A program made the position numbers and the translations under genes. A DNA stretch of 64,000 bases from Serratia marcescens. Lineage in GTDB: Bacteria; Pseudomonadota; Gammaproteobacteria; Enterobacterales; Enterobacteriaceae. Position 1 is the first letter of the stretch. Each line of letters begins with the position of its first letter. Shown one piece after another: positions 1 to 64,000 of the stretch. The stretch is taken from positions 1,922,001 to 1,986,000 of the forward strand of contig NZ_VFMJ01000001.1 of NCBI RefSeq assembly GCF_006715005.1, read 5' to 3'. The notes under the pieces were generated by a model. That model did no database searches, was not told the DNA's origin, and worked only from the letters and a program-made list of their open reading frames with translations.

Positions 1-268
1 AACCAAAGATCGCCAGTCCAGCGAGGTGATCGCTGCCAAAGCCATGCTCAGCCGCCTGGTGGAAGACTGCTCAATCCCCCTGGAGGTGCGCGCAATCGTC
101 AGCATCCATCGCTTCAAAGACGTTGAAGCCCTGATTGCCCGTGAAGGCGTCGATCTGTTGCTGCTCGGCCATCATAACCGCCCGTTTGGCGTCTTTGCCT
201 CCTTCGGCTTCGAATTCATCAACCATTTGTCCATCGACGTGCTGATAAAACACGTCCCCACTCCCTAG
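1..268 (+). CDS. Universal stress protein, UspA family (3' part only)
   Basis: The window opens inside this gene. The reading frame starting at base 2 is open to the TAG at 266-268 and gives the last 88 residues of a family that is usually about 140 long. The visible part has the alternating beta/alpha pattern of a Usp fold and the segment LLLLGHHNRPFG, which corresponds to the GHH loop of UspA-like proteins rather than the G-2X-G-9X-G(S/T) ATP loop, so ATP binding is doubtful. Usp proteins are cytoplasmic stress-survival factors. The enolase paralogue starts only 16 bases after the stop, which suggests co-transcription. The true start lies upstream of the window. Confidence 0.85.
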   Translation, partial: TKDRQSSEVIAAKAMLSRLVEDCSIPLEVRAIVSIHRFKDVEALIAREGVDLLLLGHHNRPFGVFASFGFEFINHLSIDVLIKHVPTP

Positions 269-284
269 AACGAGGTGACTCCCC

Positions 285-1568
285 ATGAACTATGAAATTG
301 AAAGCGTAACCGCCAGAGAGATCCTGGATTCGCGCGGCAACCCCACCGTCGAAGTCGAAATGAGCGCGGCGGGCGTCGTAGCCCGGGCGTCGGTGCCTTC
401 GGGCGCCAGCACCGGTTCACGCGAGGCAGTGGAACACCGCGACGGCGATCCGCACCGTTTCGGCGGCAAAGGCGTATTGGAGGCGGTGCACAGCGTCAAA
501 ACGGCGATCAACGAGGCGCTGCGCGGGGTGGATGTGCGCCAACAAGAAGAGATAGACCGCCGGCTGATCGCGCTGGACGGCAGCGAGAACAAGAGCCGAT
601 TGGGGGCCAACGCCCTGCTTGGCGTTTCGCTGGCGGCCGCCCGCCTCGCGGCGCAATTGTCGCAGCTGCCGCTGTATCGTTATCTGGGCGGCATCGGCGC
701 CAACCTGCTGCCGGTGCCCTGCATGAATATCATCAACGGCGGCGTGCACGCCCGGTGGCAAGGGGCGGACTTTCAGGAGTTTATGATAGCTCCCCTGGGC
801 GCGCCGTCGCTGCGCGAGGCCGTGCGCTGGGGCAGTGAAGTTTATCAGGCGCTGCGCCAAATCCTGTTGGAAAAAGGCCTGTCGGTCGGCGTCGGCGACG
901 AAGGCGGTTTCGCGCCGGCGGTCGCCTCAAACCGGCAACCGCTGGAGCTAATCGTGCAGGCGATAGAGAAAGCCGGCTACCGGCCGGGAGAAGATATCGC
1001 GATCTGCATGGATCCGGCCTCGAGCGAATTCTATGCCGACGGTAAGTATCGCCTGCGCAGCGAGAACCTCGAGTTGGACGCAGCCCAGATGACGGCCTAT
1101 TACCAACGGCTGGTGCAGGATTTCCCCATCGTGCTGATTGAGGACGGCTTGGCCGAGGACGATTGGGCCGGCTGGCGTATTCTGAGCGACGCCCTGGGCG
1201 ACCAGGTGGAGCTGGTCGGCGACGATCTGTTCGTCACCAACGTGAAATACATCCAGCGCGGGATTGATGAAAAGTTGGCCAATGCGGCGCTGATCAAACT
1301 GAACCAGATCGGTACCCTGAGCGAAACCTTCGCCGCCGTGCAGCTTTGCCAGGCAAACGGCTGGGGCACCTTTATCTCACACCGCAGCGGCGAAACCGTC
1401 GACAGCTTTATCGCCGATATGACGGTCGCGATGCGAGCCGGCCATCTGAAAACCGGCGCACCGAGCCGCGGCGAACGGATCGAAAAATACAATCAGCTGA
1501 TGCGCATCGAAGACCAATTGGGCGCCGCGGCGGTGTATGCCGGGCGTTCCGCCTTTAAACACCGCTAA
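285..1568 (+). CDS. Enolase paralogue (phosphopyruvate hydratase family)
   Basis: This 427-residue protein belongs to the enolase family, which interconverts 2-phosphoglycerate and phosphoenolpyruvate in the cytoplasm. The whole catalytic set appears present about four residues earlier than in textbook numbering: loop SGASTGS near 39, His155, Glu165, Glu206 (DEGGFAP), metal ligands Asp243, Glu286 and Asp313, catalytic Lys338 (IKLNQIGT), SHRSGET at 365-371 and Lys389 (LKTGAP). The N-terminus and the segment [12 protein letters not shown] (155-166) differ from the housekeeping enterobacterial enolase, and the gene is not next to pyrG, so it is probably a second, divergent copy. It follows a usp gene by 16 bases. 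A GAGGTG Shine-Dalgarno precedes the ATG. Its last 14 bases overlap the convergent merR gene. Confidence 0.88.
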
Positions 1569-1977
1569 GCTTTGCCGGCCGGGCCGGCGATGCGTCGGCC
1601 TGTTTTTCGCCCTTGGCTTGGCACAGCCCGGCGACACCGGACTCCAATAAGGTCAGCCGGGTCGTCAGCAAGGTTTCTCGTTGTTCATTCAGCGTGGTCA
1701 TCATCAGCTCGATCTCCGCCAGCCGTTCATCGACGCCACGTATCAACCCATCCTGATAAGCGCTGCCCTGCAGCGCCAGCACGCGTTGGATCGCCTGCAG
1801 CGAAAAACCCAGATTTTGACCGATTTGGATCAGGTGCAATCGCTCCAGCGCGCTATCGCTGTATACCCGATAGCCGTTGACACCGCGCACCGGTTTCGGC
1901 AGCAACCCCAGCTGCTCGTAATAACGTATCGCCGAGGCGGCCACGCCGGCCCGCTGTGCCAATTCTCCGATCTTCAT
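1555..1977 (-). CDS. MerR family transcriptional regulator
   Basis: The 140-residue protein begins with a MerR-type winged helix-turn-helix ([20 protein letters not shown], residues 2-21), continues with the wing ([13 protein letters not shown]) and a coiled coil (about residues 80-115) used for dimerisation. The C-terminal tail has one cysteine (GLCQAKG) and no metal-binding cysteine cluster, so it is more likely a sensor of an organic or redox signal than of a metal. It faces the flavin oxidoreductase gene across a 72-base gap holding a MerR-type promoter and is probably its activator as well as an autoregulator. It converges on the enolase gene with a 14-base overlap. Confidence 0.85.
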
Positions 1978-1983
1978 GCCCTA

Positions 1984-2014
1984 TTGACCTTAAAGTTAAC
2001 TTTAAACCTAGTAT
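1984..2014 (+). promoter_or_regulatory. MerR-type promoter with 19-base spacer and central palindrome
   Basis: A -35 TTGACC (1984-1989) and a -10 TAGTAT (2009-2014) are separated by 19 bases instead of 17, the hallmark of promoters that MerR proteins activate by DNA distortion. The spacer contains a perfect 16-base palindrome, TTAAAGTTAACTTTAA, at 1990-2005. It directs transcription of the flavin oxidoreductase at 2050. Confidence 0.8.
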
Positions 2015-2049
2015 AGCGCCATTCCCCTTATGACAGGAGCGCAAAACCG

Positions 2050-3270
2050 ATGTTTACCCCACTGACGTTGCCCAACGGCAGCCGCCTGACCAACCGTCTG
2101 GCCAAGGCGGCGATGGAAGAAAATCTGGCCGCCCCGGGCCAACTGCCCGGCCCGGCGCTGTGGCGCTTATACCGCTATTGGGCCGAAGGCGGCGCCGGCT
2201 TGATCATCACCGGCAACGTGATGATTGACGGCCGCGCCATGACCGGCCCCGGCGGCGTGGTGCTGGAACAAGACACGCCGCTCGCCCCGTTCGAAACCTG
2301 GGCCAAGGCCGCGCGCCAGGGCGGCGCGCAGGTGTGGATGCAGCTTAACCACCCGGGCCGGCAGGTGATGGCGAACATGGGCGGCAACGCGTGGGCGCCC
2401 TCCGCCATCCCGCTGGCCATGGGCAAGCACAGCAAACTGTTCGCCCAGCCGCAGGCGATGGATGAAGCGCAGATCGCCGAGGTGATCGCCCGCTTCGCCA
2501 TCAGCGCGCACGCTGCTGAACAGGCCGGTTTTACCGGCGTGGAGATCCACGCGGCGCACGGCTACCTGATTTCCCAGTTTCTCTCGCCGCTGACCAACCA
2601 GCGCAGCGATCGTTGGGGTGGCGAGTTGGCGAACCGCGCCCGCCTGCTGCTGGAGGTGGTGCGTGCGGTGCGCGAGCGCGTCTCGCCGGGCTTTTGCGTG
2701 GCGGTCAAACTGAACTCTGCCGACTTTCAGCGCGGCGGTTTTTCATCAGACGATGCCCACCAGGTAGTGCTGATGCTGAACGATCTGCCGGTCGACCTGA
2801 TTGAACTGTCCGGCGGCAGTTACGAAAGCCCGGCGATGCAAGGCGAAACGGCGGACGGCCGCACCCTGGCGCGCGAAGCGTATTTTTTGACCTTTGCCCG
2901 CGATCTTGCCGCGGTGGCCCGCATGCCGGTGATGACCACCGGCGGCATCGCCCGCCCGTCGGTGGCGCAGCGAGTGCTGGACAGCGGCGTCGCGGTGGCC
3001 GGCATCGCCACCGCCATGGCGGAGGTGCCCGATCTGCCGCACCGCTGGCAAACCGGCGAAGCCCCTCATGCGCTGCCTGCCCCGGTCACCTGGCGCAGCA
3101 AAGCGATGGCGTCGCTCGCCCGCATGGCGTTGGTCAAGCGCCGAATGCGCGCGCTGAGCGACAGTCGGCCGCGCAGCGTGCGCTATTCCCCGCTGTTCAC
3201 GCTGCTCGTCGATCGGTGGCGTACCCGCCGCATCCTGCAGCGCTACCACGCCTGGTTACGGCAACGTTAA
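2050..3270 (+). CDS. NADH:flavin oxidoreductase, old yellow enzyme family
   Basis: This 406-residue TIM-barrel flavoenzyme matches FMN-dependent NAD(P)H oxidoreductases of the old yellow enzyme class, which reduce activated alkenes and quinones in the cytoplasm. Visible motifs are NHPGRQ near residue 100, the active-site block EIHAAHGYLISQFLSP near 165-180, the following NQRSDRWGGE and the phosphate-binding end of the barrel (TTGGIARPS). The C-terminal 60 residues are basic and Trp/Arg-rich, beyond the usual barrel. SD-like AGGAG sits about ten bases before the ATG. It is divergent from merR, which suggests induction by the MerR ligand, perhaps an electrophile. Confidence 0.88.
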   Translation: MFTPLTLPNGSRLTNRLAKAAMEENLAAPGQLPGPALWRLYRYWAEGGAGLIITGNVMIDGRAMTGPGGVVLEQDTPLAPFETWAKAARQGGAQVWMQLNHPGRQVMANMGGNAWAPSAIPLAMGKHSKLFAQPQAMDEAQIAEVIARFAISAHAAEQAGFTGVEIHAAHGYLISQFLSPLTNQRSDRWGGELANRARLLLEVVRAVRERVSPGFCVAVKLNSADFQRGGFSSDDAHQVVLMLNDLPVDLIELSGGSYESPAMQGETADGRTLAREAYFLTFARDLAAVARMPVMTTGGIARPSVAQRVLDSGVAVAGIATAMAEVPDLPHRWQTGEAPHALPAPVTWRSKAMASLARMALVKRRMRALSDSRPRSVRYSPLFTLLVDRWRTRRILQRYHAWLRQR

Positions 3271-3763
3271 CGGCAACAGCGCCGGCGCTGCGTAAAAATC
3301 GCGCTTTTTTGATCGCGCTACGTGAAATCTGAGAGAAATCACCGATCTGGATGCTGCGCTTTTAACGGTTGGCCATTTATATTCATCACAAATTTTGTGT
3401 ATATAAACGCTATAGGACTTAAGGTGGTGAATAGATAAAAATAAGCCGTTAATTCCTATTTATGTTATTAAACGGAAATTCACCTTATTAATAAGCGTAT
3501 TAAAGCCGCCTGCAGGTTGGCGACGGAAAGGATTTTTGTGCCATGTTAACGATATGTTGTTTTTTACCGGCAAAACCAACGGTCAATAAATCAACAACAT
3601 ATTGATGAGCCTAAGAAAAAACTAAACAATTCAAAACAAAATCGGCTATTGAGTCCCAGGCGAAAAAGCCATATATTGGTCGCGCTTTTCACAAGGCAGT
3701 TACTTTTCTAATTCATTAATTCAATCGGAGCGTGTTGAGACCTTCGGTTGTAGGAGAGATATG
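3271..3763 (+). promoter_or_regulatory. Long AT-rich leader with nested inverted repeats upstream of dat
   Basis: No credible ORF is present in this 493-base gap. It starts with a G+C palindrome (CAGCGCCGGCGCTG, 3277-3290) and a short AAAAATCGCGCTTTTTT element (3294-3310), a weak candidate terminator for the oxidoreductase. Further on are two foldable segments. The first has outer arms TAAGGTG (3420-3426) and CACCTTA (3481-3487) enclosing CCGTTAAT/ATTAAACGG. The second has ten-base arms ATATGTTGTT (3552-3561) and AACAACATAT (3593-3602) enclosing ACCG/CGGT. These could structure a long 5' untranslated region of dat-ddc. No promoter could be fixed with confidence. Confidence 0.45.
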
Positions 3764-5146
3764 ATGACGGATAAAGTCCGTATTGATACTTTAGTTGCAA
3801 ACTCATTAAACGGAAACAATGAAACCTATTTGGCGCGCCAAGCCGAATTTGAGTCGAATGTTAGGAGTTATCCGCGCAAATTGCCGTTGGCAATTGCGAA
3901 AGCCCAGGGCGTTTGGATCACTGATGTTGAGAATAATCAATATCTTGATTGCCTGGCCGGGGCAGGAACGTTGGCTCTTGGACATAATCACCCCGACGTC
4001 CTGCAAAGCATCCAAAATGTCATTACCAGCGGCTTGCCGTTACATACTCTCGATCTCACGACCCCGTTAAAAGATCGTTTCTCCGATTACCTGCTCTCTC
4101 TGTTGCCGGGCGAAGGCAAAGCGTATTGCCTGCAGTTCTGCGGCCCATCCGGTGCCGATGCGGTGGAAGCCGCGCTGAAGCTGGCGAAAAAGCACACCGG
4201 CCGTTCCGGCGTGATCAGCTTCTCCGGCGGTTATCACGGCATGACCCACGGCGCGCTGTCGGTCACCGGCAACCTGTCGCCGAAGGCGGCGATCAACGGC
4301 ATGATGCCGGAAGTGCAGTTCATGCCTTATCCGCATGAATACCGCTGCCCGCTGGGCATCGGCGGCGAAGCCGGCGTCAAGGCGCTGACCTACTACTTCG
4401 ACAACCTGATCAACGACGTGGAAAGCGGCGTGCGCAAACCGGCGGCGGTGATCCTGGAAGCCGTTCAGGGCGAAGGTGGCGTTAACCCGGCACCGGCCGA
4501 GTGGCTGCAGCGCATCCGCAAAGTGACGCAGGAGCATGGCATTCTGCTGATCATCGACGAAGTTCAGGCCGGTTTCGCCCGTACGGGCAAGCTGTTCGCC
4601 TTCGAACACGCGGGCATCGAGCCGGACATCATCGTGATGTCGAAAGCGGTCGGCGGCGGCTTGCCGCTCGCGGTACTGGGCATCAAGAAAGAGTTTGACG
4701 CCTGGGAGCCGGGTCATCACACCGGCACCTTCCGCGGCAACCAGCTGGCGATGGCCACCGGCCTGACCACCCTGCAATACCTGAAAGAGCATAAGGTCGC
4801 CGACAAAGTGGCCGCTCAGGGCGAATGGCTGAAAGGCAAACTGGCCGAGCTGCAGAAACGTTATCCGGTGATCGGTCACGTCCGCGGTCTGGGCCTGATG
4901 ATCGGCATCGAGATCGTCAAGCCGAACGAAGCGCAGGATCACATGGGCTGTTACCCGGCCGATGGCGAGCTGTCCGCACTGCTGCAGAAAAAATGCTTCG
5001 AATCCGGTTTGATTCTGGAGCGTGGCGGGCGCAACGGCTGCGTGCTGCGTCTGCTGCCTTCCCTGCTGATCACCAACGATGAGCTGGGTATTTTCCTGGA
5101 TAAATTTGAGCAGGCGCTATTGGCCGCCGGCATCAAGCCAGTCTGA
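3764..5146 (+). CDS. dat: L-2,4-diaminobutyrate:2-oxoglutarate aminotransferase
   Basis: Class III PLP aminotransferase of about 460 residues that makes L-2,4-diaminobutyrate from aspartate semialdehyde and glutamate. The cofactor phosphate site GPSGADA is near residue 130, the PLP-binding Asp is in LLIIDEVQ near 265, and the Schiff-base lysine is in [13 protein letters not shown] near 294. The decarboxylase gene follows directly, the standard dat-ddc pairing for 1,3-diaminopropane synthesis, which fixes the substrate better than sequence alone. Two adjacent ATGs are possible (3761 and 3764). The second is preferred because AGGAG at 3752-3756 lies seven bases before it. The first ~60 codons are noticeably more AT-rich than the rest of the gene. 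Confidence 0.9.
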
Positions 5147-5155
5147 TTGGAGCGA

Positions 5156-6634
5156 ATGACCGCGATGTCCAAGTTAAACCCGATTCTGGCTTCCTCGGCG
5201 CACAGCGCCGAGGCTTATCGCCAGGCGATCGCGCAAAGCAGTGAAGCCGTTGTGCAGTGGCTGCAACAGCCCGAGATGTATCAGGGCAAAAGCGTTGCCG
5301 AACTGCGCGAGCGCATCAAGCTCGACTTCACTCCGCAAGGCCTGGGCAACCAGGCGGCGATCGAGCGCGCTATCGAGTACTTTTTGAAAGACAGCCTGTC
5401 GGTACACCACCCGCAGTGCGTGGCGCACCTGCACTGCCCGAGCCTGGTGATTAGCCAGGCCGCCGAAGTGCTGATCAACGCCACCAACCAGAGCATGGAT
5501 TCCTGGGACCAAAGCCCGTCGGCCACGCTGATCGAAATGAAACTGATCGAGTGGCTGCGTGCCCAGGTCGGTTACCAGCCCGGCGACGCCGGGGTGTTCA
5601 CCAGCGGCGGCACCCAGAGCAACCTGATGGGGCTGATGCTGGCGCGCGATGCGTTCTTCGCGCGTCAGGGCCACTCCGTGCAGCAGAACGGCCTGGTGGG
5701 CGATCTGCGCAAGCTGAAGGTGTTCTGTTCTGAAAACGCCCACTTCTCGGTGCAGAAGAACATGGCGCTGATGGGCCTCGGCTATCAGTCCGTCACCCTG
5801 GTGAAAACCGATCGCTTCGCCCGTATGGACGTGAACGATTTGGCGGAAAAACTGGCGCAGGCCAAGGCCAACGGCGAGCAGGTGATGGCGATTGTCGCCA
5901 CCGCCGGCACCACCGACGCCGGTGCCATTGACCCGCTGCGCGACATCGCGCGGCTGGCGGCGGAGCAGCAGATTTGGGTGCACGTGGATGCGGCCTGGGG
6001 CGGCGCGCTGCTGCTTTCCGAGCAGTACCGCGACTACCTGGACGGCCTGGAACTGGTGGACTCCATTACCCTGGACTTCCACAAGCAGTTCTTCCAGACC
6101 ATCAGCTGCGGCGCCTTCTTGCTGAAAGACGAGCGCCACTATGAGCTGATGCGCTATCAGGCGGCCTACCTGAACTCCGAGTTCGACGAAGCGCAAGGCG
6201 TGCCGAACCTGGTGTCCAAGTCGCTGCAGACCACCCGCCGCTTCGATGCGTTGAAGCTGTGGATGGGGCTGGAAGCGCTGGGGCAGAAGCAATACGCCGA
6301 GATCATCGATCATGGCGTGACGCTGGCGCAACAGGTGGCGCGTTACATCGCCGATCAGGAATCGCTGGAGCTGGTGATGCAGCCGCAGCTGGCCAGCGTG
6401 CTGTTCCGCTACCGTCCGGCGCAGCTGGCGGCGAACGGCGACGCGGCCGTCGCGCTGTTCAACCAGCGTATCGGTGACGCCCTGCTGGAGTCGGGCCGCG
6501 CCAACGTCGGCGTGACCGAGTTCGATGGCGTGACCTGCCTGAAGATGACGCTGCTGAACCCGATCGTGACGCTGGAAGACATCAAGCTGTTGCTGGCGCT
6601 GGTCGAGAAAACCGCGCAGCAGCTGCCCGCGTAA
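5156..6634 (+). CDS. ddc: L-2,4-diaminobutyrate decarboxylase
   Basis: Group II PLP decarboxylase of about 490 residues, converting L-2,4-diaminobutyrate to 1,3-diaminopropane in the cytoplasm. Motifs include TSGGTQSN near 150, SENAHFS (cofactor-stacking His) near 196, HVDAAWGG (PLP Asp) near 278 and LDFHKQFFQ with the Schiff-base lysine near 310. It starts nine bases after dat ends. ATG 5156 and ATG 5165 (MSKLNP) are both plausible: the only Shine-Dalgarno, GGAG at 5149-5152, is slightly too close to the first and slightly too far from the second. A TTG at 5147 is less likely. The operon ends at a strong terminator 20 bases downstream. Confidence 0.9.
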   Translation: MTAMSKLNPILASSAHSAEAYRQAIAQSSEAVVQWLQQPEMYQGKSVAELRERIKLDFTPQGLGNQAAIERAIEYFLKDSLSVHHPQCVAHLHCPSLVISQAAEVLINATNQSMDSWDQSPSATLIEMKLIEWLRAQVGYQPGDAGVFTSGGTQSNLMGLMLARDAFFARQGHSVQQNGLVGDLRKLKVFCSENAHFSVQKNMALMGLGYQSVTLVKTDRFARMDVNDLAEKLAQAKANGEQVMAIVATAGTTDAGAIDPLRDIARLAAEQQIWVHVDAAWGGALLLSEQYRDYLDGLELVDSITLDFHKQFFQTISCGAFLLKDERHYELMRYQAAYLNSEFDEAQGVPNLVSKSLQTTRRFDALKLWMGLEALGQKQYAEIIDHGVTLAQQVARYIADQESLELVMQPQLASVLFRYRPAQLAANGDAAVALFNQRIGDALLESGRANVGVTEFDGVTCLKMTLLNPIVTLEDIKLLLALVEKTAQQLPA

Positions 6635-6653
6635 CCCTCTGCCACTGCGCATT

Positions 6654-6686
6654 AAAAGCCGATAACCTCAGGTTATCGGCTTTTTT
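6654..6686 (+). terminator. Rho-independent terminator after dat-ddc
   Basis: Perfect 14-base arms AAAAGCCGATAACC (6654-6667) and GGTTATCGGCTTTT (6671-6684) around a TCA loop, running into a T tract that ends at 6686. The A-rich 5' side makes it potentially bidirectional, serving the convergent gene at 6711 too. Confidence 0.92.
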
Positions 6687-6710
6687 ATCGCGCTCACGCC
6701 GTGCGCGTAC

Positions 6711-7238
6711 TCAATCCGTTGACATGTTCTCCCAGGATGTGGCTTGTAGGTCCAGATCGATTTCCAGCGTTTCCAAAAAGCGCGCCGTCATCATGTAGTG
6801 CCCAATCATTAATGCCAGTTCAGCCAGTTGAACCTCATCATAATAGCGCCGGACCGCGTTAAATGTGTCGGCAGAGACCTTCACCTGCTTCACGCATTCA
6901 TCGACAAAATGCAAGATGGCCGTCCCTCTGGCGTCGATGCCCACACCCTGCTCTATTTTCTCGATGTCGTCATCGTGCCACCCCGCAAGGATCGCCAGCG
7001 GGTAGTGTTGCATGCGTTCATAAGCGCTGTCGCTTAACGCGCCAACCCTTAATATGATCATTTCCCGATCTTTATCGCACAGTCGCCCGGCAGGAAAGGA
7101 AGCCCCCAGGGACAGATATCCCTGCGCCGAACGGCTGGTTTTCAACAGCCCCAGCGTAAGATTGGCGGGGAAACGGGCATATTGCTGCTGCTGTTCAGCC
7201 GTTAATTCACTCACTGTCGGCAGTTTTATTCTGGCCAT
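6711..7238 (-). CDS. Carboxymuconolactone decarboxylase-like (AhpD fold) protein
   Basis: This 175-residue all-helical protein has the carboxymuconolactone decarboxylase layout, with the helix pair DREMIILRVGALSDSAYERMQHYPLA (about residues 58-83) that carries the family signature. The CxxC pair seen in the peroxidase-type members is absent: the corresponding stretch reads LSDSAYERMQH. A thiol-based function is therefore unlikely, and a lactone decarboxylase or isomerase-like role, or an accessory role, is left open. It starts three bases after the upstream cyclase gene ends, so the two are co-transcribed, probably under the divergent AraC regulator. The substrate is unknown. Confidence 0.75.
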   Translation of the reverse strand: MARIKLPTVSELTAEQQQQYARFPANLTLGLLKTSRSAQGYLSLGASFPAGRLCDKDREMIILRVGALSDSAYERMQHYPLAILAGWHDDDIEKIEQGVGIDARGTAILHFVDECVKQVKVSADTFNAVRRYYDEVQLAELALMIGHYMMTARFLETLEIDLDLQATSWENMSTD

Positions 7239-7241
7239 CGT

Positions 7242-8030
7242 TTATTCCCCCGTGCGTTCATCGATAATTGCAACCGGCCGTGCCCAGCCGGCGGATGCCT
7301 TATAAACCTTCACCGGCAGACTGATCACGTTAAATCCACAGGGCGGCAGCAATTCAAGATTGCACAGTTTTTCAATCTGGCAGTAAGGATATTGACTGCC
7401 GGCATAGTGCCCTTCCCAAATAAGCGAAACATCGCCGCTTTGTTCAAATTTGGTGCGCGTATGGCTGAATGGCGCGTCCCAGCTCCAGGCATCGGTGCCG
7501 ACCACCCTGACGCCGCGCTCGGTAAGATACAGCGTCGCTTCACGGCCCATGCCACAACCGCGATGAATGAAATCTTCGCTGCCGTAACGCCCGCCGGCCG
7601 CCGTGTTGACCAGGACAATATCGCCGGCGGCGATATGATGGCCGATCCTCGCTAATTCACGCTCAATATCATGTGCAGTGGCCACATAACCGTCGGGAAA
7701 ATGCCGAAAATCCAATTTGACGCCAGGGCCGATACACCATTCCAGCGGTATTTCATCAATGGTCTTTGACGCCGATCCGTCATCCATATGCGAATGGTAG
7801 TGATAAGGGGCGTCCATATGCGTCCCCGCATGGGTACTCATGCGGACAAACTCCACCGCCCAGCCCTCCTGACGCGGCAACTCCCGGGGATCCAGACCGG
7901 GGAATGATTCCGCCAGCTGCAACGCTCCGCGCTGGTTATCAACATATTCGATTTCCGGCAGAAAACTTTCCGGATCGGAGGCAATCCCGCTCATCAGCGG
8001 CACCGAAAGATCAATGATTTTGCCGTACAT
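7242..8030 (-). CDS. Cyclase-family metal-dependent hydrolase (kynurenine formamidase-like)
   Basis: A 262-residue protein of the cyclase/kynurenine formamidase superfamily. The signature metal-binding segment reads STHAGTHMDAPYHYHSHM, residues 65-82, with His67, His71, Asp73 and nearby histidines as likely ligands. The frame is open for another 94 codons upstream, but ATG 8030 (MYGKIIDLSVPL) is chosen because family members begin at this beta strand and AGGT lies seven bases before it. It forms an operon with the CMD-like gene and is divergent from an AraC regulator 127 bases away. Hydrolysis of an amide or lactone is likely. The actual substrate cannot be read from the sequence. Confidence 0.8.
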   Translation of the reverse strand: MYGKIIDLSVPLMSGIASDPESFLPEIEYVDNQRGALQLAESFPGLDPRELPRQEGWAVEFVRMSTHAGTHMDAPYHYHSHMDDGSASKTIDEIPLEWCIGPGVKLDFRHFPDGYVATAHDIERELARIGHHIAAGDIVLVNTAAGGRYGSEDFIHRGCGMGREATLYLTERGVRVVGTDAWSWDAPFSHTRTKFEQSGDVSLIWEGHYAGSQYPYCQIEKLCNLELLPPCGFNVISLPVKVYKASAGWARPVAIIDERTGE

Positions 8031-8116
8031 AGGGTTACCTTTATCCAGGGGAATGACCTGCCCAGAGTAAGCTTTCCCCATAGAATAGAAATGCCGATTA
8101 TCAGACAACTTATTGT

Positions 8117-8122
8117 TATAAT
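8117..8122 (+). promoter_or_regulatory. Candidate -10 box of the araC-type gene
   Basis: A consensus TATAAT lies 41 bases before the preferred start codon at 8158. No clear -35 is seen at the proper distance, which would fit an activated or weak promoter. It argues against the earlier ATG at 8137. Confidence 0.5.
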
Positions 8123-8157
8123 AGGAAGGCTCAGCCATGAGCGGACAGGAAGGCGTC

Positions 8158-8964
8158 ATGAAACCGTCAGAATTGACCGGGGAAGCCCCAATATCGATTT
8201 GGTTCAGAAATAAATCCTGGCCGGCAGGAGCGCAATTCCCTTTACAGGCGTTGCCCTGGGGAAAACTGATGTATTCCATGAAAGGGCTGGTGGAAATAAA
8301 TATTGAGAGCAATATTTATTTATCCACGCCGGAATATGCCATTTGGCTCCCCGTTAATACCGAGCATGAATCCGTCGCAAAGAGTGCAATTGATTATGTC
8401 ATTCTTCATGTCAGTCCCCCACTATGCCAATTCTTACCGAACAAACCGCAAACCCTGCGGCTGAATAAGGTCGTCAAAGCGGTGCTGGCCGATTTTTCAG
8501 AAAGGCGTATTGGCTATCCGCGCACGCCTCAGGACCAGACGTTGGTTACCGCGTTGCTTGAGCAGCTGGCGCTGTCGGAGCGTTTTGACAGCTATCTGCC
8601 GCTCGGCAGCGACGACGTTATCAAGATCATGACCGAAAAGATGAGCGCCGCGCCGCACGATCTCAACACGCTGGCACAATGGTCGGGCATGCTGGGCTTG
8701 AGTGAGCGTACGCTGTCGCGGCGATTTCTCGCCGCTACCGGCATCTCTTTCAATGAATGGAAGCTGAGAAGCAAAACCCTCATGGCGATGAGGCTGTTGC
8801 AGGAAGGGAAAGCCGTCAAATATGTCGCCTCTACCCTGGGGTATAACGATCCTTCCGCCTTTATCGCCATGTTCAGACGGCAAACGGGCCAGTCCCCCTC
8901 CGGTTTTTTAGCGGTAAGTCATGGCACACCGAAAACAGGCTCAGGCATAATGCATGGCGAGTGA
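8158..8964 (+). CDS. AraC family transcriptional regulator
   Basis: A 268-residue regulator with an N-terminal cupin-like sensor (about 1-130) and a C-terminal double helix-turn-helix typical of AraC (LNTLAQWSGMLGLSERTLSR, then LGYNDPSAFIAMFRRQTGQSPSGF). The organisation resembles NimR-type AraC proteins. An ATG at 8137 is also in frame, but a TATAAT at 8117-8122 would place the transcript start near 8129, so that start would have almost no leader. ATG 8158 has its own AGGAAGG (8147-8153). It is divergent from the cyclase/CMD operon and probably controls it. Confidence 0.82.
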   Translation: MKPSELTGEAPISIWFRNKSWPAGAQFPLQALPWGKLMYSMKGLVEINIESNIYLSTPEYAIWLPVNTEHESVAKSAIDYVILHVSPPLCQFLPNKPQTLRLNKVVKAVLADFSERRIGYPRTPQDQTLVTALLEQLALSERFDSYLPLGSDDVIKIMTEKMSAAPHDLNTLAQWSGMLGLSERTLSRRFLAATGISFNEWKLRSKTLMAMRLLQEGKAVKYVASTLGYNDPSAFIAMFRRQTGQSPSGFLAVSHGTPKTGSGIMHGE

Positions 8965-9033
8965 TGCAGCATTTGCACGCATAAACTGCATCAAACGCCT
9001 TCCCCCCTATTCGGCACCACAGGATGCGCACGC

Positions 9034-9939
9034 ATGACAGACCCTGATTTCAACCTGCTGATCGCGCTCGACGCGCTGCTGACGGCGGGCAGCGTTGCCG
9101 GCGCGGCGCGACGTCTCGGTTTAAGCGCCTCGGCGATGAGCCGTACCCTCAGCCGGCTGCGTACGGCGACCGGCGATCCCCTGCTGGTGCGCGCCGGGCG
9201 CCGCATGGTGCTGACGCCCTATGCCGAAACGCTGCGCGAGCGGGCGCGGCACGCGGCGTTCGAAGCGCGCGCAGTGTTACGTCCGGCGCAGGGGACATTG
9301 GATCCCGCCGTGCTGGATCGTACCTTCACGCTGCGCGCCAACGACGGCTTCGTCGAGGCCTTCGGCCCGGCGCTGATCGCCGCCGCTGCCGAACAGGCGC
9401 CGCGGGTACGGCTGCGCTTTGCGCCCAAGCCGGAGAAAAGCGACCGCCCCCTGCGTGAAGGGCTGGTCGATCTGGAGATAGGCGTACTGGGTGACATGGG
9501 CCCGGAAATCCGCCTGCAGGCGCTGTTTCGCGATCGCTTCGTCGGGGTGATGAGAACCACGCATCCGCTGGCGCAACAGCCGGAGATCGGCGCCGCCGAC
9601 TACGCCGCCTGCGGCCACGTGGTGGCCTCGCGCAGCGGGCGCATCCTCGGGCCGGTAGATGCCGCGCTGGCGGAGCTGGGGCTGACGCGCCAGATTGCCG
9701 CCGTGGTGCCGAGCTTTCCGGCCGCGCTGGCGGTGGCGCAGGCCTCAAACCTGCTGGCGTTGTTGCCCGCCTCCTTCCTGCAGGCTCAACCGGCCGACGG
9801 CCCGCTGCGCGTCTTCGAGCTGCCGGTGAAAACGCCGCCCATTACCGTCTCGCAAATGTGGCACCCGCGCCTGGACGCCGAGGCGGATCACCGCTGGCTG
9901 CGGCAGCTGGTGCTGGCCGTTTGTCGCCAACGGGTATAG
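9034..9939 (+). CDS. LysR family transcriptional regulator
   Basis: A 301-residue LysR protein: N-terminal helix-turn-helix (LLTAGSVAGAARRLGLSASAMSRTLSRLR, about residues 15-43), linker helix, and a two-lobed substrate-binding domain from about residue 90. The DNA-recognition stretch SASAMSRTLSRLR and the LLVRAGRRMVLTPYAE segment are typical of the NodD/YbeF-like LysR subgroup. It is 69 bases after the AraC gene and convergent with the tetR gene, so its target is not obvious; no divergent partner exists. The effector is unknown. Confidence 0.82.
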   Translation: MTDPDFNLLIALDALLTAGSVAGAARRLGLSASAMSRTLSRLRTATGDPLLVRAGRRMVLTPYAETLRERARHAAFEARAVLRPAQGTLDPAVLDRTFTLRANDGFVEAFGPALIAAAAEQAPRVRLRFAPKPEKSDRPLREGLVDLEIGVLGDMGPEIRLQALFRDRFVGVMRTTHPLAQQPEIGAADYAACGHVVASRSGRILGPVDAALAELGLTRQIAAVVPSFPAALAVAQASNLLALLPASFLQAQPADGPLRVFELPVKTPPITVSQMWHPRLDAEADHRWLRQLVLAVCRQRV

Positions 9940-9965
9940 GCTGGGTGACAATGTCACAAAGAACC

Positions 9966-10607
9966 TTACCGCGCCACACGCCCGTTTAAATCGGCTAAAT
10001 ACGCGCAGAACATGTCCGCCATCGCATCGGCATAAGACGCGATCTCGGTATCGGTTCGCGGCGTTTCGGAGAATTGCTTGCCCGCCGCTCCCAACGTGCC
10101 GACGATCAGGTCGCCCGCCAGCCGGCGAGCGACCGGCGGCACATCAGGCAACGCTTCGCGCATGAAAACCTGCACGATATCCTTGCCGGTTGCCTTTACC
10201 GCCAGTGCCTCCGGCGCATCTCTGTAGAGCGGTGCCGCATCATTCAACGCGACGCGCATCTGCGCCTCTTCACATTCCGAACGGATAAACGCCTGCACCA
10301 GCAACCGCAGACGCTCGACCGGCGTTTTCTCGCGGTTGACCAAAATACGACTCAGCATATCGGTGGTCTGCCGCCATTCTTCGCTCTGCAAACGAAACAG
10401 GATCGCCGCCTTGTTGGGGAAATACTGATAAAGCGACCCGACGCTGACGCCGGCGCGTTCAGCCACCCTGGCGGTGGTGAAACGCGCCGCCCCCTCCTGC
10501 GCCAAAACCTGAATAGCGGCGGTCAGAATGGCGGACACCAGTTCGGCGGAGCGCGCTTGTTGTGGTTGTTTTCTCGAGGAAATTTGTTTACTGCGGCGTT
10601 CAGTCAT
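9966..10607 (-). CDS. TetR family transcriptional regulator
   Basis: A 213-residue TetR repressor. The N-terminal DNA-binding domain spans about 20-70 with the helix-turn-helix FTTARVAERAGVSVGSLYQYFPNKAAIL. The remaining all-helical part is the ligand-binding and dimer domain. The first 20 residues are basic (TERRSKQISSRKQPQQARS). It is divergent from an O-methyltransferase gene 93 bases away, with direct repeats in between that are probably its operator. Ligand unknown. Confidence 0.85.
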   Translation of the reverse strand: MTERRSKQISSRKQPQQARSAELVSAILTAAIQVLAQEGAARFTTARVAERAGVSVGSLYQYFPNKAAILFRLQSEEWRQTTDMLSRILVNREKTPVERLRLLVQAFIRSECEEAQMRVALNDAAPLYRDAPEALAVKATGKDIVQVFMREALPDVPPVARRLAGDLIVGTLGAAGKQFSETPRTDTEIASYADAMADMFCAYLADLNGRVAR

Positions 10608-10618
10608 AGCGGGCGGCC

Positions 10619-10657
10619 AATGCGAATAGAGGAATGCGAATAGTTCGTCATATTATA
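10619..10657 (-). promoter_or_regulatory. tetR promoter with 11-base direct repeat operator
   Basis: AATGCGAATAG occurs twice, at 10619-10629 and 10633-10643 (14-base period). Read on the minus strand a perfect TATAAT (10652-10657) lies just upstream, so the repeats fall at and after the expected start point of tetR, a position that suits autorepression. The second repeat also contains the small palindrome CGAATAGTTCG. Confidence 0.5.
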
Positions 10658-10700
10658 GCGGCATGCGCTAACGCGCTCCATTGACGACAGGAGATTTGCC

Positions 10701-11363
10701 ATGAGTACCCTGACCACGGCCCCCTTAGCGCCGCTGCTAAGCAGCCTGTTCCAGCAGGCATCCCGCCACGCGCCGGCGCTTGCCGCCCTGTTCCGCGACG
10801 TGCCGGACGCAGAGCAAAGCCGGCTGATGCAGAGCAAAACCGAGTACCGCGAACTCTACCACCGCCTGAAGGATTTCCCGCTGGCCGTGTCGCCGGAAAC
10901 CGGCGCATTGCTGTATATGCTGGCGCGCGGTTGCCGGGCGCAAAACATTGTCGAATTCGGTACGTCGTTCGGCATTTCTACCCTGCACTTAGCCGCCGCG
11001 CTGCGCGATAACGGCGGAGGCCGGTTGATCACCTGCGAGTTTGAACCGGGCAAAGCGGCGCAGGCGCGCAACAACCTGACCGAAGGCGGCGTCATCGACC
11101 TGGTGGAGATCCGGGTGGGCGACGCCCTGGAAACGCTGCGCGACGATCTGCCGGCCACGGTTGATCTGCTGCTGCTCGACGGCGCCAAGGGACTTTACCC
11201 TGATATTCTCGACTTGCTTGAGAGCCGTCTGCGGCCCGGCGCGCTGATCGTCGCCGACAACGCCGATGACAGTCCGGATTACCTGGCGCGGGTGCGCGCC
11301 CCGGCGGCAGGCTATCTCTCCACGCCGTTCGCAGATGACGTCGAGCTGTCGATTCGACTTTAA
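10701..11363 (+). CDS. SAM-dependent O-methyltransferase (class I, family 3-like)
   Basis: A 220-residue Rossmann-fold methyltransferase. The SAM-binding motif I is IVEFGTSFGISTLHLAAAL near residues 78-97, the acidic adenosine ligand is in ITCEFEPGKA near 112, and motif post II is VDLLLLDGAKGLYPDIL near 153. This pattern fits catechol-type O-methyltransferases that act on small phenolics. It is divergent from tetR and is the only nearby target, so repression relieved by a phenolic or similar compound is a reasonable guess. The substrate is not known. AGGAG precedes the ATG at a suitable distance. Confidence 0.8.
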   Translation: MSTLTTAPLAPLLSSLFQQASRHAPALAALFRDVPDAEQSRLMQSKTEYRELYHRLKDFPLAVSPETGALLYMLARGCRAQNIVEFGTSFGISTLHLAAALRDNGGGRLITCEFEPGKAAQARNNLTEGGVIDLVEIRVGDALETLRDDLPATVDLLLLDGAKGLYPDILDLLESRLRPGALIVADNADDSPDYLARVRAPAAGYLSTPFADDVELSIRL

Positions 11364-11367
11364 AATC

Positions 11368-11404
11368 CCCATAGAGCGAGGGTTGTTCCCCCTCGCTCTA
11401 TGGG
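11368..11404. terminator. Perfect 15-base hairpin after the O-methyltransferase
   Basis: CCCATAGAGCGAGGG (11368-11382) and CCCTCGCTCTATGGG (11390-11404) form a perfect stem with a seven-base loop. No T tract follows on the plus strand (AGAACATAG). On the minus strand ATTTTAAAG follows. It may work as a terminator, transcript stabiliser or protein-binding site. Confidence 0.55.
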
Positions 11405-11444
11405 AGAACATAGCGTTCACGATGCCTGACTCAGTGAAACGCCC

Positions 11445-12494
11445 ATGACGCTTCCCCCTCTCTGGCCGGTGTTCGACGGCCATAATGATCTGCTGCTCAA
11501 TCTGTGGCTGCAGCACGATGACGATCCGGCCACCGCCTTCTATTCCCGCGTCACGCCGGGCCACCTCGATTTCGCCCGTATGCGACGCGGCGGATTTTTC
11601 GGCGGACTGTTCGCGGTATTTATTCCCCCGGTCAGCTACATCGCCCAGATGCGTAACCAAACGCAGGACCAGGCGCAGGCCACCTTCGATCCGCTGGCGA
11701 TCGCCGAACGGCAAATCGCCATCCTGCAGCAGCTGGAGCAGGCTTCTCAGGGGCAGCTGCGCATCTGTCGCACCGCCACCGAAATAGAACAGTGCCGCCT
11801 CAACCGGCAAATCGCTGCGGTGCTGCATATTGAAGGCGCCGGCATGATCGATGCGGAGCTGACACAGCTGGAGGCCTTCTACCGGCTGGGCGTGCGCAGC
11901 ATCGGGCCATTCTGGAATCTGCCGAACGCCTTCGGCACCGGCGTCAGCGGGCCGTTCCCCGGCTCACCCGATACCGGCCCCGGCCTGACGCCGGCCGGCG
12001 AGGCGCTGATCCGCGCCTGTAACCGCCGCCGCATCATGATCGACGTCTCGCACATGAACGAGAAAACCTTCTGGCAAACCGCCGCGCTGAGCCACGCGCC
12101 GCTGGTCGCCACCCACTCCAACGCCCACGCCCTCTGCCCACAGCCGCGCAACCTGACCGACGCGCAGCTGGACGCCATCGCCCAGAGCGGCGGGATGGTC
12201 GGCGTCAATTTCGGTACCGCCTTCCTGCGCGCGGACGGCAAACGTGACAGTGCAACAACCGGCTTAACAGAAATTGTTAAACACGTTGAGTATTTGATCG
12301 CTAAACTTGGTGAAGACCGCGTGGGATTTGGCTCTGATTTTGACGGGGTCAACGTACCGCAACCGTTGGCGGATGTTGGCGGCCTGCCGCTGCTGACGCA
12401 GGCGCTGGCACAGGCCGGGTTCGATAACCGGCTGCTGGAGAAGCTGACCTGGCGCAACTGGCTGAACGTGCTCGCCGCCACCTGGGGTGAATAA
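11445..12494 (+). CDS. Peptidase M19 family dipeptidase (renal dipeptidase-like)
   Basis: A 349-residue zinc dipeptidase of family M19. Metal ligands are visible as His13 and Asp15 in FDGHNDLL, Glu in HIEGAG near 126, and histidines in DVSHMN and ATHSNAH near 200-225; FGSDFDGV near 288 supplies the conserved Asp. There is no signal peptide, so it should act in the cytoplasm on dipeptides. It lies 117 bases before pqqA in the same direction. Because PQQ is carved from the PqqA peptide, a dipeptidase here may help degrade the cleaved peptide, but that link is inference only. Confidence 0.85.
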   Translation: MTLPPLWPVFDGHNDLLLNLWLQHDDDPATAFYSRVTPGHLDFARMRRGGFFGGLFAVFIPPVSYIAQMRNQTQDQAQATFDPLAIAERQIAILQQLEQASQGQLRICRTATEIEQCRLNRQIAAVLHIEGAGMIDAELTQLEAFYRLGVRSIGPFWNLPNAFGTGVSGPFPGSPDTGPGLTPAGEALIRACNRRRIMIDVSHMNEKTFWQTAALSHAPLVATHSNAHALCPQPRNLTDAQLDAIAQSGGMVGVNFGTAFLRADGKRDSATTGLTEIVKHVEYLIAKLGEDRVGFGSDFDGVNVPQPLADVGGLPLLTQALAQAGFDNRLLEKLTWRNWLNVLAATWGE

Positions 12495-12553
12495 CCCGGT
12501 TACGCTTTAAAGGTTGCGATCTCCGTCACATTTCGTCAACATTGGGCCGGCCG

Positions 12554-12572
12554 AATGAGAACGCTTCTCATT
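12554..12572. promoter_or_regulatory. Fur-like palindrome in the pqqA promoter region
   Basis: AATGAGAACGCTTCTCATT has perfect eight-base arms around CGC. Its core TGAGAACGCTTCTCA matches the 7-1-7 Fur half-site layout at 10 of 14 fixed positions. It lies 40-58 bases before the pqqA start codon, a position where a bound repressor would block transcription. Confidence 0.45.
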
Positions 12573-12611
12573 GGTCTCGATACTTTACGATGCATGCTAA
12601 GGAGCACTGCT

Positions 12612-12689
12612 ATGACTACCTGGACTAAACCTGAGTTTGTTGACCTGCGCCTGGGGCTGGAAGTGACGCTGTACATTTCCAACCGTTAA
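12612..12689 (+). CDS. pqqA: Coenzyme PQQ precursor peptide PqqA
   Basis: A 25-residue ribosomal peptide, [20 protein letters not shown] followed by YISNR, too short for routine ORF lists. Glu17 and Tyr21 in the EVTLY motif are the two residues that PqqE cross-links and from which the PQQ skeleton is built. The Klebsiella peptide I recall is 23 residues, so this one has two extra N-terminal residues. AAGGAG lies eight bases before the ATG. It is the first gene of the pqq operon, and a hairpin after it probably makes its transcript more abundant than the rest. Confidence 0.97.
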
Positions 12690-12698
12690 TCGCCCGTC

Positions 12699-12719
12699 TG
12701 CCCGCCTTTCGCGCGGGCA
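12699..12719 (+). terminator. Attenuator hairpin between pqqA and pqqB
   Basis: TGCCCGC (12699-12705) pairs with GCGGGCA (12713-12719) around a seven-base loop and is followed by TTTCTTTCCC. A partial terminator here would keep pqqA mRNA in excess over the biosynthetic genes. Confidence 0.6.
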
Positions 12720-12747
12720 TTTCTTTCCCTCTCTTTCTGGTTTAGAC

Positions 12748-13662
12748 ATGCAGATAAAAGTTCTCGGCTCGGCGGCGGGCGGCGGCTTTCCCCAGTGGAA
12801 TTGCAACTGCGAAAACTGCCGGGGCGTTCGCGACCACAGCATCAACGCCACGCGCCGCACGCAGTCTTCCATCGCCATCAGTGATGATGACGGTAAAAAC
12901 TGGGTGCTGTGCAACGTTTCCCCGGACATTTGCCATCAGCTGTTGGCCTCGCCCGAATTGAATAATCCCGACGTGCTGCGCGGCACCGGTATCGGCGCGA
13001 TCGTGCTGACCGACAGCCAGATCGATCACAGCGCGGGCTTACTCAATTTGCGTGAGGGCTGTCCGCATCACGTCTGGTGCACGCCTGAAGTACATGACGA
13101 TCTCAGCACCGGCTTCCCGGTGTTTCCCATGCTCTCCCACTGGAACGGCGGGCTGATTCACCACCCGGTGACGCCCGGTGAGCCGTTCCACACGGCGGTC
13201 TGCCCGACCGTGCGCTTTACCGCCATTCCGCTGCTCAGCAACGCGCCGCCCTATTCGCCGTATCGCGATCGTCCGTTGCCGGGCCACAACGTGGCGCTGT
13301 TTATCGAAGATACCGCACGCGGGGTCGGGCTGCTGTATGCACCGGGCCTGGGTGAGCCGGACGAGGCGCTGATGCCGTGGCTGCGCCGCGCGGACTGCCT
13401 GCTGATCGACGGCACGCTGTGGCGCGACAACGAACTGGCCAACGCCGGCGTGGGCCGCAATACCGGCAAGGACATGGGGCATCTGGCGCTGGCGGAAGAA
13501 CACGGGCTGGCAGCTCTGCTCGCCACCTTGCCCGCCAGGCGCAAAATCCTGATCCACATTAACAATACCAACCCTATCCTCAATGAAGACTCGGTAGAGC
13601 GGCAAAGCCTGACCGCCGCCGGCATTGAAGTGAGCTGGGACGGCATGAATATCGAACTGTAG
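12748..13662 (+). CDS. pqqB: PQQ biosynthesis protein PqqB
   Basis: A 304-residue metallo-beta-lactamase-fold protein matching PqqB from the first residue ([20 protein letters not shown]). The cysteines C19, C21 and C24 and the segment [11 protein letters not shown], a variant of the HxHxDH metal site, are typical of this family. PqqB is thought to act as an iron-dependent hydroxylase on the Glu-Tyr-derived intermediate before the final PqqC step. It lies second in pqqABCDEF, nine bases before pqqC. Confidence 0.95.
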
Positions 13663-13671
13663 GGAACCGCC

Positions 13672-14427
13672 ATGACGCAACCACTCCCCCTTGACCCACA
13701 GGCGTTTGAAGCGGCGCTGCGCGCCAAAGGCGCTTATTACCATATCCACCACCCGTACCACATCGCGATGCACAACGGCGAAGCGACCCGCGAGCAGATC
13801 CAGGGCTGGGTGGCCAACCGGTTCTACTACCAGACCAGCATTCCGATCAAAGACGCGGCGATCATGGCTAACTGCCCACAGCCGGAAACCCGCCGCAAAT
13901 GGGTGCAGCGTATCCTGGATCACGACGGCTACGGCGGCAGCGAAGGCGGCATCGAAGCCTGGCTGCGCCTGGGCGAAGCCGTCGGGCTGCAGCGCGACAC
14001 CCTGCTCTCTGAAGAGTTGGTGCTGCCGGGCGTGCGTTTTGCGGTGGACGCCTATGTCAATTTCGCTCGCCGCGCTTGCTGGCAGGAAGCGGCCTGCAGC
14101 TCGCTGACCGAACTGTTCGCGCCGCAAATCCACCAATCGCGCCTCGACAGCTGGCCGCAGCACTACCCGTGGATCGACGCCGCCGGTTACGATTATTTCC
14201 GCAGCCGCCTCGGCCAGGCCAACCGCGATGTGGAACACGGCCTGGCGTTGGCGCTGGACTATTGCGACACCGTTGAAAAGCAGCGGCGCATGCTGGAGAT
14301 CCTGCAGTTCAAGCTGGATATTCTGTGGAGCATGCTGGACGCCATGAGCATGGCCTATACCCTGAACCGCCCGCCTTACCACAGCGTGACCGCCGCGCGG
14401 GTATGGCACAACCAGAGGCTGGTGTAA
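13672..14427 (+). CDS. pqqC: Pyrroloquinoline-quinone synthase PqqC
   Basis: A 251-residue all-helical oxidase that performs the last step of PQQ synthesis, ring closure and eight-electron oxidation of AHQQ, without a metal or cofactor. The N-terminal half carries the family block [20 protein letters not shown] (residues 23-42), with the histidines that line the active site, followed by [19 protein letters not shown]. Length and sequence are normal for the family. Its TAA stop overlaps the pqqD start by one base (TAATG), so translation is coupled. Confidence 0.96.
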
Positions 14428-14705
14428 TGACGCTGAACCCTGAGCACACCCCCGTCTTCCGCCGCGGCTACCGCCTGCAATGGGAGCAGGTGCAAAACAG
14501 CCATGTGATCCTCTACCCGGAAGGCATGGCCAAGCTGAACGACAGCGCCGCCGCCATCTTGCAGTTGGTCGACGGCCACACCACGCTGAACGGCATCATC
14601 GCGCAGCTGAACGCCCGCTTCCCCGGCGCCGAGGGGTTGGCAGATGACGTGCTGGAATTTTTCCAGCGCGCCTATGAACAAAAATGGGTGACCTTCCGTG
14701 ACTGA
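14427..14705 (+). CDS. pqqD: PqqA-binding chaperone PqqD
   Basis: A 92-residue winged-helix RiPP recognition protein (starts [20 protein letters not shown]). PqqD binds PqqA and presents it to the radical SAM enzyme PqqE. The start ATG at 14427 shares a base with the pqqC stop. The frame is open upstream inside pqqC, but the family begins here. Its last eight bases overlap the GTG start of pqqE, which favours equal production of the two interacting proteins. Confidence 0.95.
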
Positions 14706-15834
14706 AGCACGCGCGCCGGCGGTGAACCCGCCGCTCTGGCTGCTGGCGGAGCTGACCTACCGCTGCCCGCTGCAGTGCCCCTATTGCTCCAACCCGCTCG
14801 ATTTTGCCGCGCAGGAAAAAGAACTGACTACCGCGCAGTGGATCGAGGTGTTTCGCCAGGCGCGGGCGATGGGCAGCGTGCAGCTCGGTTTTTCCGGCGG
14901 CGAGCCGCTGGTGCGTAAAGACCTGCCCGAGCTGATCGCCGCCGCGCGCGATCTCGGCTTTTACACCAACCTGATCACTTCCGGCATCGGCCTGACCGAG
15001 AAGAAGCTGCAGACCTTCGCCGACGCAGGGCTGGATCATATCCAGATCAGCTTTCAGGCCAGCGACGAAACGCTGAACGCCGCGCTGGCGGGCTCTGCCA
15101 AGGCGTTTCAGCAGAAGCTGGCCATGGCCAAGGCGGTCAAGGCCCTCGGCTATCCGATGGTGCTCAACTTCGTGCTGCATCGCCATAATATCGGCCAGAT
15201 CGACCGCATTATCGAACTGGCGATCCAGTTGGACGCCGACGACGTCGAGCTGGCGACCTGCCAGTTCTACGGCTGGGCGCACCTCAACCGCGAGGGCCTG
15301 CTGCCGACCCGCGAGCAGATCGCCGACGCGGAAGCGGTGGTGAAACGCTACCGCGAACGCATGGCCGCCGAGGGCAAGCTGGCCAATCTGCTGTTCGTCA
15401 CGCCGGACTACTACGAGGAGCGCCCCAAAGGCTGCATGGGCGGCTGGGGCGCCATCTTCATGAGCGTGACGCCAGAAGGCATGGCGTTACCCTGTCACAG
15501 CGCTCGTCAGTTACCGATCGCCTTCCCGTCGGTGCTGGAGCACGATTTGCAGCATATCTGGTACCACTCGTTCGGTTTTAACCGCTATCGCGGCTATGAC
15601 TGGATGCCGGAGCCCTGCCGTTCCTGCTCGGAGAAAGAGCAAGACTACGGCGGCTGCCGCTGTCAGGCGTTCATGCTGACAGGCAACGCCGACAACGCCG
15701 ATCCGGTATGCGGCAAATCGCCGCACCACGGCACCATTCTGGCGGCGCGGGAAGCGGCGAACCGTTCGCAGATCGGTATCGATCAGCTGCGTTTTCGCAA
15801 TCAGACCAACTCCCGTCTGATCTTCAAGGGTTGA
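14698..15834 (+). CDS. pqqE: PqqA peptide cyclase PqqE (radical SAM)
   Basis: A 378-residue radical SAM/SPASM enzyme that forms the carbon-carbon bond between Glu and Tyr of PqqA. The SAM-binding 4Fe-4S motif is CPLQCPYC with Cys23, Cys27 and Cys30. C-terminal SPASM cysteines for auxiliary clusters appear in [31 protein letters not shown] and DPVCGK. It starts with GTG inside the end of pqqD and ends two bases before pqqF. Activity needs iron-sulfur cluster supply, which makes the Fur-like site upstream of pqqA noteworthy. Confidence 0.97.
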
Positions 15835-15836
15835 CG

Positions 15837-18149
15837 ATGGCACTCGCCGGCACCTCTTGGCAGCTCGACAACGGTTTGGCCGTCAAGGCGATAAGCGATC
15901 CTGCCGCCGCCGGCGCCGCCGCGCTGGTGCGCATTGAAGCGGGCCGTTTTCAGGCGCCCGTCGCCTGGCCGGGCCTGGCGCACCTGCTGGAGCATATGTT
16001 GTTTCGCGGCAGCGCGAACTTCAGCGCGCAAGATGGCCTGATGGGCTGGGTACCGTCGGTGGCTGGCCGACTGAACGCCACCACCCAGGCCACCCAAACT
16101 GCGTTCTTCTTCGAGGTGGGCACCGAACATTTGGCGCAGGGGTTGGCGCGGCTGAGCGATATGCTCGCCGCTCCACAGCTGGCGGCCGAGGCGATCGCAC
16201 AAGAGGTTGAGGTCATCGACGCTGAATATCGCCTGCTGCGCGCCGAGGTGGAAACCCGCTGCGAAGCCGCACAGCGGCAGATGTTCGGTGGCCTGGACGC
16301 AATGCACCGCTTTCATATCGGCAGCCGCGCCGCGTTCGGCAACGACATTTCCGCCTTGCAGCAGGCGCTGCGGCAGTTTCACCAGCGCTATTTTCGCGCG
16401 CCAAACATGACGCTGTGGCTGCAAGGCCCGCAATCGCTGGTACAGCTGCATGCGCTGGCCCAGTGCTACGGCAGCCGCTTGCCATCGGGCAGCGCCACAC
16501 CACACGAGGCATTGCCGCCGCTGACCGCTGCGGAAGATTACACCCTGTCTCTTCCCGGCACGCCGCAGCTGAGATTGGTATTTGCCCTGCCGCGTTCCCA
16601 TTCACGCGGTTGGTTGCGGCGGCTGGAGGGCCTGCTGCAGGACGAAGCCCCCGGCGGGCTGCTGGCCCGGCTGCGTGCGCAGGCGTGGTGTGACGCCGTT
16701 CGGCTGGATTATTCGCGCTGCAGTGAGAACAACGCCCTGCTGAGTTTTATCTTTACCGTCAATCACGGTTCAGCCGCTGAAGCTGCCCACATCGAAAGCG
16801 CGCTGCTGGCGTGGCTACGGGCGCTGCAGGTGCTGGCACCGGCTCAGCTTGCGCATTACGAACACCTGGCAAATCGCGATTTCCACCGCTTGACGCCGCT
16901 CGACCAGCTGCGTGCCAGAGCGCTAGGGCTGCCGCCGGCGGAACCGAACGACGATTGGCCGCGGCATATTGCGGCGCTGATTTGCGCGCCGCGTCGTCGC
17001 CTGGCCGTGCGATCCGATGGTGACGGCGAAACCCGTGAAATTCAAGGGCTGCCGCTGGCGCTTGGCCCCTTCGCCGGCGCCGCGCTGACGCCTGCAGCGG
17101 AACCTTTCCACTTTTTCTCCTCCTCGGCGGCGCTGCCAAGCCCGAGATTGCCTTCCGGCCTGGCGCCGCTGCGGCATCTGCTCCCCGGCGAAGCGCAGCC
17201 GGTGCTGCTGCTGCGGCCGGTGCCGTCCAGCCCCTTCAGTGATGAACAAGCTTACGGCTTACAGGCGGCGCTGCGCGCCGGGGCGGCCGAGCTGGCGCAT
17301 CGGGAGGGTCATTTAAGCTTCGAACGCCACCAGGGCGTGTGGCTGCTGCAACTGGCGGGCAGCCACGCGCTGCTCTGCCACGGGATGAGCGAGGTGAACC
17401 GAGCGCTGGCGGCGTTGCCGCAGGCTATCCTCAGCGAAGCGGCGAGGAACCTGCGCCATACGCAGTTGAAAGAACAAAGCGATATCGCCATTCGCCGCCT
17501 GTTAGCGCAATTGCCGGCGGCGCTCAGTGCACCAACCGCAGCGGCGCAATGGCATGCCACCTTGATCGGCGGCGATGGCGAGTTAAAACGGCAGCTGTCG
17601 CACCTGCTGTACGACTTCCCCTTTTCCGTGGCCGCGGAGCCGCCGCTGCCGACACATCAGCATCAGCGCCCCGTCACGCTGACGGAAAGCGGTGCCGAAA
17701 GCGCCTTACTGCAATTTTACCCGCTGCCAAACGGCGAAGCCGAAGGCCGTTGGGCGCTGCGCGTGCTGGCCCAGCTTTACGCGCCGCGCTATTTTCAGCG
17801 GCTGCGCGTGGATCGCAACGTGGGCTACGTGGTGCAATGCGCCTTCCACCGCTGCGCCGATGCCGAAGGCCTGCTGTTCGCGCTGCAATCCCCGACGTTC
17901 ACCGTTGAACAGCTACGGCAGTTAACCGACGAATTCTTATTACAGATGAGTCATGAGCTGCCGCACGTTAGCGCGGGTGAACTGGCGCAAATACAACAGG
18001 TGACGCAACAAAACTTGCAGCACCTCAGCACCGAATCGTTGCAGCGTGCCCGGGAAATTGCCTTGGAAAATCGCGCAATCATTGCCGCCAAGCCCATGAC
18101 ACTGGCGCAACTGACGGATTGGCAGCAGCGGCTGTTCCCCGCAGGCTGA
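15837..18149 (+). CDS. pqqF: PqqF, M16 family zinc protease of PQQ synthesis
   Basis: A 770-residue pitrilysin-type (M16) peptidase. The inverted zinc motif HLLEH is at residues 49-53 (His49, Glu52, His53), with the third ligand Glu expected in the helix EVIDAEYRLL near 125. PqqF, with or without a partner, cuts the cross-linked PqqA to free the Glu-Tyr unit. The frame extends 43 codons upstream into pqqE, but ATG 15837 fits the operon spacing (two bases after the pqqE stop) and the family start. Length matches the Klebsiella protein of about 760 residues. It is the last gene of the operon. Confidence 0.94.
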   Translation: MALAGTSWQLDNGLAVKAISDPAAAGAAALVRIEAGRFQAPVAWPGLAHLLEHMLFRGSANFSAQDGLMGWVPSVAGRLNATTQATQTAFFFEVGTEHLAQGLARLSDMLAAPQLAAEAIAQEVEVIDAEYRLLRAEVETRCEAAQRQMFGGLDAMHRFHIGSRAAFGNDISALQQALRQFHQRYFRAPNMTLWLQGPQSLVQLHALAQCYGSRLPSGSATPHEALPPLTAAEDYTLSLPGTPQLRLVFALPRSHSRGWLRRLEGLLQDEAPGGLLARLRAQAWCDAVRLDYSRCSENNALLSFIFTVNHGSAAEAAHIESALLAWLRALQVLAPAQLAHYEHLANRDFHRLTPLDQLRARALGLPPAEPNDDWPRHIAALICAPRRRLAVRSDGDGETREIQGLPLALGPFAGAALTPAAEPFHFFSSSAALPSPRLPSGLAPLRHLLPGEAQPVLLLRPVPSSPFSDEQAYGLQAALRAGAAELAHREGHLSFERHQGVWLLQLAGSHALLCHGMSEVNRALAALPQAILSEAARNLRHTQLKEQSDIAIRRLLAQLPAALSAPTAAAQWHATLIGGDGELKRQLSHLLYDFPFSVAAEPPLPTHQHQRPVTLTESGAESALLQFYPLPNGEAEGRWALRVLAQLYAPRYFQRLRVDRNVGYVVQCAFHRCADAEGLLFALQSPTFTVEQLRQLTDEFLLQMSHELPHVSAGELAQIQQVTQQNLQHLSTESLQRAREIALENRAIIAAKPMTLAQLTDWQQRLFPAG

Positions 18150-18554
18150 TATTGCGACGGTGCCAACCCGATGCGATATCAACGCAGCAAGACAAACAAT
18201 CATCAGGGAAAGAGATCTCTCAGCGCATCGTGCTACCCCTGTAAAGATTGCTCCGGAAAATTATTTAAATAAGAGCATGTTGATTAATCGCTTAACCGAC
18301 TTCTTTCTTTTCCTTTTATGCCAGGCATATATTCTCCGCTTTTTCATTCTTCTAAACTCATAAGCTAGAGATATATAAAACACCATGAGTAGCAACATTA
18401 ATATAACAATCATAAGTTAGCCCAAATCCATTTAGCCATTTCATATGATTATTATCTAATTTAATAAATTAAAAAATTAGAAACATCCTGTTCTAAATAT
18501 TACTTTATCATATCACTCAAACCGGACTTTATGCTGACCAGTGATACACGCGAA
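18150..18554. other. AT-rich intergenic stretch between pqqF and the NCS1 gene
   Basis: A 405-base gap between convergent genes. I see no convincing gene: the one open frame (18160-18363) lacks a ribosome site and has no family resemblance. Base composition falls sharply compared with both neighbours. A TTATTTAAATAA palindrome sits at 18261-18272. No clear terminator was found for either flank. Confidence 0.4.
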
Positions 18555-19940
18555 TTATAACTGCACCGCCCAGTTAGCCCGCCGTGAGCAACACAATGGG
18601 TAAGCGATACCGGTCAGCACCATGCTGATCACCCAGGAAATGTCTGCGCCCGGGATCAGATTGGCATAGGGGCCGGAGAAGAACGCGTTCTCAACGAAAG
18701 GCACCTGCACCGCAATACCGCCGAAATAAACGCCGAGCGCGCGGGTGTTAAGCAGGCCATAGCGCCCGCCGTCAGCGCTGAAAATGGCCGAAATGTCATA
18801 GCGTTGGCGGTTAAGCAGGTAAAAATCGATCAGATTGATCATGCACCACGGGATCAACACCGAGATCAAGGCAAAGATCAGGTTCAGGAACAGATGAACG
18901 AAGTTGGCCGAGGCGACCAACGCCACCCATACCGATCCCAGCAGAATCAATGTCGAGAACAGCGTGCGTATACGCGCATTCGGCATCCACTGCGGCAAGA
19001 AGGTTTGTACGGCGGTAATCAACGAGAGCACCGCACCGTACAAATTCATCGAGTTATGGCAGATGATGTTGATCAGAAACAACACCATCAGCACCGGCCC
19101 CAACCCTCCCGTCGCCTGACGCACCGCCTCCATGGCATCGTCGCTGCCGGCGACCAGATTGACCGCCACCATGCCGAACACAAAGGCCAAAATGGTGCCG
19201 CTGCAGGCGCCGAAGTAGGTATACAGGAAGGGTTTGGCGATGCCGACTTCCGCCGGCAGGTAGCGCGAATAGTCTGACGTGTAGGGCGAGAAGCTGATTT
19301 GCCAGACGGCGCCGATGCAGAACGTGGCGAACCAACCGGCAATGCTGAACGATCCCCGCTGCCAAAAATCCGCCGGCAGCGGTTGAGAAAACATCAATAC
19401 CAGCCCGAGAATCAACGCGCTGCCCATCACCCAGGCGCCGATTTTGTTGATCTTATGGATGAAACGGTAGCCCACCACCCCGATCAGCGTCGCCAGCACC
19501 GCGCCAATCACCGTCGCCGCGCCCATGTTCAATGACGGGATGACGTTATGGATGACCTTGCCCGAAAGCGTGATGTTAGAAATGAAGAATCCCAGATAGA
19601 TCACCGTGGCGAACACGATCACCAACAGCGACCCATAGCGGCCGAACTGCGCCCGACTCTGCACCATTTGCGGTATCCCGACCTGTGGCCCCTGGGCCGA
19701 GGTCAGCGCCAGAAAAATGCCGCCGAACAGGTGGCCGGCGATAATCGCGCTCAGCGCCGAGAGAATATCGAGATGAAACGTCTGCGTGGAGATGGCCCCG
19801 GTCACGACCGCCAGCGGCGCAATGTTGGTGCAAAACCACAGGGTGAACAGGCTGCGGGCATGGCCATGACGCTCCCCGGCGGGAACAAAATCGATCGACT
19901 TGTCTTCAATAAACGCGGTCTGCTCTGGCTGAGAATTCAT
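18555..19940 (-). CDS. NCS1 family nucleobase/heterocycle:cation symporter
   Basis: A 461-residue inner-membrane protein with about 12 transmembrane helices in the cytosine/purine/hydantoin transporter family. Recognisable regions are the N-terminal LFTLWFCTNIAPLAVVTGA, the SRAQFGRYGS loop, and FSPYTSDYSRYLP near the middle, all characteristic of NCS1 carriers. It is the last, somewhat detached member (162 bases) of the minus-strand catabolic operon that contains the monooxygenase, so it probably imports that pathway's nitrogen heterocycle. The exact substrate is not predictable from the sequence. Confidence 0.88.
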   Translation of the reverse strand: MNSQPEQTAFIEDKSIDFVPAGERHGHARSLFTLWFCTNIAPLAVVTGAISTQTFHLDILSALSAIIAGHLFGGIFLALTSAQGPQVGIPQMVQSRAQFGRYGSLLVIVFATVIYLGFFISNITLSGKVIHNVIPSLNMGAATVIGAVLATLIGVVGYRFIHKINKIGAWVMGSALILGLVLMFSQPLPADFWQRGSFSIAGWFATFCIGAVWQISFSPYTSDYSRYLPAEVGIAKPFLYTYFGACSGTILAFVFGMVAVNLVAGSDDAMEAVRQATGGLGPVLMVLFLINIICHNSMNLYGAVLSLITAVQTFLPQWMPNARIRTLFSTLILLGSVWVALVASANFVHLFLNLIFALISVLIPWCMINLIDFYLLNRQRYDISAIFSADGGRYGLLNTRALGVYFGGIAVQVPFVENAFFSGPYANLIPGADISWVISMVLTGIAYPLCCSRRANWAVQL

Positions 19941-20102
19941 ATATCCCCCGGTTAACCTGGATTATTATTTTTTACAGCGTGTAGGGTGCCAATACGTCGA
20001 AAAAAGCGTGCGTTTGCCCCGGCGACATTGCGATCGCCGGTTTCAACGCGATGAAAACTGGGTTGCCGGGCGCGATCCGAGATCGCGCCTGATTGCGCTG
20101 GC

Positions 20103-21569
20103 TCAGCGCATGACGAAGGGATCGTCTATCGGATCGTCACTGGTGCGCAGCCATACCGTCTTGCTGGTGGTGTATTCCAGCGCGGCGTCAATCCCGCCCT
20201 CGCGGCCAAACCCCGACTTGCCGTAACCGCCGAACGGCGCCAGCGGCGATACTGCTCGATAGGTATTGAGCCACACCACGCCCACCCGCAGGCGACGGGT
20301 CACCCGGTGCGCGCGCGTCAGGTTCTGCGTGAAAATGCCGGCCGCCAGGCCATAGGCTGAATCATTGGCAAGCTGGATGGCCTCCGCTTCGTCCCTGAAG
20401 GTCAACACCGACAGCACCGGGCCGAACAGCTCTTGCTTCACGCACTCGGCGTCGGGCTGCGCGCTGCAATCGACGATCGTCGGCGGGTAGTAAAATCCCG
20501 GTGAATCGATCGCCGCATGGCCAATCACCAGTTTCGCCCCCTGCTCCAGCGAGCGGCTGACGATGGCGGCGATCCGTGCTTGCTGCTGCCGGGTGCAAAG
20601 CGGCCCAAACTGAGTGTCCGGGCGATCCGGCGGCCCGATGCGGATACTGCGCACCCTCTCCGTCAGCCGGGCCAAAAACGCGTCTTTGATGCTTTCCGCC
20701 ACCAGCAGGCGCGAACCGGCTACGCAGCTCTGACCCGACGCGGCGAAAATGGCCGCCACCTGCGCATTCGCCGCGCTGGTCAGATCCGCGTCGTCGAAGA
20801 CGATAAACGGCGATTTTCCGCCCAGCTCCAGCGAGGTGCTGGCGAGATTTTCCGCACTGCCGCGAACGATATGCCTCGCGGTTTCCGCGCCGCCGGTAAA
20901 GGCGATGTGGTCTACCTGCGGATGCGCCGTCAGCACCGCACCGCATTCGGCGGCAAAGCCGGTGATCACATTGCACACGCCGCGTGGAAAGCCGGCCTGG
21001 TCTATCAGTTTGGCGAACGCCAGCAGCGGCACAGGCGCGGTTTCCGCCGCTTTCACCACCAGGGTGCAGCCGGCGGCGATCGCCGGGCCAATTTTCACCG
21101 CCGCGAGAAACAGCTGACTGTTCCAGGGCACGATCGCCGCCACCACGCCGATCGGCTCACGTCGAACCCAGGTTTCCATATCGGGTTTGTCGATCGCCAG
21201 CACGCTGCCTTCCATCTTATCGGCCAGGCCGGCGTAGTACCGGTAGTATTCCGCTACATAAGCGATCTGCGCCTGGGTTTCACGGATGATCTTGCCGGTA
21301 TCCAGCGTCTCCAGCCGCGCCAGTTCGGGGGCGTGTTGCTCCAGCAAATCGGCCAGCCGTAACAACAGCTTGCCGCGCGCGCCGGCGGTCATGTCGCGCC
21401 ATTCGGCTCCCTGAAACGCCCGGTGTGCCGCCGCAACGGCGCGATCCACATCCTGGGCGCGCGCTTCCGCCACCTGCGCCCAGGGTTCGCCGGTCGCCGG
21501 ATTGAGCGAGGCAAAGGTCGCCGATCCGCCATCAAACCGACCATCAATATAAAGTTCGAACGACTCCAT
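20103..21569 (-). CDS. NAD(P)-dependent aldehyde dehydrogenase
   Basis: A 488-residue ALDH. The general-base Glu is in SLELGGKSPF near residue 250 and the catalytic Cys in SGQSCVAGSR near 285; the substrate-independent N-terminal nucleotide domain includes the VAAIVPWNSQLF block near 143-154. GGAGG precedes the ATG. It starts 11 bases after the luciferase-like monooxygenase gene ends, so it should oxidise an aldehyde released by ring opening in the same pathway. It replaces the RutE-type reductase expected if this were the Rut system. Confidence 0.9.
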   Translation of the reverse strand: MESFELYIDGRFDGGSATFASLNPATGEPWAQVAEARAQDVDRAVAAAHRAFQGAEWRDMTAGARGKLLLRLADLLEQHAPELARLETLDTGKIIRETQAQIAYVAEYYRYYAGLADKMEGSVLAIDKPDMETWVRREPIGVVAAIVPWNSQLFLAAVKIGPAIAAGCTLVVKAAETAPVPLLAFAKLIDQAGFPRGVCNVITGFAAECGAVLTAHPQVDHIAFTGGAETARHIVRGSAENLASTSLELGGKSPFIVFDDADLTSAANAQVAAIFAASGQSCVAGSRLLVAESIKDAFLARLTERVRSIRIGPPDRPDTQFGPLCTRQQQARIAAIVSRSLEQGAKLVIGHAAIDSPGFYYPPTIVDCSAQPDAECVKQELFGPVLSVLTFRDEAEAIQLANDSAYGLAAGIFTQNLTRAHRVTRRLRVGVVWLNTYRAVSPLAPFGGYGKSGFGREGGIDAALEYTTSKTVWLRTSDDPIDDPFVMR

Positions 21570-21580
21570 TAGCGCCTCCG

Positions 21581-22618
21581 TTAGTGAAATTCCGGCATCA
21601 CGCAGCGAATGAACCGCTCCAGAGAGGCCTTCTTACGCGCAAAGCTCATGCCGCTGTCGATCCACAACGCAAACTCGTCATAACCCAGCGCCTCATATTT
21701 TTTCAGCCGCGTAATGACCTCATTGGCGGTGCCGATAGCCAGGTTGGTGCGCATCATGTCGGCGGAGTAATAGGGATTGGCGGCAATCTCCTCGTCGCTG
21801 AGCGGCTGAATCAATCCTTGCTGAACCGGACGTTGGTTCTTGAACCAGGCGCCGAAGTAATGGTAGAAACGGTTGAGCTCTTCCGCCGCCAGACGGGCGT
21901 CCGCCTCGTCTTCCGCCACGTAGCCATGCTGCAACAGCATGATCTTCAGCGGCTGCTCGGCGGCGAAACGCGCACGCGCCTCGTTGAAACAGGTCACCAG
22001 CCGCACGATCTCCTCTTCCCCCTGATGCAGCGGCGTAACCTGAACGTTGCAGCCGTTTTGCACCGCAAATTCGTGGCTGTTGGGATCGCGCGCCGCCACC
22101 CAAATCGGCGGATGCGGCTGCTGTTTCGGCAGCGGCGAGGAGGTGGTCGCCGGGAACGACCAGTATTCCCCCTGATGGGCATAGTCGCCCTGCCAGAGTT
22201 TTTTTACCGCCGGGATCAGCTCACGCATGCGTTGCCCGGCATCCCAAGCGGTCAAACCAGGCATCAGCCGTTCGTATTCATAGGAATAGGCGCCGCGCGC
22301 GATACCCAGCTCCAGCCTGCCGCCGGTGATGATGTCGGTCATCGCCGCCTCGCCCGCCAGACGGATCGGGTGATTGAACGGTGCAATGATGGTGCCGGTG
22401 CCGAGCCGCACCCTGGAAGTGCGTCGGGCAATGTCCGCCAGATTGATGAACGGATTCGGCGCGATGGTGAAATTCATGCCGTGGTGCTCACCGGTCCAGA
22501 TGGCGTGCATGCCGCCGCGATCGGCGATTTCACACAGTTCGATCATCTCCTGGTAGAGCTTTTCCTGCGACTCTTCGGGTAACGTTCGTTCCATATGCAC
22601 GAATAAAGACAGTTTCAT
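21581..22618 (-). CDS. Luciferase-like (LLM) flavin-dependent monooxygenase
   Basis: A 345-residue TIM-barrel monooxygenase of the bacterial luciferase superfamily that uses reduced flavin from a partner reductase. Family signatures include IWTGEHHGMNF near 41-51, RVRLGTGTIIAPFNHPIRLAGEAAM near 70-95 and GGRLELGIARGAY near 102-114. The frame is open 21 codons further upstream, but ATG 22618 has GGGAG six bases before it and family members begin MKLSLF. The flavin reductase gene is 19 bases upstream, completing a two-component oxygenase. By analogy with RutA, oxidative cleavage of a nitrogen heterocycle is plausible. Confidence 0.87.
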   Translation of the reverse strand: MKLSLFVHMERTLPEESQEKLYQEMIELCEIADRGGMHAIWTGEHHGMNFTIAPNPFINLADIARRTSRVRLGTGTIIAPFNHPIRLAGEAAMTDIITGGRLELGIARGAYSYEYERLMPGLTAWDAGQRMRELIPAVKKLWQGDYAHQGEYWSFPATTSSPLPKQQPHPPIWVAARDPNSHEFAVQNGCNVQVTPLHQGEEEIVRLVTCFNEARARFAAEQPLKIMLLQHGYVAEDEADARLAAEELNRFYHYFGAWFKNQRPVQQGLIQPLSDEEIAANPYYSADMMRTNLAIGTANEVITRLKKYEALGYDEFALWIDSGMSFARKKASLERFIRCVMPEFH

Positions 22619-22637
22619 CACACTCTCCCGTTCAGCC

Positions 22638-23567
22638 TCAACCGGCGAATTGCTTGATGGCACCGTTGTGCTCATCGCCATAATAGATACCGTAATTGCC
22701 TACGGCGTTTTCTTTGACGAACCGGGCCAGCATCGACCGCAGCGCCGGATCCTTGATCGGCAGCCGCGCCAGCGTCGGCATGTCGAACCATTCCGCCGCA
22801 CTCAGCTGCGGGGTCAAGCTGCCGGTGTCGGTCGGCAGCGCGCACAGAAAAACGATGTGTTGCTGGTGCTTCTGCCGGTCGTCGTAGACGGAATAGACGA
22901 AACCCGGATGGGCGTTGATGCCCAACTGCTGCAGTAAATCCCCCAACGTTTCGCTGACGCTGCGTTTCTCCACCGCGCTGGACGGCAGTTGATAGCCGCC
23001 GTCGTTTTGCCGCACCATCACGGCGTGCCCTTCAAACTCGATCAGCGCGCTCACCACCACCTGCGGCCCGCCAATCAGCGACTGCGCGTTTTGATAAGGC
23101 GTGAAGTATGCGCCGCGGTAATACCCCAGACCGGCGGTCGCGTTGGACTCGAACCCTTCGACCTTGCCGATCAGAATGGCATGGTCGCCGGCGTCCACCA
23201 CCTGATGCAGCGAACAGTCGAACCACGCCGAACTGTTATCGATCAGCGGCACCCGTGACGCGCTCCAGCGCCAATCGATCAGCGCAAAGCGGTCTTCGTT
23301 CTTTTGCGCAAAAATGGTTGAAGCCTCTTTTTGCCGTTCCGCCAGAATATTGATGGCGAAATGGCTGCACTGGGTAAAGTGCTCCAGATTCGCCGAACGC
23401 TTATCGATGCTCACCAACAGCAGCGCCGGATCCAGCGACACTGACGAAAACGAATTGGCGGTGAAGCCAATCGGCTGCCCCTGCTTGTCCACCGAGGTTA
23501 CAATGGTGACGCCGGTCATAAAGGCGCCGAAAGCGTCGCGCAACTGCCTGCGTTTATCCGCGTCCAT
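22638..23567 (-). CDS. Flavin reductase fused to a degenerate Nudix-like domain
   Basis: A 309-residue fusion. Residues 1 to about 165 are a flavin reductase-like FMN-binding split barrel (TGVTIVTSVDKQGQPIGFTANSFSSVS near 18-42). Residues about 170-309 resemble a Nudix domain, but the Nudix box region reads SAVEKRSVSETLGDLLQQLG, lacking the REUxEE metal-binding residues, so hydrolase activity is unlikely. The extra domain may sense a nucleotide-like ligand or contact the monooxygenase. AGGAG sits six bases before the ATG, inside the end of the hydrolase gene with which it overlaps by 14 bases. The reductase should feed reduced flavin to the LLM enzyme encoded next. Confidence 0.82.
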   Translation of the reverse strand: MDADKRRQLRDAFGAFMTGVTIVTSVDKQGQPIGFTANSFSSVSLDPALLLVSIDKRSANLEHFTQCSHFAINILAERQKEASTIFAQKNEDRFALIDWRWSASRVPLIDNSSAWFDCSLHQVVDAGDHAILIGKVEGFESNATAGLGYYRGAYFTPYQNAQSLIGGPQVVVSALIEFEGHAVMVRQNDGGYQLPSSAVEKRSVSETLGDLLQQLGINAHPGFVYSVYDDRQKHQQHIVFLCALPTDTGSLTPQLSAAEWFDMPTLARLPIKDPALRSMLARFVKENAVGNYGIYYGDEHNGAIKQFAG

Positions 23568-24381
23568 TTGCCGCTCCTACAGTCAAAGGTTGCTCTGCGG
23601 TCAGAAAATCGAGCATCAGCGCGTTGACGCGTTGCGCATCGGTCAAACTGACCATGTGTTTGGCGTTTTCAATGATCACCGCGCGCCCGTTCGGGGCGGC
23701 CTGCGCCATTTGCCGCGCCATCTCCGGGCTGGAATTGGCGTCGTGCTCGCCGGTCAATACCAACACCGGGCAGCGGATAAGGTGCCAACGCTGGGCATAC
23801 ACCCGATCGCCGGTCGCAAACGCCTGATACGCGCGGGCATAGCCCGTGACGTCTACCTGTTGTAACCAGCCGCCCACCTGCCGGCGCAGATGCTGTTCGA
23901 CAGGATCGGCGCCGAACCACCGGCTCAGCGGCGAGTCGAGCTGCGTCTGGCCGCTGGCCAACGCGCTGGCGCGTTGCGCGACCGCGGCGCTGGCTTGGGG
24001 CGTACGTTGGAACACGCCGCTCATCACCACGGCGCGATTAACCCGCTCCGGATAATCGATCGCCAAACCGGCGGTGATCAACGCCCCCATCGAGTGCCCC
24101 GCCACCGCAAAGCTCGGCGCATCCAGGGTGTTTAAGAAGGCCGCCATCCAGCGCACATAATCCTCCAGCGTCGCGGCGTGGGCGAAGCCTTCGCTTTCGC
24201 CGTGGCCCGGCATATCGACGGCGATGACCCGAAAGCGCGCGCTAAGCGCATCGAGCTGGGGATACCAGACCTCCGCGTTCATGCCTACGCCGTGGATCAA
24301 CACCAGCGGCTCGCCATGCCCGGCCTCCAGATACCCCACCCGCAGAGCGGGCTCAGACAGCTGCCGGATTGTTCTGATCAT
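23554..24381 (-). CDS. Alpha/beta-hydrolase (RutD-like position)
   Basis: A 275-residue alpha/beta-hydrolase with oxyanion segment LIHGVGMN near 28-35, nucleophile elbow GHSMG near 95-99, acid in GEHDANSS near 211, and histidine in NAKHMVSLT near 240, a complete Ser-Asp-His triad. There is no signal peptide. It overlaps its neighbours at both ends (29 bases with the DUF1185 gene and 14 with the flavin reductase), which marks strict co-translation. It probably hydrolyses a carbamate, amide or enol-lactone intermediate made by the monooxygenase. Confidence 0.87.
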   Translation of the reverse strand: MIRTIRQLSEPALRVGYLEAGHGEPLVLIHGVGMNAEVWYPQLDALSARFRVIAVDMPGHGESEGFAHAATLEDYVRWMAAFLNTLDAPSFAVAGHSMGALITAGLAIDYPERVNRAVVMSGVFQRTPQASAAVAQRASALASGQTQLDSPLSRWFGADPVEQHLRRQVGGWLQQVDVTGYARAYQAFATGDRVYAQRWHLIRCPVLVLTGEHDANSSPEMARQMAQAAPNGRAVIIENAKHMVSLTDAQRVNALMLDFLTAEQPLTVGAANGRG

Positions 24382-24955
24382 GGCCCAACTCTTTCAGATC
24401 CAAATAACGGTTGCCGATACGGTGATGCGGCCGCCCCCCCAGCGCCGCGCCCAGTGCAATGACGATCTCGTCGTCGAAAGGCGCGTCGTTGATGTTGAAC
24501 TGGAATGTCAGGTAGTGCTCACGGCTGCCTTCGTCGTTTTTCCCCATCATCGGGATCAGAATCGGCGCGTTGGCCGGCCCACGGGTATTGTTGAACGCCA
24601 GATAGCTTTTGCCGTTGACCGCCGAACGGTAGTGGTTGCCGAAATGCAGCGTGTGGATCAACGCCGAGGCGTGTTCCAACTCGCCGCCCAGCCCCACCAC
24701 CGCGCTTTTGCCGAAGGCTTCCACCCGCTCGCCGGAGCCGGCTTCCTTGAGGATCAAACCGGTCAGCAGCTCACCCAGCACCGGCGCCATTTCTCGAATC
24801 TTTGGCGCCAGATCCTCGACAAAGCCTTGTCTGGCCCAGGGGTTTTTGATGACCGCCGCAGCGGCGATCATCACCAGCGGTTTGCCCGCCGATTTGCCGC
24901 CGTCGGTGTAGATCGTTTCGGTAGAGACCAGGGTCTTGCGAATGTCTTGATGCAT
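24353..24955 (-). CDS. DUF1185 (amino-acid-synthesis family) protein
   Basis: A 200-residue member of the family called AA_synth/DUF1185, whose known structures are chorismate-mutase-like trimers related in fold to RidA/YjgF proteins. The typical start IRKTLVSTETIYTDGGK and the block AAAVIKNPWARQGFVEDLAP are visible. The frame reaches back eight more codons, but ATG 24955 has GAGGT six bases before it. It heads the minus-strand operon. In the Rut pathway a RidA-type protein (RutC) occupies a comparable role, so this protein may deaminate or hydrolyse an unstable intermediate. The activity is not established. Confidence 0.8.
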   Translation of the reverse strand: MHQDIRKTLVSTETIYTDGGKSAGKPLVMIAAAAVIKNPWARQGFVEDLAPKIREMAPVLGELLTGLILKEAGSGERVEAFGKSAVVGLGGELEHASALIHTLHFGNHYRSAVNGKSYLAFNNTRGPANAPILIPMMGKNDEGSREHYLTFQFNINDAPFDDEIVIALGAALGGRPHHRIGNRYLDLKELGHDQNNPAAV

Positions 24956-25413
24956 AAGGGACCTCGAAAAGTAAATCAAATGTTAACCATGTGTCACGAT
25001 TCGAGGGTATAGCATCGGGCAGATTGGCATGTCAAAATTTGGTATACCATAATACGGTATTCTTATTTTACGATGAGACGGCAAAAATAAATTAAAAATA
25101 ACATTTATTAATCAATGCATTAATAAACTCACTTGGGCTTTGACGGGGGGCAAAACGCCGGCCATGACCGCCCCCACTCGGCAACCTGTGCCGGTGCCGA
25201 ACCCGTTGAGCCAGCGGGTATCGGCAACGAAAAGCGGTTTTTTTAGGCTATCTTTCGATTTTGTGAGCTGCTGCAACATTCACCGTTTTGGCGATGCGGC
25301 GCGAAATCGGCCGCCGTTGCTTTGCGGGTTGGAAAGATGTTAATAGTACCGGGCAAACGGGAATTCGCGTCGTTATCCGGATTAATGATGATCCACAAAA
25401 AATAGAGACAATT
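24956..25413. promoter_or_regulatory. Divergent control region between the DUF1185 operon and gntR
   Basis: This 458-base gap has a minus-strand promoter, TTGACA (25030-25035) and TATACC (25006-25011) 18 bases apart, driving the catabolic operon. Immediately upstream lies the palindrome TGGTATACCA (25040-25049) and a second imperfect one, AATACGGTATT (25050-25060). An AT-rich inverted repeat with nine-base arms TTTATTAAT and ATTAATAAA lies at 25104-25127. The right half toward gntR is G+C-rich with no gene, and includes a possible GGGGGC/GCCCCC hairpin near 25145-25182. Confidence 0.55.
25040..25060. promoter_or_regulatory. Candidate GntR operators
   Basis: TGGTATACCA is a perfect ten-base palindrome of the T-G-G-T-N-N-A-C-C-A type used by FadR-subfamily GntR regulators. 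AATACGGTATT follows directly. Both abut the -35 box of the DUF1185 operon promoter, so the regulator encoded divergently is the likely ligand-responsive binder. Confidence 0.6.
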
Positions 25414-26088
25414 ATGGTTCAGGCATCATTGAAGATTGAGAATGCACCGGTCACCTTGCGCGAATTGGCATTGGCGAAAATTAGGCAGGCGATTATCTCA
25501 GGGTATTTTCAGGCCGGCGATCGTTTGGTGGAACGCAGCCTGTGCGAGGAGCTGGGCGTCAGCCGCAGCGTGGTGCGTGAGGTGATCCGTTATCTCGAAG
25601 CGGAGGGACTCATTGAGACGCTCGGCAAGAAAGGGCCGATTGTCGCTATTTTGACCTGGGACATTGCCGAGCAGATTTATACTATTCGTCTGCTGCTTGA
25701 ACAGGATGCCGCTCACGACTGCGCCTTGAACGCTGGGCCGGAAGATAAAAAGAAACTGCATGAAAAATTAATTGCAATTAATCAGGCTTCGGCCGGGCAG
25801 GACGATATTCAGCGCGTTGAAGCGTCGCAGGCTTTTTATGAAACCATTTTCCAGGTGGCCCATCACGCCATCGCCTGGGAAATCGTTCAACGCCTGAATA
25901 GCCGCATCAGCCGCCTGCGCGCCCTGACCTTGAAAACCCCGGAGCGTCAGCTGGCCGGTTTCGAGCGCATGACGCGGATCTATCACGCCATCGAGCAAAA
26001 CAACCCGGCGCAGGCCAGGCAAGAGGTCATCGAACATCTGACCGAGGCTGCCGCACTGGCCAAGCGCATTCTGCAGCAGGAGTCCTGA
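25414..26088 (+). CDS. GntR family regulator, FadR/FCD subfamily
   Basis: A 224-residue regulator with an N-terminal winged helix-turn-helix (RQAIISGYFQAGDRLVERSL, then LGVSRSVVREVIRYLEAEGLIE) and an all-helical FCD effector domain from about residue 85. The frame is open 42 codons upstream, but ATG 25414 (MVQASLKIENAP) is where the domain begins; its ribosome site is weak. It is divergent from the monooxygenase operon and one base ahead of the DUF1330 gene. It most likely represses the operon until a pathway intermediate binds. Confidence 0.85.
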   Translation: MVQASLKIENAPVTLRELALAKIRQAIISGYFQAGDRLVERSLCEELGVSRSVVREVIRYLEAEGLIETLGKKGPIVAILTWDIAEQIYTIRLLLEQDAAHDCALNAGPEDKKKLHEKLIAINQASAGQDDIQRVEASQAFYETIFQVAHHAIAWEIVQRLNSRISRLRALTLKTPERQLAGFERMTRIYHAIEQNNPAQARQEVIEHLTEAAALAKRILQQES

Positions 26089-26089
26089 A

Positions 26090-26386
26090 ATGCCCGCGTA
26101 TTGGATTGCCCATGTCACCGTAAGAGATCCGCAGCAATATCAGCATTATATGGATTTGGCGCCCCAGGCGTTTCGCCAGTTCAACGCCCGTTTTCTCGCC
26201 CGCGGCGAACAGGCGCAAACGCTCGAAGGCCCAGCGTTCATAAAGCATGTGCTGATCGAATTCGACGACTACGCTACCGCGTTGGCTTGCTACCATTCAC
26301 CGGCCTATCAGTTGGCAAAACAACAGCGGCACCACGTGGCGGAAGCCATGATTACCATCGTCGACGGCTTGCCGCCCGCCCAATAA
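26090..26386 (+). CDS. DUF1330 family protein
   Basis: A 98-residue single ferredoxin-like domain of the DUF1330 family (start PAYWIAHVTVRDPQQYQHYM, later LIEFDDYATALACYHSPAYQ). The fold is a dimeric alpha/beta barrel often tied to small-molecule binding or isomerisation, without assigned activity. It starts one base after the gntR stop, so the two are one transcript. A role in the divergent heterocycle pathway is likely from position alone. Its stop codon overlaps the A tract that forms the 3' part of the terminator of the facing autotransporter gene. Confidence 0.82.
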   Translation: MPAYWIAHVTVRDPQQYQHYMDLAPQAFRQFNARFLARGEQAQTLEGPAFIKHVLIEFDDYATALACYHSPAYQLAKQQRHHVAEAMITIVDGLPPAQ

Positions 26387-26411
26387 AAAACCTCCATCGT
26401 TGCGATGGAGG
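26385..26411 (-). terminator. Rho-independent terminator of the autotransporter gene
   Basis: On the minus strand CCTCCATCG, CAA loop, CGATGGAGG (26391-26411) is followed by TTTTTT (26385-26390). It lies 30 bases after the stop of the autotransporter gene and reaches into the stop codon of the DUF1330 gene. Confidence 0.9.
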
Positions 26412-26440
26412 CTGAGTAGGGTGAAGCACGCTAACCGCGA

Positions 26441-29400
26441 TCAGAAGCGCCAGGTCAGACCGGCGTTGACGCTGTTATCCTGGTGGTTTGACGATAACTG
26501 CCCGCCGTAGCCAAGGGACAAGACGGCGTTTTTGTTTACCGCAACATCGACGCCCGCTTTCAGAATCGCCCCATCGCGGGAAACCGGCACGCTGTTCACG
26601 TCGAACGCCGCATCGGTACGTTTGAACATCAGCTGCGTTTTGCGCTCCAGCTTGCCGTATTGATGCTGCCAGCCCAGTTCGCCGCGCAGCGCGATCGCCA
26701 CGCTATCGGCCTGCCATTGGGTATCGGCCCGCAGGCCCAGCGTTGACGCGGTGGCAGACTGGCTTTGCTTATCGCCGCGCAGCGCCGCCGCCCCGCCTTG
26801 CTCGCTGATCCCCTCATTCCGATAGTGGGTGTACGCCAGGTTGGCGAATGGCTCCAGATTGGCCACATCGTTGCTCCAATCGTAACCGCTTTCGATAAAC
26901 AGCTGGCCGGTGCGCGCGTTATAGCTGGCCTTCTCGCGATCCGACTGTGCGCCGTAGTTCACCGAGCGTGAGGTATCGATACGATGCCAGGTATAGGTGC
27001 CCCCCGCCCGCAGCGCCAACGCACCGAAGCGTTTGTCGCCATACAGCCCCAAATGGTAGTTGTCGCTGTGCGCATCTGACTGATAACCACCGTCCAGCGA
27101 GGTGCGGGTATACCCGGTCATTACCCCAAGCCGGCCGTCGTCAAACAGCTCGCCATCCAAACCCAACAGCACGCCGTAGGTGGACGTTTGGTAACCGGTG
27201 GCATTATCGTTGCCGGAAGCATGCCCCCAGTTGCCCAGCAGTTTCGCCCAGGCCCCATTATCATCCGCCTTGATATCGGAAGCGATACGGCGGCCTTCCG
27301 CCTGGCGCAAGCGCTCGGTGGCGGCATCGCGTAGGTAACGGCTTTCGTTAATCTGGGCGGAAGCCATATCCGCATGGACCTGGCCGGACAGTTGGCGGGT
27401 CGCCTGTTGCAGCTCTCTGGCCGACGTGAAGCCGAGGAAGCTTTCATACACCGGATGGCCGGTTACGACGCCCGCATCTTCGGTATCGGCTTGCGCTTTG
27501 CCTTCATCACTTTGCAGTGCGTTTAGCGCCTCAGCGGTAGGGGCAGCCACGCTGCGCTTCACCGTTTCCGTGACCGGTTCCGTCGCGTTGAGCGTTTCCA
27601 CCGCGCGGGCCACCGCTTTTTCGTTCTCAGTGCTGGCCAGGGTGTCAAAACGGGCGGCGGTGCGGGTGATGCCAAGGCCGACGTCATTACCCTGATAATC
27701 CAGCGTCACATTAACAAACGGATACGCTGGGTTGGCGTTTTCGAACCGGCCGTTGACGCCGTCTGTCGTCGTCAGGATGGTGTATTTGTTGCCCAACAAA
27801 CTTTGCGCCTCATTCTGCGACAGCAGATTTTTGCTGTGCTCCAGGCTGACGTTCACGCTGCCGCCGTTGAGAAACGCGCGTCGTGCGTCGATCTTGTCGC
27901 TGCGGCCATTGTCAGCCACTTCCACGTTATACTGCGAACCGCGATCAAAAATGGCGTCGTGCAACACATGCAGCGTGCCGATGCCGTTACCCGGCGCGAC
28001 GCTGCCGCCCCGAACCGCCCTGAAGGCGCCTACGGTACCCTCACCGGACAAGGTGCCGCTATTTTCGATATAGACGTTGGAGGCCACCGAACCGTTGATC
28101 GCCAACACGCCCTGTTTTACCCAGGTATCACCGCGATAGGTGTTATTACCCAACAACGCCAGCGTGCCGGCGCCCGTTTTGGTCAAGCCGCCGTGCCCGC
28201 TGATGTCGTTACTCCACGAATCGAAGTCGCATTCGCTCGACGTGCAGCGCCGCTCAACAGAGGTACCGGGTTCGACGATATTTCCCAGACCGGGGATATT
28301 CACCACGAACTGTTTTTCACTGTAGGAGCCCGGTACATAATATTCCTGCGGGATATCCTCTTGGGTAATAAACATTTTCGGGCCGTTGATCGCATCACGT
28401 AAATTGACACGTCCCCAGCCAAACAGATTATCAATACCGGCAACACCCAAATCGGTGGCGGTGGTTTTAATTACCGCGGATATTTGATCGGCGCTCATAT
28501 AAGGGAAGCGTTGCATCAATACGGCGGCAACGCCGGTAACGTGCGGCGCCGCCATTGAGGTGCCGGATTTATTGCCGTAGCCGGGATTAAGCGAAAGCTC
28601 GCCCTTATTATAGGCTTCGCGATTAACGGCGCCGCCGGTATTGGACTCCAGCCGGCCGACGGTGCTGTAAATATCGGAGCCCGGTGCGGAAACGCAGTAA
28701 CTGGCCGTTTGCCCGCAGCTCGTCGAAGAGACGCTTAACGTGTTTTCGTCGCTCAGGTTGGTCACGATCAGGTAATTGTTCAAGACGTCCGGGAAGGCGT
28801 AAGGCAGCGATTTTTGCGCTTCGGGAATATTGTAGTTGTTGTAATTGCCTGCCGAGAAGACGATCAGCTTACCGTGCCGGGCCGCCCGCAGCAGCGTTGG
28901 CATCGCGCTGTGCGCGCCGGTAGGCACCGGCTGTTCGCTGCCCCATTCCACACTGGCCTTGTTGCGCATCATCTCGCCGATCACTTCGCTTTTTACGAAT
29001 GCCACGTAGTCCGGCCTGCCGTTCGGCAACCAAATGATATCGCCTTTGGCATCAAGGCGAATGTCCGGTGCAATCCCCCAGCTGTTGTTGATGACGCGAG
29101 CCGCGCTCTGAATCAACGCCTCACGGCCGTTGCGGTTACCGTAGTCATTCAATTTGGTGCCGATAATATCCGCGTCGAAAGCCACGCCGTGCATACCGCC
29201 GCCGTCTCTTTTCGCTGCGGCAATACCGGCTACATGGGTACCGTGATCGCCGAAAGACATATTGTCTTGTTTATCGTACGAGAAATTATAACTGCCGTTA
29301 TCCAATCGCGTCAGTTTGCCGGCGAATTCAGAATGGGAAAGAATGGCGTTGTCGATAATGCCGATGGTTATGCCTTTTCCAGTATACCCTCTGGCATAGG

Positions 29401-29578
29401 CAAATTCGGCGGAAATAGCCTCAAGCCCCCATTGGCGGTTAAACTCAGCGGTTTTCCAACTGTCAGGCGCGCCCAACCGACCGGGATCCTGATAAGCGGC
29501 AAGAGAAGAATGAATGGATAAGCCATAACAACCCAGAAAAACGCAATACGCTAACTTCAATTTTCTATTAAGTTTCAT
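26441..29578 (-). CDS. Subtilisin-type autotransporter serine protease (Ssp family)
   Basis: A 1045-residue secreted protease built as signal peptide (1 to about 27, ending SSLAA), S8 subtilase passenger, passenger-associated repeat region (GGLTKTGAGTLALLGNNTY near 460) and a C-terminal beta-barrel of about 270 residues ending in Phe (GLTWRF). The triad is Asp76 (IGIIDN), His112 (GDHGTHVAGIA) and a Ser near 341 (GTSMAAPHVTG). Length and triad positions match the Serratia marcescens Ssp exoprotease as I recall it. ATG 29578 is chosen over the ATG four codons earlier because GGAG lies six to seven bases before it. The barrel inserts in the outer membrane and delivers the protease outside the cell. 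Confidence 0.93.
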   Translation of the reverse strand: MKLNRKLKLAYCVFLGCYGLSIHSSLAAYQDPGRLGAPDSWKTAEFNRQWGLEAISAEFAYARGYTGKGITIGIIDNAILSHSEFAGKLTRLDNGSYNFSYDKQDNMSFGDHGTHVAGIAAAKRDGGGMHGVAFDADIIGTKLNDYGNRNGREALIQSAARVINNSWGIAPDIRLDAKGDIIWLPNGRPDYVAFVKSEVIGEMMRNKASVEWGSEQPVPTGAHSAMPTLLRAARHGKLIVFSAGNYNNYNIPEAQKSLPYAFPDVLNNYLIVTNLSDENTLSVSSTSCGQTASYCVSAPGSDIYSTVGRLESNTGGAVNREAYNKGELSLNPGYGNKSGTSMAAPHVTGVAAVLMQRFPYMSADQISAVIKTTATDLGVAGIDNLFGWGRVNLRDAINGPKMFITQEDIPQEYYVPGSYSEKQFVVNIPGLGNIVEPGTSVERRCTSSECDFDSWSNDISGHGGLTKTGAGTLALLGNNTYRGDTWVKQGVLAINGSVASNVYIENSGTLSGEGTVGAFRAVRGGSVAPGNGIGTLHVLHDAIFDRGSQYNVEVADNGRSDKIDARRAFLNGGSVNVSLEHSKNLLSQNEAQSLLGNKYTILTTTDGVNGRFENANPAYPFVNVTLDYQGNDVGLGITRTAARFDTLASTENEKAVARAVETLNATEPVTETVKRSVAAPTAEALNALQSDEGKAQADTEDAGVVTGHPVYESFLGFTSARELQQATRQLSGQVHADMASAQINESRYLRDAATERLRQAEGRRIASDIKADDNGAWAKLLGNWGHASGNDNATGYQTSTYGVLLGLDGELFDDGRLGVMTGYTRTSLDGGYQSDAHSDNYHLGLYGDKRFGALALRAGGTYTWHRIDTSRSVNYGAQSDREKASYNARTGQLFIESGYDWSNDVANLEPFANLAYTHYRNEGISEQGGAAALRGDKQSQSATASTLGLRADTQWQADSVAIALRGELGWQHQYGKLERKTQLMFKRTDAAFDVNSVPVSRDGAILKAGVDVAVNKNAVLSLGYGGQLSSNHQDNSVNAGLTWRF

Positions 29579-30240
29579 TTTACGCTCCATGTTTATTTAT
29601 ACCCAGAAGAAAACTTACGTTTGAACCGCCCTGCGACCTCCCTTGATAGTGAAACAACAGATAGCGCATGCAGACCCGATACGGGCCGCATGAGAAGACA
29701 TGCTGAGTGACGAAAACTTGTGCGGGCAGACAAGAGTATGCCGCCGCGCCTGGCACCTATGGCGCTGAGAGGCAAACAGGGGGCGAATGTACGTTTATCG
29801 GCGCCGTTACGCCGGGGCAGCTCGGCCATCTGGCCGGAGCGCGAGAATCAGACAGTGGGTGCATCTCGCTTAATCATCCAATTTTGTTAATGATTTTCAT
29901 TCGCGAGGCTATCTTATACGTAAGCAAAGTGTCAACAGATGAAACAAAACATTTCTTGATTTACATCATGTATCTTCAGATAAGCCAACTGGGAAGGGGC
30001 ATAGGCGGCTGCTTAAACGTGCATAAAATGGCGTTTATCACCGTCTGGGCTGCGTTTTTTGTCAGCGTTACCGCATAGAGCACGCTGAAGAGCGTTCGGG
30101 AGAGCATCATGGCGACTGAACATTTAGCCCTATAGAAACATCAAGAATGGTTAATTTTCACGACAACAACACACCGTGGTCCGATCACTTATTTTTCGCT
30201 GCAATATAAGGGGGGCTTATAAATAACAGGAGTATTCCTA
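29579..30240. promoter_or_regulatory. Gene-free 660-base region with Fur-like and FNR-like sites
   Basis: No credible gene is seen in this gap between the autotransporter (minus) and the 41-codon peptide ORF (plus). GTTAATGATTTTCATTCGC at 29886-29904 matches the 19-base Fur consensus at 14 positions. TTGATTTACATCAT at 29956-29969 matches the FNR consensus at nine of ten fixed bases. A minus-strand TTGACA at 29930-29935 could be a -35 for the protease gene, though no good -10 follows. The open frame 29707-30078 has neither ribosome site nor family resemblance. Confidence 0.45.
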
Positions 30241-30366
30241 ATGCGTTCACGCTGGATGTATTCCATGCTAGCGGGCTTATTTTTAGCCGCACCCGCTGGC
30301 TATTCCCAATTTCATTGGCAAGACTATATTGAAAGAAGCTCTGCTATAGAGCGAGAATATGGGTAA
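30241..30366 (+). CDS. Putative 41-residue secreted peptide
   Basis: An ORF of 41 codons beginning MRSRWMYSMLAGLFLAAPAG, with a textbook AGGAG (30228-30232) eight bases before the ATG. The first 19 residues form a signal peptide: basic start, hydrophobic core, and an A-P-A cleavage site before Gly20. The predicted mature part is 22 residues, aromatic and charged (contains QFHWQDYIERSSAIEREYG). I do not recognise the family. It ends 19 bases before the preferred start of the GGDEF-EAL gene, so both could be on one transcript and the peptide could act as a periplasmic partner or leader. It could also be a chance ORF. Confidence 0.5.
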   Translation: MRSRWMYSMLAGLFLAAPAGYSQFHWQDYIERSSAIEREYG

Positions 30367-30385
30367 TTTTCCGAGGAAAGGCCGC

Positions 30386-32491
30386 ATGACCCTGTTGCCC
30401 AAGCAAACCAATAACAAAAATCCGATTACTCTCTATAGCGAAATCGTAGACGACTTGCCCGGTCTGATTTGCTTCGGCAACCGCCTTGGCGGCTACTTTA
30501 ATAAACAGTGGCGCGACTATACCGGCGCAATGACCGGTGAGCACGGCGCCGCTGACTGGCTCGATGCCCTTCACCCCGACGATCGCGAGCGGCTGGCGGC
30601 ACAATGGCGCCAGGCGATCGTGGCCCTCTCCTCGTTCGCCGGCGAGGCACGCCTGCGCGATCGCAGCGGCACCTACCGTTGGTTTATGCTGGCGTTTAAC
30701 GCCCGGCAGGACGGCATGGCGCTGGAGCCCAGCTGGTACCTCACGGCGACCGACATCCATCCGCAAATGCTGCAGCGCCAGAAAAATGTTCAGACGCTCT
30801 CTATCCAGCAAGACATGCTGGACGCCAGTGTCGACTGCATCAAAGTGATCAATCACGACGGCACGCTGCGCCACATGAACCGTTCCGGCAGCCTGGCGCT
30901 CGGTCTTGATCCGGCGCAAAAAGAGTTTGGCATGCCCTGGCTGGGCCTGCTGTCACCCGAGATCCGGCGCCGCGGCCGCAAGGCGCTGCGCAGCGTCAGA
31001 TCAGGAAAAAATGCGCGCTTCACGGGATTGAGCGTGACGCCGCAGGGTAAAAAACAGCATTGGGACAACATTCTCACGCCGGTCAGCGACGAACGCGGTA
31101 CCGTGGCCGAGATCTTGTGCGTCTCGCGTGACGTGACTTCGCAACGCGTGATGGAACAACGTCTGTTGCTCGCCAGCGAATATGACGAATTGACCGGCCT
31201 GCCCAATCGGCGCTTATTCAAGAAGAAACTGAAGCAAGAGATGAAGCGCGCCCTGCACGGCAACAAGTCGCTCGGGCTGATGCTGCTGGATCTTGACCAC
31301 TTCAAGCTGGTGAACGACACGCTGGGCCACGCGGCGGGCGATCATCTGCTGCGGGTTTTGGGCAAAAGGCTCAGCATCTGCATGAATACGCACTCGTTCG
31401 TCTCTCGCCTCGGCGGCGATGAGTTCGCCGTCGTGATCAGCGACGTCGAAAACGAGCAGGATATTTTCCGCATCGCCAACAAGTTTCTGCTGCAGCTGGA
31501 GACGCCGATCACTCACGGCGGCAAGACGCTGCATTGCGGCATGAGCATCGGTGGCGCCATCTATCCCAAAGACGCCCGCGACGCTTCGGAACTGATGAAA
31601 TGCGCCGATACCGCGCTGTATGAGCTGAAAGACGGCGGCCGCGGCGGCATCTATATGTTCGACCGTAAGATGATGGACAAGGCGCGCGCCCGCGCCAGCC
31701 AGCTCAACTACGCGCGCCAGATCGTGCGCGACAACTGCATCCGCCCCAGCTACCAACCGAAGGTCAGCCTCATCGACGGCAGCATCGTCGGCTTTGAAGC
31801 CTTACTGCGCTGGCACTGCCCGATCAACGGCGTGCAGCTGCCGGCGACGGTGAGCGAGGCGTTCAACGACTACGAGCTGGCGACCAAAATCAGCGAAGCC
31901 ATGCAGCTGAAGGTCTTCGCCGATATCGCCCGCTGGCGCGCGGCGGGCGTGGCGGTGCGGCCCATCTCGCTGAACGTGTCGCCGATCGAGTTTTTACGCG
32001 ACAACTACGCCGAAACTTTCCTGCAGCGCCTGCTGAAATTCAGCATTCCCCACCACCTGATCGAACTGGAAGTGACCGAGCACGCGTTCAACAAACACGG
32101 CTCGAAGTACGTGCTGCGCGCGTTGCAAATGCTCAAGGAGATGGGCATCCGCATCGCGCTGGACGACTTCGGCACCGGCCACTCCTCATTCAGCCATATC
32201 ATGGATTATCCGCTGGACTGCATTAAGCTGGACTGCGACTTCGTTCAACGTATGAATACCGAACCGGCGATCCTGGCGATCGTGGAAAGCATCGGCATCC
32301 TCGGTCAAAAGCTGTCGATCGATATCATCGCCGAGGGCGTGGAAACCGAGCAACAGCGGCAAACGCTGTGCGAAGCCGGTTTCCATATTGGCCAGGGTTT
32401 TCTGTTCAGCCGGGCGGTGGAATCCCAGCGGGTGCCCGAAATGCTGCAGGCGATACGACAACCCGCCAAAGGCGGTATAACGAATCGTTAA
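30386..32491 (+). CDS. PAS-PAS-GGDEF-EAL cyclic-di-GMP signalling protein
   Basis: A 701-residue cytoplasmic protein without obvious membrane segments. Two PAS domains occupy about 10-130 and 135-250, followed by GGDEF (SRLGGDEFAVV, motif near 343-347) and EAL (FEALLRW near 471). The GGDEF motif is intact but the inhibitory RxxD site five residues earlier is missing (NTHS), so no product inhibition through that site. The EAL domain keeps LNVSP, ELEVTEH, DDFGTGHS, IKLDCDF and IIAEGVETE, so it may hydrolyse c-di-GMP. ATG 30359 is in frame, but ATG 30386 has GAGGAAAGG just before it and is preferred. Confidence 0.9.
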   Translation: MTLLPKQTNNKNPITLYSEIVDDLPGLICFGNRLGGYFNKQWRDYTGAMTGEHGAADWLDALHPDDRERLAAQWRQAIVALSSFAGEARLRDRSGTYRWFMLAFNARQDGMALEPSWYLTATDIHPQMLQRQKNVQTLSIQQDMLDASVDCIKVINHDGTLRHMNRSGSLALGLDPAQKEFGMPWLGLLSPEIRRRGRKALRSVRSGKNARFTGLSVTPQGKKQHWDNILTPVSDERGTVAEILCVSRDVTSQRVMEQRLLLASEYDELTGLPNRRLFKKKLKQEMKRALHGNKSLGLMLLDLDHFKLVNDTLGHAAGDHLLRVLGKRLSICMNTHSFVSRLGGDEFAVVISDVENEQDIFRIANKFLLQLETPITHGGKTLHCGMSIGGAIYPKDARDASELMKCADTALYELKDGGRGGIYMFDRKMMDKARARASQLNYARQIVRDNCIRPSYQPKVSLIDGSIVGFEALLRWHCPINGVQLPATVSEAFNDYELATKISEAMQLKVFADIARWRAAGVAVRPISLNVSPIEFLRDNYAETFLQRLLKFSIPHHLIELEVTEHAFNKHGSKYVLRALQMLKEMGIRIALDDFGTGHSSFSHIMDYPLDCIKLDCDFVQRMNTEPAILAIVESIGILGQKLSIDIIAEGVETEQQRQTLCEAGFHIGQGFLFSRAVESQRVPEMLQAIRQPAKGGITNR

Positions 32492-32516
32492 ACCAGGCAC
32501 CGCCTATTCTGTATTC

Positions 32517-32531
32517 GGGGGCTTTGCCCCC
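32517..32531. terminator. Small hairpin after the GGDEF-EAL gene
   Basis: GGGGGC (32517-32522) and GCCCCC (32526-32531) around TTT, 26 bases after the stop codon. It lacks a real T tract (ATATTTCCC follows), so termination is uncertain. Confidence 0.35.
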
Positions 32532-32571
32532 ATATTTCCCACTGTTTTTTCACCACTCCCGCACCGAGATA

Positions 32572-32591
32572 TTTGTGAGAACCCTCACAAA
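32572..32591 (+). promoter_or_regulatory. Consensus CRP (cAMP receptor protein) site
   Basis: TTTGTGAGAACCCTCACAAA contains TGTGA (32574-32578), six bases, and TCACA (32585-32589), a perfect core match to the CRP consensus with eight-base symmetrical arms. It lies 173 bases before the first gene of the glycosyltransferase/radical SAM cluster. Weak -10-like sequences follow (for example TATCTT at 32601), so the start point is not fixed. Confidence 0.65.
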
Positions 32592-32764
32592 GCATAAACG
32601 TATCTTTACATTTTTGAACGGTTAAGCTTCCGTTCTGTCGGATTTGAGTGTATTCCAGAGCGTCAAAGCGATTTTTTTTCCACTCAATTGGGAACGTTAC
32701 CGGAGACTTGTTAAAAAATAGTTAATCCAAATCAATGCACTACTCAATGGCAGGAGGTTCTGCG

Positions 32765-34141
32765 ATGCACGCTAGGCAAGAGAAGAATGCAATGTTCATT
32801 TCGTTCGATGCCGTCTCGGTCTCAGGGATCACGGTAGAAGCAATGAAGATTGCCAAACGACTGCAAGCATGTGGATTTCGGTCATATCTTGATCTGGGAT
32901 ACGACATCAAGATTGATAAGGGAAACTTTAATAAATCCTATAGACATGAGCATGATATTTACCGGGATGTCTTTACGCTTGTCCGCCTGGACGGCATCAC
33001 GTCGATTCCGGACTATCACCCCGCCTTTCTGGACTACGCACACGCGGCGCTGATCGGCCAGAAAACGCCCATTGACGATGAAGAAAAAGCCGGCTTGTTG
33101 CGCACTATTGCGCTGGCGGCACGGCAACTTGCGGATCGCCTCATCGCCCAATGGGAAGCGCTTGCGATCAGCCATGTGGTGGTGGAAAACGGCACGCTGC
33201 CGGAAAACATTATCTATACCAAGGCACTGTATCTTGCGATAGAAGACTATGGCCGACGCTATCAATTGACACGTTTCGTGATATGGCGCGATCATGACCT
33301 GATGTGGAACAGTGAAAAAAAGGTGCTCAAATACGGCCCCCCACCTTATTCTCACGCCATCAAACCTATCGCTTCAAAATACATTACCTATGTCACGCTC
33401 AATCACGATCTGAAGCAGAAGCTTGAGGCCTGGTGCAACCATGATGTCCATGTCGAGGTAAAGAAAAACACCTATGATTTCTCGGAAAGTCTCGAAAGGA
33501 TAAACTGCAGAAAGCAGATTAATATAAGTGAAAATGACATTCTCATTGCCAGAACCACCCGTATAATCCCCCAGAAAAGATTAGACCGAGATATTGTACT
33601 GGTCAGCAGGCTTAACGCTTTATTTATACGTAACAACAACGTTCGCCGCGTCTATTTGGCGATCGCCGGCAATGAATATGAGGATCCATCATGTTATTTG
33701 CAGCTCGCCAAATTGGCGCAGGAACTGCAAGTTCTCCCCTACGTCAAATTTGTCGGCATGCTTCCCCATGCCAGTATGCGTTCGCAAAGTGATACGCTTT
33801 GCATAGAAGATCTCTATTACTCCTGCGATTTGGTCTCTTTTCTCACCTCATATGACTATGACAGCTACGGCAATCCCATTGGCGAAGCGGTCAGCTGCCG
33901 GCGCTGCTATATCGCCACCAGCTACGAGTATTACCATGAGGTCTATGGCCAGCACGGCTTTGAAGCCCCTATCATGACGATCTCTGAGTTGCACGACGGT
34001 TTGCCAAGTGACGAATTCGTCGACGAACTCTATCAATTTATTAATAACAAAGAAAAAATGAGACGCGTAGCGGAAAACAATTTCACGCTGGGAAAACGAG
34101 TACTGTCAAACAACGTCATGGAATATTTAAATATTAGTTAA
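32765..34141 (+). CDS. GT-B fold glycosyltransferase (group 1-like)
   Basis: A 458-residue protein with two Rossmann-like halves. The C-terminal half shows features of family-4-like transferases: ILIARTTRIIPQKRLDRDIVLV near 265-285, VKFVGMLPHASM, and the donor-binding segment SYGNPIGEAVSCRRCYIATSYE near 375-396, where the Glu of GEAV fits the nucleotide-sugar site. ATG 32765 is chosen because AGGAGG (32752-32757) lies seven bases before it; two earlier in-frame ATGs have nothing comparable. The gene is more AT-rich than its surroundings, which may mean transfer. It opens the unexplained cluster. Donor and acceptor are unknown. Confidence 0.78.
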   Translation: MHARQEKNAMFISFDAVSVSGITVEAMKIAKRLQACGFRSYLDLGYDIKIDKGNFNKSYRHEHDIYRDVFTLVRLDGITSIPDYHPAFLDYAHAALIGQKTPIDDEEKAGLLRTIALAARQLADRLIAQWEALAISHVVVENGTLPENIIYTKALYLAIEDYGRRYQLTRFVIWRDHDLMWNSEKKVLKYGPPPYSHAIKPIASKYITYVTLNHDLKQKLEAWCNHDVHVEVKKNTYDFSESLERINCRKQINISENDILIARTTRIIPQKRLDRDIVLVSRLNALFIRNNNVRRVYLAIAGNEYEDPSCYLQLAKLAQELQVLPYVKFVGMLPHASMRSQSDTLCIEDLYYSCDLVSFLTSYDYDSYGNPIGEAVSCRRCYIATSYEYYHEVYGQHGFEAPIMTISELHDGLPSDEFVDELYQFINNKEKMRRVAENNFTLGKRVLSNNVMEYLNIS

Positions 34142-34222
34142 ACGTCGATATCACTTGATGTGACACTTCACTTTCAGACAAGCCATTTCTAACTGTGGAC
34201 TTTCATTAGCCCTGGAGGATTT

Positions 34223-35500
34223 ATGCGTGATACTGTTTTTGTGTCTGTCGTACTGCCCGTTTATAATGAAAGCGACCGTATCGAGGCGGTTTTGCTTTCT
34301 CTATTCAATCAGAATACCAAGAATGAATTAATCACCCACGACACTTACGAGCTGATTATTGTCGATAATAACTCCACCGATGACTCCGTCGCTAAAATAA
34401 ATGCTTTTAGTGAAAGACATCCGGTTATGGATATTCTTGTTATCGACGAGAAGGTACAGGGGGTCTCTTCGGCCAGAAAACGCGGTATGGATTATGCGTC
34501 GCTGCGATCCAAAGCCCGCGATAGCCGGCTGGGAAAAAAACGCAAGCACTATATCGTTTCCGCCGATGCCGATTGCACCGTGGATACATTTTGGCTTTAC
34601 GAACTGGTGAATACCATGCTCGATCAACAAGGTGACCTGGGCACCTGCAACTATTACTACAACCCCGTAGATTTTGAGCAACGCCCCAACCTGTTCCGCG
34701 AGATCCAAAAAACGCTGCGTCTGCGTGAATTCTCATTCTCCCTGTTCGGCGGCTTCCCCGACGGCAAAGGGTTCGGGGTGGAGCGCAGCCTGTATGACGC
34801 GGTAGGCGGCATTGAAATCTTCTATCAGCTCAACAACGGTCGTTTTGTCGAGCACCTGTCCGACGACTGGGATTTCGGCATTAAGGTTATCGCCTACGGC
34901 GGCAAACCGGTTTACGCCCGGCATGCTTACGTTGAGATCAACAGCCGTCGGGTCGACACCCTCCTCGACGAGGTAATCAACGGCATCGCCTACGGCAAAG
35001 ACGGCATCATTATCATGAAAGACGTCCGGCCGGACGTTGAGCGGCAGAAAACCGTACTGGCGGACGCCACACCGGCGGAGGCGAAACTGGCCTGGGATTA
35101 CTCGGTCAAGGACTACACGCCCAAGAATATCTTACTGCCCGTGCTGCTCAACCCGTATCTGCTGTTGGAAAACAGCGAAGTGCGCGATTTCTTCTCCGGC
35201 CCGCTGGCCGACCGCCTCTACCGCCGCATTCACGAACTGAAACACGAGATGCGCATCATCGATTTCAAACCAATTCATGCCTACAAAACCCCCGCCTATC
35301 GGCTCTACCTTGAGTTTCGCGATGCGCTGTTTGCCGTCATGCGCCGCGCCGTCGGTGACGATATCGGTTTCCCGCCCACATTGCCGGCCTGTTTCGACGC
35401 GGTCAACGACGATGATTTCCCCCGCTTTGTTTATTACTTCTGTGAAGACCGCGAGTCCGGCGAAGCACATAACTATTTCGGTAATGGAGGGGTCTTCTGA
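34223..35500 (+). CDS. GT2 family (GT-A fold) glycosyltransferase
   Basis: A 425-residue transferase beginning with the GT2 hallmark VSVVLPVYNESDRI, then IIVDNNSTDDS near 47-57, an Asp-rich metal motif SADADCT near 112-118 (DxD), and a C-terminal DDWDFGIKVIAYGG that fits the acceptor-side catalytic Asp region. No transmembrane segment is seen, so it is likely cytosolic and acts on a soluble or membrane-peripheral acceptor. GGAGGA precedes the ATG. The stop overlaps the start of the radical SAM gene by one base, tying the two enzymes together. It follows the GT-B gene by 81 bases. Confidence 0.83.
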   Translation: MRDTVFVSVVLPVYNESDRIEAVLLSLFNQNTKNELITHDTYELIIVDNNSTDDSVAKINAFSERHPVMDILVIDEKVQGVSSARKRGMDYASLRSKARDSRLGKKRKHYIVSADADCTVDTFWLYELVNTMLDQQGDLGTCNYYYNPVDFEQRPNLFREIQKTLRLREFSFSLFGGFPDGKGFGVERSLYDAVGGIEIFYQLNNGRFVEHLSDDWDFGIKVIAYGGKPVYARHAYVEINSRRVDTLLDEVINGIAYGKDGIIIMKDVRPDVERQKTVLADATPAEAKLAWDYSVKDYTPKNILLPVLLNPYLLLENSEVRDFFSGPLADRLYRRIHELKHEMRIIDFKPIHAYKTPAYRLYLEFRDALFAVMRRAVGDDIGFPPTLPACFDAVNDDDFPRFVYYFCEDRESGEAHNYFGNGGVF

Positions 35501-36948
35501 TGAATGACGAAGCCTTGCAATCGTTATTGGATATCGATGAAAACTACCCTACGCCGCAGGTGAACGCTTTCCTGGCGCAACCGCAAAACCGGGCCTTTCT
35601 GGAGTATGTGCATAAGGATCCGTTCGGCTGTCACGTGTTCCCCGGCGATATCGTCGACTATCCGCTGTCCGCGTTTTTTACCGACATGGAAGCCGACATT
35701 CGTCAGGCGGGCAAAATCCATCTCTGGGCCTATATCCCAACCTGCCGCTATCGCTGCCATTTTTGCCAGTACCCCACGGTGATACTCAATCCCAAGGCGC
35801 CCGCCTCTCAGGAGGTATTCCGCGATTTGGTCGACTTCAATATCAAAGAGGCTCGAATGTGGCTGGCGCGCGTGCCCAGCCTGGCCGAGGTGGAAATCGG
35901 CGAGTTCAACGTCTTCGGCGGCACGCCGTCCCTGCTGCCGGAGCCGGAACTACGCCGTATGATGGCCTTCTACTACAGCCACTTTAACTTCGCTAACGCC
36001 ACCCTGCGTTTCGAAGGAGAGCCAGGCACCCTGAATAAAGCCTATCTGACGCTGTTGAAAGAGCTCGGCTTCAGCAAAATCAGCTTCGGTACCCAGTCCT
36101 TCAATGATGACATCATCACCGCCTGCGGGCGCATGCATTCGGCCGAGGAATGCGTGGAAACCATTTATCATGCGCGTGCACTCGGCATCGATTGGGTCAG
36201 CGTGGATCTCATCTATGGCATGCTGGGGCAAAGCGTGGACGACGTAAAATACGACATGGAAAAGACCCTTGCGCTGGATCTGTCACATGTCGTCTGCACC
36301 AAGCTGCACATGGATGAGTTTATTAAAAATCGCACCGGCGTCTCGGGCGAACGCGAAAGCCTGTGGCAGAAAAAGGGGCTGATCAGTGTCAATAACATGC
36401 GCTTCCCAGGATTGGGCAAGCAGTACCAAATGCGCGAACTGGTCGAAAGATACCTGAACGACGGCTATACCGAACACCCCACCATGTACTTTCACCGCAA
36501 TGATCAACAACCGGAAAAGTGGAAGGCGCTGATCACCGATCTCGACAAACAGTATCCGGAAGTGGCGATCGGTTTGGGCGGCAGTTCCAAATCGACGCGA
36601 TCCGAAGCCATCAACCTCACCGGTTACAAGAAATACAAGGACGCGCTCAACGAAGATCGGCTGCCCATCGAGGAAAGCCGCGGTTTCTCTCCGATCCAGC
36701 GCGAAGTGAACGCTTTCAAAATGGCGCTCTCCACCTTGCTGCCGGTGGACGATCGGGTGTTTAAACGGCGCTTTGACGGCAACAGTCTGTTTGCTAACCC
36801 GGTCATCCGCCACACGTTGAAAACTTTGGTGGATAAAGCGTTGGTCACCGTCGATGGCCCGTGCGTCAGGCTAACGCCCATCGGCGTCACGCTGGTTGAA
36901 GCCATTATCAATACCCAATTTTCCGCAGAATTCCCCCATCAGGAGTGA
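35500..36948 (+). CDS. HemN-like radical SAM protein
   Basis: A 482-residue enzyme with the radical SAM cysteines Cys82, Cys86 and Cys89 (TCRYRCHFCQYP) and the HemN-type FNVFGGTPSLLPE motif near 132-144, followed by LRFEGEPGTLNKAYL and SFGTQSFND, as in the coproporphyrinogen dehydrogenase superfamily. The cysteine after the third (HemN has CxxxCxxC-x-C) is replaced (CQYP), and the first 75 residues do not resemble HemN. A winged-helix-like C-terminus is present. Proteins of this class include methyltransferases and ring-forming enzymes of natural-product pathways as well as haem enzymes. Its setting among glycosyltransferases suggests a biosynthetic role. Start: GGAGGGG a few bases before the ATG. 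Confidence 0.82.
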   Translation: MNDEALQSLLDIDENYPTPQVNAFLAQPQNRAFLEYVHKDPFGCHVFPGDIVDYPLSAFFTDMEADIRQAGKIHLWAYIPTCRYRCHFCQYPTVILNPKAPASQEVFRDLVDFNIKEARMWLARVPSLAEVEIGEFNVFGGTPSLLPEPELRRMMAFYYSHFNFANATLRFEGEPGTLNKAYLTLLKELGFSKISFGTQSFNDDIITACGRMHSAEECVETIYHARALGIDWVSVDLIYGMLGQSVDDVKYDMEKTLALDLSHVVCTKLHMDEFIKNRTGVSGERESLWQKKGLISVNNMRFPGLGKQYQMRELVERYLNDGYTEHPTMYFHRNDQQPEKWKALITDLDKQYPEVAIGLGGSSKSTRSEAINLTGYKKYKDALNEDRLPIEESRGFSPIQREVNAFKMALSTLLPVDDRVFKRRFDGNSLFANPVIRHTLKTLVDKALVTVDGPCVRLTPIGVTLVEAIINTQFSAEFPHQE

Positions 36949-36951
36949 ATG

Positions 36952-37761
36952 ATGACCACAACCGCCTCCAAACCTAAACCGGTATTCAGCTTCTATTACA
37001 TCGGCATCGATACCGAAGCCGGCGTAACGCAACAACAGTTTGAAACCTTTGTCCGCGAAAAAGGCGTACATATCCCCTGTTATCCCGGCTGGCGCTGGAC
37101 GTTGTTGCGCGGCCTGCGCGGCGAGCGCGTCGGGCAATACCTGATGCTGTACGAGATTGACAGCCCCGAGCAGCGCGATCGTTACGTTACCGCTACCGGA
37201 CAGAGAACGGCGCAAGCGCACGAATTCTGGCGTCAGCATGCCGATGCGCAGGAAATCCTCGCCGAATGGCGAAAACTGGGCACCTACAGTCTGCTGCCGA
37301 CGCTGTTCAGCGATTATCGTCTGCTGGCGGAGAATGAAAGAAGTGACGTGCCGAGTGGCCCGCGTTTTCAAGAACGGCCCGGAGAGGCACCCGAAGCACG
37401 CATTATCGGCATCCACAATCTGGCGCTGCGCGAGGGCGTGACGCCGGCGCAGTTCGAACGTTTTATCGCCGAGAATCACCATCGCATTGAAGATTATCCG
37501 GGCTGGAAGTTTCATTTGCTCAAGGGAGAGCGCGGCAATCGGCTCGACCAGTACGCGGTCATGATGGAAATCGCCAGCCTGGCGGCGCTGGACGTGTTCT
37601 ACCCGGAACCCGACATCGCCACCGCCGAAGCGACAACCTTCGCCAAAGCGCATCGCGACACCAAACAAATGTATGAAGAGTGGAAGCAACTGGCGTCATT
37701 TTCCGGTTCGCCGCAAATTTATACCGACTATCTGTCCGTCGCACAGAGCCGATCGTCATGA
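36952..37761 (+). CDS. Two-repeat ferredoxin-like protein of unknown function (copy A)
   Basis: A 269-residue protein made of two similar halves. Half 1 has GVTQQQFETFVREKG, YPGWRWTLLRGLRGERVGQYL and FWRQ...EWRKLGTYSLLPTLFSDY. Half 2 has GVTPAQFERFIAENH, YPGWKFHLLKGERGNRLDQYA and MYEEWKQLASFSGSPQIYTDY. The predicted beta-alpha-beta-beta-alpha-beta order fits an alpha/beta-barrel (ABM-like) domain. I recognise no named family. ATG 36952 has AGGAG six bases before it; the adjacent ATG 36949 is possible. It follows the radical SAM gene directly and its stop overlaps the MFS start (ATGA). A paralogue follows the MFS gene. It could bind the radical SAM product, a cofactor such as haem, or act as cyclase or isomerase. 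Confidence 0.72.
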   Translation: MTTTASKPKPVFSFYYIGIDTEAGVTQQQFETFVREKGVHIPCYPGWRWTLLRGLRGERVGQYLMLYEIDSPEQRDRYVTATGQRTAQAHEFWRQHADAQEILAEWRKLGTYSLLPTLFSDYRLLAENERSDVPSGPRFQERPGEAPEARIIGIHNLALREGVTPAQFERFIAENHHRIEDYPGWKFHLLKGERGNRLDQYAVMMEIASLAALDVFYPEPDIATAEATTFAKAHRDTKQMYEEWKQLASFSGSPQIYTDYLSVAQSRSS

Positions 37762-38930
37762 TGCTGCATTGGCTAACCGGTGAGGCCACGGAGAATCATC
37801 GCCGGCAAATCGCCACCCGAGCGATATTCTTCCTCGCCGGGTTGGGCATGGCCGCCTGGGCGCCGCTGATCCCTTTCGTAAAAGCACGGTTGGGCATCGA
37901 TGACGGCACGCTCGGTTTGCTGCTGTTTTGCCTCGCCGCCGGCTCCATGGCGATCATGCCCTTCGCCGGTTATCTGATCGCCAAGCTGGGGTGCCGCACC
38001 GTGTTGCTGGGTGCAGGCGCCTTGCTGTGCATCGACTTGCCGTTGTTGGCGTTAATCGATGCTCCGCTGCTGATGGGGGCGGCATTGGGGGTATTTGGCG
38101 CCGTCAACGGCATCATGGATGTGGCGATGAACTCACAGGCGATAATCGTCGAGCGGGAGAGCGGCCAGGCGAAAATGTCCGGTTTTCACGGCTTCTACAG
38201 CCTTGGCGGCATTGCCGGCGCCGGCGGCGTCAGTCTGTTGCTGCTGGCGGGCCTCGCCCCGGCCCTGGCCATCGGCCTGATCGCCATTCTCATCGCGATC
38301 CTGTTGCCGATCGTCGCCGGCGACTTGCTCACGTACGGCGGCATCGGCGAACGGCGACGGGGCAGCGCGCGGTGGGCACTGGCCCACGGCAAGATCCTGT
38401 TTATCGCACTGCTCTGTTTCTTCGTGTTCCTGACCGAGGGGGCGATGCTCGACTGGTCGGCGTTATTCCTTCATGCCGAACGCGGCGTGGCCAAATCGCA
38501 GGCTGGGATGGGGTTCACGCTGTATGCCGTCGCCGTGGCCTGCGGGCGACTGTGTGGCGACCGGCTGATCGGCACCATCGGGCGCTACCGCACTCTGCTG
38601 TTCGGCAGCCTGTGCGCCGCAACGGGATTGCTGTTGACCGTCAGCGTCCCTCTGGCCTGGTCCGCCTTCGTCGGGCTGATGCTGGTCGGCCTGGGCATCG
38701 CCAACATCGTTCCCATTCTGTTCAACGCCGTCGGCAATCAAAAGCAGGTACCGCCTGGCCAGGCGTTTCCCGCCGTAACGCTGGTCGGTTATATCGGTTT
38801 ATTAACCGGCCCGGCGCTGATCGGTTTTATCGCCAAGTACACCTCTCTGACTTTGGCTTTCGGTTGCACGCTGATCTGCCTGGTGCTGGTCAGCATCAGC
38901 GCCAGAGCCGTGACGCGCTCATCTCACTGA
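37758..38930 (+). CDS. MFS transporter
   Basis: A 390-residue inner-membrane carrier with about 12 transmembrane helices. The loop between helices 2 and 3 reads GYLIAKLGCRTVLLGAG, and the domain GAVNGIMDVAMNSQAIIVE with GFHGFYSLGGIAGA resembles the sugar/FucP-like and YbjJ-type MFS subgroup. ATG 37758 overlaps the previous stop codon, whereas the frame extends farther upstream without support. Lying between the two paralogous unknown proteins, it most likely exports the cluster's product or imports its precursor. Confidence 0.82.
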   Translation: MMLHWLTGEATENHRRQIATRAIFFLAGLGMAAWAPLIPFVKARLGIDDGTLGLLLFCLAAGSMAIMPFAGYLIAKLGCRTVLLGAGALLCIDLPLLALIDAPLLMGAALGVFGAVNGIMDVAMNSQAIIVERESGQAKMSGFHGFYSLGGIAGAGGVSLLLLAGLAPALAIGLIAILIAILLPIVAGDLLTYGGIGERRRGSARWALAHGKILFIALLCFFVFLTEGAMLDWSALFLHAERGVAKSQAGMGFTLYAVAVACGRLCGDRLIGTIGRYRTLLFGSLCAATGLLLTVSVPLAWSAFVGLMLVGLGIANIVPILFNAVGNQKQVPPGQAFPAVTLVGYIGLLTGPALIGFIAKYTSLTLAFGCTLICLVLVSISARAVTRSSH

Positions 38931-38952
38931 TTCAATTTGCGAGGATCGTTAA

Positions 38953-39765
38953 ATGAATGTATCAACAACGCCGGTTTTCTCCCTGCACTACGTGGGGATC
39001 AACCTGAAAAGAGGCATCGCCTCGGATCGCTTTGAGGATTTCGTTCGCCGCAAAGGCGTCGCCATCCCAGCCTACCCCGGCTGGCAATGGACGCTGCTGC
39101 GCGGCCTGCGCGGCGAACGTGAAAATCAGTACCTGATGGTTTATCAGGCTAAGGACGCCGCCACCTACGCACGCTATATCGGCGGCAACGGCGAGCTGAC
39201 CGATGAGGCGCACGCCTTTTGGCGGCAGCGCCCGGAGGCAGCTGCACTGATTGAGGAGTGGAAAACCTTCGCGACCTTCGCCGAACTGCCGACCCTTTAC
39301 ACCTGTTACAGCCTGGTGGCGGAGAATAGTCGCAGTTCGTTGCCTCCCGGCCCCAATTACCGCTACCAACCGGGACAGGAGCGCATTCAACGTGTCGTCG
39401 GCATTCATAACCTGGCGCTCAAAGCGCGTGTCTCGCCCCAGCGGTTTGAACGATTCATCACCGACAACATCCACCGCGTGCAAGACTACCCAGGCTGGAA
39501 GTTTCACCTGCTGAAGGGCCAGAGCGGCAACCGCCTGGACCAGTACGCGGTGATGCTGATCATTGAAAGCCTGGCGTCGCTCAACGCATTCCATCCAGAT
39601 CTCGACGTCTCAACCGAGCAAGCGCTCAGGTTCGTGGCGGAGCATCAGGATACCGAACGGATGTACGACGAGTGGAAAACACTGGCGTCGTTCTCCGGCG
39701 CGCCGCAAATCTACACGGATTATCTGGCGATTGGCGGCAACGAGAATCACGCGCATCCGGCGTAA
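38953..39765 (+). CDS. Two-repeat ferredoxin-like protein of unknown function (copy B)
   Basis: A 270-residue paralogue of the protein encoded at 36952. It keeps the same double-repeat plan (GIASDRFEDFVRRKG, YPGWQWTLLRGLRGERENQYL in half 1; RVSPQRFERFITDN, YPGWKFHLLKGQSGNRLDQYA and MYDEWKTLASFSGAPQIYTDY in half 2). Conserved across all four repeats are the YPGW turn, a basic LL(R/K)G loop, and a Gln-Tyr pair. The second halves are the most similar. GAGGAT lies eight bases before the ATG. Two copies in one operon suggest a heteromer or two consecutive steps on related intermediates. Confidence 0.72.
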   Translation: MNVSTTPVFSLHYVGINLKRGIASDRFEDFVRRKGVAIPAYPGWQWTLLRGLRGERENQYLMVYQAKDAATYARYIGGNGELTDEAHAFWRQRPEAAALIEEWKTFATFAELPTLYTCYSLVAENSRSSLPPGPNYRYQPGQERIQRVVGIHNLALKARVSPQRFERFITDNIHRVQDYPGWKFHLLKGQSGNRLDQYAVMLIIESLASLNAFHPDLDVSTEQALRFVAEHQDTERMYDEWKTLASFSGAPQIYTDYLAIGGNENHAHPA

Positions 39766-39772
39766 ACCGAGT

Positions 39773-39791
39773 GGCGGCGTTGAGCGCCGCC
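39773..39791. terminator. G+C-rich hairpin at the end of the unknown cluster
   Basis: GGCGGCG (39773-39779) pairs with CGCCGCC (39785-39791), loop TTGAG, starting eight bases after the stop of copy B. There is no T tract, so it may only stabilise the transcript end. Confidence 0.4.
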
Positions 39792-39976
39792 GCCTTCACG
39801 GCCGTTGTTCGCCGAACGGCGCCCACAGCATGGTTCATCCTCGGTGTCTCAGCGCCGGCGGCGCATCATGATTTTTCCAAGATTGGTTAGTGAATTTTGT
39901 TCGTTCACAGACCTGCGGCCTTCAGAGATAGTGCAACGACCCTGTGACAATCCTAATAATGAAGGTAATTAACATA

Positions 39977-40894
39977 ATGATAGATAGCAAAAAGATGATA
40001 GTGATGGCGGCGCTGCTGAGTTTTTCCGCCGCTGCCGCGCCAGGGGTGGATATCGTCGCCAACGAAACGCCTATCCACACGGCGAAAAGCGCCGAAGCCG
40101 TGGCCAAAATCCCCGCCGGCTTCCGGTTCGTGGAACCCGGTACGCTGACGGTGGCCATTTCCCTGCTGGGCAGCGGCCCGCCGTTCGGCCTGTACGCGCG
40201 CGACAATAAAACGGTGATCGGCAGCGAGGCGGACATCGCGCGCCTGGTGGCCGACGGTTTGGGGTTGAAACTCAAGCTGGTGCCCACCTCGTGGGAAGAC
40301 TGGCCGCTGGGGGTGGCCTCCGGCAAATATGACGCCGCGGTGTACAACATCACCGTGACCAACGAACGCAAGACCAAATTCGATTTCGCCACCTATCGCC
40401 AGGATACGCTGGGGTTCTACGTCAAATCCGACAGTAAAATCACCCAGATCAACACCGCGCCGGATATCGCCGGCAAAAAGATCATCGTCGATTCCGGCAC
40501 CAATCAGGAAGCGGTGCTGCTGGCCTGGGACAAGGAGAACCGCGCCAAGGGACTGGCACCGCTGCAGCCGGTGTACGTCACCGACAAGGCCGCCTCCACG
40601 CTGGCCATTCAGTCCGGCCGCGCCGACGCCACCTTCGGCCCCAACGTCTCCGGCGCCTATCAGGCGCGGCTGACCGGCAAGACCCGATTGGTGGGCATCG
40701 TGCCCGGTGGCTGGCCGAAGACCGCCAACATCGCCGTCACGCTGAAGAAAGGCAACGGCCTGGTGGACGCGGTGCAGGCTTCTCTCAACGGCGCCATCGC
40801 CAACGGCAGCTATCTGCAGGTGCTGGATCGCTGGGCGGAGAGCGACGAGAAGATCGCCCATTCCGAGATTAACCCGCCGGGGCTGGGGGACTAA
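39977..40894 (+). CDS. ABC transporter periplasmic substrate-binding protein (family 3)
   Basis: A roughly 305-residue exported solute-binding protein of the polar amino acid type. A signal peptide (MIVMAALLSFSAAAAPGVDI region) is followed by two lobes with VAISLLGSGPPFGLYARDN, ADIARLVADGLGLKLKLVPTSW and YDAAVYNITVTNERKTKFDF. ATG 39977 is used because it places the basic n-region before the hydrophobic core; 39959 and 39944 are alternatives and no start has a strong ribosome site. No permease or ATPase gene lies next to it, so it must work with a transporter encoded elsewhere. A G+C-rich hairpin follows. Confidence 0.8.
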   Translation: MIDSKKMIVMAALLSFSAAAAPGVDIVANETPIHTAKSAEAVAKIPAGFRFVEPGTLTVAISLLGSGPPFGLYARDNKTVIGSEADIARLVADGLGLKLKLVPTSWEDWPLGVASGKYDAAVYNITVTNERKTKFDFATYRQDTLGFYVKSDSKITQINTAPDIAGKKIIVDSGTNQEAVLLAWDKENRAKGLAPLQPVYVTDKAASTLAIQSGRADATFGPNVSGAYQARLTGKTRLVGIVPGGWPKTANIAVTLKKGNGLVDAVQASLNGAIANGSYLQVLDRWAESDEKIAHSEINPPGLGD

Positions 40895-40902
40895 GGCGTG
40901 AA

Positions 40903-40925
40903 CCGGCCCCGCATCGAGGGGCCGG
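40903..40925. terminator. Hairpin between convergent SBP and AcoR-like genes
   Basis: CCGGCCCC (40903-40910) and GGGGCCGG (40918-40925) with a seven-base loop lie between the two stop codons. No T tract is present. A bidirectional stop or stabiliser is possible. Confidence 0.5.
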
Positions 40926-40949
40926 CTATTGATGATCGGTCGTGACGTT

Positions 40950-42725
40950 TCATTCCGCTACCGCTTTCTGCCTTCCCAGCTTGCGGTACAGCGTGCTGCG
41001 CGAAACGCCGAGCGCCTTCGCCGCCCGGCTGAGGTTGCCGCCCGCCGTGTCGATCGCCGCCTGCAGCTCCTCCAGGCCGGTATCGGCGCTCTCCTGGCGC
41101 GGCGCCAGCACCGCGATGGACTGCGGCAGATCGTCCAGAGTGAGCACCGCATGATCGTCCGCCAGCGCCAGCAGCACCTTGAGCGTACTCAACAGCTGCC
41201 GCACGTTGCCGGGCCACGGGTAGCGCGTCAGCATCGCCAGCGCCTCCGGCAGCAGGCGAATGTCGCGCCGCTCGCCGCCCAGCTCTCGCCACAGCTGCAA
41301 AATGAAGGCTTCCAGCTGCGCCCGCTCTCTGAGCGGCGGAATGCGCAGGCTGTATTCCTGTATGCGGTACAGCAAATCCTCGCGAAATGCCCCCGCCTGT
41401 ACCTGCCGATGCAGATCGTGGTGTGTGGCGCAGACCAGCGCGAAATCGACCGGATAAGCGCTGCGGCTGCCGAGCGGCGTGACCGTTTTTTCCTGTAACA
41501 CCCGCAGCAGCCGCGTCTGCAGGCCCGCCGGCATGTCGCCGATTTCATCGAGGAACAGCACGCCGCCGTCCGCCTCGCGGATCTTGCCGATATACCCTTT
41601 CGGGTTGGCGCCGGTAAACGCCCCCGGGGCATAGCCGAACAGCTCGGACTCGATCAGCGGCTCAGGCAGCGCCGCGCAGTTGATCGCCACGAAGTTGCCG
41701 TTACGCCAGCGGCTCTCTTGAAACAGGTGTCGGCTGAAGTGCTCCTTGCCGCAGCCGGTTTCACCGGTCACGCACAGGGAAAGGCCGGCGTTGAGAATGC
41801 GCAGCGCTTTCTGATGCTGCTCGTCATGCCTTTGCGCCGGCGGTGCAGAACGCAGGGCGCTGACGCGGCGCTGCGGCGCCTCAAGCAGCGAATAATAATG
41901 CCGTTGATTGCCGGCCAGCGTCTGGTGCGGTGCGCCGGAGGGATGTCGCAGCAGGTCGGGGAACAGCTGGGCGAACTCAACCGCGCCGAATGCGGCCGGT
42001 GAAAGCTGGAACTCCAGCATCGCCAGCCGATTGGCGGCGACCAGCACTTCGTCGTGAAACACCAGCAGCAGCTCCTGCGCGCTGCCCAGGCTCCGGGCGT
42101 CGGCGTGCAGGCGCAGCGTCCAGTGACGATCGGCGATCGCACTTCTGACCCAGCGGTGTTCGATATGTCGCACCGCCTGCATGATCAGGTGCTGTGCATC
42201 GCGATACGGCCGCTGCGCGGGTGCGGAAAGATTCAATATCCCGGCAATGTGGCCATCCGGTCGGTAGATCGGCGCGGCGGTGCAGTTCAATCCGGCATTT
42301 TGGTTGAGGTAATGCTGGTCGCCGCGCACTTCGCAGAACGCGCCCAGCGCCAGCGCGGTGCCGATGGCGTTGGTGCCCCGCTCCGCTTCTCCCCACGGGT
42401 TGCCCGGCGCCAGTGCAAAGCGCGATGCCTCATGCAGAAAATCGGTGTTGCCGCGGGTTTCCAGCACCAGTCCATCGGCGTCGGCAATGACCACAATGGC
42501 GGGCTGGCGCGTAATTTGCGCGCCCAGCTGCTCGATCAGCGGCTGCACCCGTTGCGGCACCCAGTCGTTGCGGCTGCGCCGCTCTTCGAGCAACCCGGCT
42601 TTGATGAACGAGATATGCTGGTCGGCGCGCGCCAGGCCGTAGCCCCGGCTGCGCTGCCAGGATTCCGCCAGCGGGTGGGTCAACAAACTGGCGCCCTCAG
42701 TGGGCAAGCGGTCGTCAGGCAACAT
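40950..42725 (-). CDS. Sigma-54-dependent activator, AcoR family
   Basis: A 591-residue enhancer-binding protein: N-terminal GAF-type sensor (about 60-210, with FLHEASRFALAPGNPWGEAERGTNAIGTAL), AAA+ domain with Walker A GETGCGKE, the sigma-54 contact loop GAFTGA and Walker B LFLDEIGDM, and a Fis-type C-terminal helix-turn-helix (AGGNLSRAAKALGVSRSTLYRKLG). ATG 42725 is preferred over the first in-frame ATG because GGAG lies six bases before it. It is divergent from the ExaC-type aldehyde dehydrogenase gene, which has a sigma-54 promoter, so it is almost certainly its activator, probably sensing an alcohol or aldehyde. Confidence 0.9.
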   Translation of the reverse strand: MLPDDRLPTEGASLLTHPLAESWQRSRGYGLARADQHISFIKAGLLEERRSRNDWVPQRVQPLIEQLGAQITRQPAIVVIADADGLVLETRGNTDFLHEASRFALAPGNPWGEAERGTNAIGTALALGAFCEVRGDQHYLNQNAGLNCTAAPIYRPDGHIAGILNLSAPAQRPYRDAQHLIMQAVRHIEHRWVRSAIADRHWTLRLHADARSLGSAQELLLVFHDEVLVAANRLAMLEFQLSPAAFGAVEFAQLFPDLLRHPSGAPHQTLAGNQRHYYSLLEAPQRRVSALRSAPPAQRHDEQHQKALRILNAGLSLCVTGETGCGKEHFSRHLFQESRWRNGNFVAINCAALPEPLIESELFGYAPGAFTGANPKGYIGKIREADGGVLFLDEIGDMPAGLQTRLLRVLQEKTVTPLGSRSAYPVDFALVCATHHDLHRQVQAGAFREDLLYRIQEYSLRIPPLRERAQLEAFILQLWRELGGERRDIRLLPEALAMLTRYPWPGNVRQLLSTLKVLLALADDHAVLTLDDLPQSIAVLAPRQESADTGLEELQAAIDTAGGNLSRAAKALGVSRSTLYRKLGRQKAVAE

Positions 42726-42746
42726 GCGTTTCTCCCCCGTTCGCGA

Positions 42747-42791
42747 GTGTTGCAAATATGTATCACAGATGTGTATCAGGCGTTGCGACAC
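42747..42791 (+). promoter_or_regulatory. Candidate upstream activating sequence for the AcoR-like regulator
   Basis: GTGTTGCAA (42747-42755) and TTGCGACAC (42783-42791) form an inverted repeat with one mismatch. Between them TGTATCA is repeated directly at 42759-42765 and 42772-42778. The block lies about 140 bases upstream of the sigma-54 promoter, a usual enhancer distance. Confidence 0.45.
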
Positions 42792-42905
42792 GGGACACAA
42801 AAAATCATCGCCGGCGGCGGAACCGCTCGATTCGCCAAGCCACATCTGTTTTTAAAACGCTAATAAATAAGCTCTTTTAACGAGCGTCTTCGCCATGCAT
42901 CAATC

Positions 42906-42921
42906 TGGCACGGGGCGTGCT
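42906..42921 (+). promoter_or_regulatory. Sigma-54 (-24/-12) promoter of the aldehyde dehydrogenase gene
   Basis: TGGCACGGGGCGTGCT matches the consensus TGGCACRNNNNTTGCW at all fixed positions except one (G for the first T of TTGC). It sits 80 bases before the start codon and is served by the divergent AcoR-like activator. Confidence 0.85.
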
Positions 42922-43000
42922 TCTCCCTGCTGCGGCGGCATGCCGCACTCACAGGCGCAGCGCAATAGCGCCGGTTATCATCTGCAGAGAGGTGCTTCAC

Positions 43001-44521
43001 ATGAAATATGTCCACCCCGGTTTGCCTGGCTCGCTGGTCTCGTTCCGCAAACGCTATGGCAACTACATTGGCGGCAAATTCGTCGAACCGGTATCCGGCA
43101 ACTACTTCACCAACACCTCGCCGGTGACCGGCCAGCCGATCGCCGAATTCCCGCGTTCCGACGCCAAAGACATCGAACTGGCGCTCGACGCGGCGCATGC
43201 GGCGGCGGACGCCTGGGGCAAAACCAGCGTGCAGGAGCGCTCCAACGTGCTGCTGGCGATCGCCGATCGCATCGAGTCGCGGCTGGAGATGCTGGCGCTG
43301 ACCGAAACCTGGGACAACGGCAAACCGATCCGCGAAACCCTGAATGCCGATCTGCCGCTGGCGGTCGACCATTTCCGCTACTTCGCCGGTTGCCTGCGCG
43401 CGCAGGAAGGCACCGCGGCAGAGATAGACCAGAACACCGTGGCCTACCATATCTATGAGCCGCTGGGCGTGGTCGGCCAGATCATTCCGTGGAACTTCCC
43501 GCTGCTGATGGCCGCCTGGAAACTGGCGCCGGCGCTGGCGGGCGGTAACTGCGTGGTGCTGAAACCGGCGGAACAGACCCCGCTCGGCATCAGCGTGCTG
43601 ATGGAAGAGATCGGCGATCTGCTGCCGCCGGGCGTGCTCAACGTGGTGCAAGGCTTCGGCGCCGAGGCCGGCGAAGCGCTGGCGCGCAGCAAACGCATCG
43701 AGAAGATCGCGTTCACCGGTTCCACACCGGTCGGCCGCCACATCCTCGCCTGTGCGGCAGAGAACATCATCCCCAGCACCGTCGAGCTGGGCGGCAAATC
43801 GCCGAACATCTATTTTGAAGACATCATGCAGGCGGAGCCGGAGTTTATCGACAAGGCGGTTGAGGGGCTGGTGCTCGGCTTCTTCAACCAGGGTGAGGTC
43901 TGCACCTGCCCTTCACGCGCGTTGATCCAGGAATCCATCTACCCGCAGTTTATGGAGAAAGTACTGGCACGCATCGCCACCATCCGCCAGGGCGATCCCT
44001 TCGATACCGAGACCATGATCGGTGCCCAAGCGTCAAAACAGCAGTATGACAAGATCCTGTCCTACATCGACATCGCTAAAAACGAGGGAGGAAAAATCGT
44101 GGTGGGTGGCGAACCCGCCCAGCGTGGCGACGAAGTGCAAAACGGGTTCTACCTGCAGCCGACGTTGATTACCGGCAATAACAGCATGCGTTTCTTCCGC
44201 GAGGAGATCTTCGGGCCGGTGATTGGCGTCACCACCTTCAAGGATGAGGCTGAGGCTCTGGCGCTGGCCAACGACACCGAGTTCGGGCTGGGCGCCGGGC
44301 TGTGGACCCGCGACATCAATCGCGCCTATCGCATGGGCCGCGCGATCAAAGCCGGGCGCGTGTGGACCAACTGCTACCACCTGTACCCGGCGCACGCCGC
44401 GTTCGGCGGCTACAAGAACTCCGGTATCGGGCGTGAAACCCACAAGGCGGCGCTGTCGCACTATCAACAGGTGAAAAACCTGCTGGTCAGCTACGACGCC
44501 AAACCGCTGGGCCTGTTCTGA
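43001..44521 (+). CDS. exaC: NAD-dependent acetaldehyde dehydrogenase, ExaC/AldB type
   Basis: A 506-residue aldehyde dehydrogenase. Its opening ([20 protein letters not shown]) and length agree with ExaC-type acetaldehyde dehydrogenases of ethanol oxidation. Catalytic residues are Glu in [12 protein letters not shown] near 264 and Cys in [11 protein letters not shown] near 303. ATG 43001 has AGAGAGG nine bases before it; the frame extends 28 codons upstream across the sigma-54 promoter, which excludes the longer form. It converts acetaldehyde to acetate in the cytoplasm and pairs functionally with the convergent AdhP. Confidence 0.88.
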
Positions 44522-44539
44522 ACCGGGCATAACAACAAG

Positions 44540-44565
44540 AAGGCCACCCGCGGGTGGCCTTTTTT
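44540..44565. terminator. Bidirectional Rho-independent terminator
   Basis: AAGGCCACCC (44540-44549) pairs with GGGTGGCCTT (44552-44561), then TTTT. It separates the convergent exaC and adhP genes. Confidence 0.9.
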
Positions 44566-44573
44566 AGCGATGC

Positions 44574-45590
44574 TTATTTCGCCATGCCGAGATCGATCAC
44601 CATGCGACCGCGGATGGTGCCCGCCTTCATCTCGTCGAAGATGGCATTGATATCGCCCAATGGTCGTTTAGTCACTTTCGGCGTCACTTTGCCTTCGGCG
44701 GCGAACTGGAACGCCTCTTTCAGATCTTCGCGCGTGCCCACCAGCGAACCCACCACCTGAATGCCGTCCAGCACCAGGCGCGGAATGCTCAGATCCATGC
44801 TCTCCGGCGGCAGCCCCACCGCCACCACTTTACCGCCGGCGCGCACCGCATTGACCGCCGAGTTGAAGGCGGCTTTCGCCACCGCCGTCACCACCGCCGC
44901 GTGAGCGCCGCCGGTTTGCTGCTGAATGATCTCCTCCGCATTTTGCGTTTTGGAGTTGATGGTCAGATCGGCGCCGATCTGTTTGGCGAATTCCAATTGG
45001 CCATCGTTGACGTCGATGGCGATCACTTTGGCGTTAAACACGTTCTTGGCGTACTGCAACGCCAGGTTGCCTAGACCGCCCAGACCATAGATGGCGATCC
45101 ACTGCCCCGGCTTGATATCGGAAATTTTCACCGCCTTGTAGGTGGTAACCCCGGCGCAGGTGATGCTGCTGGCGGCGAAAGAATCGAGCCCGTCCGGCAC
45201 TTTCACCGCGTAGTCCGCCACCACGATGCACTCTTCCGCCATGCCGCCGTCAACGCTGTAGCCGGCGTTCTTCACCGAACGGCACAGGGTTTCGTTGCCA
45301 CTGACGCAGTATTCGCAATGGCCGCAACCCTGGTAAAACCAGGCGACGCTGGCGCGGTCACCCACTTTTAACGAGGTGACGCCCTCACCGACGGCGGAGA
45401 CCACGCCGATACCCTCATGCCCCAACGTAATGCCCGGCACCTCGCCGAAATCGCCGTTTTTCACGTGCAAGTCGGTGTGGCACACCCCGCAACACTCCAT
45501 CTTCAACGCCGCCTCGCCGTGCTTCAGCGGGCGCAGCACTTTATCCTGAATGTCTACGGTATGGTTTTTCGTCACTACGGCAGCTTTCAT
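44574..45590 (-). CDS. adhP: Zinc-dependent alcohol dehydrogenase
   Basis: A 338-residue medium-chain dehydrogenase matching the ethanol-active AdhP of enterobacteria. Catalytic zinc ligands are Cys37 (CGVCHTD), His58 and Glu59 (LGHEG); structural zinc cysteines are at 89, 92, 95 and 103 ([11 protein letters not shown]). The NAD site is [11 protein letters not shown] near 168-178. It oxidises ethanol to acetaldehyde, or the reverse. It converges on exaC, so one locus covers both steps from ethanol to acetate. Confidence 0.92.
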
Positions 45591-45860
45591 GGTGTTTTCC
45601 TTAGCAGAATGGGAAGTACAGTTGTTAATGTAGTGACTGTATTCAGTGAGGGCAAGCGCCGCGTGTTTTGTGTAAAAACAAATAATTAAATATGAATCAG
45701 CATGATTATTTCATAAAAAACAATTAACAGACGGCGCGATCTCATTCGGATTGACAGCCGCCCCGGCGGCGGCGGATGATAAAAAAAAGGGTCAGGTCGC
45801 CTACGTGTCATCAACGAGACACGATCGGACCACCAACGCAAAATGAAGGGGCAACTGCAC

Positions 45861-46061
45861 ATGTTCTCCAAAATACAGTTCCGCTGGTGGAGCGCGCCAC
45901 TGGCGGTGCTGCTTACCGTTGCGCTCTTTATGGCGCTGGATAGCTGGGGCCTACCCCTGGGGGGGAGTGGCTTGTTGCGTTCGCTGCTCGTGAGCGGCGT
46001 CTGCGTTATTTTGCTGTATGGCATCAACCGGATCGCCGCAAAACAAACATCCAACCGCTGA
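45861..46061 (+). CDS. Small inner-membrane protein of unknown function
   Basis: A 66-residue protein with two predicted transmembrane helices (SAPLAVLLTVALFMALDSWG and SLLVSGVCVILLYGINRIA) separated by a Gly-rich turn, with a basic N-terminus (KIQFRWW). ATG 45861 has AGGGG nine bases before it; ATG 45843 in the same frame has none. About 40 bases upstream is an inverted repeat CGTGTC-N8-GACACG (45804-45823) that could be an operator. I do not recognise the family. Convergent with the sulfur-module genes. Confidence 0.6.
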   Translation: MFSKIQFRWWSAPLAVLLTVALFMALDSWGLPLGGSGLLRSLLVSGVCVILLYGINRIAAKQTSNR

Positions 46062-46126
46062 CACCACGCCCCTGCTGCCGGCGCCGATGATTTCTGTCTA
46101 TTCCGCCTGAAATTTTGCTGTTTGAC

Positions 46127-47416
46127 TCATGCCTTGAATCGATTAACAGGAATTTTGAGGTAGTGCTGCCCGTCATCTTCGCAATCAGGCAGAACGCCGC
46201 CGCGAATATTGACCTGCAGCGCCATCAGCATGAGTTCCGGGTGCGGCAGCGTCGCGTCCCGCTGCTTTCTTTGCGCAATAAACCGGGATTTATCCATGTT
46301 GACCACCCAGGGATTGTTCTCGCGCTGCTCTCTCACGGTGCTTTCCCAGCGGGCCTCACGCCCCGCCGGGCGGTAATCATGGCCGGTAAACAGGCGGGTA
46401 TCCGCCGGCAGGCTCAAGATCCGCTGCAATGAATCCCACAAGGCCTCCGCATTGCCGCCAGGGAAATCGGCCCTTGCCGTGCCGCTGTCCGGCATGAAAA
46501 ACGTATCGTGGATAAACGCCGCATCCGCAATGTAGTAAGTGACGGACGCCAGCGTGTGCCCGGGAGACAGTAAGACTTCAGCGCGCAGGTTGCCGATAAA
46601 AAAGACGTCCCCATCTGCAAACAGCGCATCCCAGACGGTATTGGCGGGAGGCAGGTCTTTTAAATTATAGATCTCTTCCCATATCTCCCGCACGGCGGTA
46701 ATTTTTTCACCGATGCCGATGAAGGCGCCGGTTTTCTGCGCCAGCCAGGTGGCGGCCGAAAAATGATCGGCGTGCGGGTGCGTATCCAACACCCAGGCCA
46801 CACCCCACCCCCGCTGACGGATAAAATTCAGAATATCGTTGGCCTGTTGATGCGAGACCGTGCCCGATCGGCGGTCAAAATCCAGCACCGGGTCGATAAT
46901 CGCACAGCGGCGCGCCTCGGGATCGGCAACCACATACTGCAGGCTGCCGCTTTCCGGCTCATAAAACGCGTGAACTTCCGCAGTGGCCCGCACGGACCGA
47001 TGCTTGCCATACCAGCCAAGCGCCTTATCGGCGTCCGCGCCATATTCGTCGCATTGGCGGCGAAATTGCGCTTCATCTATCTGACCTTCGCGCAGCGCAT
47101 ACAGCAGGGAAAGGCCGGCAGAACGAGCCCCGCTTCTGCAGTGCGCCAAAGTCTTCTCGCCTTGTCGCAACAAAAACTGGAAGGTGTAAACGGTCTCCCA
47201 GGTCAGCGTATCGAACGTATAAGGAAGATAGACGTAACGCATCCCCTCTTGTTCAGCCAACGCTTTCTCTTGCTGATGGTCAAGATACTCCCCCGGCTCT
47301 TCGTCCGGCCGATTGTTGACGATAAGGCGGTAGCCCTGTTGAGACAGCGCCTTGAAATCACGCGCTTCAGGCGCGCCCGAAAAGGAGAGCTGAGGGTGGT
47401 AAGTGCGGATGTGCAT
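46127..47416 (-). CDS. Rhodanese/phosphatase-like plus persulfide dioxygenase fusion (Blh type)
   Basis: A 429-residue two-domain enzyme. Residues 1 to about 110 form a DUF442 rhodanese/phosphatase-like domain with the active loop HCRSGARSAG. The rest is a metallo-beta-lactamase domain of the ETHE1 persulfide dioxygenase group with THPHADHF near 213 and later GHT and GHDY metal sites. The fusion transfers sulfane sulfur and oxidises glutathione persulfide to sulfite. ATG 47416 has GGAAGGA seven bases before it; an upstream in-frame ATG is less likely. The sulfite-exporter gene is 17 bases upstream in the same operon, and a sulfide:quinone oxidoreductase is divergent. Confidence 0.87.
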   Translation of the reverse strand: MHIRTYHPQLSFSGAPEARDFKALSQQGYRLIVNNRPDEEPGEYLDHQQEKALAEQEGMRYVYLPYTFDTLTWETVYTFQFLLRQGEKTLAHCRSGARSAGLSLLYALREGQIDEAQFRRQCDEYGADADKALGWYGKHRSVRATAEVHAFYEPESGSLQYVVADPEARRCAIIDPVLDFDRRSGTVSHQQANDILNFIRQRGWGVAWVLDTHPHADHFSAATWLAQKTGAFIGIGEKITAVREIWEEIYNLKDLPPANTVWDALFADGDVFFIGNLRAEVLLSPGHTLASVTYYIADAAFIHDTFFMPDSGTARADFPGGNAEALWDSLQRILSLPADTRLFTGHDYRPAGREARWESTVREQRENNPWVVNMDKSRFIAQRKQRDATLPHPELMLMALQVNIRGGVLPDCEDDGQHYLKIPVNRFKA

Positions 47417-47433
47417 GTTTTTTTCCTTCCGTT

Positions 47434-48219
47434 TCATAGGCTTTTAAATAACATATACAGGGCCAGCGCCAGGAGCATAAGGGCATAGAGCACATTGATG
47501 ATGTCCTCGCGTTTTTTCAGGCGCTCGGCGAGCGCTACCCCCACCACACCGCCCAGAACACCGCCGACGATGAGCCAGCACGTAATCGCGATCGAGACCT
47601 TTCCGGACATGGCATAGCTGGCGCTGGTCGACAGCCCCATGGCCGCCACGACCACCAGTGAGGTTGCTACCGCTTCAACCATCGAGAAGCGGAAAAACCA
47701 GACCAGCGCCGGCACAACCAAAAATCCGCCGCCGATGCCCAGAAAGCCCGCCAGCCCCCCCAGGGCCAGGATGCTGGGCCATACGATGGCGGGATGAATG
47801 GCAACATGGGGGGACGGCAAGGGGGACCCTGCAAGGTGATTTCTTTTCAGCGTCAATCCGGCGACAACCAGCATCAACAGGGAGAACGGCAGGGTTAAGT
47901 AGTGCCCGTCCGTGATTTTTCCCATCTGAGATCCCGCCAGCGCGCCCATGACAGCAACCAGCGAAACGACAAGCCCGGTCTGCCACCTGACGTTGCCTTT
48001 GGCAGCGTGCGCTGCCAGGTTGATCAGCGCGTTAATGGCTACCGACATGGCGCTGGTTCCTATAATCAAATGCGTATCCGGCACTTTCACCATATACAGC
48101 AATAACGGCACGCAGACGATTGATCCGCCGCCGCCGGTCAGGGCCAGGAGGAATCCCACAATTCCCCCGGTGACCACTAACAGCATCACGATATAAAAAC
48201 TGAAATGGAAAAAATCCAC
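47434..48219 (-). CDS. TauE/SafE family sulfite/sulfur-compound exporter
   Basis: A 261-residue inner-membrane protein with about eight transmembrane helices and the two Gly-rich repeats of this family (FLLALTGGGGSIVCVPLLLYM near 23-43 and GGLAGFLGIGGGFLVVPALVW near 153-173). Such proteins move sulfite or related organosulfur anions. It is the first gene of the minus-strand operon whose second gene makes sulfite from persulfide, so removal of sulfite from the cell is the natural role here. Confidence 0.87.
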   Translation of the reverse strand: MDFFHFSFYIVMLLVVTGGIVGFLLALTGGGGSIVCVPLLLYMVKVPDTHLIIGTSAMSVAINALINLAAHAAKGNVRWQTGLVVSLVAVMGALAGSQMGKITDGHYLTLPFSLLMLVVAGLTLKRNHLAGSPLPSPHVAIHPAIVWPSILALGGLAGFLGIGGGFLVVPALVWFFRFSMVEAVATSLVVVAAMGLSTSASYAMSGKVSIAITCWLIVGGVLGGVVGVALAERLKKREDIINVLYALMLLALALYMLFKSL

Positions 48220-48280
48220 TGCGCCAATCCCTCAATGATGCTCATGCCATTTATTAACGATCAGTTACCCAGCAATGTCA

Positions 48281-48304
48281 AATAACTTATTTCGATTAGT
48301 TATT
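48281..48304. promoter_or_regulatory. Inverted repeat in the divergent sulfide-module promoter region
   Basis: AATAACT (48281-48287) and AGTTATT (48298-48304) are separated by ten bases, within the 191-base AT-rich gap between the exporter operon and the sulfide:quinone oxidoreductase gene. The geometry suits a dimeric repressor, such as the ArsR-type sulfide sensors that control similar operons elsewhere. No such regulator is encoded in this window. Confidence 0.5.
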
Positions 48305-48410
48305 ACATATAGCAAAATGGAATATGTGATTTTTTATATAACCACAAGTTCTATGAATTCGCTTTTAATCTGGGCGACAACCCCCTACTTTCTTATGAAA
48401 GGAGGCCTGC

Positions 48411-49649
48411 ATGAAACCAGAAAAAATAAATACCCAGAAAAGCGTCGTTGTTATTGGCGGCGGCTCATCCGGAATAGGTATCGCGGCAAGCATAAGGAAG
48501 CGAGTTAAAGGCATCGATATAACGGTCGTGGAGCCCAACGACTGTCATTATTATCAACCGGCGTGGACCCTGGTGGGCGGCGGGCTCTTTGATATCAATA
48601 AAACGCGGCGTTCCCTGCGCGCTGTCCTGCCCTCAGGAACCGCATGGGTACAGGATAGCGTTGTCAGGGTTGAACCCAGTCAAAAATACGTCGAGACCCG
48701 CCAAGGACAGAAAATAAACTATGACTTTCTTATTGTTGCGTGTGGCCTCATTTTACGCTGGGATAAAATAGAGGGGCTTGAAGAAACCCTGGGATTAAAC
48801 GGCGTCACCTCTAATTATCGCTTTGACCTTGCCGAATATACCTGGCAACTGGTACGGGAAATGAAAGGCGGCCAGGCGATATTTTCTCAACCGACGCTAC
48901 CCATAAAATGCGCCGGCGCACCGCAAAAAGCCTTGTATTTGTCATGCGATCACTGGCGCCGCCAAGGCATCCTGAATAATATTAACGTCAATTTCTGCCT
49001 TGCGGGCACGGCGGTTTTCGGCATTCCACAATTTGTCCCCCCGTTGACCGAGTATTTGGGAAAATACCGTGCACAGGTCAATTTCAATCATAATTTAATC
49101 CGCGTTGATGGCAAGAATCGGCAAGCGACATTTGCCGTAGAGACAAATGAAGAAGGAAAACGCGAGTTAACCCTGCCCTTCGATATGCTCCACGTCGTAC
49201 CGCCGCAATCGGCCCCGGCGTTTATTTCTCAAAGCGGGCTCGCGGAAGGATCCGGCTGGTGCGATGTGGATAAATTGACGCTGCAGCATAAGCATTGGCC
49301 GGATATTTTTGCGGTAGGCGACTGTTGCTCAACGCCAAACGCCAAAACCCTGGCGGCAGCCAGAAAGCAGGTGGTGGTGGTGGCGGAAAACGTCGCGGCA
49401 CTGATTCATGGCGCGCCTCTCACTGCCCATTATGATGGTTATGGCTCCTGTCCATTGACGGTTGAGAAAGGCAAAGTTGTGCTGGCGGAGTTTGGCTATG
49501 ACGGTAAATTGCTGCCCACGTTTCCCCTGCTCGACGCAACCCAGCCCAGCCGTCTGGCCTGGTGGCTGAAAGCCTGGTTTTTACCCCGGTTTTATTGGGC
49601 GGGCATGCTGCGTGGGGTTGAATGGTTTGCCGGAAGCAAGCGGCCGTGA
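48411..49649 (+). CDS. Sulfide:quinone oxidoreductase-like FAD enzyme
   Basis: A 412-residue flavoprotein with the FAD motif SVVVIGGGSSGIGIAASIRK near 11-30 and a second nucleotide block IFAVGDCCSTPNAKT near 305. Cysteines in the positions used by type II sulfide:quinone oxidoreductases are present (KCAGAPQKALYLSCDHW near 165-180). The amphipathic C-terminus with tryptophans (WWLKAWFLPRFYWAGML) fits attachment to the inner membrane and quinone access. It would oxidise sulfide to a persulfide handed to the Blh-type enzyme encoded divergently. AAAGGAGG precedes the ATG. No alternative start is needed. Confidence 0.87.
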   Translation: MKPEKINTQKSVVVIGGGSSGIGIAASIRKRVKGIDITVVEPNDCHYYQPAWTLVGGGLFDINKTRRSLRAVLPSGTAWVQDSVVRVEPSQKYVETRQGQKINYDFLIVACGLILRWDKIEGLEETLGLNGVTSNYRFDLAEYTWQLVREMKGGQAIFSQPTLPIKCAGAPQKALYLSCDHWRRQGILNNINVNFCLAGTAVFGIPQFVPPLTEYLGKYRAQVNFNHNLIRVDGKNRQATFAVETNEEGKRELTLPFDMLHVVPPQSAPAFISQSGLAEGSGWCDVDKLTLQHKHWPDIFAVGDCCSTPNAKTLAAARKQVVVVAENVAALIHGAPLTAHYDGYGSCPLTVEKGKVVLAEFGYDGKLLPTFPLLDATQPSRLAWWLKAWFLPRFYWAGMLRGVEWFAGSKRP

Positions 49650-49775
49650 CGCACACTCGGCCCCCTCGTCGTTCTGGCCTCAGCAGACGCTTGACTATTT
49701 GGCGAGACAACGCCACCATCGCTTGCAGGTCCATCAGGCTGATTGCGAGCCGTTACCACTACCGGTCGATCATCG

Positions 49776-50069
49776 ATGAAAAATGCCCCCGCAGTGACGA
49801 TCCACTACTGTTCACAATGCAACTGGCTGCTGCGCGCCGGCTGGATGGCGCAAGAGCTGCTCAATACCTTCGGCGACGATCTCGCCTCCGTCACCCTGAT
49901 GCCGGGCACCGGCGGGGTCTATCAAATCAGCGTCGATGGCGTGATGATTTGGGATCGCAAAATTGACGGCGGCTTCCCCGATGCGGCGCAACTGAAGCAG
50001 CGGCTGCGCGATCACAGCTTCCCCGATCGCTCTCTCGGCCACAGCGACGGTAAAAAAGCCAGGCACTGA
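49776..50069 (+). CDS. SelT/SelW/SelH (Rdx) family protein
   Basis: A 97-residue thioredoxin-like protein with the family CxxC at Cys12 and Cys15 (IHYCSQCNWLLRA) and the LMPGTGGVYQISVDGVMIWDRK strand region. Animal members are selenoproteins; bacterial ones carry cysteine, as here. A redox role is assumed but not defined. The in-frame ATG 49743 lies 11 codons upstream, but family members start near residue MKNAPA, so 49776 is used. No strong ribosome site is present for either. Its neighbour on the minus strand is a CPBP protease gene. Confidence 0.82.
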   Translation: MKNAPAVTIHYCSQCNWLLRAGWMAQELLNTFGDDLASVTLMPGTGGVYQISVDGVMIWDRKIDGGFPDAAQLKQRLRDHSFPDRSLGHSDGKKARH

Positions 50070-50091
50070 ACATCCGGCGGCAAGCACAGCT

Positions 50092-50754
50092 TCAATTTAA
50101 CGCATAGCTGGCCGCCATCACGACGCCATTCATGGTCATATGCAGCCCAATGGGCAAATAGATCCCTTTGGATCTCACCCTGGCGGCCGTTAACACCAAC
50201 GAGATGAGCACCAGGGCTGCTAATGTGCGCCAATCGGTGTACTGGGTATGCAAAACGGCAAAGATGACAGACACCGTTAACGCGGCCCAAAGCACCTTAT
50301 CGTTAAACCAATACATCAGTGCGTTAAACAAACAGCCGCGAAATACGATCTCTTCATAGACGGGGACGACGAAAACCAACAAAGCGGCATTGAGCGCCAA
50401 AATCTCGCCGGGCAATGCCACCTGCTCCATCACCCAGGTTTCCGTTTTTTCCACGCCCATCAAACGCGGGAAAATAAACTGAATCACCAACAGCGCGAAC
50501 AGCAGCAGCGCAAAATCGTTGCGTTTAACCTCGCCTTTGCCCAATCCTTCTCTACGGCGGAAAAAAAGCAGGTATAACGAAAAGATAGCGACAAATTCCA
50601 TTCCGTACAGCAACGGCAGCAATAGCCCTTGTCGCATCAAGGCGGCTCTGTTCTCTATGAACAACGGAATAAATGTAATCAGGAACATCAGCAAAAACAT
50701 GGAAAAGCAGCCATTAACGGCTCGCGTTCTCGTGATAAACGCATTGTCGACCAT
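50092..50754 (-). CDS. CPBP family intramembrane metalloprotease
   Basis: A 220-residue inner-membrane protein with about six to seven hydrophobic helices and the CPBP/Abi motifs: EEIVFRG (glutamate pair and Arg), FAVLHTQ (FxxxH) and HMTMNGV (HxxxN). These form the glutamate-histidine metalloprotease site inside the membrane. The frame is open 65 codons farther upstream, but ATG 50754 (MVDNAFITRT) has AGGAT seven bases before it and the upstream part lacks homology-like features. The substrate is unknown; bacterial members are linked to bacteriocin self-immunity or peptide processing. Confidence 0.82.
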   Translation of the reverse strand: MVDNAFITRTRAVNGCFSMFLLMFLITFIPLFIENRAALMRQGLLLPLLYGMEFVAIFSLYLLFFRRREGLGKGEVKRNDFALLLFALLVIQFIFPRLMGVEKTETWVMEQVALPGEILALNAALLVFVVPVYEEIVFRGCLFNALMYWFNDKVLWAALTVSVIFAVLHTQYTDWRTLAALVLISLVLTAARVRSKGIYLPIGLHMTMNGVVMAASYALN

Positions 50755-50933
50755 ATAACCATCCTTAGTTTTGAGCAGCGATTGACCAAACGGTAGCAAG
50801 GCAAGAGACCGCGGCAGTTTATCCCCATGCGATATCATTGTCATGAACCCGTTCGAAGCGAACGTCCATTCGCAAATTTCTCCAAGCCATTGGCAAGCGG
50901 TTGATTTCGCCTGGGCTACCTGCGTTATACTGA

Positions 50934-51464
<531 letters not shown>

Positions 51465-51477
51465 CAGCGCGCTACCA

Positions 51478-51500
51478 CACCCGATCGCCAGGATCGGGTG
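51478..51500 (+). terminator. Hairpin after yqhA
   Basis: CACCCGATC (51478-51486) pairs with GATCGGGTG (51492-51500), loop of five. Only a C/T-rich tract (CCTTGCCTCCCTTTCC) follows, so efficiency is uncertain. Confidence 0.6.
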
Positions 51501-51658
51501 CCTTGCCTCCCTTTCCCCCATTCTTCGCCTGTTTCTCCGCCGTAATGTCTTTCATCTGGCACATCTGATGATAATTTTATTATAATGTTATTACACTCAC
51601 CATGGACTGAACGCCGGCCATCGCACCGGTTTCGCCGCAGACAGGATCACGCGCCCCC

Positions 51659-52114
51659 ATGCCACTGAATGGTCACCCCCTGCAATTCAACGATATTCAG
51701 GCGATTTTGCCTCATCGTTATCCCTGCCTGTTGGTCGATCGCGTGCTGCCCGCCGGCACCTGCATTGCCGAAGGGCGGCTGAGCGCCATCAAGAACATCA
51801 CCGCCAATGAGCCGACGTTCTGGAGCGGCCACGCTCACTTCGCGGGTTTTCCCGGCGTCCTGCTGGTAGAAGCCCTGGCGCAAAGTACCGGCCTGCTGGC
51901 CCATTACTATCTCGGGGCGCTGAACGAAGGGGAACATTACTATTTCGCCGCCATCCAGCGGGCGCGGTTTTATCGCGCCGCCCGCCCCGGCGACCAGGTG
52001 CTGATGGAGGTCGCCTTTGTGCGCCGGCGCGGGGCGATCGCCCGCTTTACCGGCCGTGCCAGCATCGACGGCCAACGCATTTGCACCGCCGATTTCATGT
52101 GCGCCCGTAAATAG
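51659..52114 (+). CDS. FabZ-like hotdog-fold dehydratase
   Basis: A 151-residue hotdog-fold protein related to 3-hydroxyacyl-ACP dehydratases: LPHRYPCLLVDRV near 18-30, NITANEPTFWSGHAHFAGFPGVLLVEALAQ near 46-75. The catalytic pair would be His58 and Glu71, but the loop between them is one residue shorter than in FabZ and lacks the usual GHFPxxP pattern (GHAHFAGFPGV). It stands outside the lpxD-fabZ-lpxA cluster, so it is a paralogue with perhaps a specialised fatty or polyketide substrate. The downstream spermidine-synthase-like gene begins 30 bases later. Confidence 0.8.
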   Translation: MPLNGHPLQFNDIQAILPHRYPCLLVDRVLPAGTCIAEGRLSAIKNITANEPTFWSGHAHFAGFPGVLLVEALAQSTGLLAHYYLGALNEGEHYYFAAIQRARFYRAARPGDQVLMEVAFVRRRGAIARFTGRASIDGQRICTADFMCARK

Positions 52115-52144
52115 GCCGCTTGCCAAAGGAGCCCTGCGAATACC

Positions 52145-52933
52145 ATGTCTCTGGTTGACAGCTTACTCAGAACCCTCGATTTCTCTCCGCGCGGCCAGGT
52201 GATCGCCCGCGAAGCCGACGCCTGGGGCGAAATCATCGTTTCCGATCACAAGGACTACCGCACGCTGCGGTTTGACGGCATCTGCGAGCAGAGCAAGATG
52301 AGCCTCAGCAACCCCGCGCAGCCGATCCACAACTACATCAAAGCGATGCTGATGGCGGTGGCCTGGCAGCCGCCGACGTCTGCGCTGATCCTGGGACTGG
52401 GTGGCGGCAGCCTGCTGCGTGCGCTGCACGCCCTCGATCCGGCGATGCGCCTGGACGTGGTCGAGCTGCGCGCTGCGGTGATCGCCGTCGCACGCCGTTA
52501 TTTTACGCTGCCGGCCACCGACACCATCAGCCTGCGCACCGCCGATGCCATGGACTTCGTGCGCCCGCCTGCCGAGACGCGCTACGATCTGATCTTCTCC
52601 GATCTCTATTCGGCATTTGCCATGGATCCGCAACAAGGCAGCCAGACCTTCCTGGAAAACTGCGCCGCGCGGCTGAACGACGGGGGCTGGCTGGTGCTGA
52701 ATTACCACGATCTGCCCGACGAAAACAGCCTGCTGTACCATAGCCTGCACCGGGTATTCAACACCGTGCTGTTTTGCGTCGCGCCCAGCGGCAACGTGAT
52801 TATTTACGCCACGCTAGCCCAGGTGACGTTGCCGCTGAGCGCGCTGCGCAATCTGGCCGCCGGCAGCGGTGAACTGTTCCACTGCGAACTCGGCTACCTG
52901 TCACGCAAAATAGAGCGGCTGTATTTCCGCTAA
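52145..52933 (+). CDS. Spermidine synthase-like methyltransferase-fold protein
   Basis: A 262-residue Rossmann-fold protein of the spermidine synthase superfamily, with nucleotide motif ALILGLGGGSLLRALHALDP near 80-98, acidic DVVELRAAV near 105, and YDLIFSDLYSAFAMD near 148. The SpeE catalytic D-x-x-D region reads FSDLYSAF, so true aminopropyl transfer is doubtful; members like this are common uncharacterised paralogues. It follows the FabZ-like gene by 30 bases in the same direction, which suggests a shared role. Substrate unknown. Confidence 0.78.
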   Translation: MSLVDSLLRTLDFSPRGQVIAREADAWGEIIVSDHKDYRTLRFDGICEQSKMSLSNPAQPIHNYIKAMLMAVAWQPPTSALILGLGGGSLLRALHALDPAMRLDVVELRAAVIAVARRYFTLPATDTISLRTADAMDFVRPPAETRYDLIFSDLYSAFAMDPQQGSQTFLENCAARLNDGGWLVLNYHDLPDENSLLYHSLHRVFNTVLFCVAPSGNVIIYATLAQVTLPLSALRNLAAGSGELFHCELGYLSRKIERLYFR

Positions 52934-53013
52934 AGACGAGCGGCGACGCGGTCTGGCTGGCCGCTTCGCCCACGTGGTATTATCATTCAGTTATCATTCT
53001 CTGGAGGATCCTG

Positions 53014-53208
53014 ATGGAAAAGAAAACGGCGCGGCTAACGGTGCTGATTGACCCGGACAAGAAAAAAGCCCTGGAAGACCTGTGCCTGCAGCAGGACGTT
53101 ACCCCTTCCCAGGTGGTACGCCAGCTGATTCGCGATTACCTGCATAAGCATCAAGTGGACTATCCCAGCCAGCCGACTCACGCCAACCCGCGCGTAGAGA
53201 GCAATTGA
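53014..53208 (+). CDS. Ribbon-helix-helix (CopG/MetJ-like) DNA-binding protein
   Basis: A 64-residue protein with the RHH pattern: beta strand KTARLTVLID (residues 4-13), then helices KKALEDLCLQQ and PSQVVRQLIRDYLHKH. GGAGGATCCTG precedes the ATG at good distance. It has no partner toxin gene next to it, so it is more likely a stand-alone regulator than an antitoxin. The C-terminal 15 residues are Pro/Asn-rich and probably disordered. Confidence 0.8.
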   Translation: MEKKTARLTVLIDPDKKKALEDLCLQQDVTPSQVVRQLIRDYLHKHQVDYPSQPTHANPRVESN

Positions 53209-53349
53209 GCGGCGGCCTGCCCCGCACACCGTGAAGCGCGCGATCCCCCTGCGCGCGTCCTTAATCCGAATCCTCCGTTGCGCTCTGTCCATTCAGCCCC
53301 ATCGCTGCTACTGTTTTATGCTTTCATCTCTCTTCGGAAAGGAAGCGTC

Positions 53350-53751
53350 ATGTTCAGCCATATTACCGTCGGCGTCAGCGATCTGGACGCCGCCGCCGCC
53401 TTCTACGACGCCATTTTGTTGCCGTTGGGATTACAGCGGCGGGAAGTGACGCCGGACGGCGGCCCCGCTGCCCGCTGCTGGGTGCGGCCGGGCCAAACGC
53501 TGCCGCGTTTCTATGCCTACCAACCCTTCGACAGGCAGCCCGCCAGCGCCGGCAACGGCAGCATGCTGGCCTTTCTCGCCGCCGATGAGCTGGAGGTCAA
53601 GCGCGCCTACGCCGCCGGCCTGCTGGCGGGCGGCAGCAGTGAAGGCGAACCCGGCGAACGCGCGCACTACGGCAAAGGCTATTTCGGCGCTTACCTGCGC
53701 GATCCTGACGGCAACAAGGTGCATGTGGTTTACCGGGGAGATCTCGCCTGA
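53350..53751 (+). CDS. Glyoxalase/VOC-fold protein
   Basis: A 133-residue vicinal-oxygen-chelate domain protein (MFSHITVGVSDLDAAAAFYD, and C-terminal YFGAYLRDPDGNKVHVVYRG). The usual metal ligands can be placed at His4 and the Glu/His positions of the second half, where HVV replaces the frequent LE(V/L); the chemistry is not predictable. AAGGAAG precedes ATG 53350; the frame is open 24 codons upstream without support. Its TGA overlaps the start of the reductase gene (ATGA), so the two are translated together. Confidence 0.83.
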   Translation: MFSHITVGVSDLDAAAAFYDAILLPLGLQRREVTPDGGPAARCWVRPGQTLPRFYAYQPFDRQPASAGNGSMLAFLAADELEVKRAYAAGLLAGGSSEGEPGERAHYGKGYFGAYLRDPDGNKVHVVYRGDLA

Positions 53752-54290
53752 TGAAATGTTCGGTTTACATCGCCACCAGCGTAGACGGATTCATCGCCGG
53801 CCCGGACGGCGACATCGACTGGCTGCTGCGCCCCGAGTATGCGGTGTCGTTGCTCAACGGGCTTAGCTATGAGGCGTTTATCGCCGATATCGACGCATTG
53901 GTGATGGGGCGCCATACCTACGAGAAAGTTCGCGCCTTTCCCGAGTGGCCCTATGGCGAACTGCCGGTGGTGGTGCTGTCGACGCAGCCGCCCGCACAAC
54001 AGGATACCGGGCACGTTCGCTGGATGACTGGCGAACCGGCGGCCATCGTGGCGCAGCTGGCCGAGCAAGGCTGCCGTCACCTGTATATCGACGGCGGCCA
54101 GACCGTCCAGCGCTTCCTACAGGCCGGGTTGATCGACGAGCTGACTATCACGCGCGTGCCGCTGCTGTTGGGCGCCGGCATTCCCTTGTTCGGCGCCGAT
54201 GCCCCGGAGCAGCGCCTGCGCCTGCTCGCCGTCACTCAATCAGACAACGGTTTCGTGCAAGAACGTTACGCGGTTCAACGCGCGTCGTAA
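53751..54290 (+). CDS. Dihydrofolate reductase/RibD-C-fold protein
   Basis: A 179-residue DHFR-like reductase domain (KCSVYIATSVDGFIAGPDGDIDWL at the start; DALVMGRHTYEKVRAFPEW near 47-65; HLYIDGGQTVQRFLQAGLIDELTI near 111-134). It belongs to the RibD C-terminal group of NADPH reductases that are not true DHFRs. Start codon overlaps the VOC gene stop. Its 3' end overlaps the convergent MFS gene by 16 bases. Substrate unknown. Confidence 0.85.
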   Translation: MKCSVYIATSVDGFIAGPDGDIDWLLRPEYAVSLLNGLSYEAFIADIDALVMGRHTYEKVRAFPEWPYGELPVVVLSTQPPAQQDTGHVRWMTGEPAAIVAQLAEQGCRHLYIDGGQTVQRFLQAGLIDELTITRVPLLLGAGIPLFGADAPEQRLRLLAVTQSDNGFVQERYAVQRAS

Positions 54291-55669
54291 CGCAGCATCA
54301 GTCGGCGGCCGCCGAAGGTGATGAGCAACGCCGCCAACGCCAACAGCGCCGCCGTCCCGTAGGTCACGCGCATACCGTAAGCCGCGGCGGCGGCGGTTCC
54401 CACCACCCGCTGCGAGGCCAGATAGAACAGCGCCCCCATCGCCGAGGCGCCGGTGATCGCCCCAAGATTGCGCGCCAGATTGACCATTCCGGCGATCAAA
54501 CCGCGCCGTTCGGGAAACAGATCCTTCATCAACGCCGTGTTGTTGGCAACCTGGAACAATGCATAGCCGGCGGTCAACAGTGCGATGGGCGCCACATAGC
54601 CGAGCACGCCGGCGCGGCTGAGCAGCGACAGCAATGCCGCCCCGGCCGCCACCGCCGTCAGCCCAAGCTGGGCGATGCGCTGCGATCCAAAACGATCCAC
54701 CAGATAGCCGGCCGGAATGCCGGTCAGGATAGCCACCGCCGGCCCCGCCGACATCACCAGCCCAACCTGCGCGGCGCTTAACCCCAGCGCACGCGACAGA
54801 TAGAACGGCCCGACCACCAGCGTGGCGGTCATCACCGTCATCACCAGCGCACTGGCCACCAGCCCCGCCGTCAGGGCCGGATGACGGAACATCGCCGGCG
54901 CCAACAGCGGCGCGGCGGCGCGCCGCTCGGTGCGGATAAACATTGCCCCCGCCAACAAAGCACCCAGCATCAATACCAGATTGAGCACGCCGAAATCGCC
55001 GCGCCCGAGGGTCATCGCCAGCGAATAGCAGAGCAATGCGCCGCCCAGCAACAGCGTGCCGGCACGGTCGAACGGTTCCCGGCGCGTTGCCGCACGCGGC
55101 CCATTCGGCAAGCATCGCCAGGCGAGCCACAGCGCCAACAGACCCAGCGGCAGGTTGATTAGAAATATCGTCCGCCAGCCGAAGCCGGCGATCAGCGCGC
55201 CGCCCAAGGACGGGCCCAGCGCGGTGCCCACCGCCGACATGGTGCCGAGCAGCCCCATCGCGCGGCCGATTTTTTCCGTCCCCAGCACCTCGCCCGCCAG
55301 CGCCATGGCGATCGACATCATGACCGCGCCCCCCAGCCCCTGCGCCAGACGCGCCGCCAGCAACAGCCAAAGCTGCGGGGCCAGCGCGCAAGCCAGCGAA
55401 GCGACGGTAAACAGCGCGATGCCCGCCAACAGCAGCCGGCGGCGATTAAGGCTGTCGCCCAAACGGCCGATGCCGATGATGCAGGTGGTGACGGCCAGCA
55501 AATAGCAAAGCAGCACCCACTGCACCGCCTGGAACGAGGCATGGAATGCGGTGGCGAGCACCGGTAAACCGACGTTGGCGATGCTGATGCCGAGCGATGA
55601 CAGCAGCATGCTCAAAGACAGTGCGGCCAGTATGCCGCGGACGCCCTGCGGCGAAGGATGGGATAACAT
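54275..55669 (-). CDS. MFS drug-efflux-type transporter (DHA2/EmrB-QacA-like)
   Basis: A 464-residue inner-membrane protein with about 14 hydrophobic helices. Motif C-like (LLGTMSAVGTALGPSLGGAL) near 140-160 and the motif A loop GRLGDSLNRRRLLLAG near 67-82 identify a proton-coupled drug exporter. ATG 55669 has AGGAG eight bases before it; the ATG six codons upstream lies within the 3' arm of an inverted repeat. The mRNA leader could fold so that the ribosome site is hidden. No regulator gene is adjacent. Confidence 0.86.
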   Translation of the reverse strand: MLSHPSPQGVRGILAALSLSMLLSSLGISIANVGLPVLATAFHASFQAVQWVLLCYLLAVTTCIIGIGRLGDSLNRRRLLLAGIALFTVASLACALAPQLWLLLAARLAQGLGGAVMMSIAMALAGEVLGTEKIGRAMGLLGTMSAVGTALGPSLGGALIAGFGWRTIFLINLPLGLLALWLAWRCLPNGPRAATRREPFDRAGTLLLGGALLCYSLAMTLGRGDFGVLNLVLMLGALLAGAMFIRTERRAAAPLLAPAMFRHPALTAGLVASALVMTVMTATLVVGPFYLSRALGLSAAQVGLVMSAGPAVAILTGIPAGYLVDRFGSQRIAQLGLTAVAAGAALLSLLSRAGVLGYVAPIALLTAGYALFQVANNTALMKDLFPERRGLIAGMVNLARNLGAITGASAMGALFYLASQRVVGTAAAAAYGMRVTYGTAALLALAALLITFGGRRLMLRYDAR

Positions 55670-55679
55670 GATAAACACT

Positions 55680-55712
55680 CCTGACATAGACTGAGGATTA
55701 GCCTATGTCAGG
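55680..55712 (-). promoter_or_regulatory. Inverted repeat covering the ribosome site of the MFS gene
   Basis: CCTGACATAG (55680-55689) and CTATGTCAGG (55703-55712) are perfect ten-base arms with a 13-base spacer. Read on the minus strand, the 3' arm ends in CAGG and runs into the AGGAG used by ATG 55669. It could be a repressor operator, or an RNA hairpin that hides the Shine-Dalgarno. Confidence 0.6.
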
Positions 55713-55782
55713 GGGTAGGATGGCGGAAGACGCACGGTGTGCACTGTATCCATGCGCCTGACGCCTTATCTGACGCGAGCCG

Positions 55783-56850
55783 TTACCAGGCGGCGATTTC
55801 CGCCTCGGTAAGCGGCAACGGCTGAGTCACACCGGTTTCCGCCGCCAGCGTGGCCGCCTCCAGCACCGCCATCACCGCCAGCGCCTGCGAAGCGGTAACC
55901 GGATTACTGCCGGTGCCGTGCAGCGCATCGCGCACCTGGACGTAATATTGACGCTGATCGCCATCCGGCGTCGGCAGCGTGCGCACCGGTTCCGTGCCGA
56001 TAAACAGGCTCATCGCGTCGTCGTCTTTGCCCCACTCCGCCGAGCCCGGCGTCACGCCCGCCAGCAGCTGGCTCTCCTGCCCATCGGCGCGCGCTTTGAC
56101 CACGCTGCCTTTCTCGCCGTGCACGGTAAAGCGTGAGACGCCGCCCGCCACCAGCATGCTGCCGTGCAGGATCACGCGGTGCGTCGGGTAGTTCAGCACC
56201 ACATGGGCCCAGTCGTTAATCTGCGCGTTGGGGCGCAGCGTGGCGATGTTGGCCTGCACGCTGTGTGGCAAGCCGAACAGCTGCAGCGCCTGATCGACCA
56301 TGTGCGGCCCCAGATCGAACCACAGCCCGCTGCCCGGCAGGTTCTGCTCGCGCCAGCGCACCCGCACTTCTGGGCGGTAACGATCGATGTGCGACTCAAA
56401 GTGCGTCACCTTGCCGATCAGCCCCTGTTCGATCACCTGCTTCACGCCCAGGAAATCGCTGTCCCAGCGGCGGTTCTGGAATACCGACAGCAGACGGCCG
56501 TGTTTTTCCGCCGCCGCAATCAGCGTGCGCGCCTGCGCCAAATCCAGCGTAAACGGCTTATCCACTACCACGTGCTTGCCCGCCTCCAACGCGGCCAGCG
56601 CCAGCGGCGCATGGGTGTCGTTCGGCGAGGCGATCACCACCAAATCCACCTCCGGTCGGCGGATGGCCTCCAGCGGATCGGCGATCACCTGCACGTGCGG
56701 CAGATCGGCATGCACCTTGGCGGCATCGCGCGAAGCCACCACGCTCAGTTCCAGCCCCGGCACCGCGTTAATCAGCGGCGCGTGAAACGCCTTGCCGACA
56801 AAGCCGTAGCCAATCAGCGCCACCTGCAACGGTTGTGCGGTATCGTTCAT
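55783..56850 (-). CDS. ydgJ: Gfo/Idh/MocA family oxidoreductase
   Basis: A 355-residue NAD(P)-dependent dehydrogenase. The Rossmann motif is ALIGYGFVGKAFHAPLI near 11-27, the cofactor EKP-like motif is VVVDKPFTLDLAQA near 93-106 and the second domain carries NRRWDSDFLGVKQ and GSGLWFDLGPHMVDQ near 170-188. The pattern follows E. coli YdgJ closely, an oxidoreductase of unknown physiological substrate, probably a sugar or polyol derivative. A DeoR-type regulator gene lies 12 bases upstream in the same direction, so regulator and enzyme share a transcript. Confidence 0.88.
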   Translation of the reverse strand: MNDTAQPLQVALIGYGFVGKAFHAPLINAVPGLELSVVASRDAAKVHADLPHVQVIADPLEAIRRPEVDLVVIASPNDTHAPLALAALEAGKHVVVDKPFTLDLAQARTLIAAAEKHGRLLSVFQNRRWDSDFLGVKQVIEQGLIGKVTHFESHIDRYRPEVRVRWREQNLPGSGLWFDLGPHMVDQALQLFGLPHSVQANIATLRPNAQINDWAHVVLNYPTHRVILHGSMLVAGGVSRFTVHGEKGSVVKARADGQESQLLAGVTPGSAEWGKDDDAMSLFIGTEPVRTLPTPDGDQRQYYVQVRDALHGTGSNPVTASQALAVMAVLEAATLAAETGVTQPLPLTEAEIAAW

Positions 56851-56862
56851 CAGTGTTCTCCT

Positions 56863-57612
56863 CTAGCGGTCGTCGGCGACGACACAAAGTTCAATCAATG
56901 ATTGTTCGTCCAGGTTGTCCCACGGGCGATCGGTAAACAGACGTTGGATCTGCGCCAGGTCCGCAACGTGATGCGGTTCGCAGCGGTCCAGTTTCATATG
57001 GTCGGCCACCAGCCAGCGCTCGCCGCTGTTGGCCAGCATGGCGCGTTTGACCTCTGCATCGGCCTCTTCGCCGGCGCTCAGTCCCAGCTGAGGATGCACC
57101 GCGCAGGCGCCCAGCAAGGCGATGTCTGCGCGGTAGCGCGTCAGCAACGCCAGGGTGGCGCTGCCGGCGAACAGCCGCTGGCGAGCATCCCATTGGCCGC
57201 CAAGCAGGATCAGGTTGATCTCCGGCCTGTCGCTCAAGCACTGCGCGATATCCAGCGAAGCGGTGATCACCGTCGCCGGGCCGCGCAACGCCTGCGCCAC
57301 CGCCAACAGCGTACTGCCCGCGTCCAGCATCAGGGTGCTGCCGGGCGGGATCTGCGCGGCCACCGCGCGACCGAGCCGCTGCTTGATCTTCGGCAACAGC
57401 GCCGCGCGCGCCTGGCGTGGCATGCCGGACGGTTCGAGCGCGATCGCCCCGCCGTGATGTTTCTGCGCCAACCCTTGCTGCTCGAGGTCGGCCAGATCGC
57501 GGCGCACGGTATCGACCGAAACGCCGATGGCGCCGGCCAATTCCGCCACGGCCGCCTGCCCGCGTTCGCTGAGCAAATCCAGTAAATGGCGCTGTCGTGC
57601 CGCTTTGTGCAT
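56863..57612 (-). CDS. DeoR family transcriptional regulator
   Basis: A 249-residue DeoR protein: N-terminal helix-turn-helix (RQRHLLDLLSERGQAAVAELAGAIGVSVDTVRRDLADLEQQGL) and a sugar-phosphate-sensing domain with DAGSTLLAVAQAL near 92-104 and GACAVHPQLGLS near 169. The frame runs 117 codons upstream with no sense, so ATG 57612 (MHKAARQRH) is the start. It precedes ydgJ and probably represses this pair until a phosphorylated sugar appears. Direct repeats at 57641-57666 are its likely operator. Confidence 0.87.
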   Translation of the reverse strand: MHKAARQRHLLDLLSERGQAAVAELAGAIGVSVDTVRRDLADLEQQGLAQKHHGGAIALEPSGMPRQARAALLPKIKQRLGRAVAAQIPPGSTLMLDAGSTLLAVAQALRGPATVITASLDIAQCLSDRPEINLILLGGQWDARQRLFAGSATLALLTRYRADIALLGACAVHPQLGLSAGEEADAEVKRAMLANSGERWLVADHMKLDRCEPHHVADLAQIQRLFTDRPWDNLDEQSLIELCVVADDR

Positions 57613-57640
57613 GGGCTTATCCCGCAGTAAAAAGCATAAA

Positions 57641-57666
57641 ACAGCAATATACAGCAGATAACAGCA
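57641..57666 (-). promoter_or_regulatory. Three ACAGCA repeats at ten-base intervals
   Basis: ACAGCA occurs at 57641, 57651 and 57661, an exact helical-turn period, 29-54 bases before the deoR-type start codon. DeoR proteins often bind direct repeats, so autoregulation is plausible. The divergent esterase gene lies on the other side. Confidence 0.5.
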
Positions 57667-57761
57667 ATGGAGAAGCCGCAATTGTGCGCACCGGAGATCA
57701 AACATCTTTTCGCCTGCGGGACGATGATGAAGGCATAACGCATAACAATCCGGAGAAACGC

Positions 57762-58637
57762 ATGAACATCGATCTGACGTTTGAAGACCTGAGCGCACGC
57801 GCCGTGCAATACAACGCCCGCGCTTCGGTGGAGGATTTTGACGCCTGCATGGTGGAATACGCCGCGCTGGCCCAGCGCGCCAAGGCGCAGACGCCGGGCA
57901 TTTACGATCTGCGCTACGGCATGAGCGCCGCCGAGCGCCTCGACCTGTTCCCGGCCAGCGCACAACCCGCCCCGCTGCTGATCTTTATCCATGGCGGCTA
58001 TTGGCATTCACAGCGCAAAGAGGAAGCCTGTTCGATGGCCGCCGCGTTTGCCCGTCGCGGCGTGGCGGTCGCCACGCTGGAATACACGCTGGCGCCGGAA
58101 GCAACGCTGGCGGAGATCGTGCATGAGGTGCGCAGCGCCGTCGCTTGGCTCTACCATCACGGGGCGCCCTTCGGCATCGATCCGGCGCGCATTTTCGTCA
58201 GCGGCAGTTCGGCCGGCGGCCACCTGTGCGGCATGCTGATCGCCGACGGCTGGCAGCAACGCTATCGCCTGCCGCCCGATGCGATCAAAGGCGCGCTGGC
58301 GTTGAGCGGCCTCTACGATCTGCGCCCGCTGTGCGATATCTACATCAACGACTGGCTGCACCTGACGCCCGAACAGGCGCAAACCCTCAGCCCGCTGTTT
58401 TTGCTGCCGGCGAAAGCGCACGCGCCGCAGATCCTGCTCGACGTCGGCCACCGCGAAACGCAAGGCTTCAAAAACCAGACGCAGGCCTATTATGACGCCT
58501 GCCTGGCGCGCGGTCTCGACGTCCAACTGCTGGCCGACCGCCACTGCAATCACTTTACGCTGGTCAACGAGCTGGCCGATGCGGAAAGCGCGATGTTTCG
58601 GCAGGTGATGGCGATGATCGACGCAACGAAACCGTAG
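57762..58637 (+). CDS. Alpha/beta-hydrolase, esterase/kynurenine-formamidase-like
   Basis: A 291-residue hydrolase with the HGGYW oxyanion motif (FIHGGYWHSQRKEEACS near 80-96), nucleophile elbow GSSAGGHLCG near 147-156, and an acid/base pair near the C-terminus (VGHRETQGFKNQ and HCNHFTLVNE). The HGG(Y/W) signature is that of hormone-sensitive-lipase and arylformamidase types. ATG 57762 has GGAG six bases before it. Upstream in-frame codons overlap the repeat region and the divergent deoR start. The 3' end overlaps the convergent MFS gene by 74 bases. Confidence 0.84.
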   Translation: MNIDLTFEDLSARAVQYNARASVEDFDACMVEYAALAQRAKAQTPGIYDLRYGMSAAERLDLFPASAQPAPLLIFIHGGYWHSQRKEEACSMAAAFARRGVAVATLEYTLAPEATLAEIVHEVRSAVAWLYHHGAPFGIDPARIFVSGSSAGGHLCGMLIADGWQQRYRLPPDAIKGALALSGLYDLRPLCDIYINDWLHLTPEQAQTLSPLFLLPAKAHAPQILLDVGHRETQGFKNQTQAYYDACLARGLDVQLLADRHCNHFTLVNELADAESAMFRQVMAMIDATKP

Positions 58638-59781
58638 CCTGCCGTTGCAGCCACAGCCGGCAAGCGATAGCGATCGTCGCCAATGCGGCAAACATGGCCC
58701 CGCACAGCAGGCTGCCCTGTAGCCCCCACGCGGTGATAAACCCGCCGCCCGCCAGCGAGCCCACCGCCACGCCCAGATTGATAAAGGCGATATACAGCCC
58801 GGTGGCGAACGCCGGCGCCTGCGGCGCTTCGGCGGTCAGCCAAATCTGCGTGACAATCAAACCGCTGGTGTGCGCCGCTCCCCAATACAGGCAAAGCGCC
58901 GTCATCGAACCGATATTCGCGCTGCCGTAGCGATACAGCAGCGCATAAGCCGCAATCAAGGCTAGCGGGTGCAGCAACACCGTCACCGCACGATGGCGGC
59001 TCAGCCATCTGCCGGCCAACAGGTTGCCCGCGACGCCGCCCACACCGAACGCCACCAGAAGAAAGCCGATAACGCCGCCGCTGAGACCGATTTTGCGGCT
59101 GAGGTACTCGGCCGCGTAAGCATAGACGGCAAACATGGCGGCAAAGATCAGCACGCAGGTAGTGATATTCAACCACAGCGTACCGCTGCGCAGGATCGCC
59201 AACTGCTTGCCATAGCTGAGGCGCTGTACGGCAGCATCAGGCAAACGCCACAGTAATCCCAGCGCCGCCAGAAGGTTCACCCAAGCACAGAACCTGAACG
59301 ATGCTTCATAGCTGAACTGTCCGGCGATCCATTGCGTCAACGGTATCCCCAGCACCATGCCCATGCTGGTGCCGATGAACGCATATGCGGTTGCTTTGGT
59401 GGCCTGATGCGGCGGATAAAGCGCCGCGGCCGCCACCATGGCCAGTGAAAAATAGATCGGATGAAACAACGCCGGCACAATGCGCAGCAGCATGAGCATG
59501 GCGAAGCTGTCCACCTGTGCGGACAGCGCGCTGGCCGCCGCAAACACGGTCAACGCGATCAACAGCATGCGTTTGCGATTGAACCGCGACGCCAACAGCA
59601 CCAACAGCGGCCCGAGCAGCGCAATGGTCAGGGCGAAGATCCCGACCAGCCAGCCGGCCTGCGCCGTGGAAATGCCATACCGTGCAATGATCAGCGGCAA
59701 AATGCCCACCACGCCGAACTCGATGCAGTAAACGCCGAACAGCCCCAGCGCGATAAAGAAAATCGGTGGCATCAGACCCAT
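58564..59781 (-). CDS. MFS transporter (AraJ/YdhP-like)
   Basis: A 405-residue carrier with about 12 transmembrane helices, starting MGLMPPIFFIALGLFGVYCIEFG and containing a motif A-like loop LVLLASRFNRKRMLLIA near 55-71. The ATG shares a base with the TGA of the beta-lactamase-fold gene upstream (TGATG), so the two are coupled; the frame is open upstream but only as antisense. The last 24 codons overlap the 3' end of the convergent hydrolase gene by 74 bases, longer than usual, and the Ser/Pro/Arg-rich tail (RRSSPSPAETSRFPHRPAR) looks like read-through into foreign sequence. Confidence 0.8.
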   Translation of the reverse strand: MGLMPPIFFIALGLFGVYCIEFGVVGILPLIIARYGISTAQAGWLVGIFALTIALLGPLLVLLASRFNRKRMLLIALTVFAAASALSAQVDSFAMLMLLRIVPALFHPIYFSLAMVAAAALYPPHQATKATAYAFIGTSMGMVLGIPLTQWIAGQFSYEASFRFCAWVNLLAALGLLWRLPDAAVQRLSYGKQLAILRSGTLWLNITTCVLIFAAMFAVYAYAAEYLSRKIGLSGGVIGFLLVAFGVGGVAGNLLAGRWLSRHRAVTVLLHPLALIAAYALLYRYGSANIGSMTALCLYWGAAHTSGLIVTQIWLTAEAPQAPAFATGLYIAFINLGVAVGSLAGGGFITAWGLQGSLLCGAMFAALATIAIACRLWLQRQATVSLRRSSPSPAETSRFPHRPAR

Positions 59782-60938
59782 CACCTCGCTCCCATCGCGG
59801 CATAAACCGCCTGACAAATCTCGCCGACAAAGGCGCCGGACATTCCTTCCAGCGCCGTGTTGGTAAACGCCACTACGCTGAGCTGCCGGACTGGATCGAC
59901 GAACCACGAGTGGCCATAGGTGCCGCCCATCCGCCAGCTGCCAACGGACTCCGGCGTTTGCGCGGCGACGGGATCTTTCAGCACGGTGATGCCCAGGCCG
60001 AAGCCGCGCCCTGGCCAAAACGGCATCGGCAGATCGCCGATTTGGTTGGTGGTCAGCGCCGCCACCCACTCGGTTGGCAGTACCGGCTTTCCTCCCTGAC
60101 GCAACGCTTCCAGCAGGCGCAGAAAATCCTCGGCCGAACCGACCATGCCGGCGCCGCCGGAGGCGTACGCCTGCGGATCCAGCGCACGCGCCGGCGACAG
60201 ATGAAAACCGGCGCTGCCGTCGATGAACGGTAAACGATCCGGCTGGCGCAGGCGGCGTGGCTCGCCGGGATGGTCAGCGTAAGCGACCGCCAGGCGCGCG
60301 GCGTCCATCGCCAGGAAATCGGTATCCGTCATCGCCAGCGGCCCGGTCACCCATTTTTTGACCGCCTGCGCCAGCGGCAGGCCGCTCGCCCGTTCAATAA
60401 TCGCGCCCAACACATCGGTGGCGATGGAATAACGCCACTCCGCGCCGGGCGGTGCCAGCAACGGCGCGGAGGCAATGCGCCGCACATTTTCCGGCAGGCT
60501 GACCGCCGCCTCATCCATCCCGTCGGAGACGCCCAATCGGGCGTAGCATCCGCCTTCCGGCTGAAAAAAGCGGTAGCTTAACCCGGCGGTGTGGGTCATC
60601 AAATGGCGCAGCGTCAACAACGGTACGGTGCCGTCCGCCATCCGCGGACGAAAATCCGGCAGCCAGCGGGTAACGGGATCGTCCAACCGCATGTCTCCTC
60701 GCGCCATCAGCGCCAGCGCCGCCGTGGACACGATCGGTTTGGACACCGAAGCCAGCCGAAACAGCGTATTGAGCGCCATCGGCTTGCCCGCTTCGCGATC
60801 TGCCATGCCCGCCGCACGTCGATAAACGATCTCACCGCCCTGCGCCACCAAAACGACCGCGCCAACCAATCGTTTTTCGCGCAAGGCTCTCTCTATCGCG
60901 CCGTCGATCGCGTTGGCGGAGGATCCGTATTCACTCAT
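59781..60938 (-). CDS. Serine hydrolase of the class C beta-lactamase/esterase fold
   Basis: A 385-residue penicillin-binding-like enzyme. The nucleophile motif is S-V-S-K in RLASVSKPIVSTAAL near 64-71, the second motif region is WRYSIATDVLG near 168 (Tyr-Ser-Ile rather than Tyr-x-Asn), and the third is GGTYGHSWF (H-S in place of K-T-G) near 345. There is no signal peptide, so it is more likely a cytosolic esterase than a periplasmic lactamase. It forms a coupled pair with the MFS gene and is divergent from the broken lysR gene, its probable former regulator. Confidence 0.84.
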   Translation of the reverse strand: MSEYGSSANAIDGAIERALREKRLVGAVVLVAQGGEIVYRRAAGMADREAGKPMALNTLFRLASVSKPIVSTAALALMARGDMRLDDPVTRWLPDFRPRMADGTVPLLTLRHLMTHTAGLSYRFFQPEGGCYARLGVSDGMDEAAVSLPENVRRIASAPLLAPPGAEWRYSIATDVLGAIIERASGLPLAQAVKKWVTGPLAMTDTDFLAMDAARLAVAYADHPGEPRRLRQPDRLPFIDGSAGFHLSPARALDPQAYASGGAGMVGSAEDFLRLLEALRQGGKPVLPTEWVAALTTNQIGDLPMPFWPGRGFGLGITVLKDPVAAQTPESVGSWRMGGTYGHSWFVDPVRQLSVVAFTNTALEGMSGAFVGEICQAVYAAMGAR

Positions 60939-61059
60939 CTTTATTACCCCAGGTAGTCAGCCCATGCTGTCACCACCGAGCATAGGCCGTGGCGATTAAC
61001 GAAAAAACAGGCTAGATTTCCTTTCATAGCGGACATTAACGTCCGCAATAGGACGAGCA

Positions 61060-61947
61060 ATGGATAATCTGTCTGGGGTAAGCGTCTTTGTGCAGGCCGC
61101 GGAGACGCTGAGTTTCGTTGAGGCCGGGCGCGTGCTCGGCATTTCCGCTTCCGCGGTGGGGAAAAGCATCGCCCGCCTGGAAAACCGGCTAGGCACGCGC
61201 CTGTTTCACCGCAGCACGCGCAGCATGACGCTGACCGCCGAAGGCCGCCTGTTTCTGCACCGCTGCCAGCGCATTCTGGGATAATTGGCGGCGGCGGAAC
61301 GGGAAATCAGCGATACGCACAGCGCGCCGCGCGGCAAGCTGCGCGTCAGTTTGCCGCTGGTGGGCGACCTGTTGAATCCGGTGCTGGCGGAATTCGTCCG
61401 GCGTTACCCGGAGATTGAGCTGGAGACCGATTTTTCCGACCGTCGGGTCGATGTTATCGAAGAAGGTTTTGATGCCGTGGTTCGCGTCGGCGAGACCGAG
61501 GACTCACGGCTGATGAGCCGCCAACTGGGCACGTTTCATCTGCAGCTGGTGGCCTCGCCGGATTATTTGCGCCAGATGGGGATCCCGCGTCAGCCGGCGG
61601 AACTGCAAGGCCACGCCTGCCTGCTGTACAAATTTCCATCGACCGGCAAAGTGGAACCCTGGCCGATCGCCGGGTGGGAAAAGCTGCTCGCCGAGGGGAT
61701 CAACACCCGGCTGGTCTGCAACACCGTCGATACCCTGATTTACCTGGCAGAAAGCGGCCAGGGCATCGCCTGTTTGCCGGATTTTGCCGTGAAGCGCGCA
61801 CGGGAACAGGGGCGATTGCTGCAGATATTGCGCGAGCACAGTCACCACCGCGGCAGCTTTAAAGTCCTGTGGCCTTCCAGCAAACAACTGACGCCGAAAC
61901 TCAGGGTGTTTATCGATACGCTGAGCGCCCAACTTTTTCGGGATTAG
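61060..61947 (+). pseudogene. LysR family regulator interrupted by a stop codon
   Basis: One reading frame carries a complete LysR protein of about 295 codons, but codon 75 is TAA (61282-61284). The first part has the helix-turn-helix (SFVEAGRVLGISASAVGKSIARLENRLGTRLF) and ends at CQRILG. The second part continues as LAAAEREISDTHSAPRGKLR and the full effector domain (VSLPLVGDLLNPVLAEFVRR through AQLFRD). The context asks for Glu at the stop, so one base change GAA to TAA explains it. Re-initiation at the following TTG would give a protein without DNA-binding ability. It is divergent from the serine hydrolase/MFS pair. A sequencing error is possible. Confidence 0.85.
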
Positions 61948-62030
61948 CGAAATATTTATGCGATGGAGCAATGTTGGAGAAGGAAAATACGGGGGAGCCG
62001 GAGGACGAGAACCGCCCCCTGGCGTGCCGA

Positions 62031-62165
62031 TCAGCCGTTTTTGCGGCCGATAGCGGAAAAGAGATTAAACACTTCACCCAGGCCGTAAATCGTGCCGAGC
62101 AAAACGGCCACCATTACCGGTACCAGGACCACCACGGTGGCCAAGCTTTCAATCATTTCTAACAT
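62031..62165 (-). CDS. acrZ: AcrZ-like small membrane protein
   Basis: A 44-residue single-helix inner-membrane protein: MLEMIESLATVVVLVPVMVA then VLLGTIYGLGEVFNLFSAIG and a charged RKNG tail. The hydrophobic helix and the GLIYGLGEVFN-type C-terminus match E. coli AcrZ, which binds AcrB and tunes the AcrAB-TolC drug pump. ATG 62165 has AGGAG seven to eight bases before it; the open frame upstream is not coding. Unlike in E. coli it is not next to mod genes. A CRP-type promoter precedes it. Confidence 0.85.
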   Translation of the reverse strand: MLEMIESLATVVVLVPVMVAVLLGTIYGLGEVFNLFSAIGRKNG

Positions 62166-62232
62166 CGTTCTCTCCTGGTTTATAAGCACAGCGAATCTGC
62201 GCCGGAAGAAAAGGTTTCCGGCCAATCGGTCG

Positions 62233-62275
62233 ATTATCGTGGGGAGGCAGTCTAAAACGTGAGCTACATCACACT
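62233..62275 (-). promoter_or_regulatory. CRP-type promoter of acrZ
   Basis: A CRP box with GTGA (62259-62262), six bases and TCAC (62269-62272), flanked by A- and T-rich ends as in the consensus, lies upstream of GATAAT (62233-62238, minus strand). The box centre is about 40 bases from the expected start near 62226, the class II spacing. No good -35 is present, as expected for an activated promoter. Confidence 0.6.
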
Positions 62276-62285
62276 TGATGCGAGC

Positions 62286-62310
62286 TAATGTAACTTACAC
62301 AATTACATTA
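62286..62310. promoter_or_regulatory. Inverted repeat upstream of the acrZ promoter
   Basis: TAATGTAA (62286-62293) and TTACATTA (62303-62310), nine bases apart, lie between the end of the rrf2-type gene and the CRP site. A second regulator, possibly the adjacent Rrf2 protein, may bind here. Confidence 0.45.
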
Positions 62311-62358
62311 ACGCAATGCAAAAAATGCTCTGGGCGGAACGGGATTTGGGGTAGGTTT

Positions 62359-62829
62359 TTATTGCGTATCCGCTTGATATTGCGGCGAACAAGGGACGAA
62401 AGGATAGCCGGCACGCCGCTCGACCTGCCCGGCCATTTCGGCGATGCTGGTTTGCGCCAGGCTGGCTTCCAGCGCATGACCGACGCGCGCAAACTCTTGC
62501 TCCAGCACCGGGGTAATGGCATGGCCGATATAGCACGCATCGTTAGGTCGAGTGCGGTGTAGCATGAAATACGGTTGATCCTCTACCGCGCGATACACGT
62601 CCAGCAGCGAGATCGCTTCCGCCGGCCGCGCCAGCAGCGCCCCGCCGCCTTGCCCCATCTGTGAATAGGTCAGCCCGGCCTCCGCCAGCGCGCCGAGGAT
62701 GCGCCGCACCACCGTCGGGTTGGTGTTGACGCTGCGCGCGATATCTTCGGAACGCACCGTCTGGCCGCGACACAGCGTGATGTTGGTCAGAATATGGATG
62801 GCAACGGCAAATCGCGTAGAGGTAGACAC
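62359..62829 (-). CDS. Rrf2 family transcriptional regulator
   Basis: A 156-residue regulator: winged helix-turn-helix with TRFAVAIHILTNITLC near 5-20, SEDIARSVNTNPTVVRRILGALAEAGL near 27-53, then GGGALLARPAEAISLLDVYRAVED. It has only scattered cysteines (20, 98 and 147), not the three spaced Cys of the Fe-S sensors NsrR/IscR, so it is nearer to the YwnA-like group that senses other signals. It lies upstream of acrZ in the same direction. Confidence 0.86.
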   Translation of the reverse strand: MSTSTRFAVAIHILTNITLCRGQTVRSEDIARSVNTNPTVVRRILGALAEAGLTYSQMGQGGGALLARPAEAISLLDVYRAVEDQPYFMLHRTRPNDACYIGHAITPVLEQEFARVGHALEASLAQTSIAEMAGQVERRAGYPFVPCSPQYQADTQ

Positions 62830-62959
62830 CTTGGCACCTGCTCAGAGTTTCGTTTATGTCGGATTAAAACATAAGGAAAGCGTATCAATTTCCGGTAATA
62901 CACATAATGAGTAGGGATAAGCAGAATGTCAACCCGCCCCGCCCGGAGGCGGCAGCGGC

Positions 62960-63355
62960 TCAGGCCTCGGTGCGGATTTCCGTCACTTTATCGGGATAAA
63001 ATGCCAGATGATCCTTGATCGCCACCACGGCGTTATAGGGCATTTCATAGCTCCAGGCCACATTACCCCCCTGCTCGCCGTTAAACGCAAGGGAGAAATA
63101 ACTGCAGTCGCCCTTATAAGGGCAGTAGCTGACGTGCTCGTTTTTCTGCAACAGCGCCCTATTCACGTCTTCACGCGGAAAGTAAAACACCGGCGGATAG
63201 GTGGCTTCCTGCAGGATGAGCACGTTGCGGCTGTCGGCCAGGGTTTGGCCGGCTGCACGCACGACGACCCGCGCCGGATGGCGGGTCAAGGTGATCGGGT
63301 GATCCGGGCCGGGAATTTTCACCGGTTTGCCGGATGCGGAAACGAGATCGGACAT
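62960..63355 (-). CDS. DUF427 family protein
   Basis: A 131-residue single-domain protein of the DUF427 beta-rich family, with VRAAGQTLADSRNVLILQEATYPPVFYFPREDV near 32-65 and SYCPYKGDCSYFSLAFNG near 76-93, both typical of this group. Function is unknown. The stop overlaps no other gene, and 130 bases separate it from rrf2. Confidence 0.88.
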   Translation of the reverse strand: MSDLVSASGKPVKIPGPDHPITLTRHPARVVVRAAGQTLADSRNVLILQEATYPPVFYFPREDVNRALLQKNEHVSYCPYKGDCSYFSLAFNGEQGGNVAWSYEMPYNAVVAIKDHLAFYPDKVTEIRTEA

Positions 63356-63586
63356 GGCGGCCTCCAGAGTGTGCGCCCCGCACCCCGCGAGGCGTCTTTC
63401 CAGTATAGACTCACGATTTTACCGGCGGCCGCACATTCGGCGAGCAATCGCTTTTCACCGCCGCAAAATTAAGAATTTTTACCTGTTCGATTTTCTTACG
63501 GAGGAATACATTCATCCCAACTTCTACCGGCAGATTAATCGGATTATTTTTAATCCATTAATCAGTCAATTTACCAGGAACTCATT

Positions 63587-63799
63587 ATGAATATTAAACG
63601 TGCCGCAGGTGTGTTGGTGGTGGTGATGGCAACGCTTTCCGTTACCGCATGTGGGCATATGTCCAATCGCGATCGCAACACGGCGATCGGCGCGGGCGTG
63701 GGCGCCGTCGGCGGCGCGGTGCTGACCGACGGCAGCACGCTGGGCACCCTCGGCGGCGCAGCGCTCGGCGGCATTATCGGCCACCAGACCAGCCGTTAA
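63587..63799 (+). CDS. osmB: Osmotically inducible lipoprotein OsmB
   Basis: A 70-residue lipoprotein: signal peptide with lipobox SVTAC (Cys22), then SNRDRNTAIGAGVGAVGG and a glycine-zipper GGAVLTDGSTLGTLGGAALGGIIGHQ, nearly the same as E. coli OsmB. It is anchored in the outer membrane and made under osmotic and stationary-phase stress. The ATG is preceded by an AGGAA ribosome site. A hairpin terminator follows. Confidence 0.93.
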   Translation: MNIKRAAGVLVVVMATLSVTACGHMSNRDRNTAIGAGVGAVGGAVLTDGSTLGTLGGAALGGIIGHQTSR

Positions 63800-63821
63800 T
63801 CATCCCGTCAAAAATAATCGC

Positions 63822-63869
63822 TGCAGGCCGATGCTTTTTTAATCCATAAACGTCGGCCTGCACTTTTAT
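63822..63869 (+). terminator. Hairpin after osmB
   Basis: TGCAGGCCGA (63822-63831) pairs with TCGGCCTGCA (63853-63862) around a 21-base loop, followed by CTTTTATTT. The long loop is unusual, but stem and T-rich tail fit an intrinsic terminator. Confidence 0.7.
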
Positions 63870-63954
63870 TTAACCGCTGAACTTTCTCAGGGCACGAAAA
63901 TAATAAATAACGTTAAGCGCAGCTTTATTATTCATTAATCTGCATCGGAAGTAA

Positions 63955-64000
63955 TTATTGCGCCGGCAGCCTGAAACGCGCCATCGCTTTTTCCAACCGT
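63955..64000 (-). CDS. C-terminal end of a probable chemoreceptor (partial)
   Basis: The minus-strand frame running into the window end reads RLEKAMARFRLPAQ and stops at TAA (63955-63957). The sequence A-x-A-x-F-R-L just before the stop resembles the C-terminal tail of methyl-accepting chemotaxis proteins. Only 14 codons are visible, so this is a tentative call. Confidence 0.35.
   Translation of the reverse strand, partial: RLEKAMARFRLPAQ

Follow-up and report, generated by a model that had tools for sequence, protein, structure and literature searches.

A probable two-module small-molecule pathway with a glycosyltransferase and radical SAM core in Serratia marcescens

A six-gene cluster in Serratia marcescens probably encodes a horizontally moving small-molecule pathway made of two modules. 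In the core, two glycosyltransferases would build a soluble glycoside and a HemN-like radical SAM enzyme would alter it; an MFS transporter and two tandem dimeric-alpha/beta-barrel (DABB) proteins would serve as the accessory module. The cluster lies in a window of 64,000 nucleotides, the whole stretch of DNA that was analysed, and has the following features.

32574..32589, no strand: perfect CRP-type palindrome, TGTGA-N6-TCACA; its first base precedes the first start codon by 161 bp
32735..34141, + strand: GT4-like (GT-B) glycosyltransferase, 468 aa, from a PF00534 match and a structure model; translation may really begin a few codons later
34223..35500, + strand: GT2 (GT-A) glycosyltransferase, 425 aa (PF00535, E 1.8e-21)
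35500..36948, + strand: HemN-like radical SAM enzyme, 482 aa, with CxxxCxxC, from Pfam/NCBIfam, motif and alignment
36949..37761, + strand: tandem DABB protein 1, from a structure model (pLDDT 91)
37758..38930, + strand: MFS transporter, Pfam match above cut-off, start codon inferred
38953..39765, + strand: tandem DABB protein 2, 53-55% identical to DABB 1, from which its fold is inferred
32452..39851, no strand: inserted block, approximate extent; homology to a genome with an empty site (G014) stops at 32451 and restarts at 39852

All six genes of the cluster lie on the + strand and form one co-directional operon, in which the successive junctions are an 81-bp gap, a 1-bp overlap, 0 bp, a 4-bp overlap and a 22-bp gap. 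These calls agree with the original prediction of six same-direction genes with four close or overlapping junctions. The MFS start at 37758 was chosen by the analysts; the mechanical ORF call begins at 37680. All six genes are under purifying selection, with dN/dS of 0.05-0.25 against the copies in S. ureilytica (L013) and Ewingella (L014), dS being above 1 against the latter. An Rfam scan of positions 30000-42000 gave nothing at the gathering threshold.

The first gene is AT-rich, with a GC content of 0.472 vs 0.529-0.632 in the other five. This had been noticed before and read as a sign of acquisition. The composition stands but the reading does not: the GT4 gene falls below its own locus average at every one of the 43 loci where it is present, by a mean of 9 points, so AT-richness is a trait of the gene and no evidence of acquisition.

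Comparison within the genus shows the six-gene block to be an insertion. The radical SAM gene is found in 3 of 30 congeneric genomes, and in two close relatives without the block the flanking genes are about 150 bp apart. In wider samples of the order (197) and the phylum (398), the radical SAM and DABB proteins were each found once, in the window's own genome. E. coli genomes gave no nucleotide match to a 4-kb stretch of the cluster. A phage search matched 31 records, all at less than 60% identity; the five rows listed had 23-25%.

The core (GT4, GT2 and radical SAM) is present in gamma-, beta- and alphaproteobacteria; nitrogen-fixing plasmids and many bacteria that live with plants also carry its three genes. 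GT4 matches exactly 10 of 72,556 plasmid records, and the same ten accessions carry GT2 (at least 80% covered) and the radical SAM enzyme (51-78% identity over 98-99%). The order GT4-GT2-radical SAM is kept in 43 of the 45 loci examined. Of 43 loci, 31 encode GT4-GT2 as one fused protein and 10 as separate proteins; in 2 they are broken. In the three core gene trees (39 rows), 21 of 36 splits are common to all. Scattering of the genes in relatives, which would make the linkage accidental, is not borne out for the core. Damaged cluster copies (L010, L024, L039, L042, L049 and L051) indicate either that some hosts can do without the pathway or are losing it, or that the assemblies contain errors. 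Chemotaxis-receptor-like genes lie near 12 of the 45 loci; on a rough estimate, this is likely due to chance.

The accessory module is separable. Among the loci found, an MFS gene with two tandem DABB genes occurs only in gammaproteobacteria, and DABB proteins were absent from the 16 alpha- and betaproteobacterial records or genomes searched that carry the core. Plasmids of Pantoea dispersa carry the MFS gene and one DABB gene while the core is absent, judged from plasmid records and a scan of one genome per species. Since the core occurs without DABB and MFS-DABB occurs without the core, the cluster consists of two modules. A single pathway of six genes was consequently dropped; the claim of one linked pathway holds for the core, in its fixed order and co-occurrence across genera, and fails for the six genes together. 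Relatives of the MFS transporter are found in 365 plasmid records, all at less than 60% identity; the four neighbourhoods examined offered no clue to function.

Control of the core appears to differ between hosts. The perfect CRP-type palindrome is the only copy in the window (shuffles, mean 0.01). The 5.57-Mb genome has 13 such sites and none of the reversed control pattern. The site is exact in S. ureilytica and has one mismatch in Ewingella; at loci outside these two genera, none with 0 or 1 mismatch was found within about 400 bp upstream. On the strength of the site, CRP would couple cluster expression to carbon state in Serratia and Ewingella.

In rhizobia, core expression would follow nitrogen fixation, judging from RNA-seq in P. 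phymatum and a promoter signature in Sinorhizobium. Each of the five rhizobial core plasmids searched also carries nifH. In two transcriptome papers, the P. phymatum core orthologues are NifA-dependent in nodules (nifA mutant: Bphy_7706 log2FC -4.07, Bphy_7707 log2FC -4.98), and the glycosyltransferase Bphy_7707 is also RpoN-dependent (rpoN nodules, log2FC -3.6) (PMC8305402, PMC5979394). A loosened pattern places a NifA-type element 78-79 bp ahead of a sigma-54-type promoter at all five Sinorhizobium/Ensifer loci; both strict forms (NifA UAS and -24/-12) occur upstream in one of the five. Single elements are common by chance (in 17.8% and 7.9% of 700-bp stretches). The loosened composite occurs five times in 1,505,602 bases (both strands counted), always upstream of GT4, vs 0.05 in shuffles, although this rarity overstates its significance as the pattern was loosened after the sites were known. 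The composite was not found in the 700 bp before the Paraburkholderia copies, nor upstream of the core in Cupriavidus or R. jaguaris, the last having one lone UAS-like match (L008); NifA dependence in P. phymatum may therefore be indirect. The window genome has no nifH above cut-off, and the upstream scan of the window copy gave no sigma-54 (-24/-12) site.

The cluster was predicted to encode two unrelated glycosyltransferases, and this is supported. The GT4-like protein falls just under the cut-off of Pfam Glycos_transf_1 (PF00534; 23.9 vs 26.4 bits, E 3.5e-5) and matches the mannosylglucosylglycerate synthase model with E 2.5e-9 (score 36, cut-off 640); a PDB profile search of its family returned no match. 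Its structure model (pLDDT 82.8) has the GT-B fold, and the nearest folds are of the HepE/BshA/PimA/MshA type (Z 21-24), led by HepE (Z 24.2, 346 residues, rmsd 4.0) and BshA (Z 24.0, 348 residues, rmsd 4.4). The GT2 protein scores 77.3 bits against Glycos_transf_2 (cut-off 23.3). Its DxD-like motif DADC (D115, A116, D117, C118) is invariant in 19 aligned rows; the C-terminal half is also conserved, with no role assigned.

A soluble product is proposed because the closest GT4 folds include enzymes with small soluble acceptors, and because neighbourhoods judged by eye showed no conserved polymerase, flippase or lipid-carrier gene beside the core. Counting against this, the nearest folds also include the surface-glycan enzymes HepE, WaaG, PimA and TarM. 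The glycosyltransferases could instead decorate LPS, EPS or a glycolipid, with the radical SAM enzyme altering the glycan. Enzymes of surface-glycan synthesis often have GT2 and GT4 folds, PglA is a further match, and one paper classes Bphy_7707 under cell wall/membrane/envelope biogenesis (PMC5979394). Such surface modification is nevertheless unlikely: no conserved partner gene was seen by eye, and it is a poor fit with a unit that has its own MFS and DABB proteins.

It is still less probable that the cluster makes use of trehalose, caps it or mimics it, in trehalose-rich niches, such as fungi, insects and nodules. Trehalose uptake genes precede the core, in the same orientation, in Pseudomonas (L026, L030, L032 and L049, in part L048); treC and a PTS fusion were confirmed for L030, and for L026 and L049 a gene like that of maltoporin. 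treB-treC lies upstream on the same strand in Duffyella, and treS lies 5 kb downstream of the core in P. sabiae. Genes for a sugar-type ABC importer, a ThuA-domain protein and a Gfo/Idh/MocA protein lie directly upstream in Pseudochrobactrum, but GT2 and radical SAM are broken there. A short flanking ORF is common to the two Pseudomonas lineages, which may therefore not be independent. Most loci, including the window, have no tre gene beside the core.

The third core protein belongs to the radical SAM superfamily (Pfam Radical_SAM, 69.3 vs 29.5 bits). Its CxxxCxxC motif is at residues 82-89, and the three cysteines are invariant in 21 aligned rows. HemN has a fourth cysteine following this motif (CxxxCxxCxC), while HemW has the heme-binding motif HNxxYW. 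As predicted, the N-terminus and cysteine context are unlike HemN: the enzyme has its own N-terminal region of about 70 aa, and Q-Y follows the motif (CRYRCHFCQY), where the HemN-type protein of the same genome has the fourth cysteine (CHKLCYFCGC). Together with a score of 87.1 bits against the NCBIfam HemN model (cut-off 324.95), this rules out HemN. HemW is rejected as HPTMYF stands at the place aligned with HNxxYW, which is present in the genome's own HemW-type protein. The genome encodes separate HemN-type and HemW-type proteins elsewhere. The best sequence relatives among solved structures are NocN (E 7.5e-26) and HemN (E 2.6e-22).

The MFS gene sits between the two DABB genes, as predicted. 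The duplicated pair was said to lack a known family; all Pfam and NCBIfam matches are indeed weak and below cut-off, and a PDB profile search gave chance-level matches only. The DABB 1 model has two ferredoxin-like repeats in one chain and matches 2pgc (Z 15.5, 188 residues, rmsd 2.9); other fold matches are sulfur oxygenase reductase, anthrone oxidase-like protein and PenE (Z about 12), and HemQ, chlorite dismutase and HmoB.

The heme enzymes among these matches, a weak match of DABB 1 to the HmuQ model (E 0.03) and matches of the radical SAM enzyme to HemN, HemW and HutW models would fit tetrapyrrole (heme) chemistry. This is very improbable, given that the HemN and HemW signatures are missing, all HemN-type models score far under cut-off, the conserved partners of the radical SAM enzyme are glycosyltransferases, and DABB was not found where the core alone is kept. 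Mycofactocin systems combine radical SAM and glycosyltransferase genes, and the MftF model matches GT2 (E 1.1e-6). A RiPP or peptide-cofactor pathway of this type, with a short peptide modified by the radical SAM enzyme and glycosylated, is the least credible: GT4-GT2 fusion at most loci leaves no space between them for a precursor, and the 704 short ORFs compared (15-90 aa, lying up to 600 bp upstream or 400 bp downstream of the genes) gave a single match across clade groups, confined to two Pseudomonas groups, so that no conserved precursor gene was found.

In the favoured two-module pathway, the GT-B and GT-A enzymes, often fused, would build the glycoside on a small acceptor. The radical SAM enzyme would then alter it at low oxygen, by methylation, oxidation or rearrangement at an unactivated carbon, and the MFS carrier would move product or precursor. 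The DABB pair would bind, oxidise or detoxify the product; this role is proposed from their fold, which they share with cofactor-free monooxygenases and heme/DABB enzymes. Of the originally predicted unnamed glycoside pathway, the linkage of the genes stands, a single six-gene pathway does not, and the chemistry is still inferred, co-inheritance being no proof of function. No name or product was found in curated families or open-licence literature. The cluster is less new than claimed in one respect: two transcriptome papers already include beta-rhizobial core orthologues, in gene tables and one glycosyltransferase list (PMC8305402, PMC5979394).

A broader scheme is speculative and rather doubtful. 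The core product would be an undescribed nodule glycoside, whose synthesis NifA turns on along with nitrogenase in alpha- and beta-rhizobia. In free-living gammaproteobacteria of plants, fungi or insects, the core would have come under CRP separately and gained an MFS/tandem-DABB module for export, processing or consumption of the product. MFS-DABB-only strains such as P. dispersa would be consumers or resistant bystanders of a rhizopine-like currency across three bacterial classes. If the favoured two-module pathway is right, a cryptic gene set from symbiosis transcriptomics would become a defined and transferable pathway whose minimal core is three genes; P. phymatum would be a tractable test organism, and the window genome, without nifH, a second source. 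Part of the NifA regulon would make a specialised sugar metabolite, nodule chemistry would be linked to free-living gammaproteobacteria, and HemN-like radical SAM chemistry would gain a new, glycosyltransferase-linked context.

Several parts of the cluster resemble known systems. The GT4-like protein shares the GT-B fold with BshA, MshA and mannosylglucosylglycerate synthase, which use small soluble acceptors; however, structural alignments give 12-17% identity to BshA and MshA, and no bacillithiol or mycothiol partner genes were seen at the cluster. The radical SAM enzyme is of the same family as HemN, HemW and STM4012 by fold and motif, and these give its best NCBIfam scores, but it is far under the curated cut-offs and lacks both signatures. 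It shares the HemN-like core with the class C methyltransferases NocN and NosN, which work in thiopeptide pathways and use two SAM molecules for methyl transfer. This relatedness is restricted to residues 71-291, and no thiopeptide-pathway genes were seen at the cluster. DABB 1 resembles the tandem-DABB monooxygenases anthrone oxidase-like protein and PenE in the tandem ferredoxin-like fold of almost its entire chain; it differs from these cofactor-free enzymes in sequence (12-14% identity, no common family), and no polyketide genes were seen at the cluster. The rhizopine (mos/moc) system has NifA-linked synthesis in nodules and a separable use/transport module. No mos or moc gene family was recognised and there is no evidence of a rhizopine product; the two systems are possibly alike in working, through NifA-linked nodule synthesis joined to a separable module.

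The six genes encode, in order, a GT4-like glycosyltransferase, a GT2 glycosyltransferase, a HemN-like radical SAM enzyme (rSAM), a tandem dimeric-alpha/beta-barrel protein (DABB 1), an MFS transporter and a second barrel protein (DABB 2). The original observation of a co-directional cluster with a CRP-type site is confirmed in this 5.57 Mb genome (window G000:C1:1922001-1986000); the ORFs run in one direction with short or overlapping junctions, and the palindrome is one of 13 perfect matches genome-wide. It is found exactly in S. ureilytica and with one mismatch in Ewingella. The features at the locus are:

26441-29590, minus strand: 1049-aa ORF near the cluster, serine-protease autotransporter-like by eye
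31492-32491: end of an EAL-domain gene, flanking
32574-32589: CRP-type palindrome, perfect match
32735-39765: the six ORFs
39944-40894: substrate-binding-protein gene, flanking

Against S. ureilytica and Ewingella, dN/dS is 0.05-0.25 for all six genes, indicating purifying selection; dS is above 1 in the Ewingella comparisons.

The six-gene block is an insertion. Both flanking genes were located in the same 30 same-genus genomes, three of which contain rSAM (own genome counted); the window rSAM compares with that of S. ureilytica (L013) at 94%. Aligned flanks are separated by ~7.5 kb in the window genome, by 8.6 kb in each of G012 and G029, and by ~150-190 bp in G014, G024, G005 and G015; further genomes have other DNA between the flanks. 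Ten flank-to-flank regions were retrieved for comparison. Homology of G014 to the window extends up to 32451 and resumes from 39852. G012 (L062) carries the pathway and ~1.2 kb of extra DNA at the site. In G013 (L055), G011 (L056) and G009 (L064) the site is occupied by an ORF, by eye a different single MFS gene; none of the six cluster proteins matches the site in these genomes. These varied contents suggest a small hot spot at this chromosomal position.

GC content rises broadly along the cluster, from 0.472 in the first gene to 0.632 in the MFS gene, and a similar gradient is seen in other hosts. The AT-rich first gene had been taken as a sign of acquisition; this does not hold, as low GC is intrinsic to the GT4 gene, which falls below its own locus in 43/43 loci (mean deficit 9 points).

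The earlier reading of a linked, acquired and nameless small-molecule pathway mostly stands, except as a single six-gene unit. Among 45 loci examined (39 from a one-genome-per-species scan and six plasmid loci), the order GT4-GT2-rSAM is found in 43; the exceptions are L050, a contig-end fragment which continues L024, and L051, a remnant. GT4 and GT2 form a single fused ORF in 31 of the 43 loci, are separate in 10 and are broken in two. GT4 matches occur in exactly 10 of 72,556 plasmid records, and the same 10 accessions contain GT2 (at least 80% covered) and rSAM (51-78% identity). Frame-broken or fragmentary core copies in L010, L024, L039, L042, L049 and L051 reflect pathway decay in some hosts or assembly errors.

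DABB 1 is present in 28/45 loci and DABB 2 in 27/45, all gammaproteobacterial. DABB 1 is missing from 17 loci, namely all 16 alpha/beta loci and L024, whose contig stops short of the gene; in P. fragi (L038), DABB 2 and a portion of the MFS gene are missing. A DABB profile search found no such protein in 16 core-holding alpha/beta plasmid records or whole genomes, and 5/5 gammaproteobacterial controls were positive. In Pantoea dispersa, the MFS gene (58-59%) adjoins a DABB gene in all eight plasmid records with a DABB match, none of which is among the 10 core-holding records in the plasmid records searched. One P. dispersa locus, L052 (NZ_CP106661.1), is without GT4, GT2 and rSAM and contains:

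6812-8795: MFS and one DABB-2-type protein, 65% identical to DABB 2

Since the core occurs without DABB in alpha/beta hosts and the MFS-DABB pair without the core in P. dispersa plasmid records, the six genes are a core (GT4, GT2, rSAM) plus a separable accessory module.

The rSAM contains the CxxxCxxC motif and lacks both the fourth cysteine of HemN and the HNxxYW of HemW. It scores far under the listed curated HemN-type cut-offs, and its best relatives with solved structures are NocN and HemN; separate HemN-type and HemW-type proteins are encoded in the same genome. GT2 clearly belongs to family 2, and its C-terminal half is conserved to an unusual degree. GT4 is remote, with no PDB match by sequence at 1e-3; its predicted structure (pLDDT 82.8) resembles HepE, BshA, PimA, sucrose-phosphate synthase and MshA (Z ~21-24). 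DABB 1 is predicted to have two ferredoxin-like repeats (pLDDT 91), and the model's structural neighbours are 2pgc (Z 15.5), then sulfur oxygenase reductases, an anthrone oxidase-like protein and PenE (~Z 12), with HmoB and HemQ/chlorite dismutase ranked lower. As modelled, this fold by itself reveals no function.

Trehalose uptake genes (treC, a maltoporin-like gene and a PTS fusion) lie directly upstream of the core, on the same strand, in Pseudomonas loci L026, L030, L032 and L049, and in part in L048; treB-treC is upstream in Duffyella (L005). In Pseudochrobactrum, ThuA-domain and Gfo/Idh/MocA genes lie upstream together with those of a sugar-type ABC importer, and P. sabiae has treS 5 kb downstream. 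These neighbours hint at disaccharide chemistry; the window cluster has no neighbour of these kinds, and the two Pseudomonas lineages have a short flanking ORF in common, so they may not be independent cases. In Paraburkholderia (L007, L023, L051, L068) the core is preceded by genes for RND efflux and for a LacI-type regulator (type confirmed for L023), which might serve it as exporter and regulator in these hosts.

nifH is above cut-off on the same plasmid in five of six alpha/beta plasmid records searched (P. phenoliruptrix plasmid left out), the exception being Pseudochrobactrum. Of 10 further rhizobial genomes, six have it above cut-off, C. necator has it split into two pieces, and three show no match above cut-off; one of those three gives two short partial matches. 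Among 12 gammaproteobacterial genomes or records (L046 left out), only two Kosakonia are above cut-off; the window's genome has none above it. Sub-cut-off matches, found in nearly every genome including 14 controls, were left uncounted. The Kosakonia nifH genomes (L043, L045) also have the full six-gene form. Sinorhizobium groups with Paraburkholderia in the rSAM tree (SH-aLRT 92; 94 in the GT4 tree, 0 in the GT2 tree), which points to transfer between these two classes of rhizobia. Sources named for the plasmid records are Mimosa, Calliandra and Argyrolobium; many other rhizobial species with the core come from mimosoid legumes.

The orthologues in the legume symbiont Paraburkholderia phymatum bear the tags BPHY_RS38020 and BPHY_RS38025 (Bphy_7706 and Bphy_7707). 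Table 1 of PMC8305402 gives log2FC values of -4.07 and -4.98, respectively, in nifA-mutant nodules, and for Bphy_7707 the value in rpoN-mutant nodules is -3.6 (PMC5979394); a search of open-licence PMC literature for the tags turned up no paper beyond these two. A pattern scan of the five Sinorhizobium/Ensifer loci (L006, L029, L031, L035, L047) found in each, before GT4, a TGT-N4-T-N5-AC(A/T) element 78-79 bp upstream of (T/C)GG(C/T)A(C/T)-N5-TTGC. This pattern, loosened after inspection, has no further occurrence as a pair in the scanned loci (shuffles mean 0.05) and is absent from other rhizobial copies; both strict forms occur only in L035, and chance matches to a single element are frequent.

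What is added to the earlier reading is the tie, in rhizobia, between the core and nitrogen fixation. The cluster is of a kind already known, namely a glycosyltransferase and radical SAM biosynthetic cluster.
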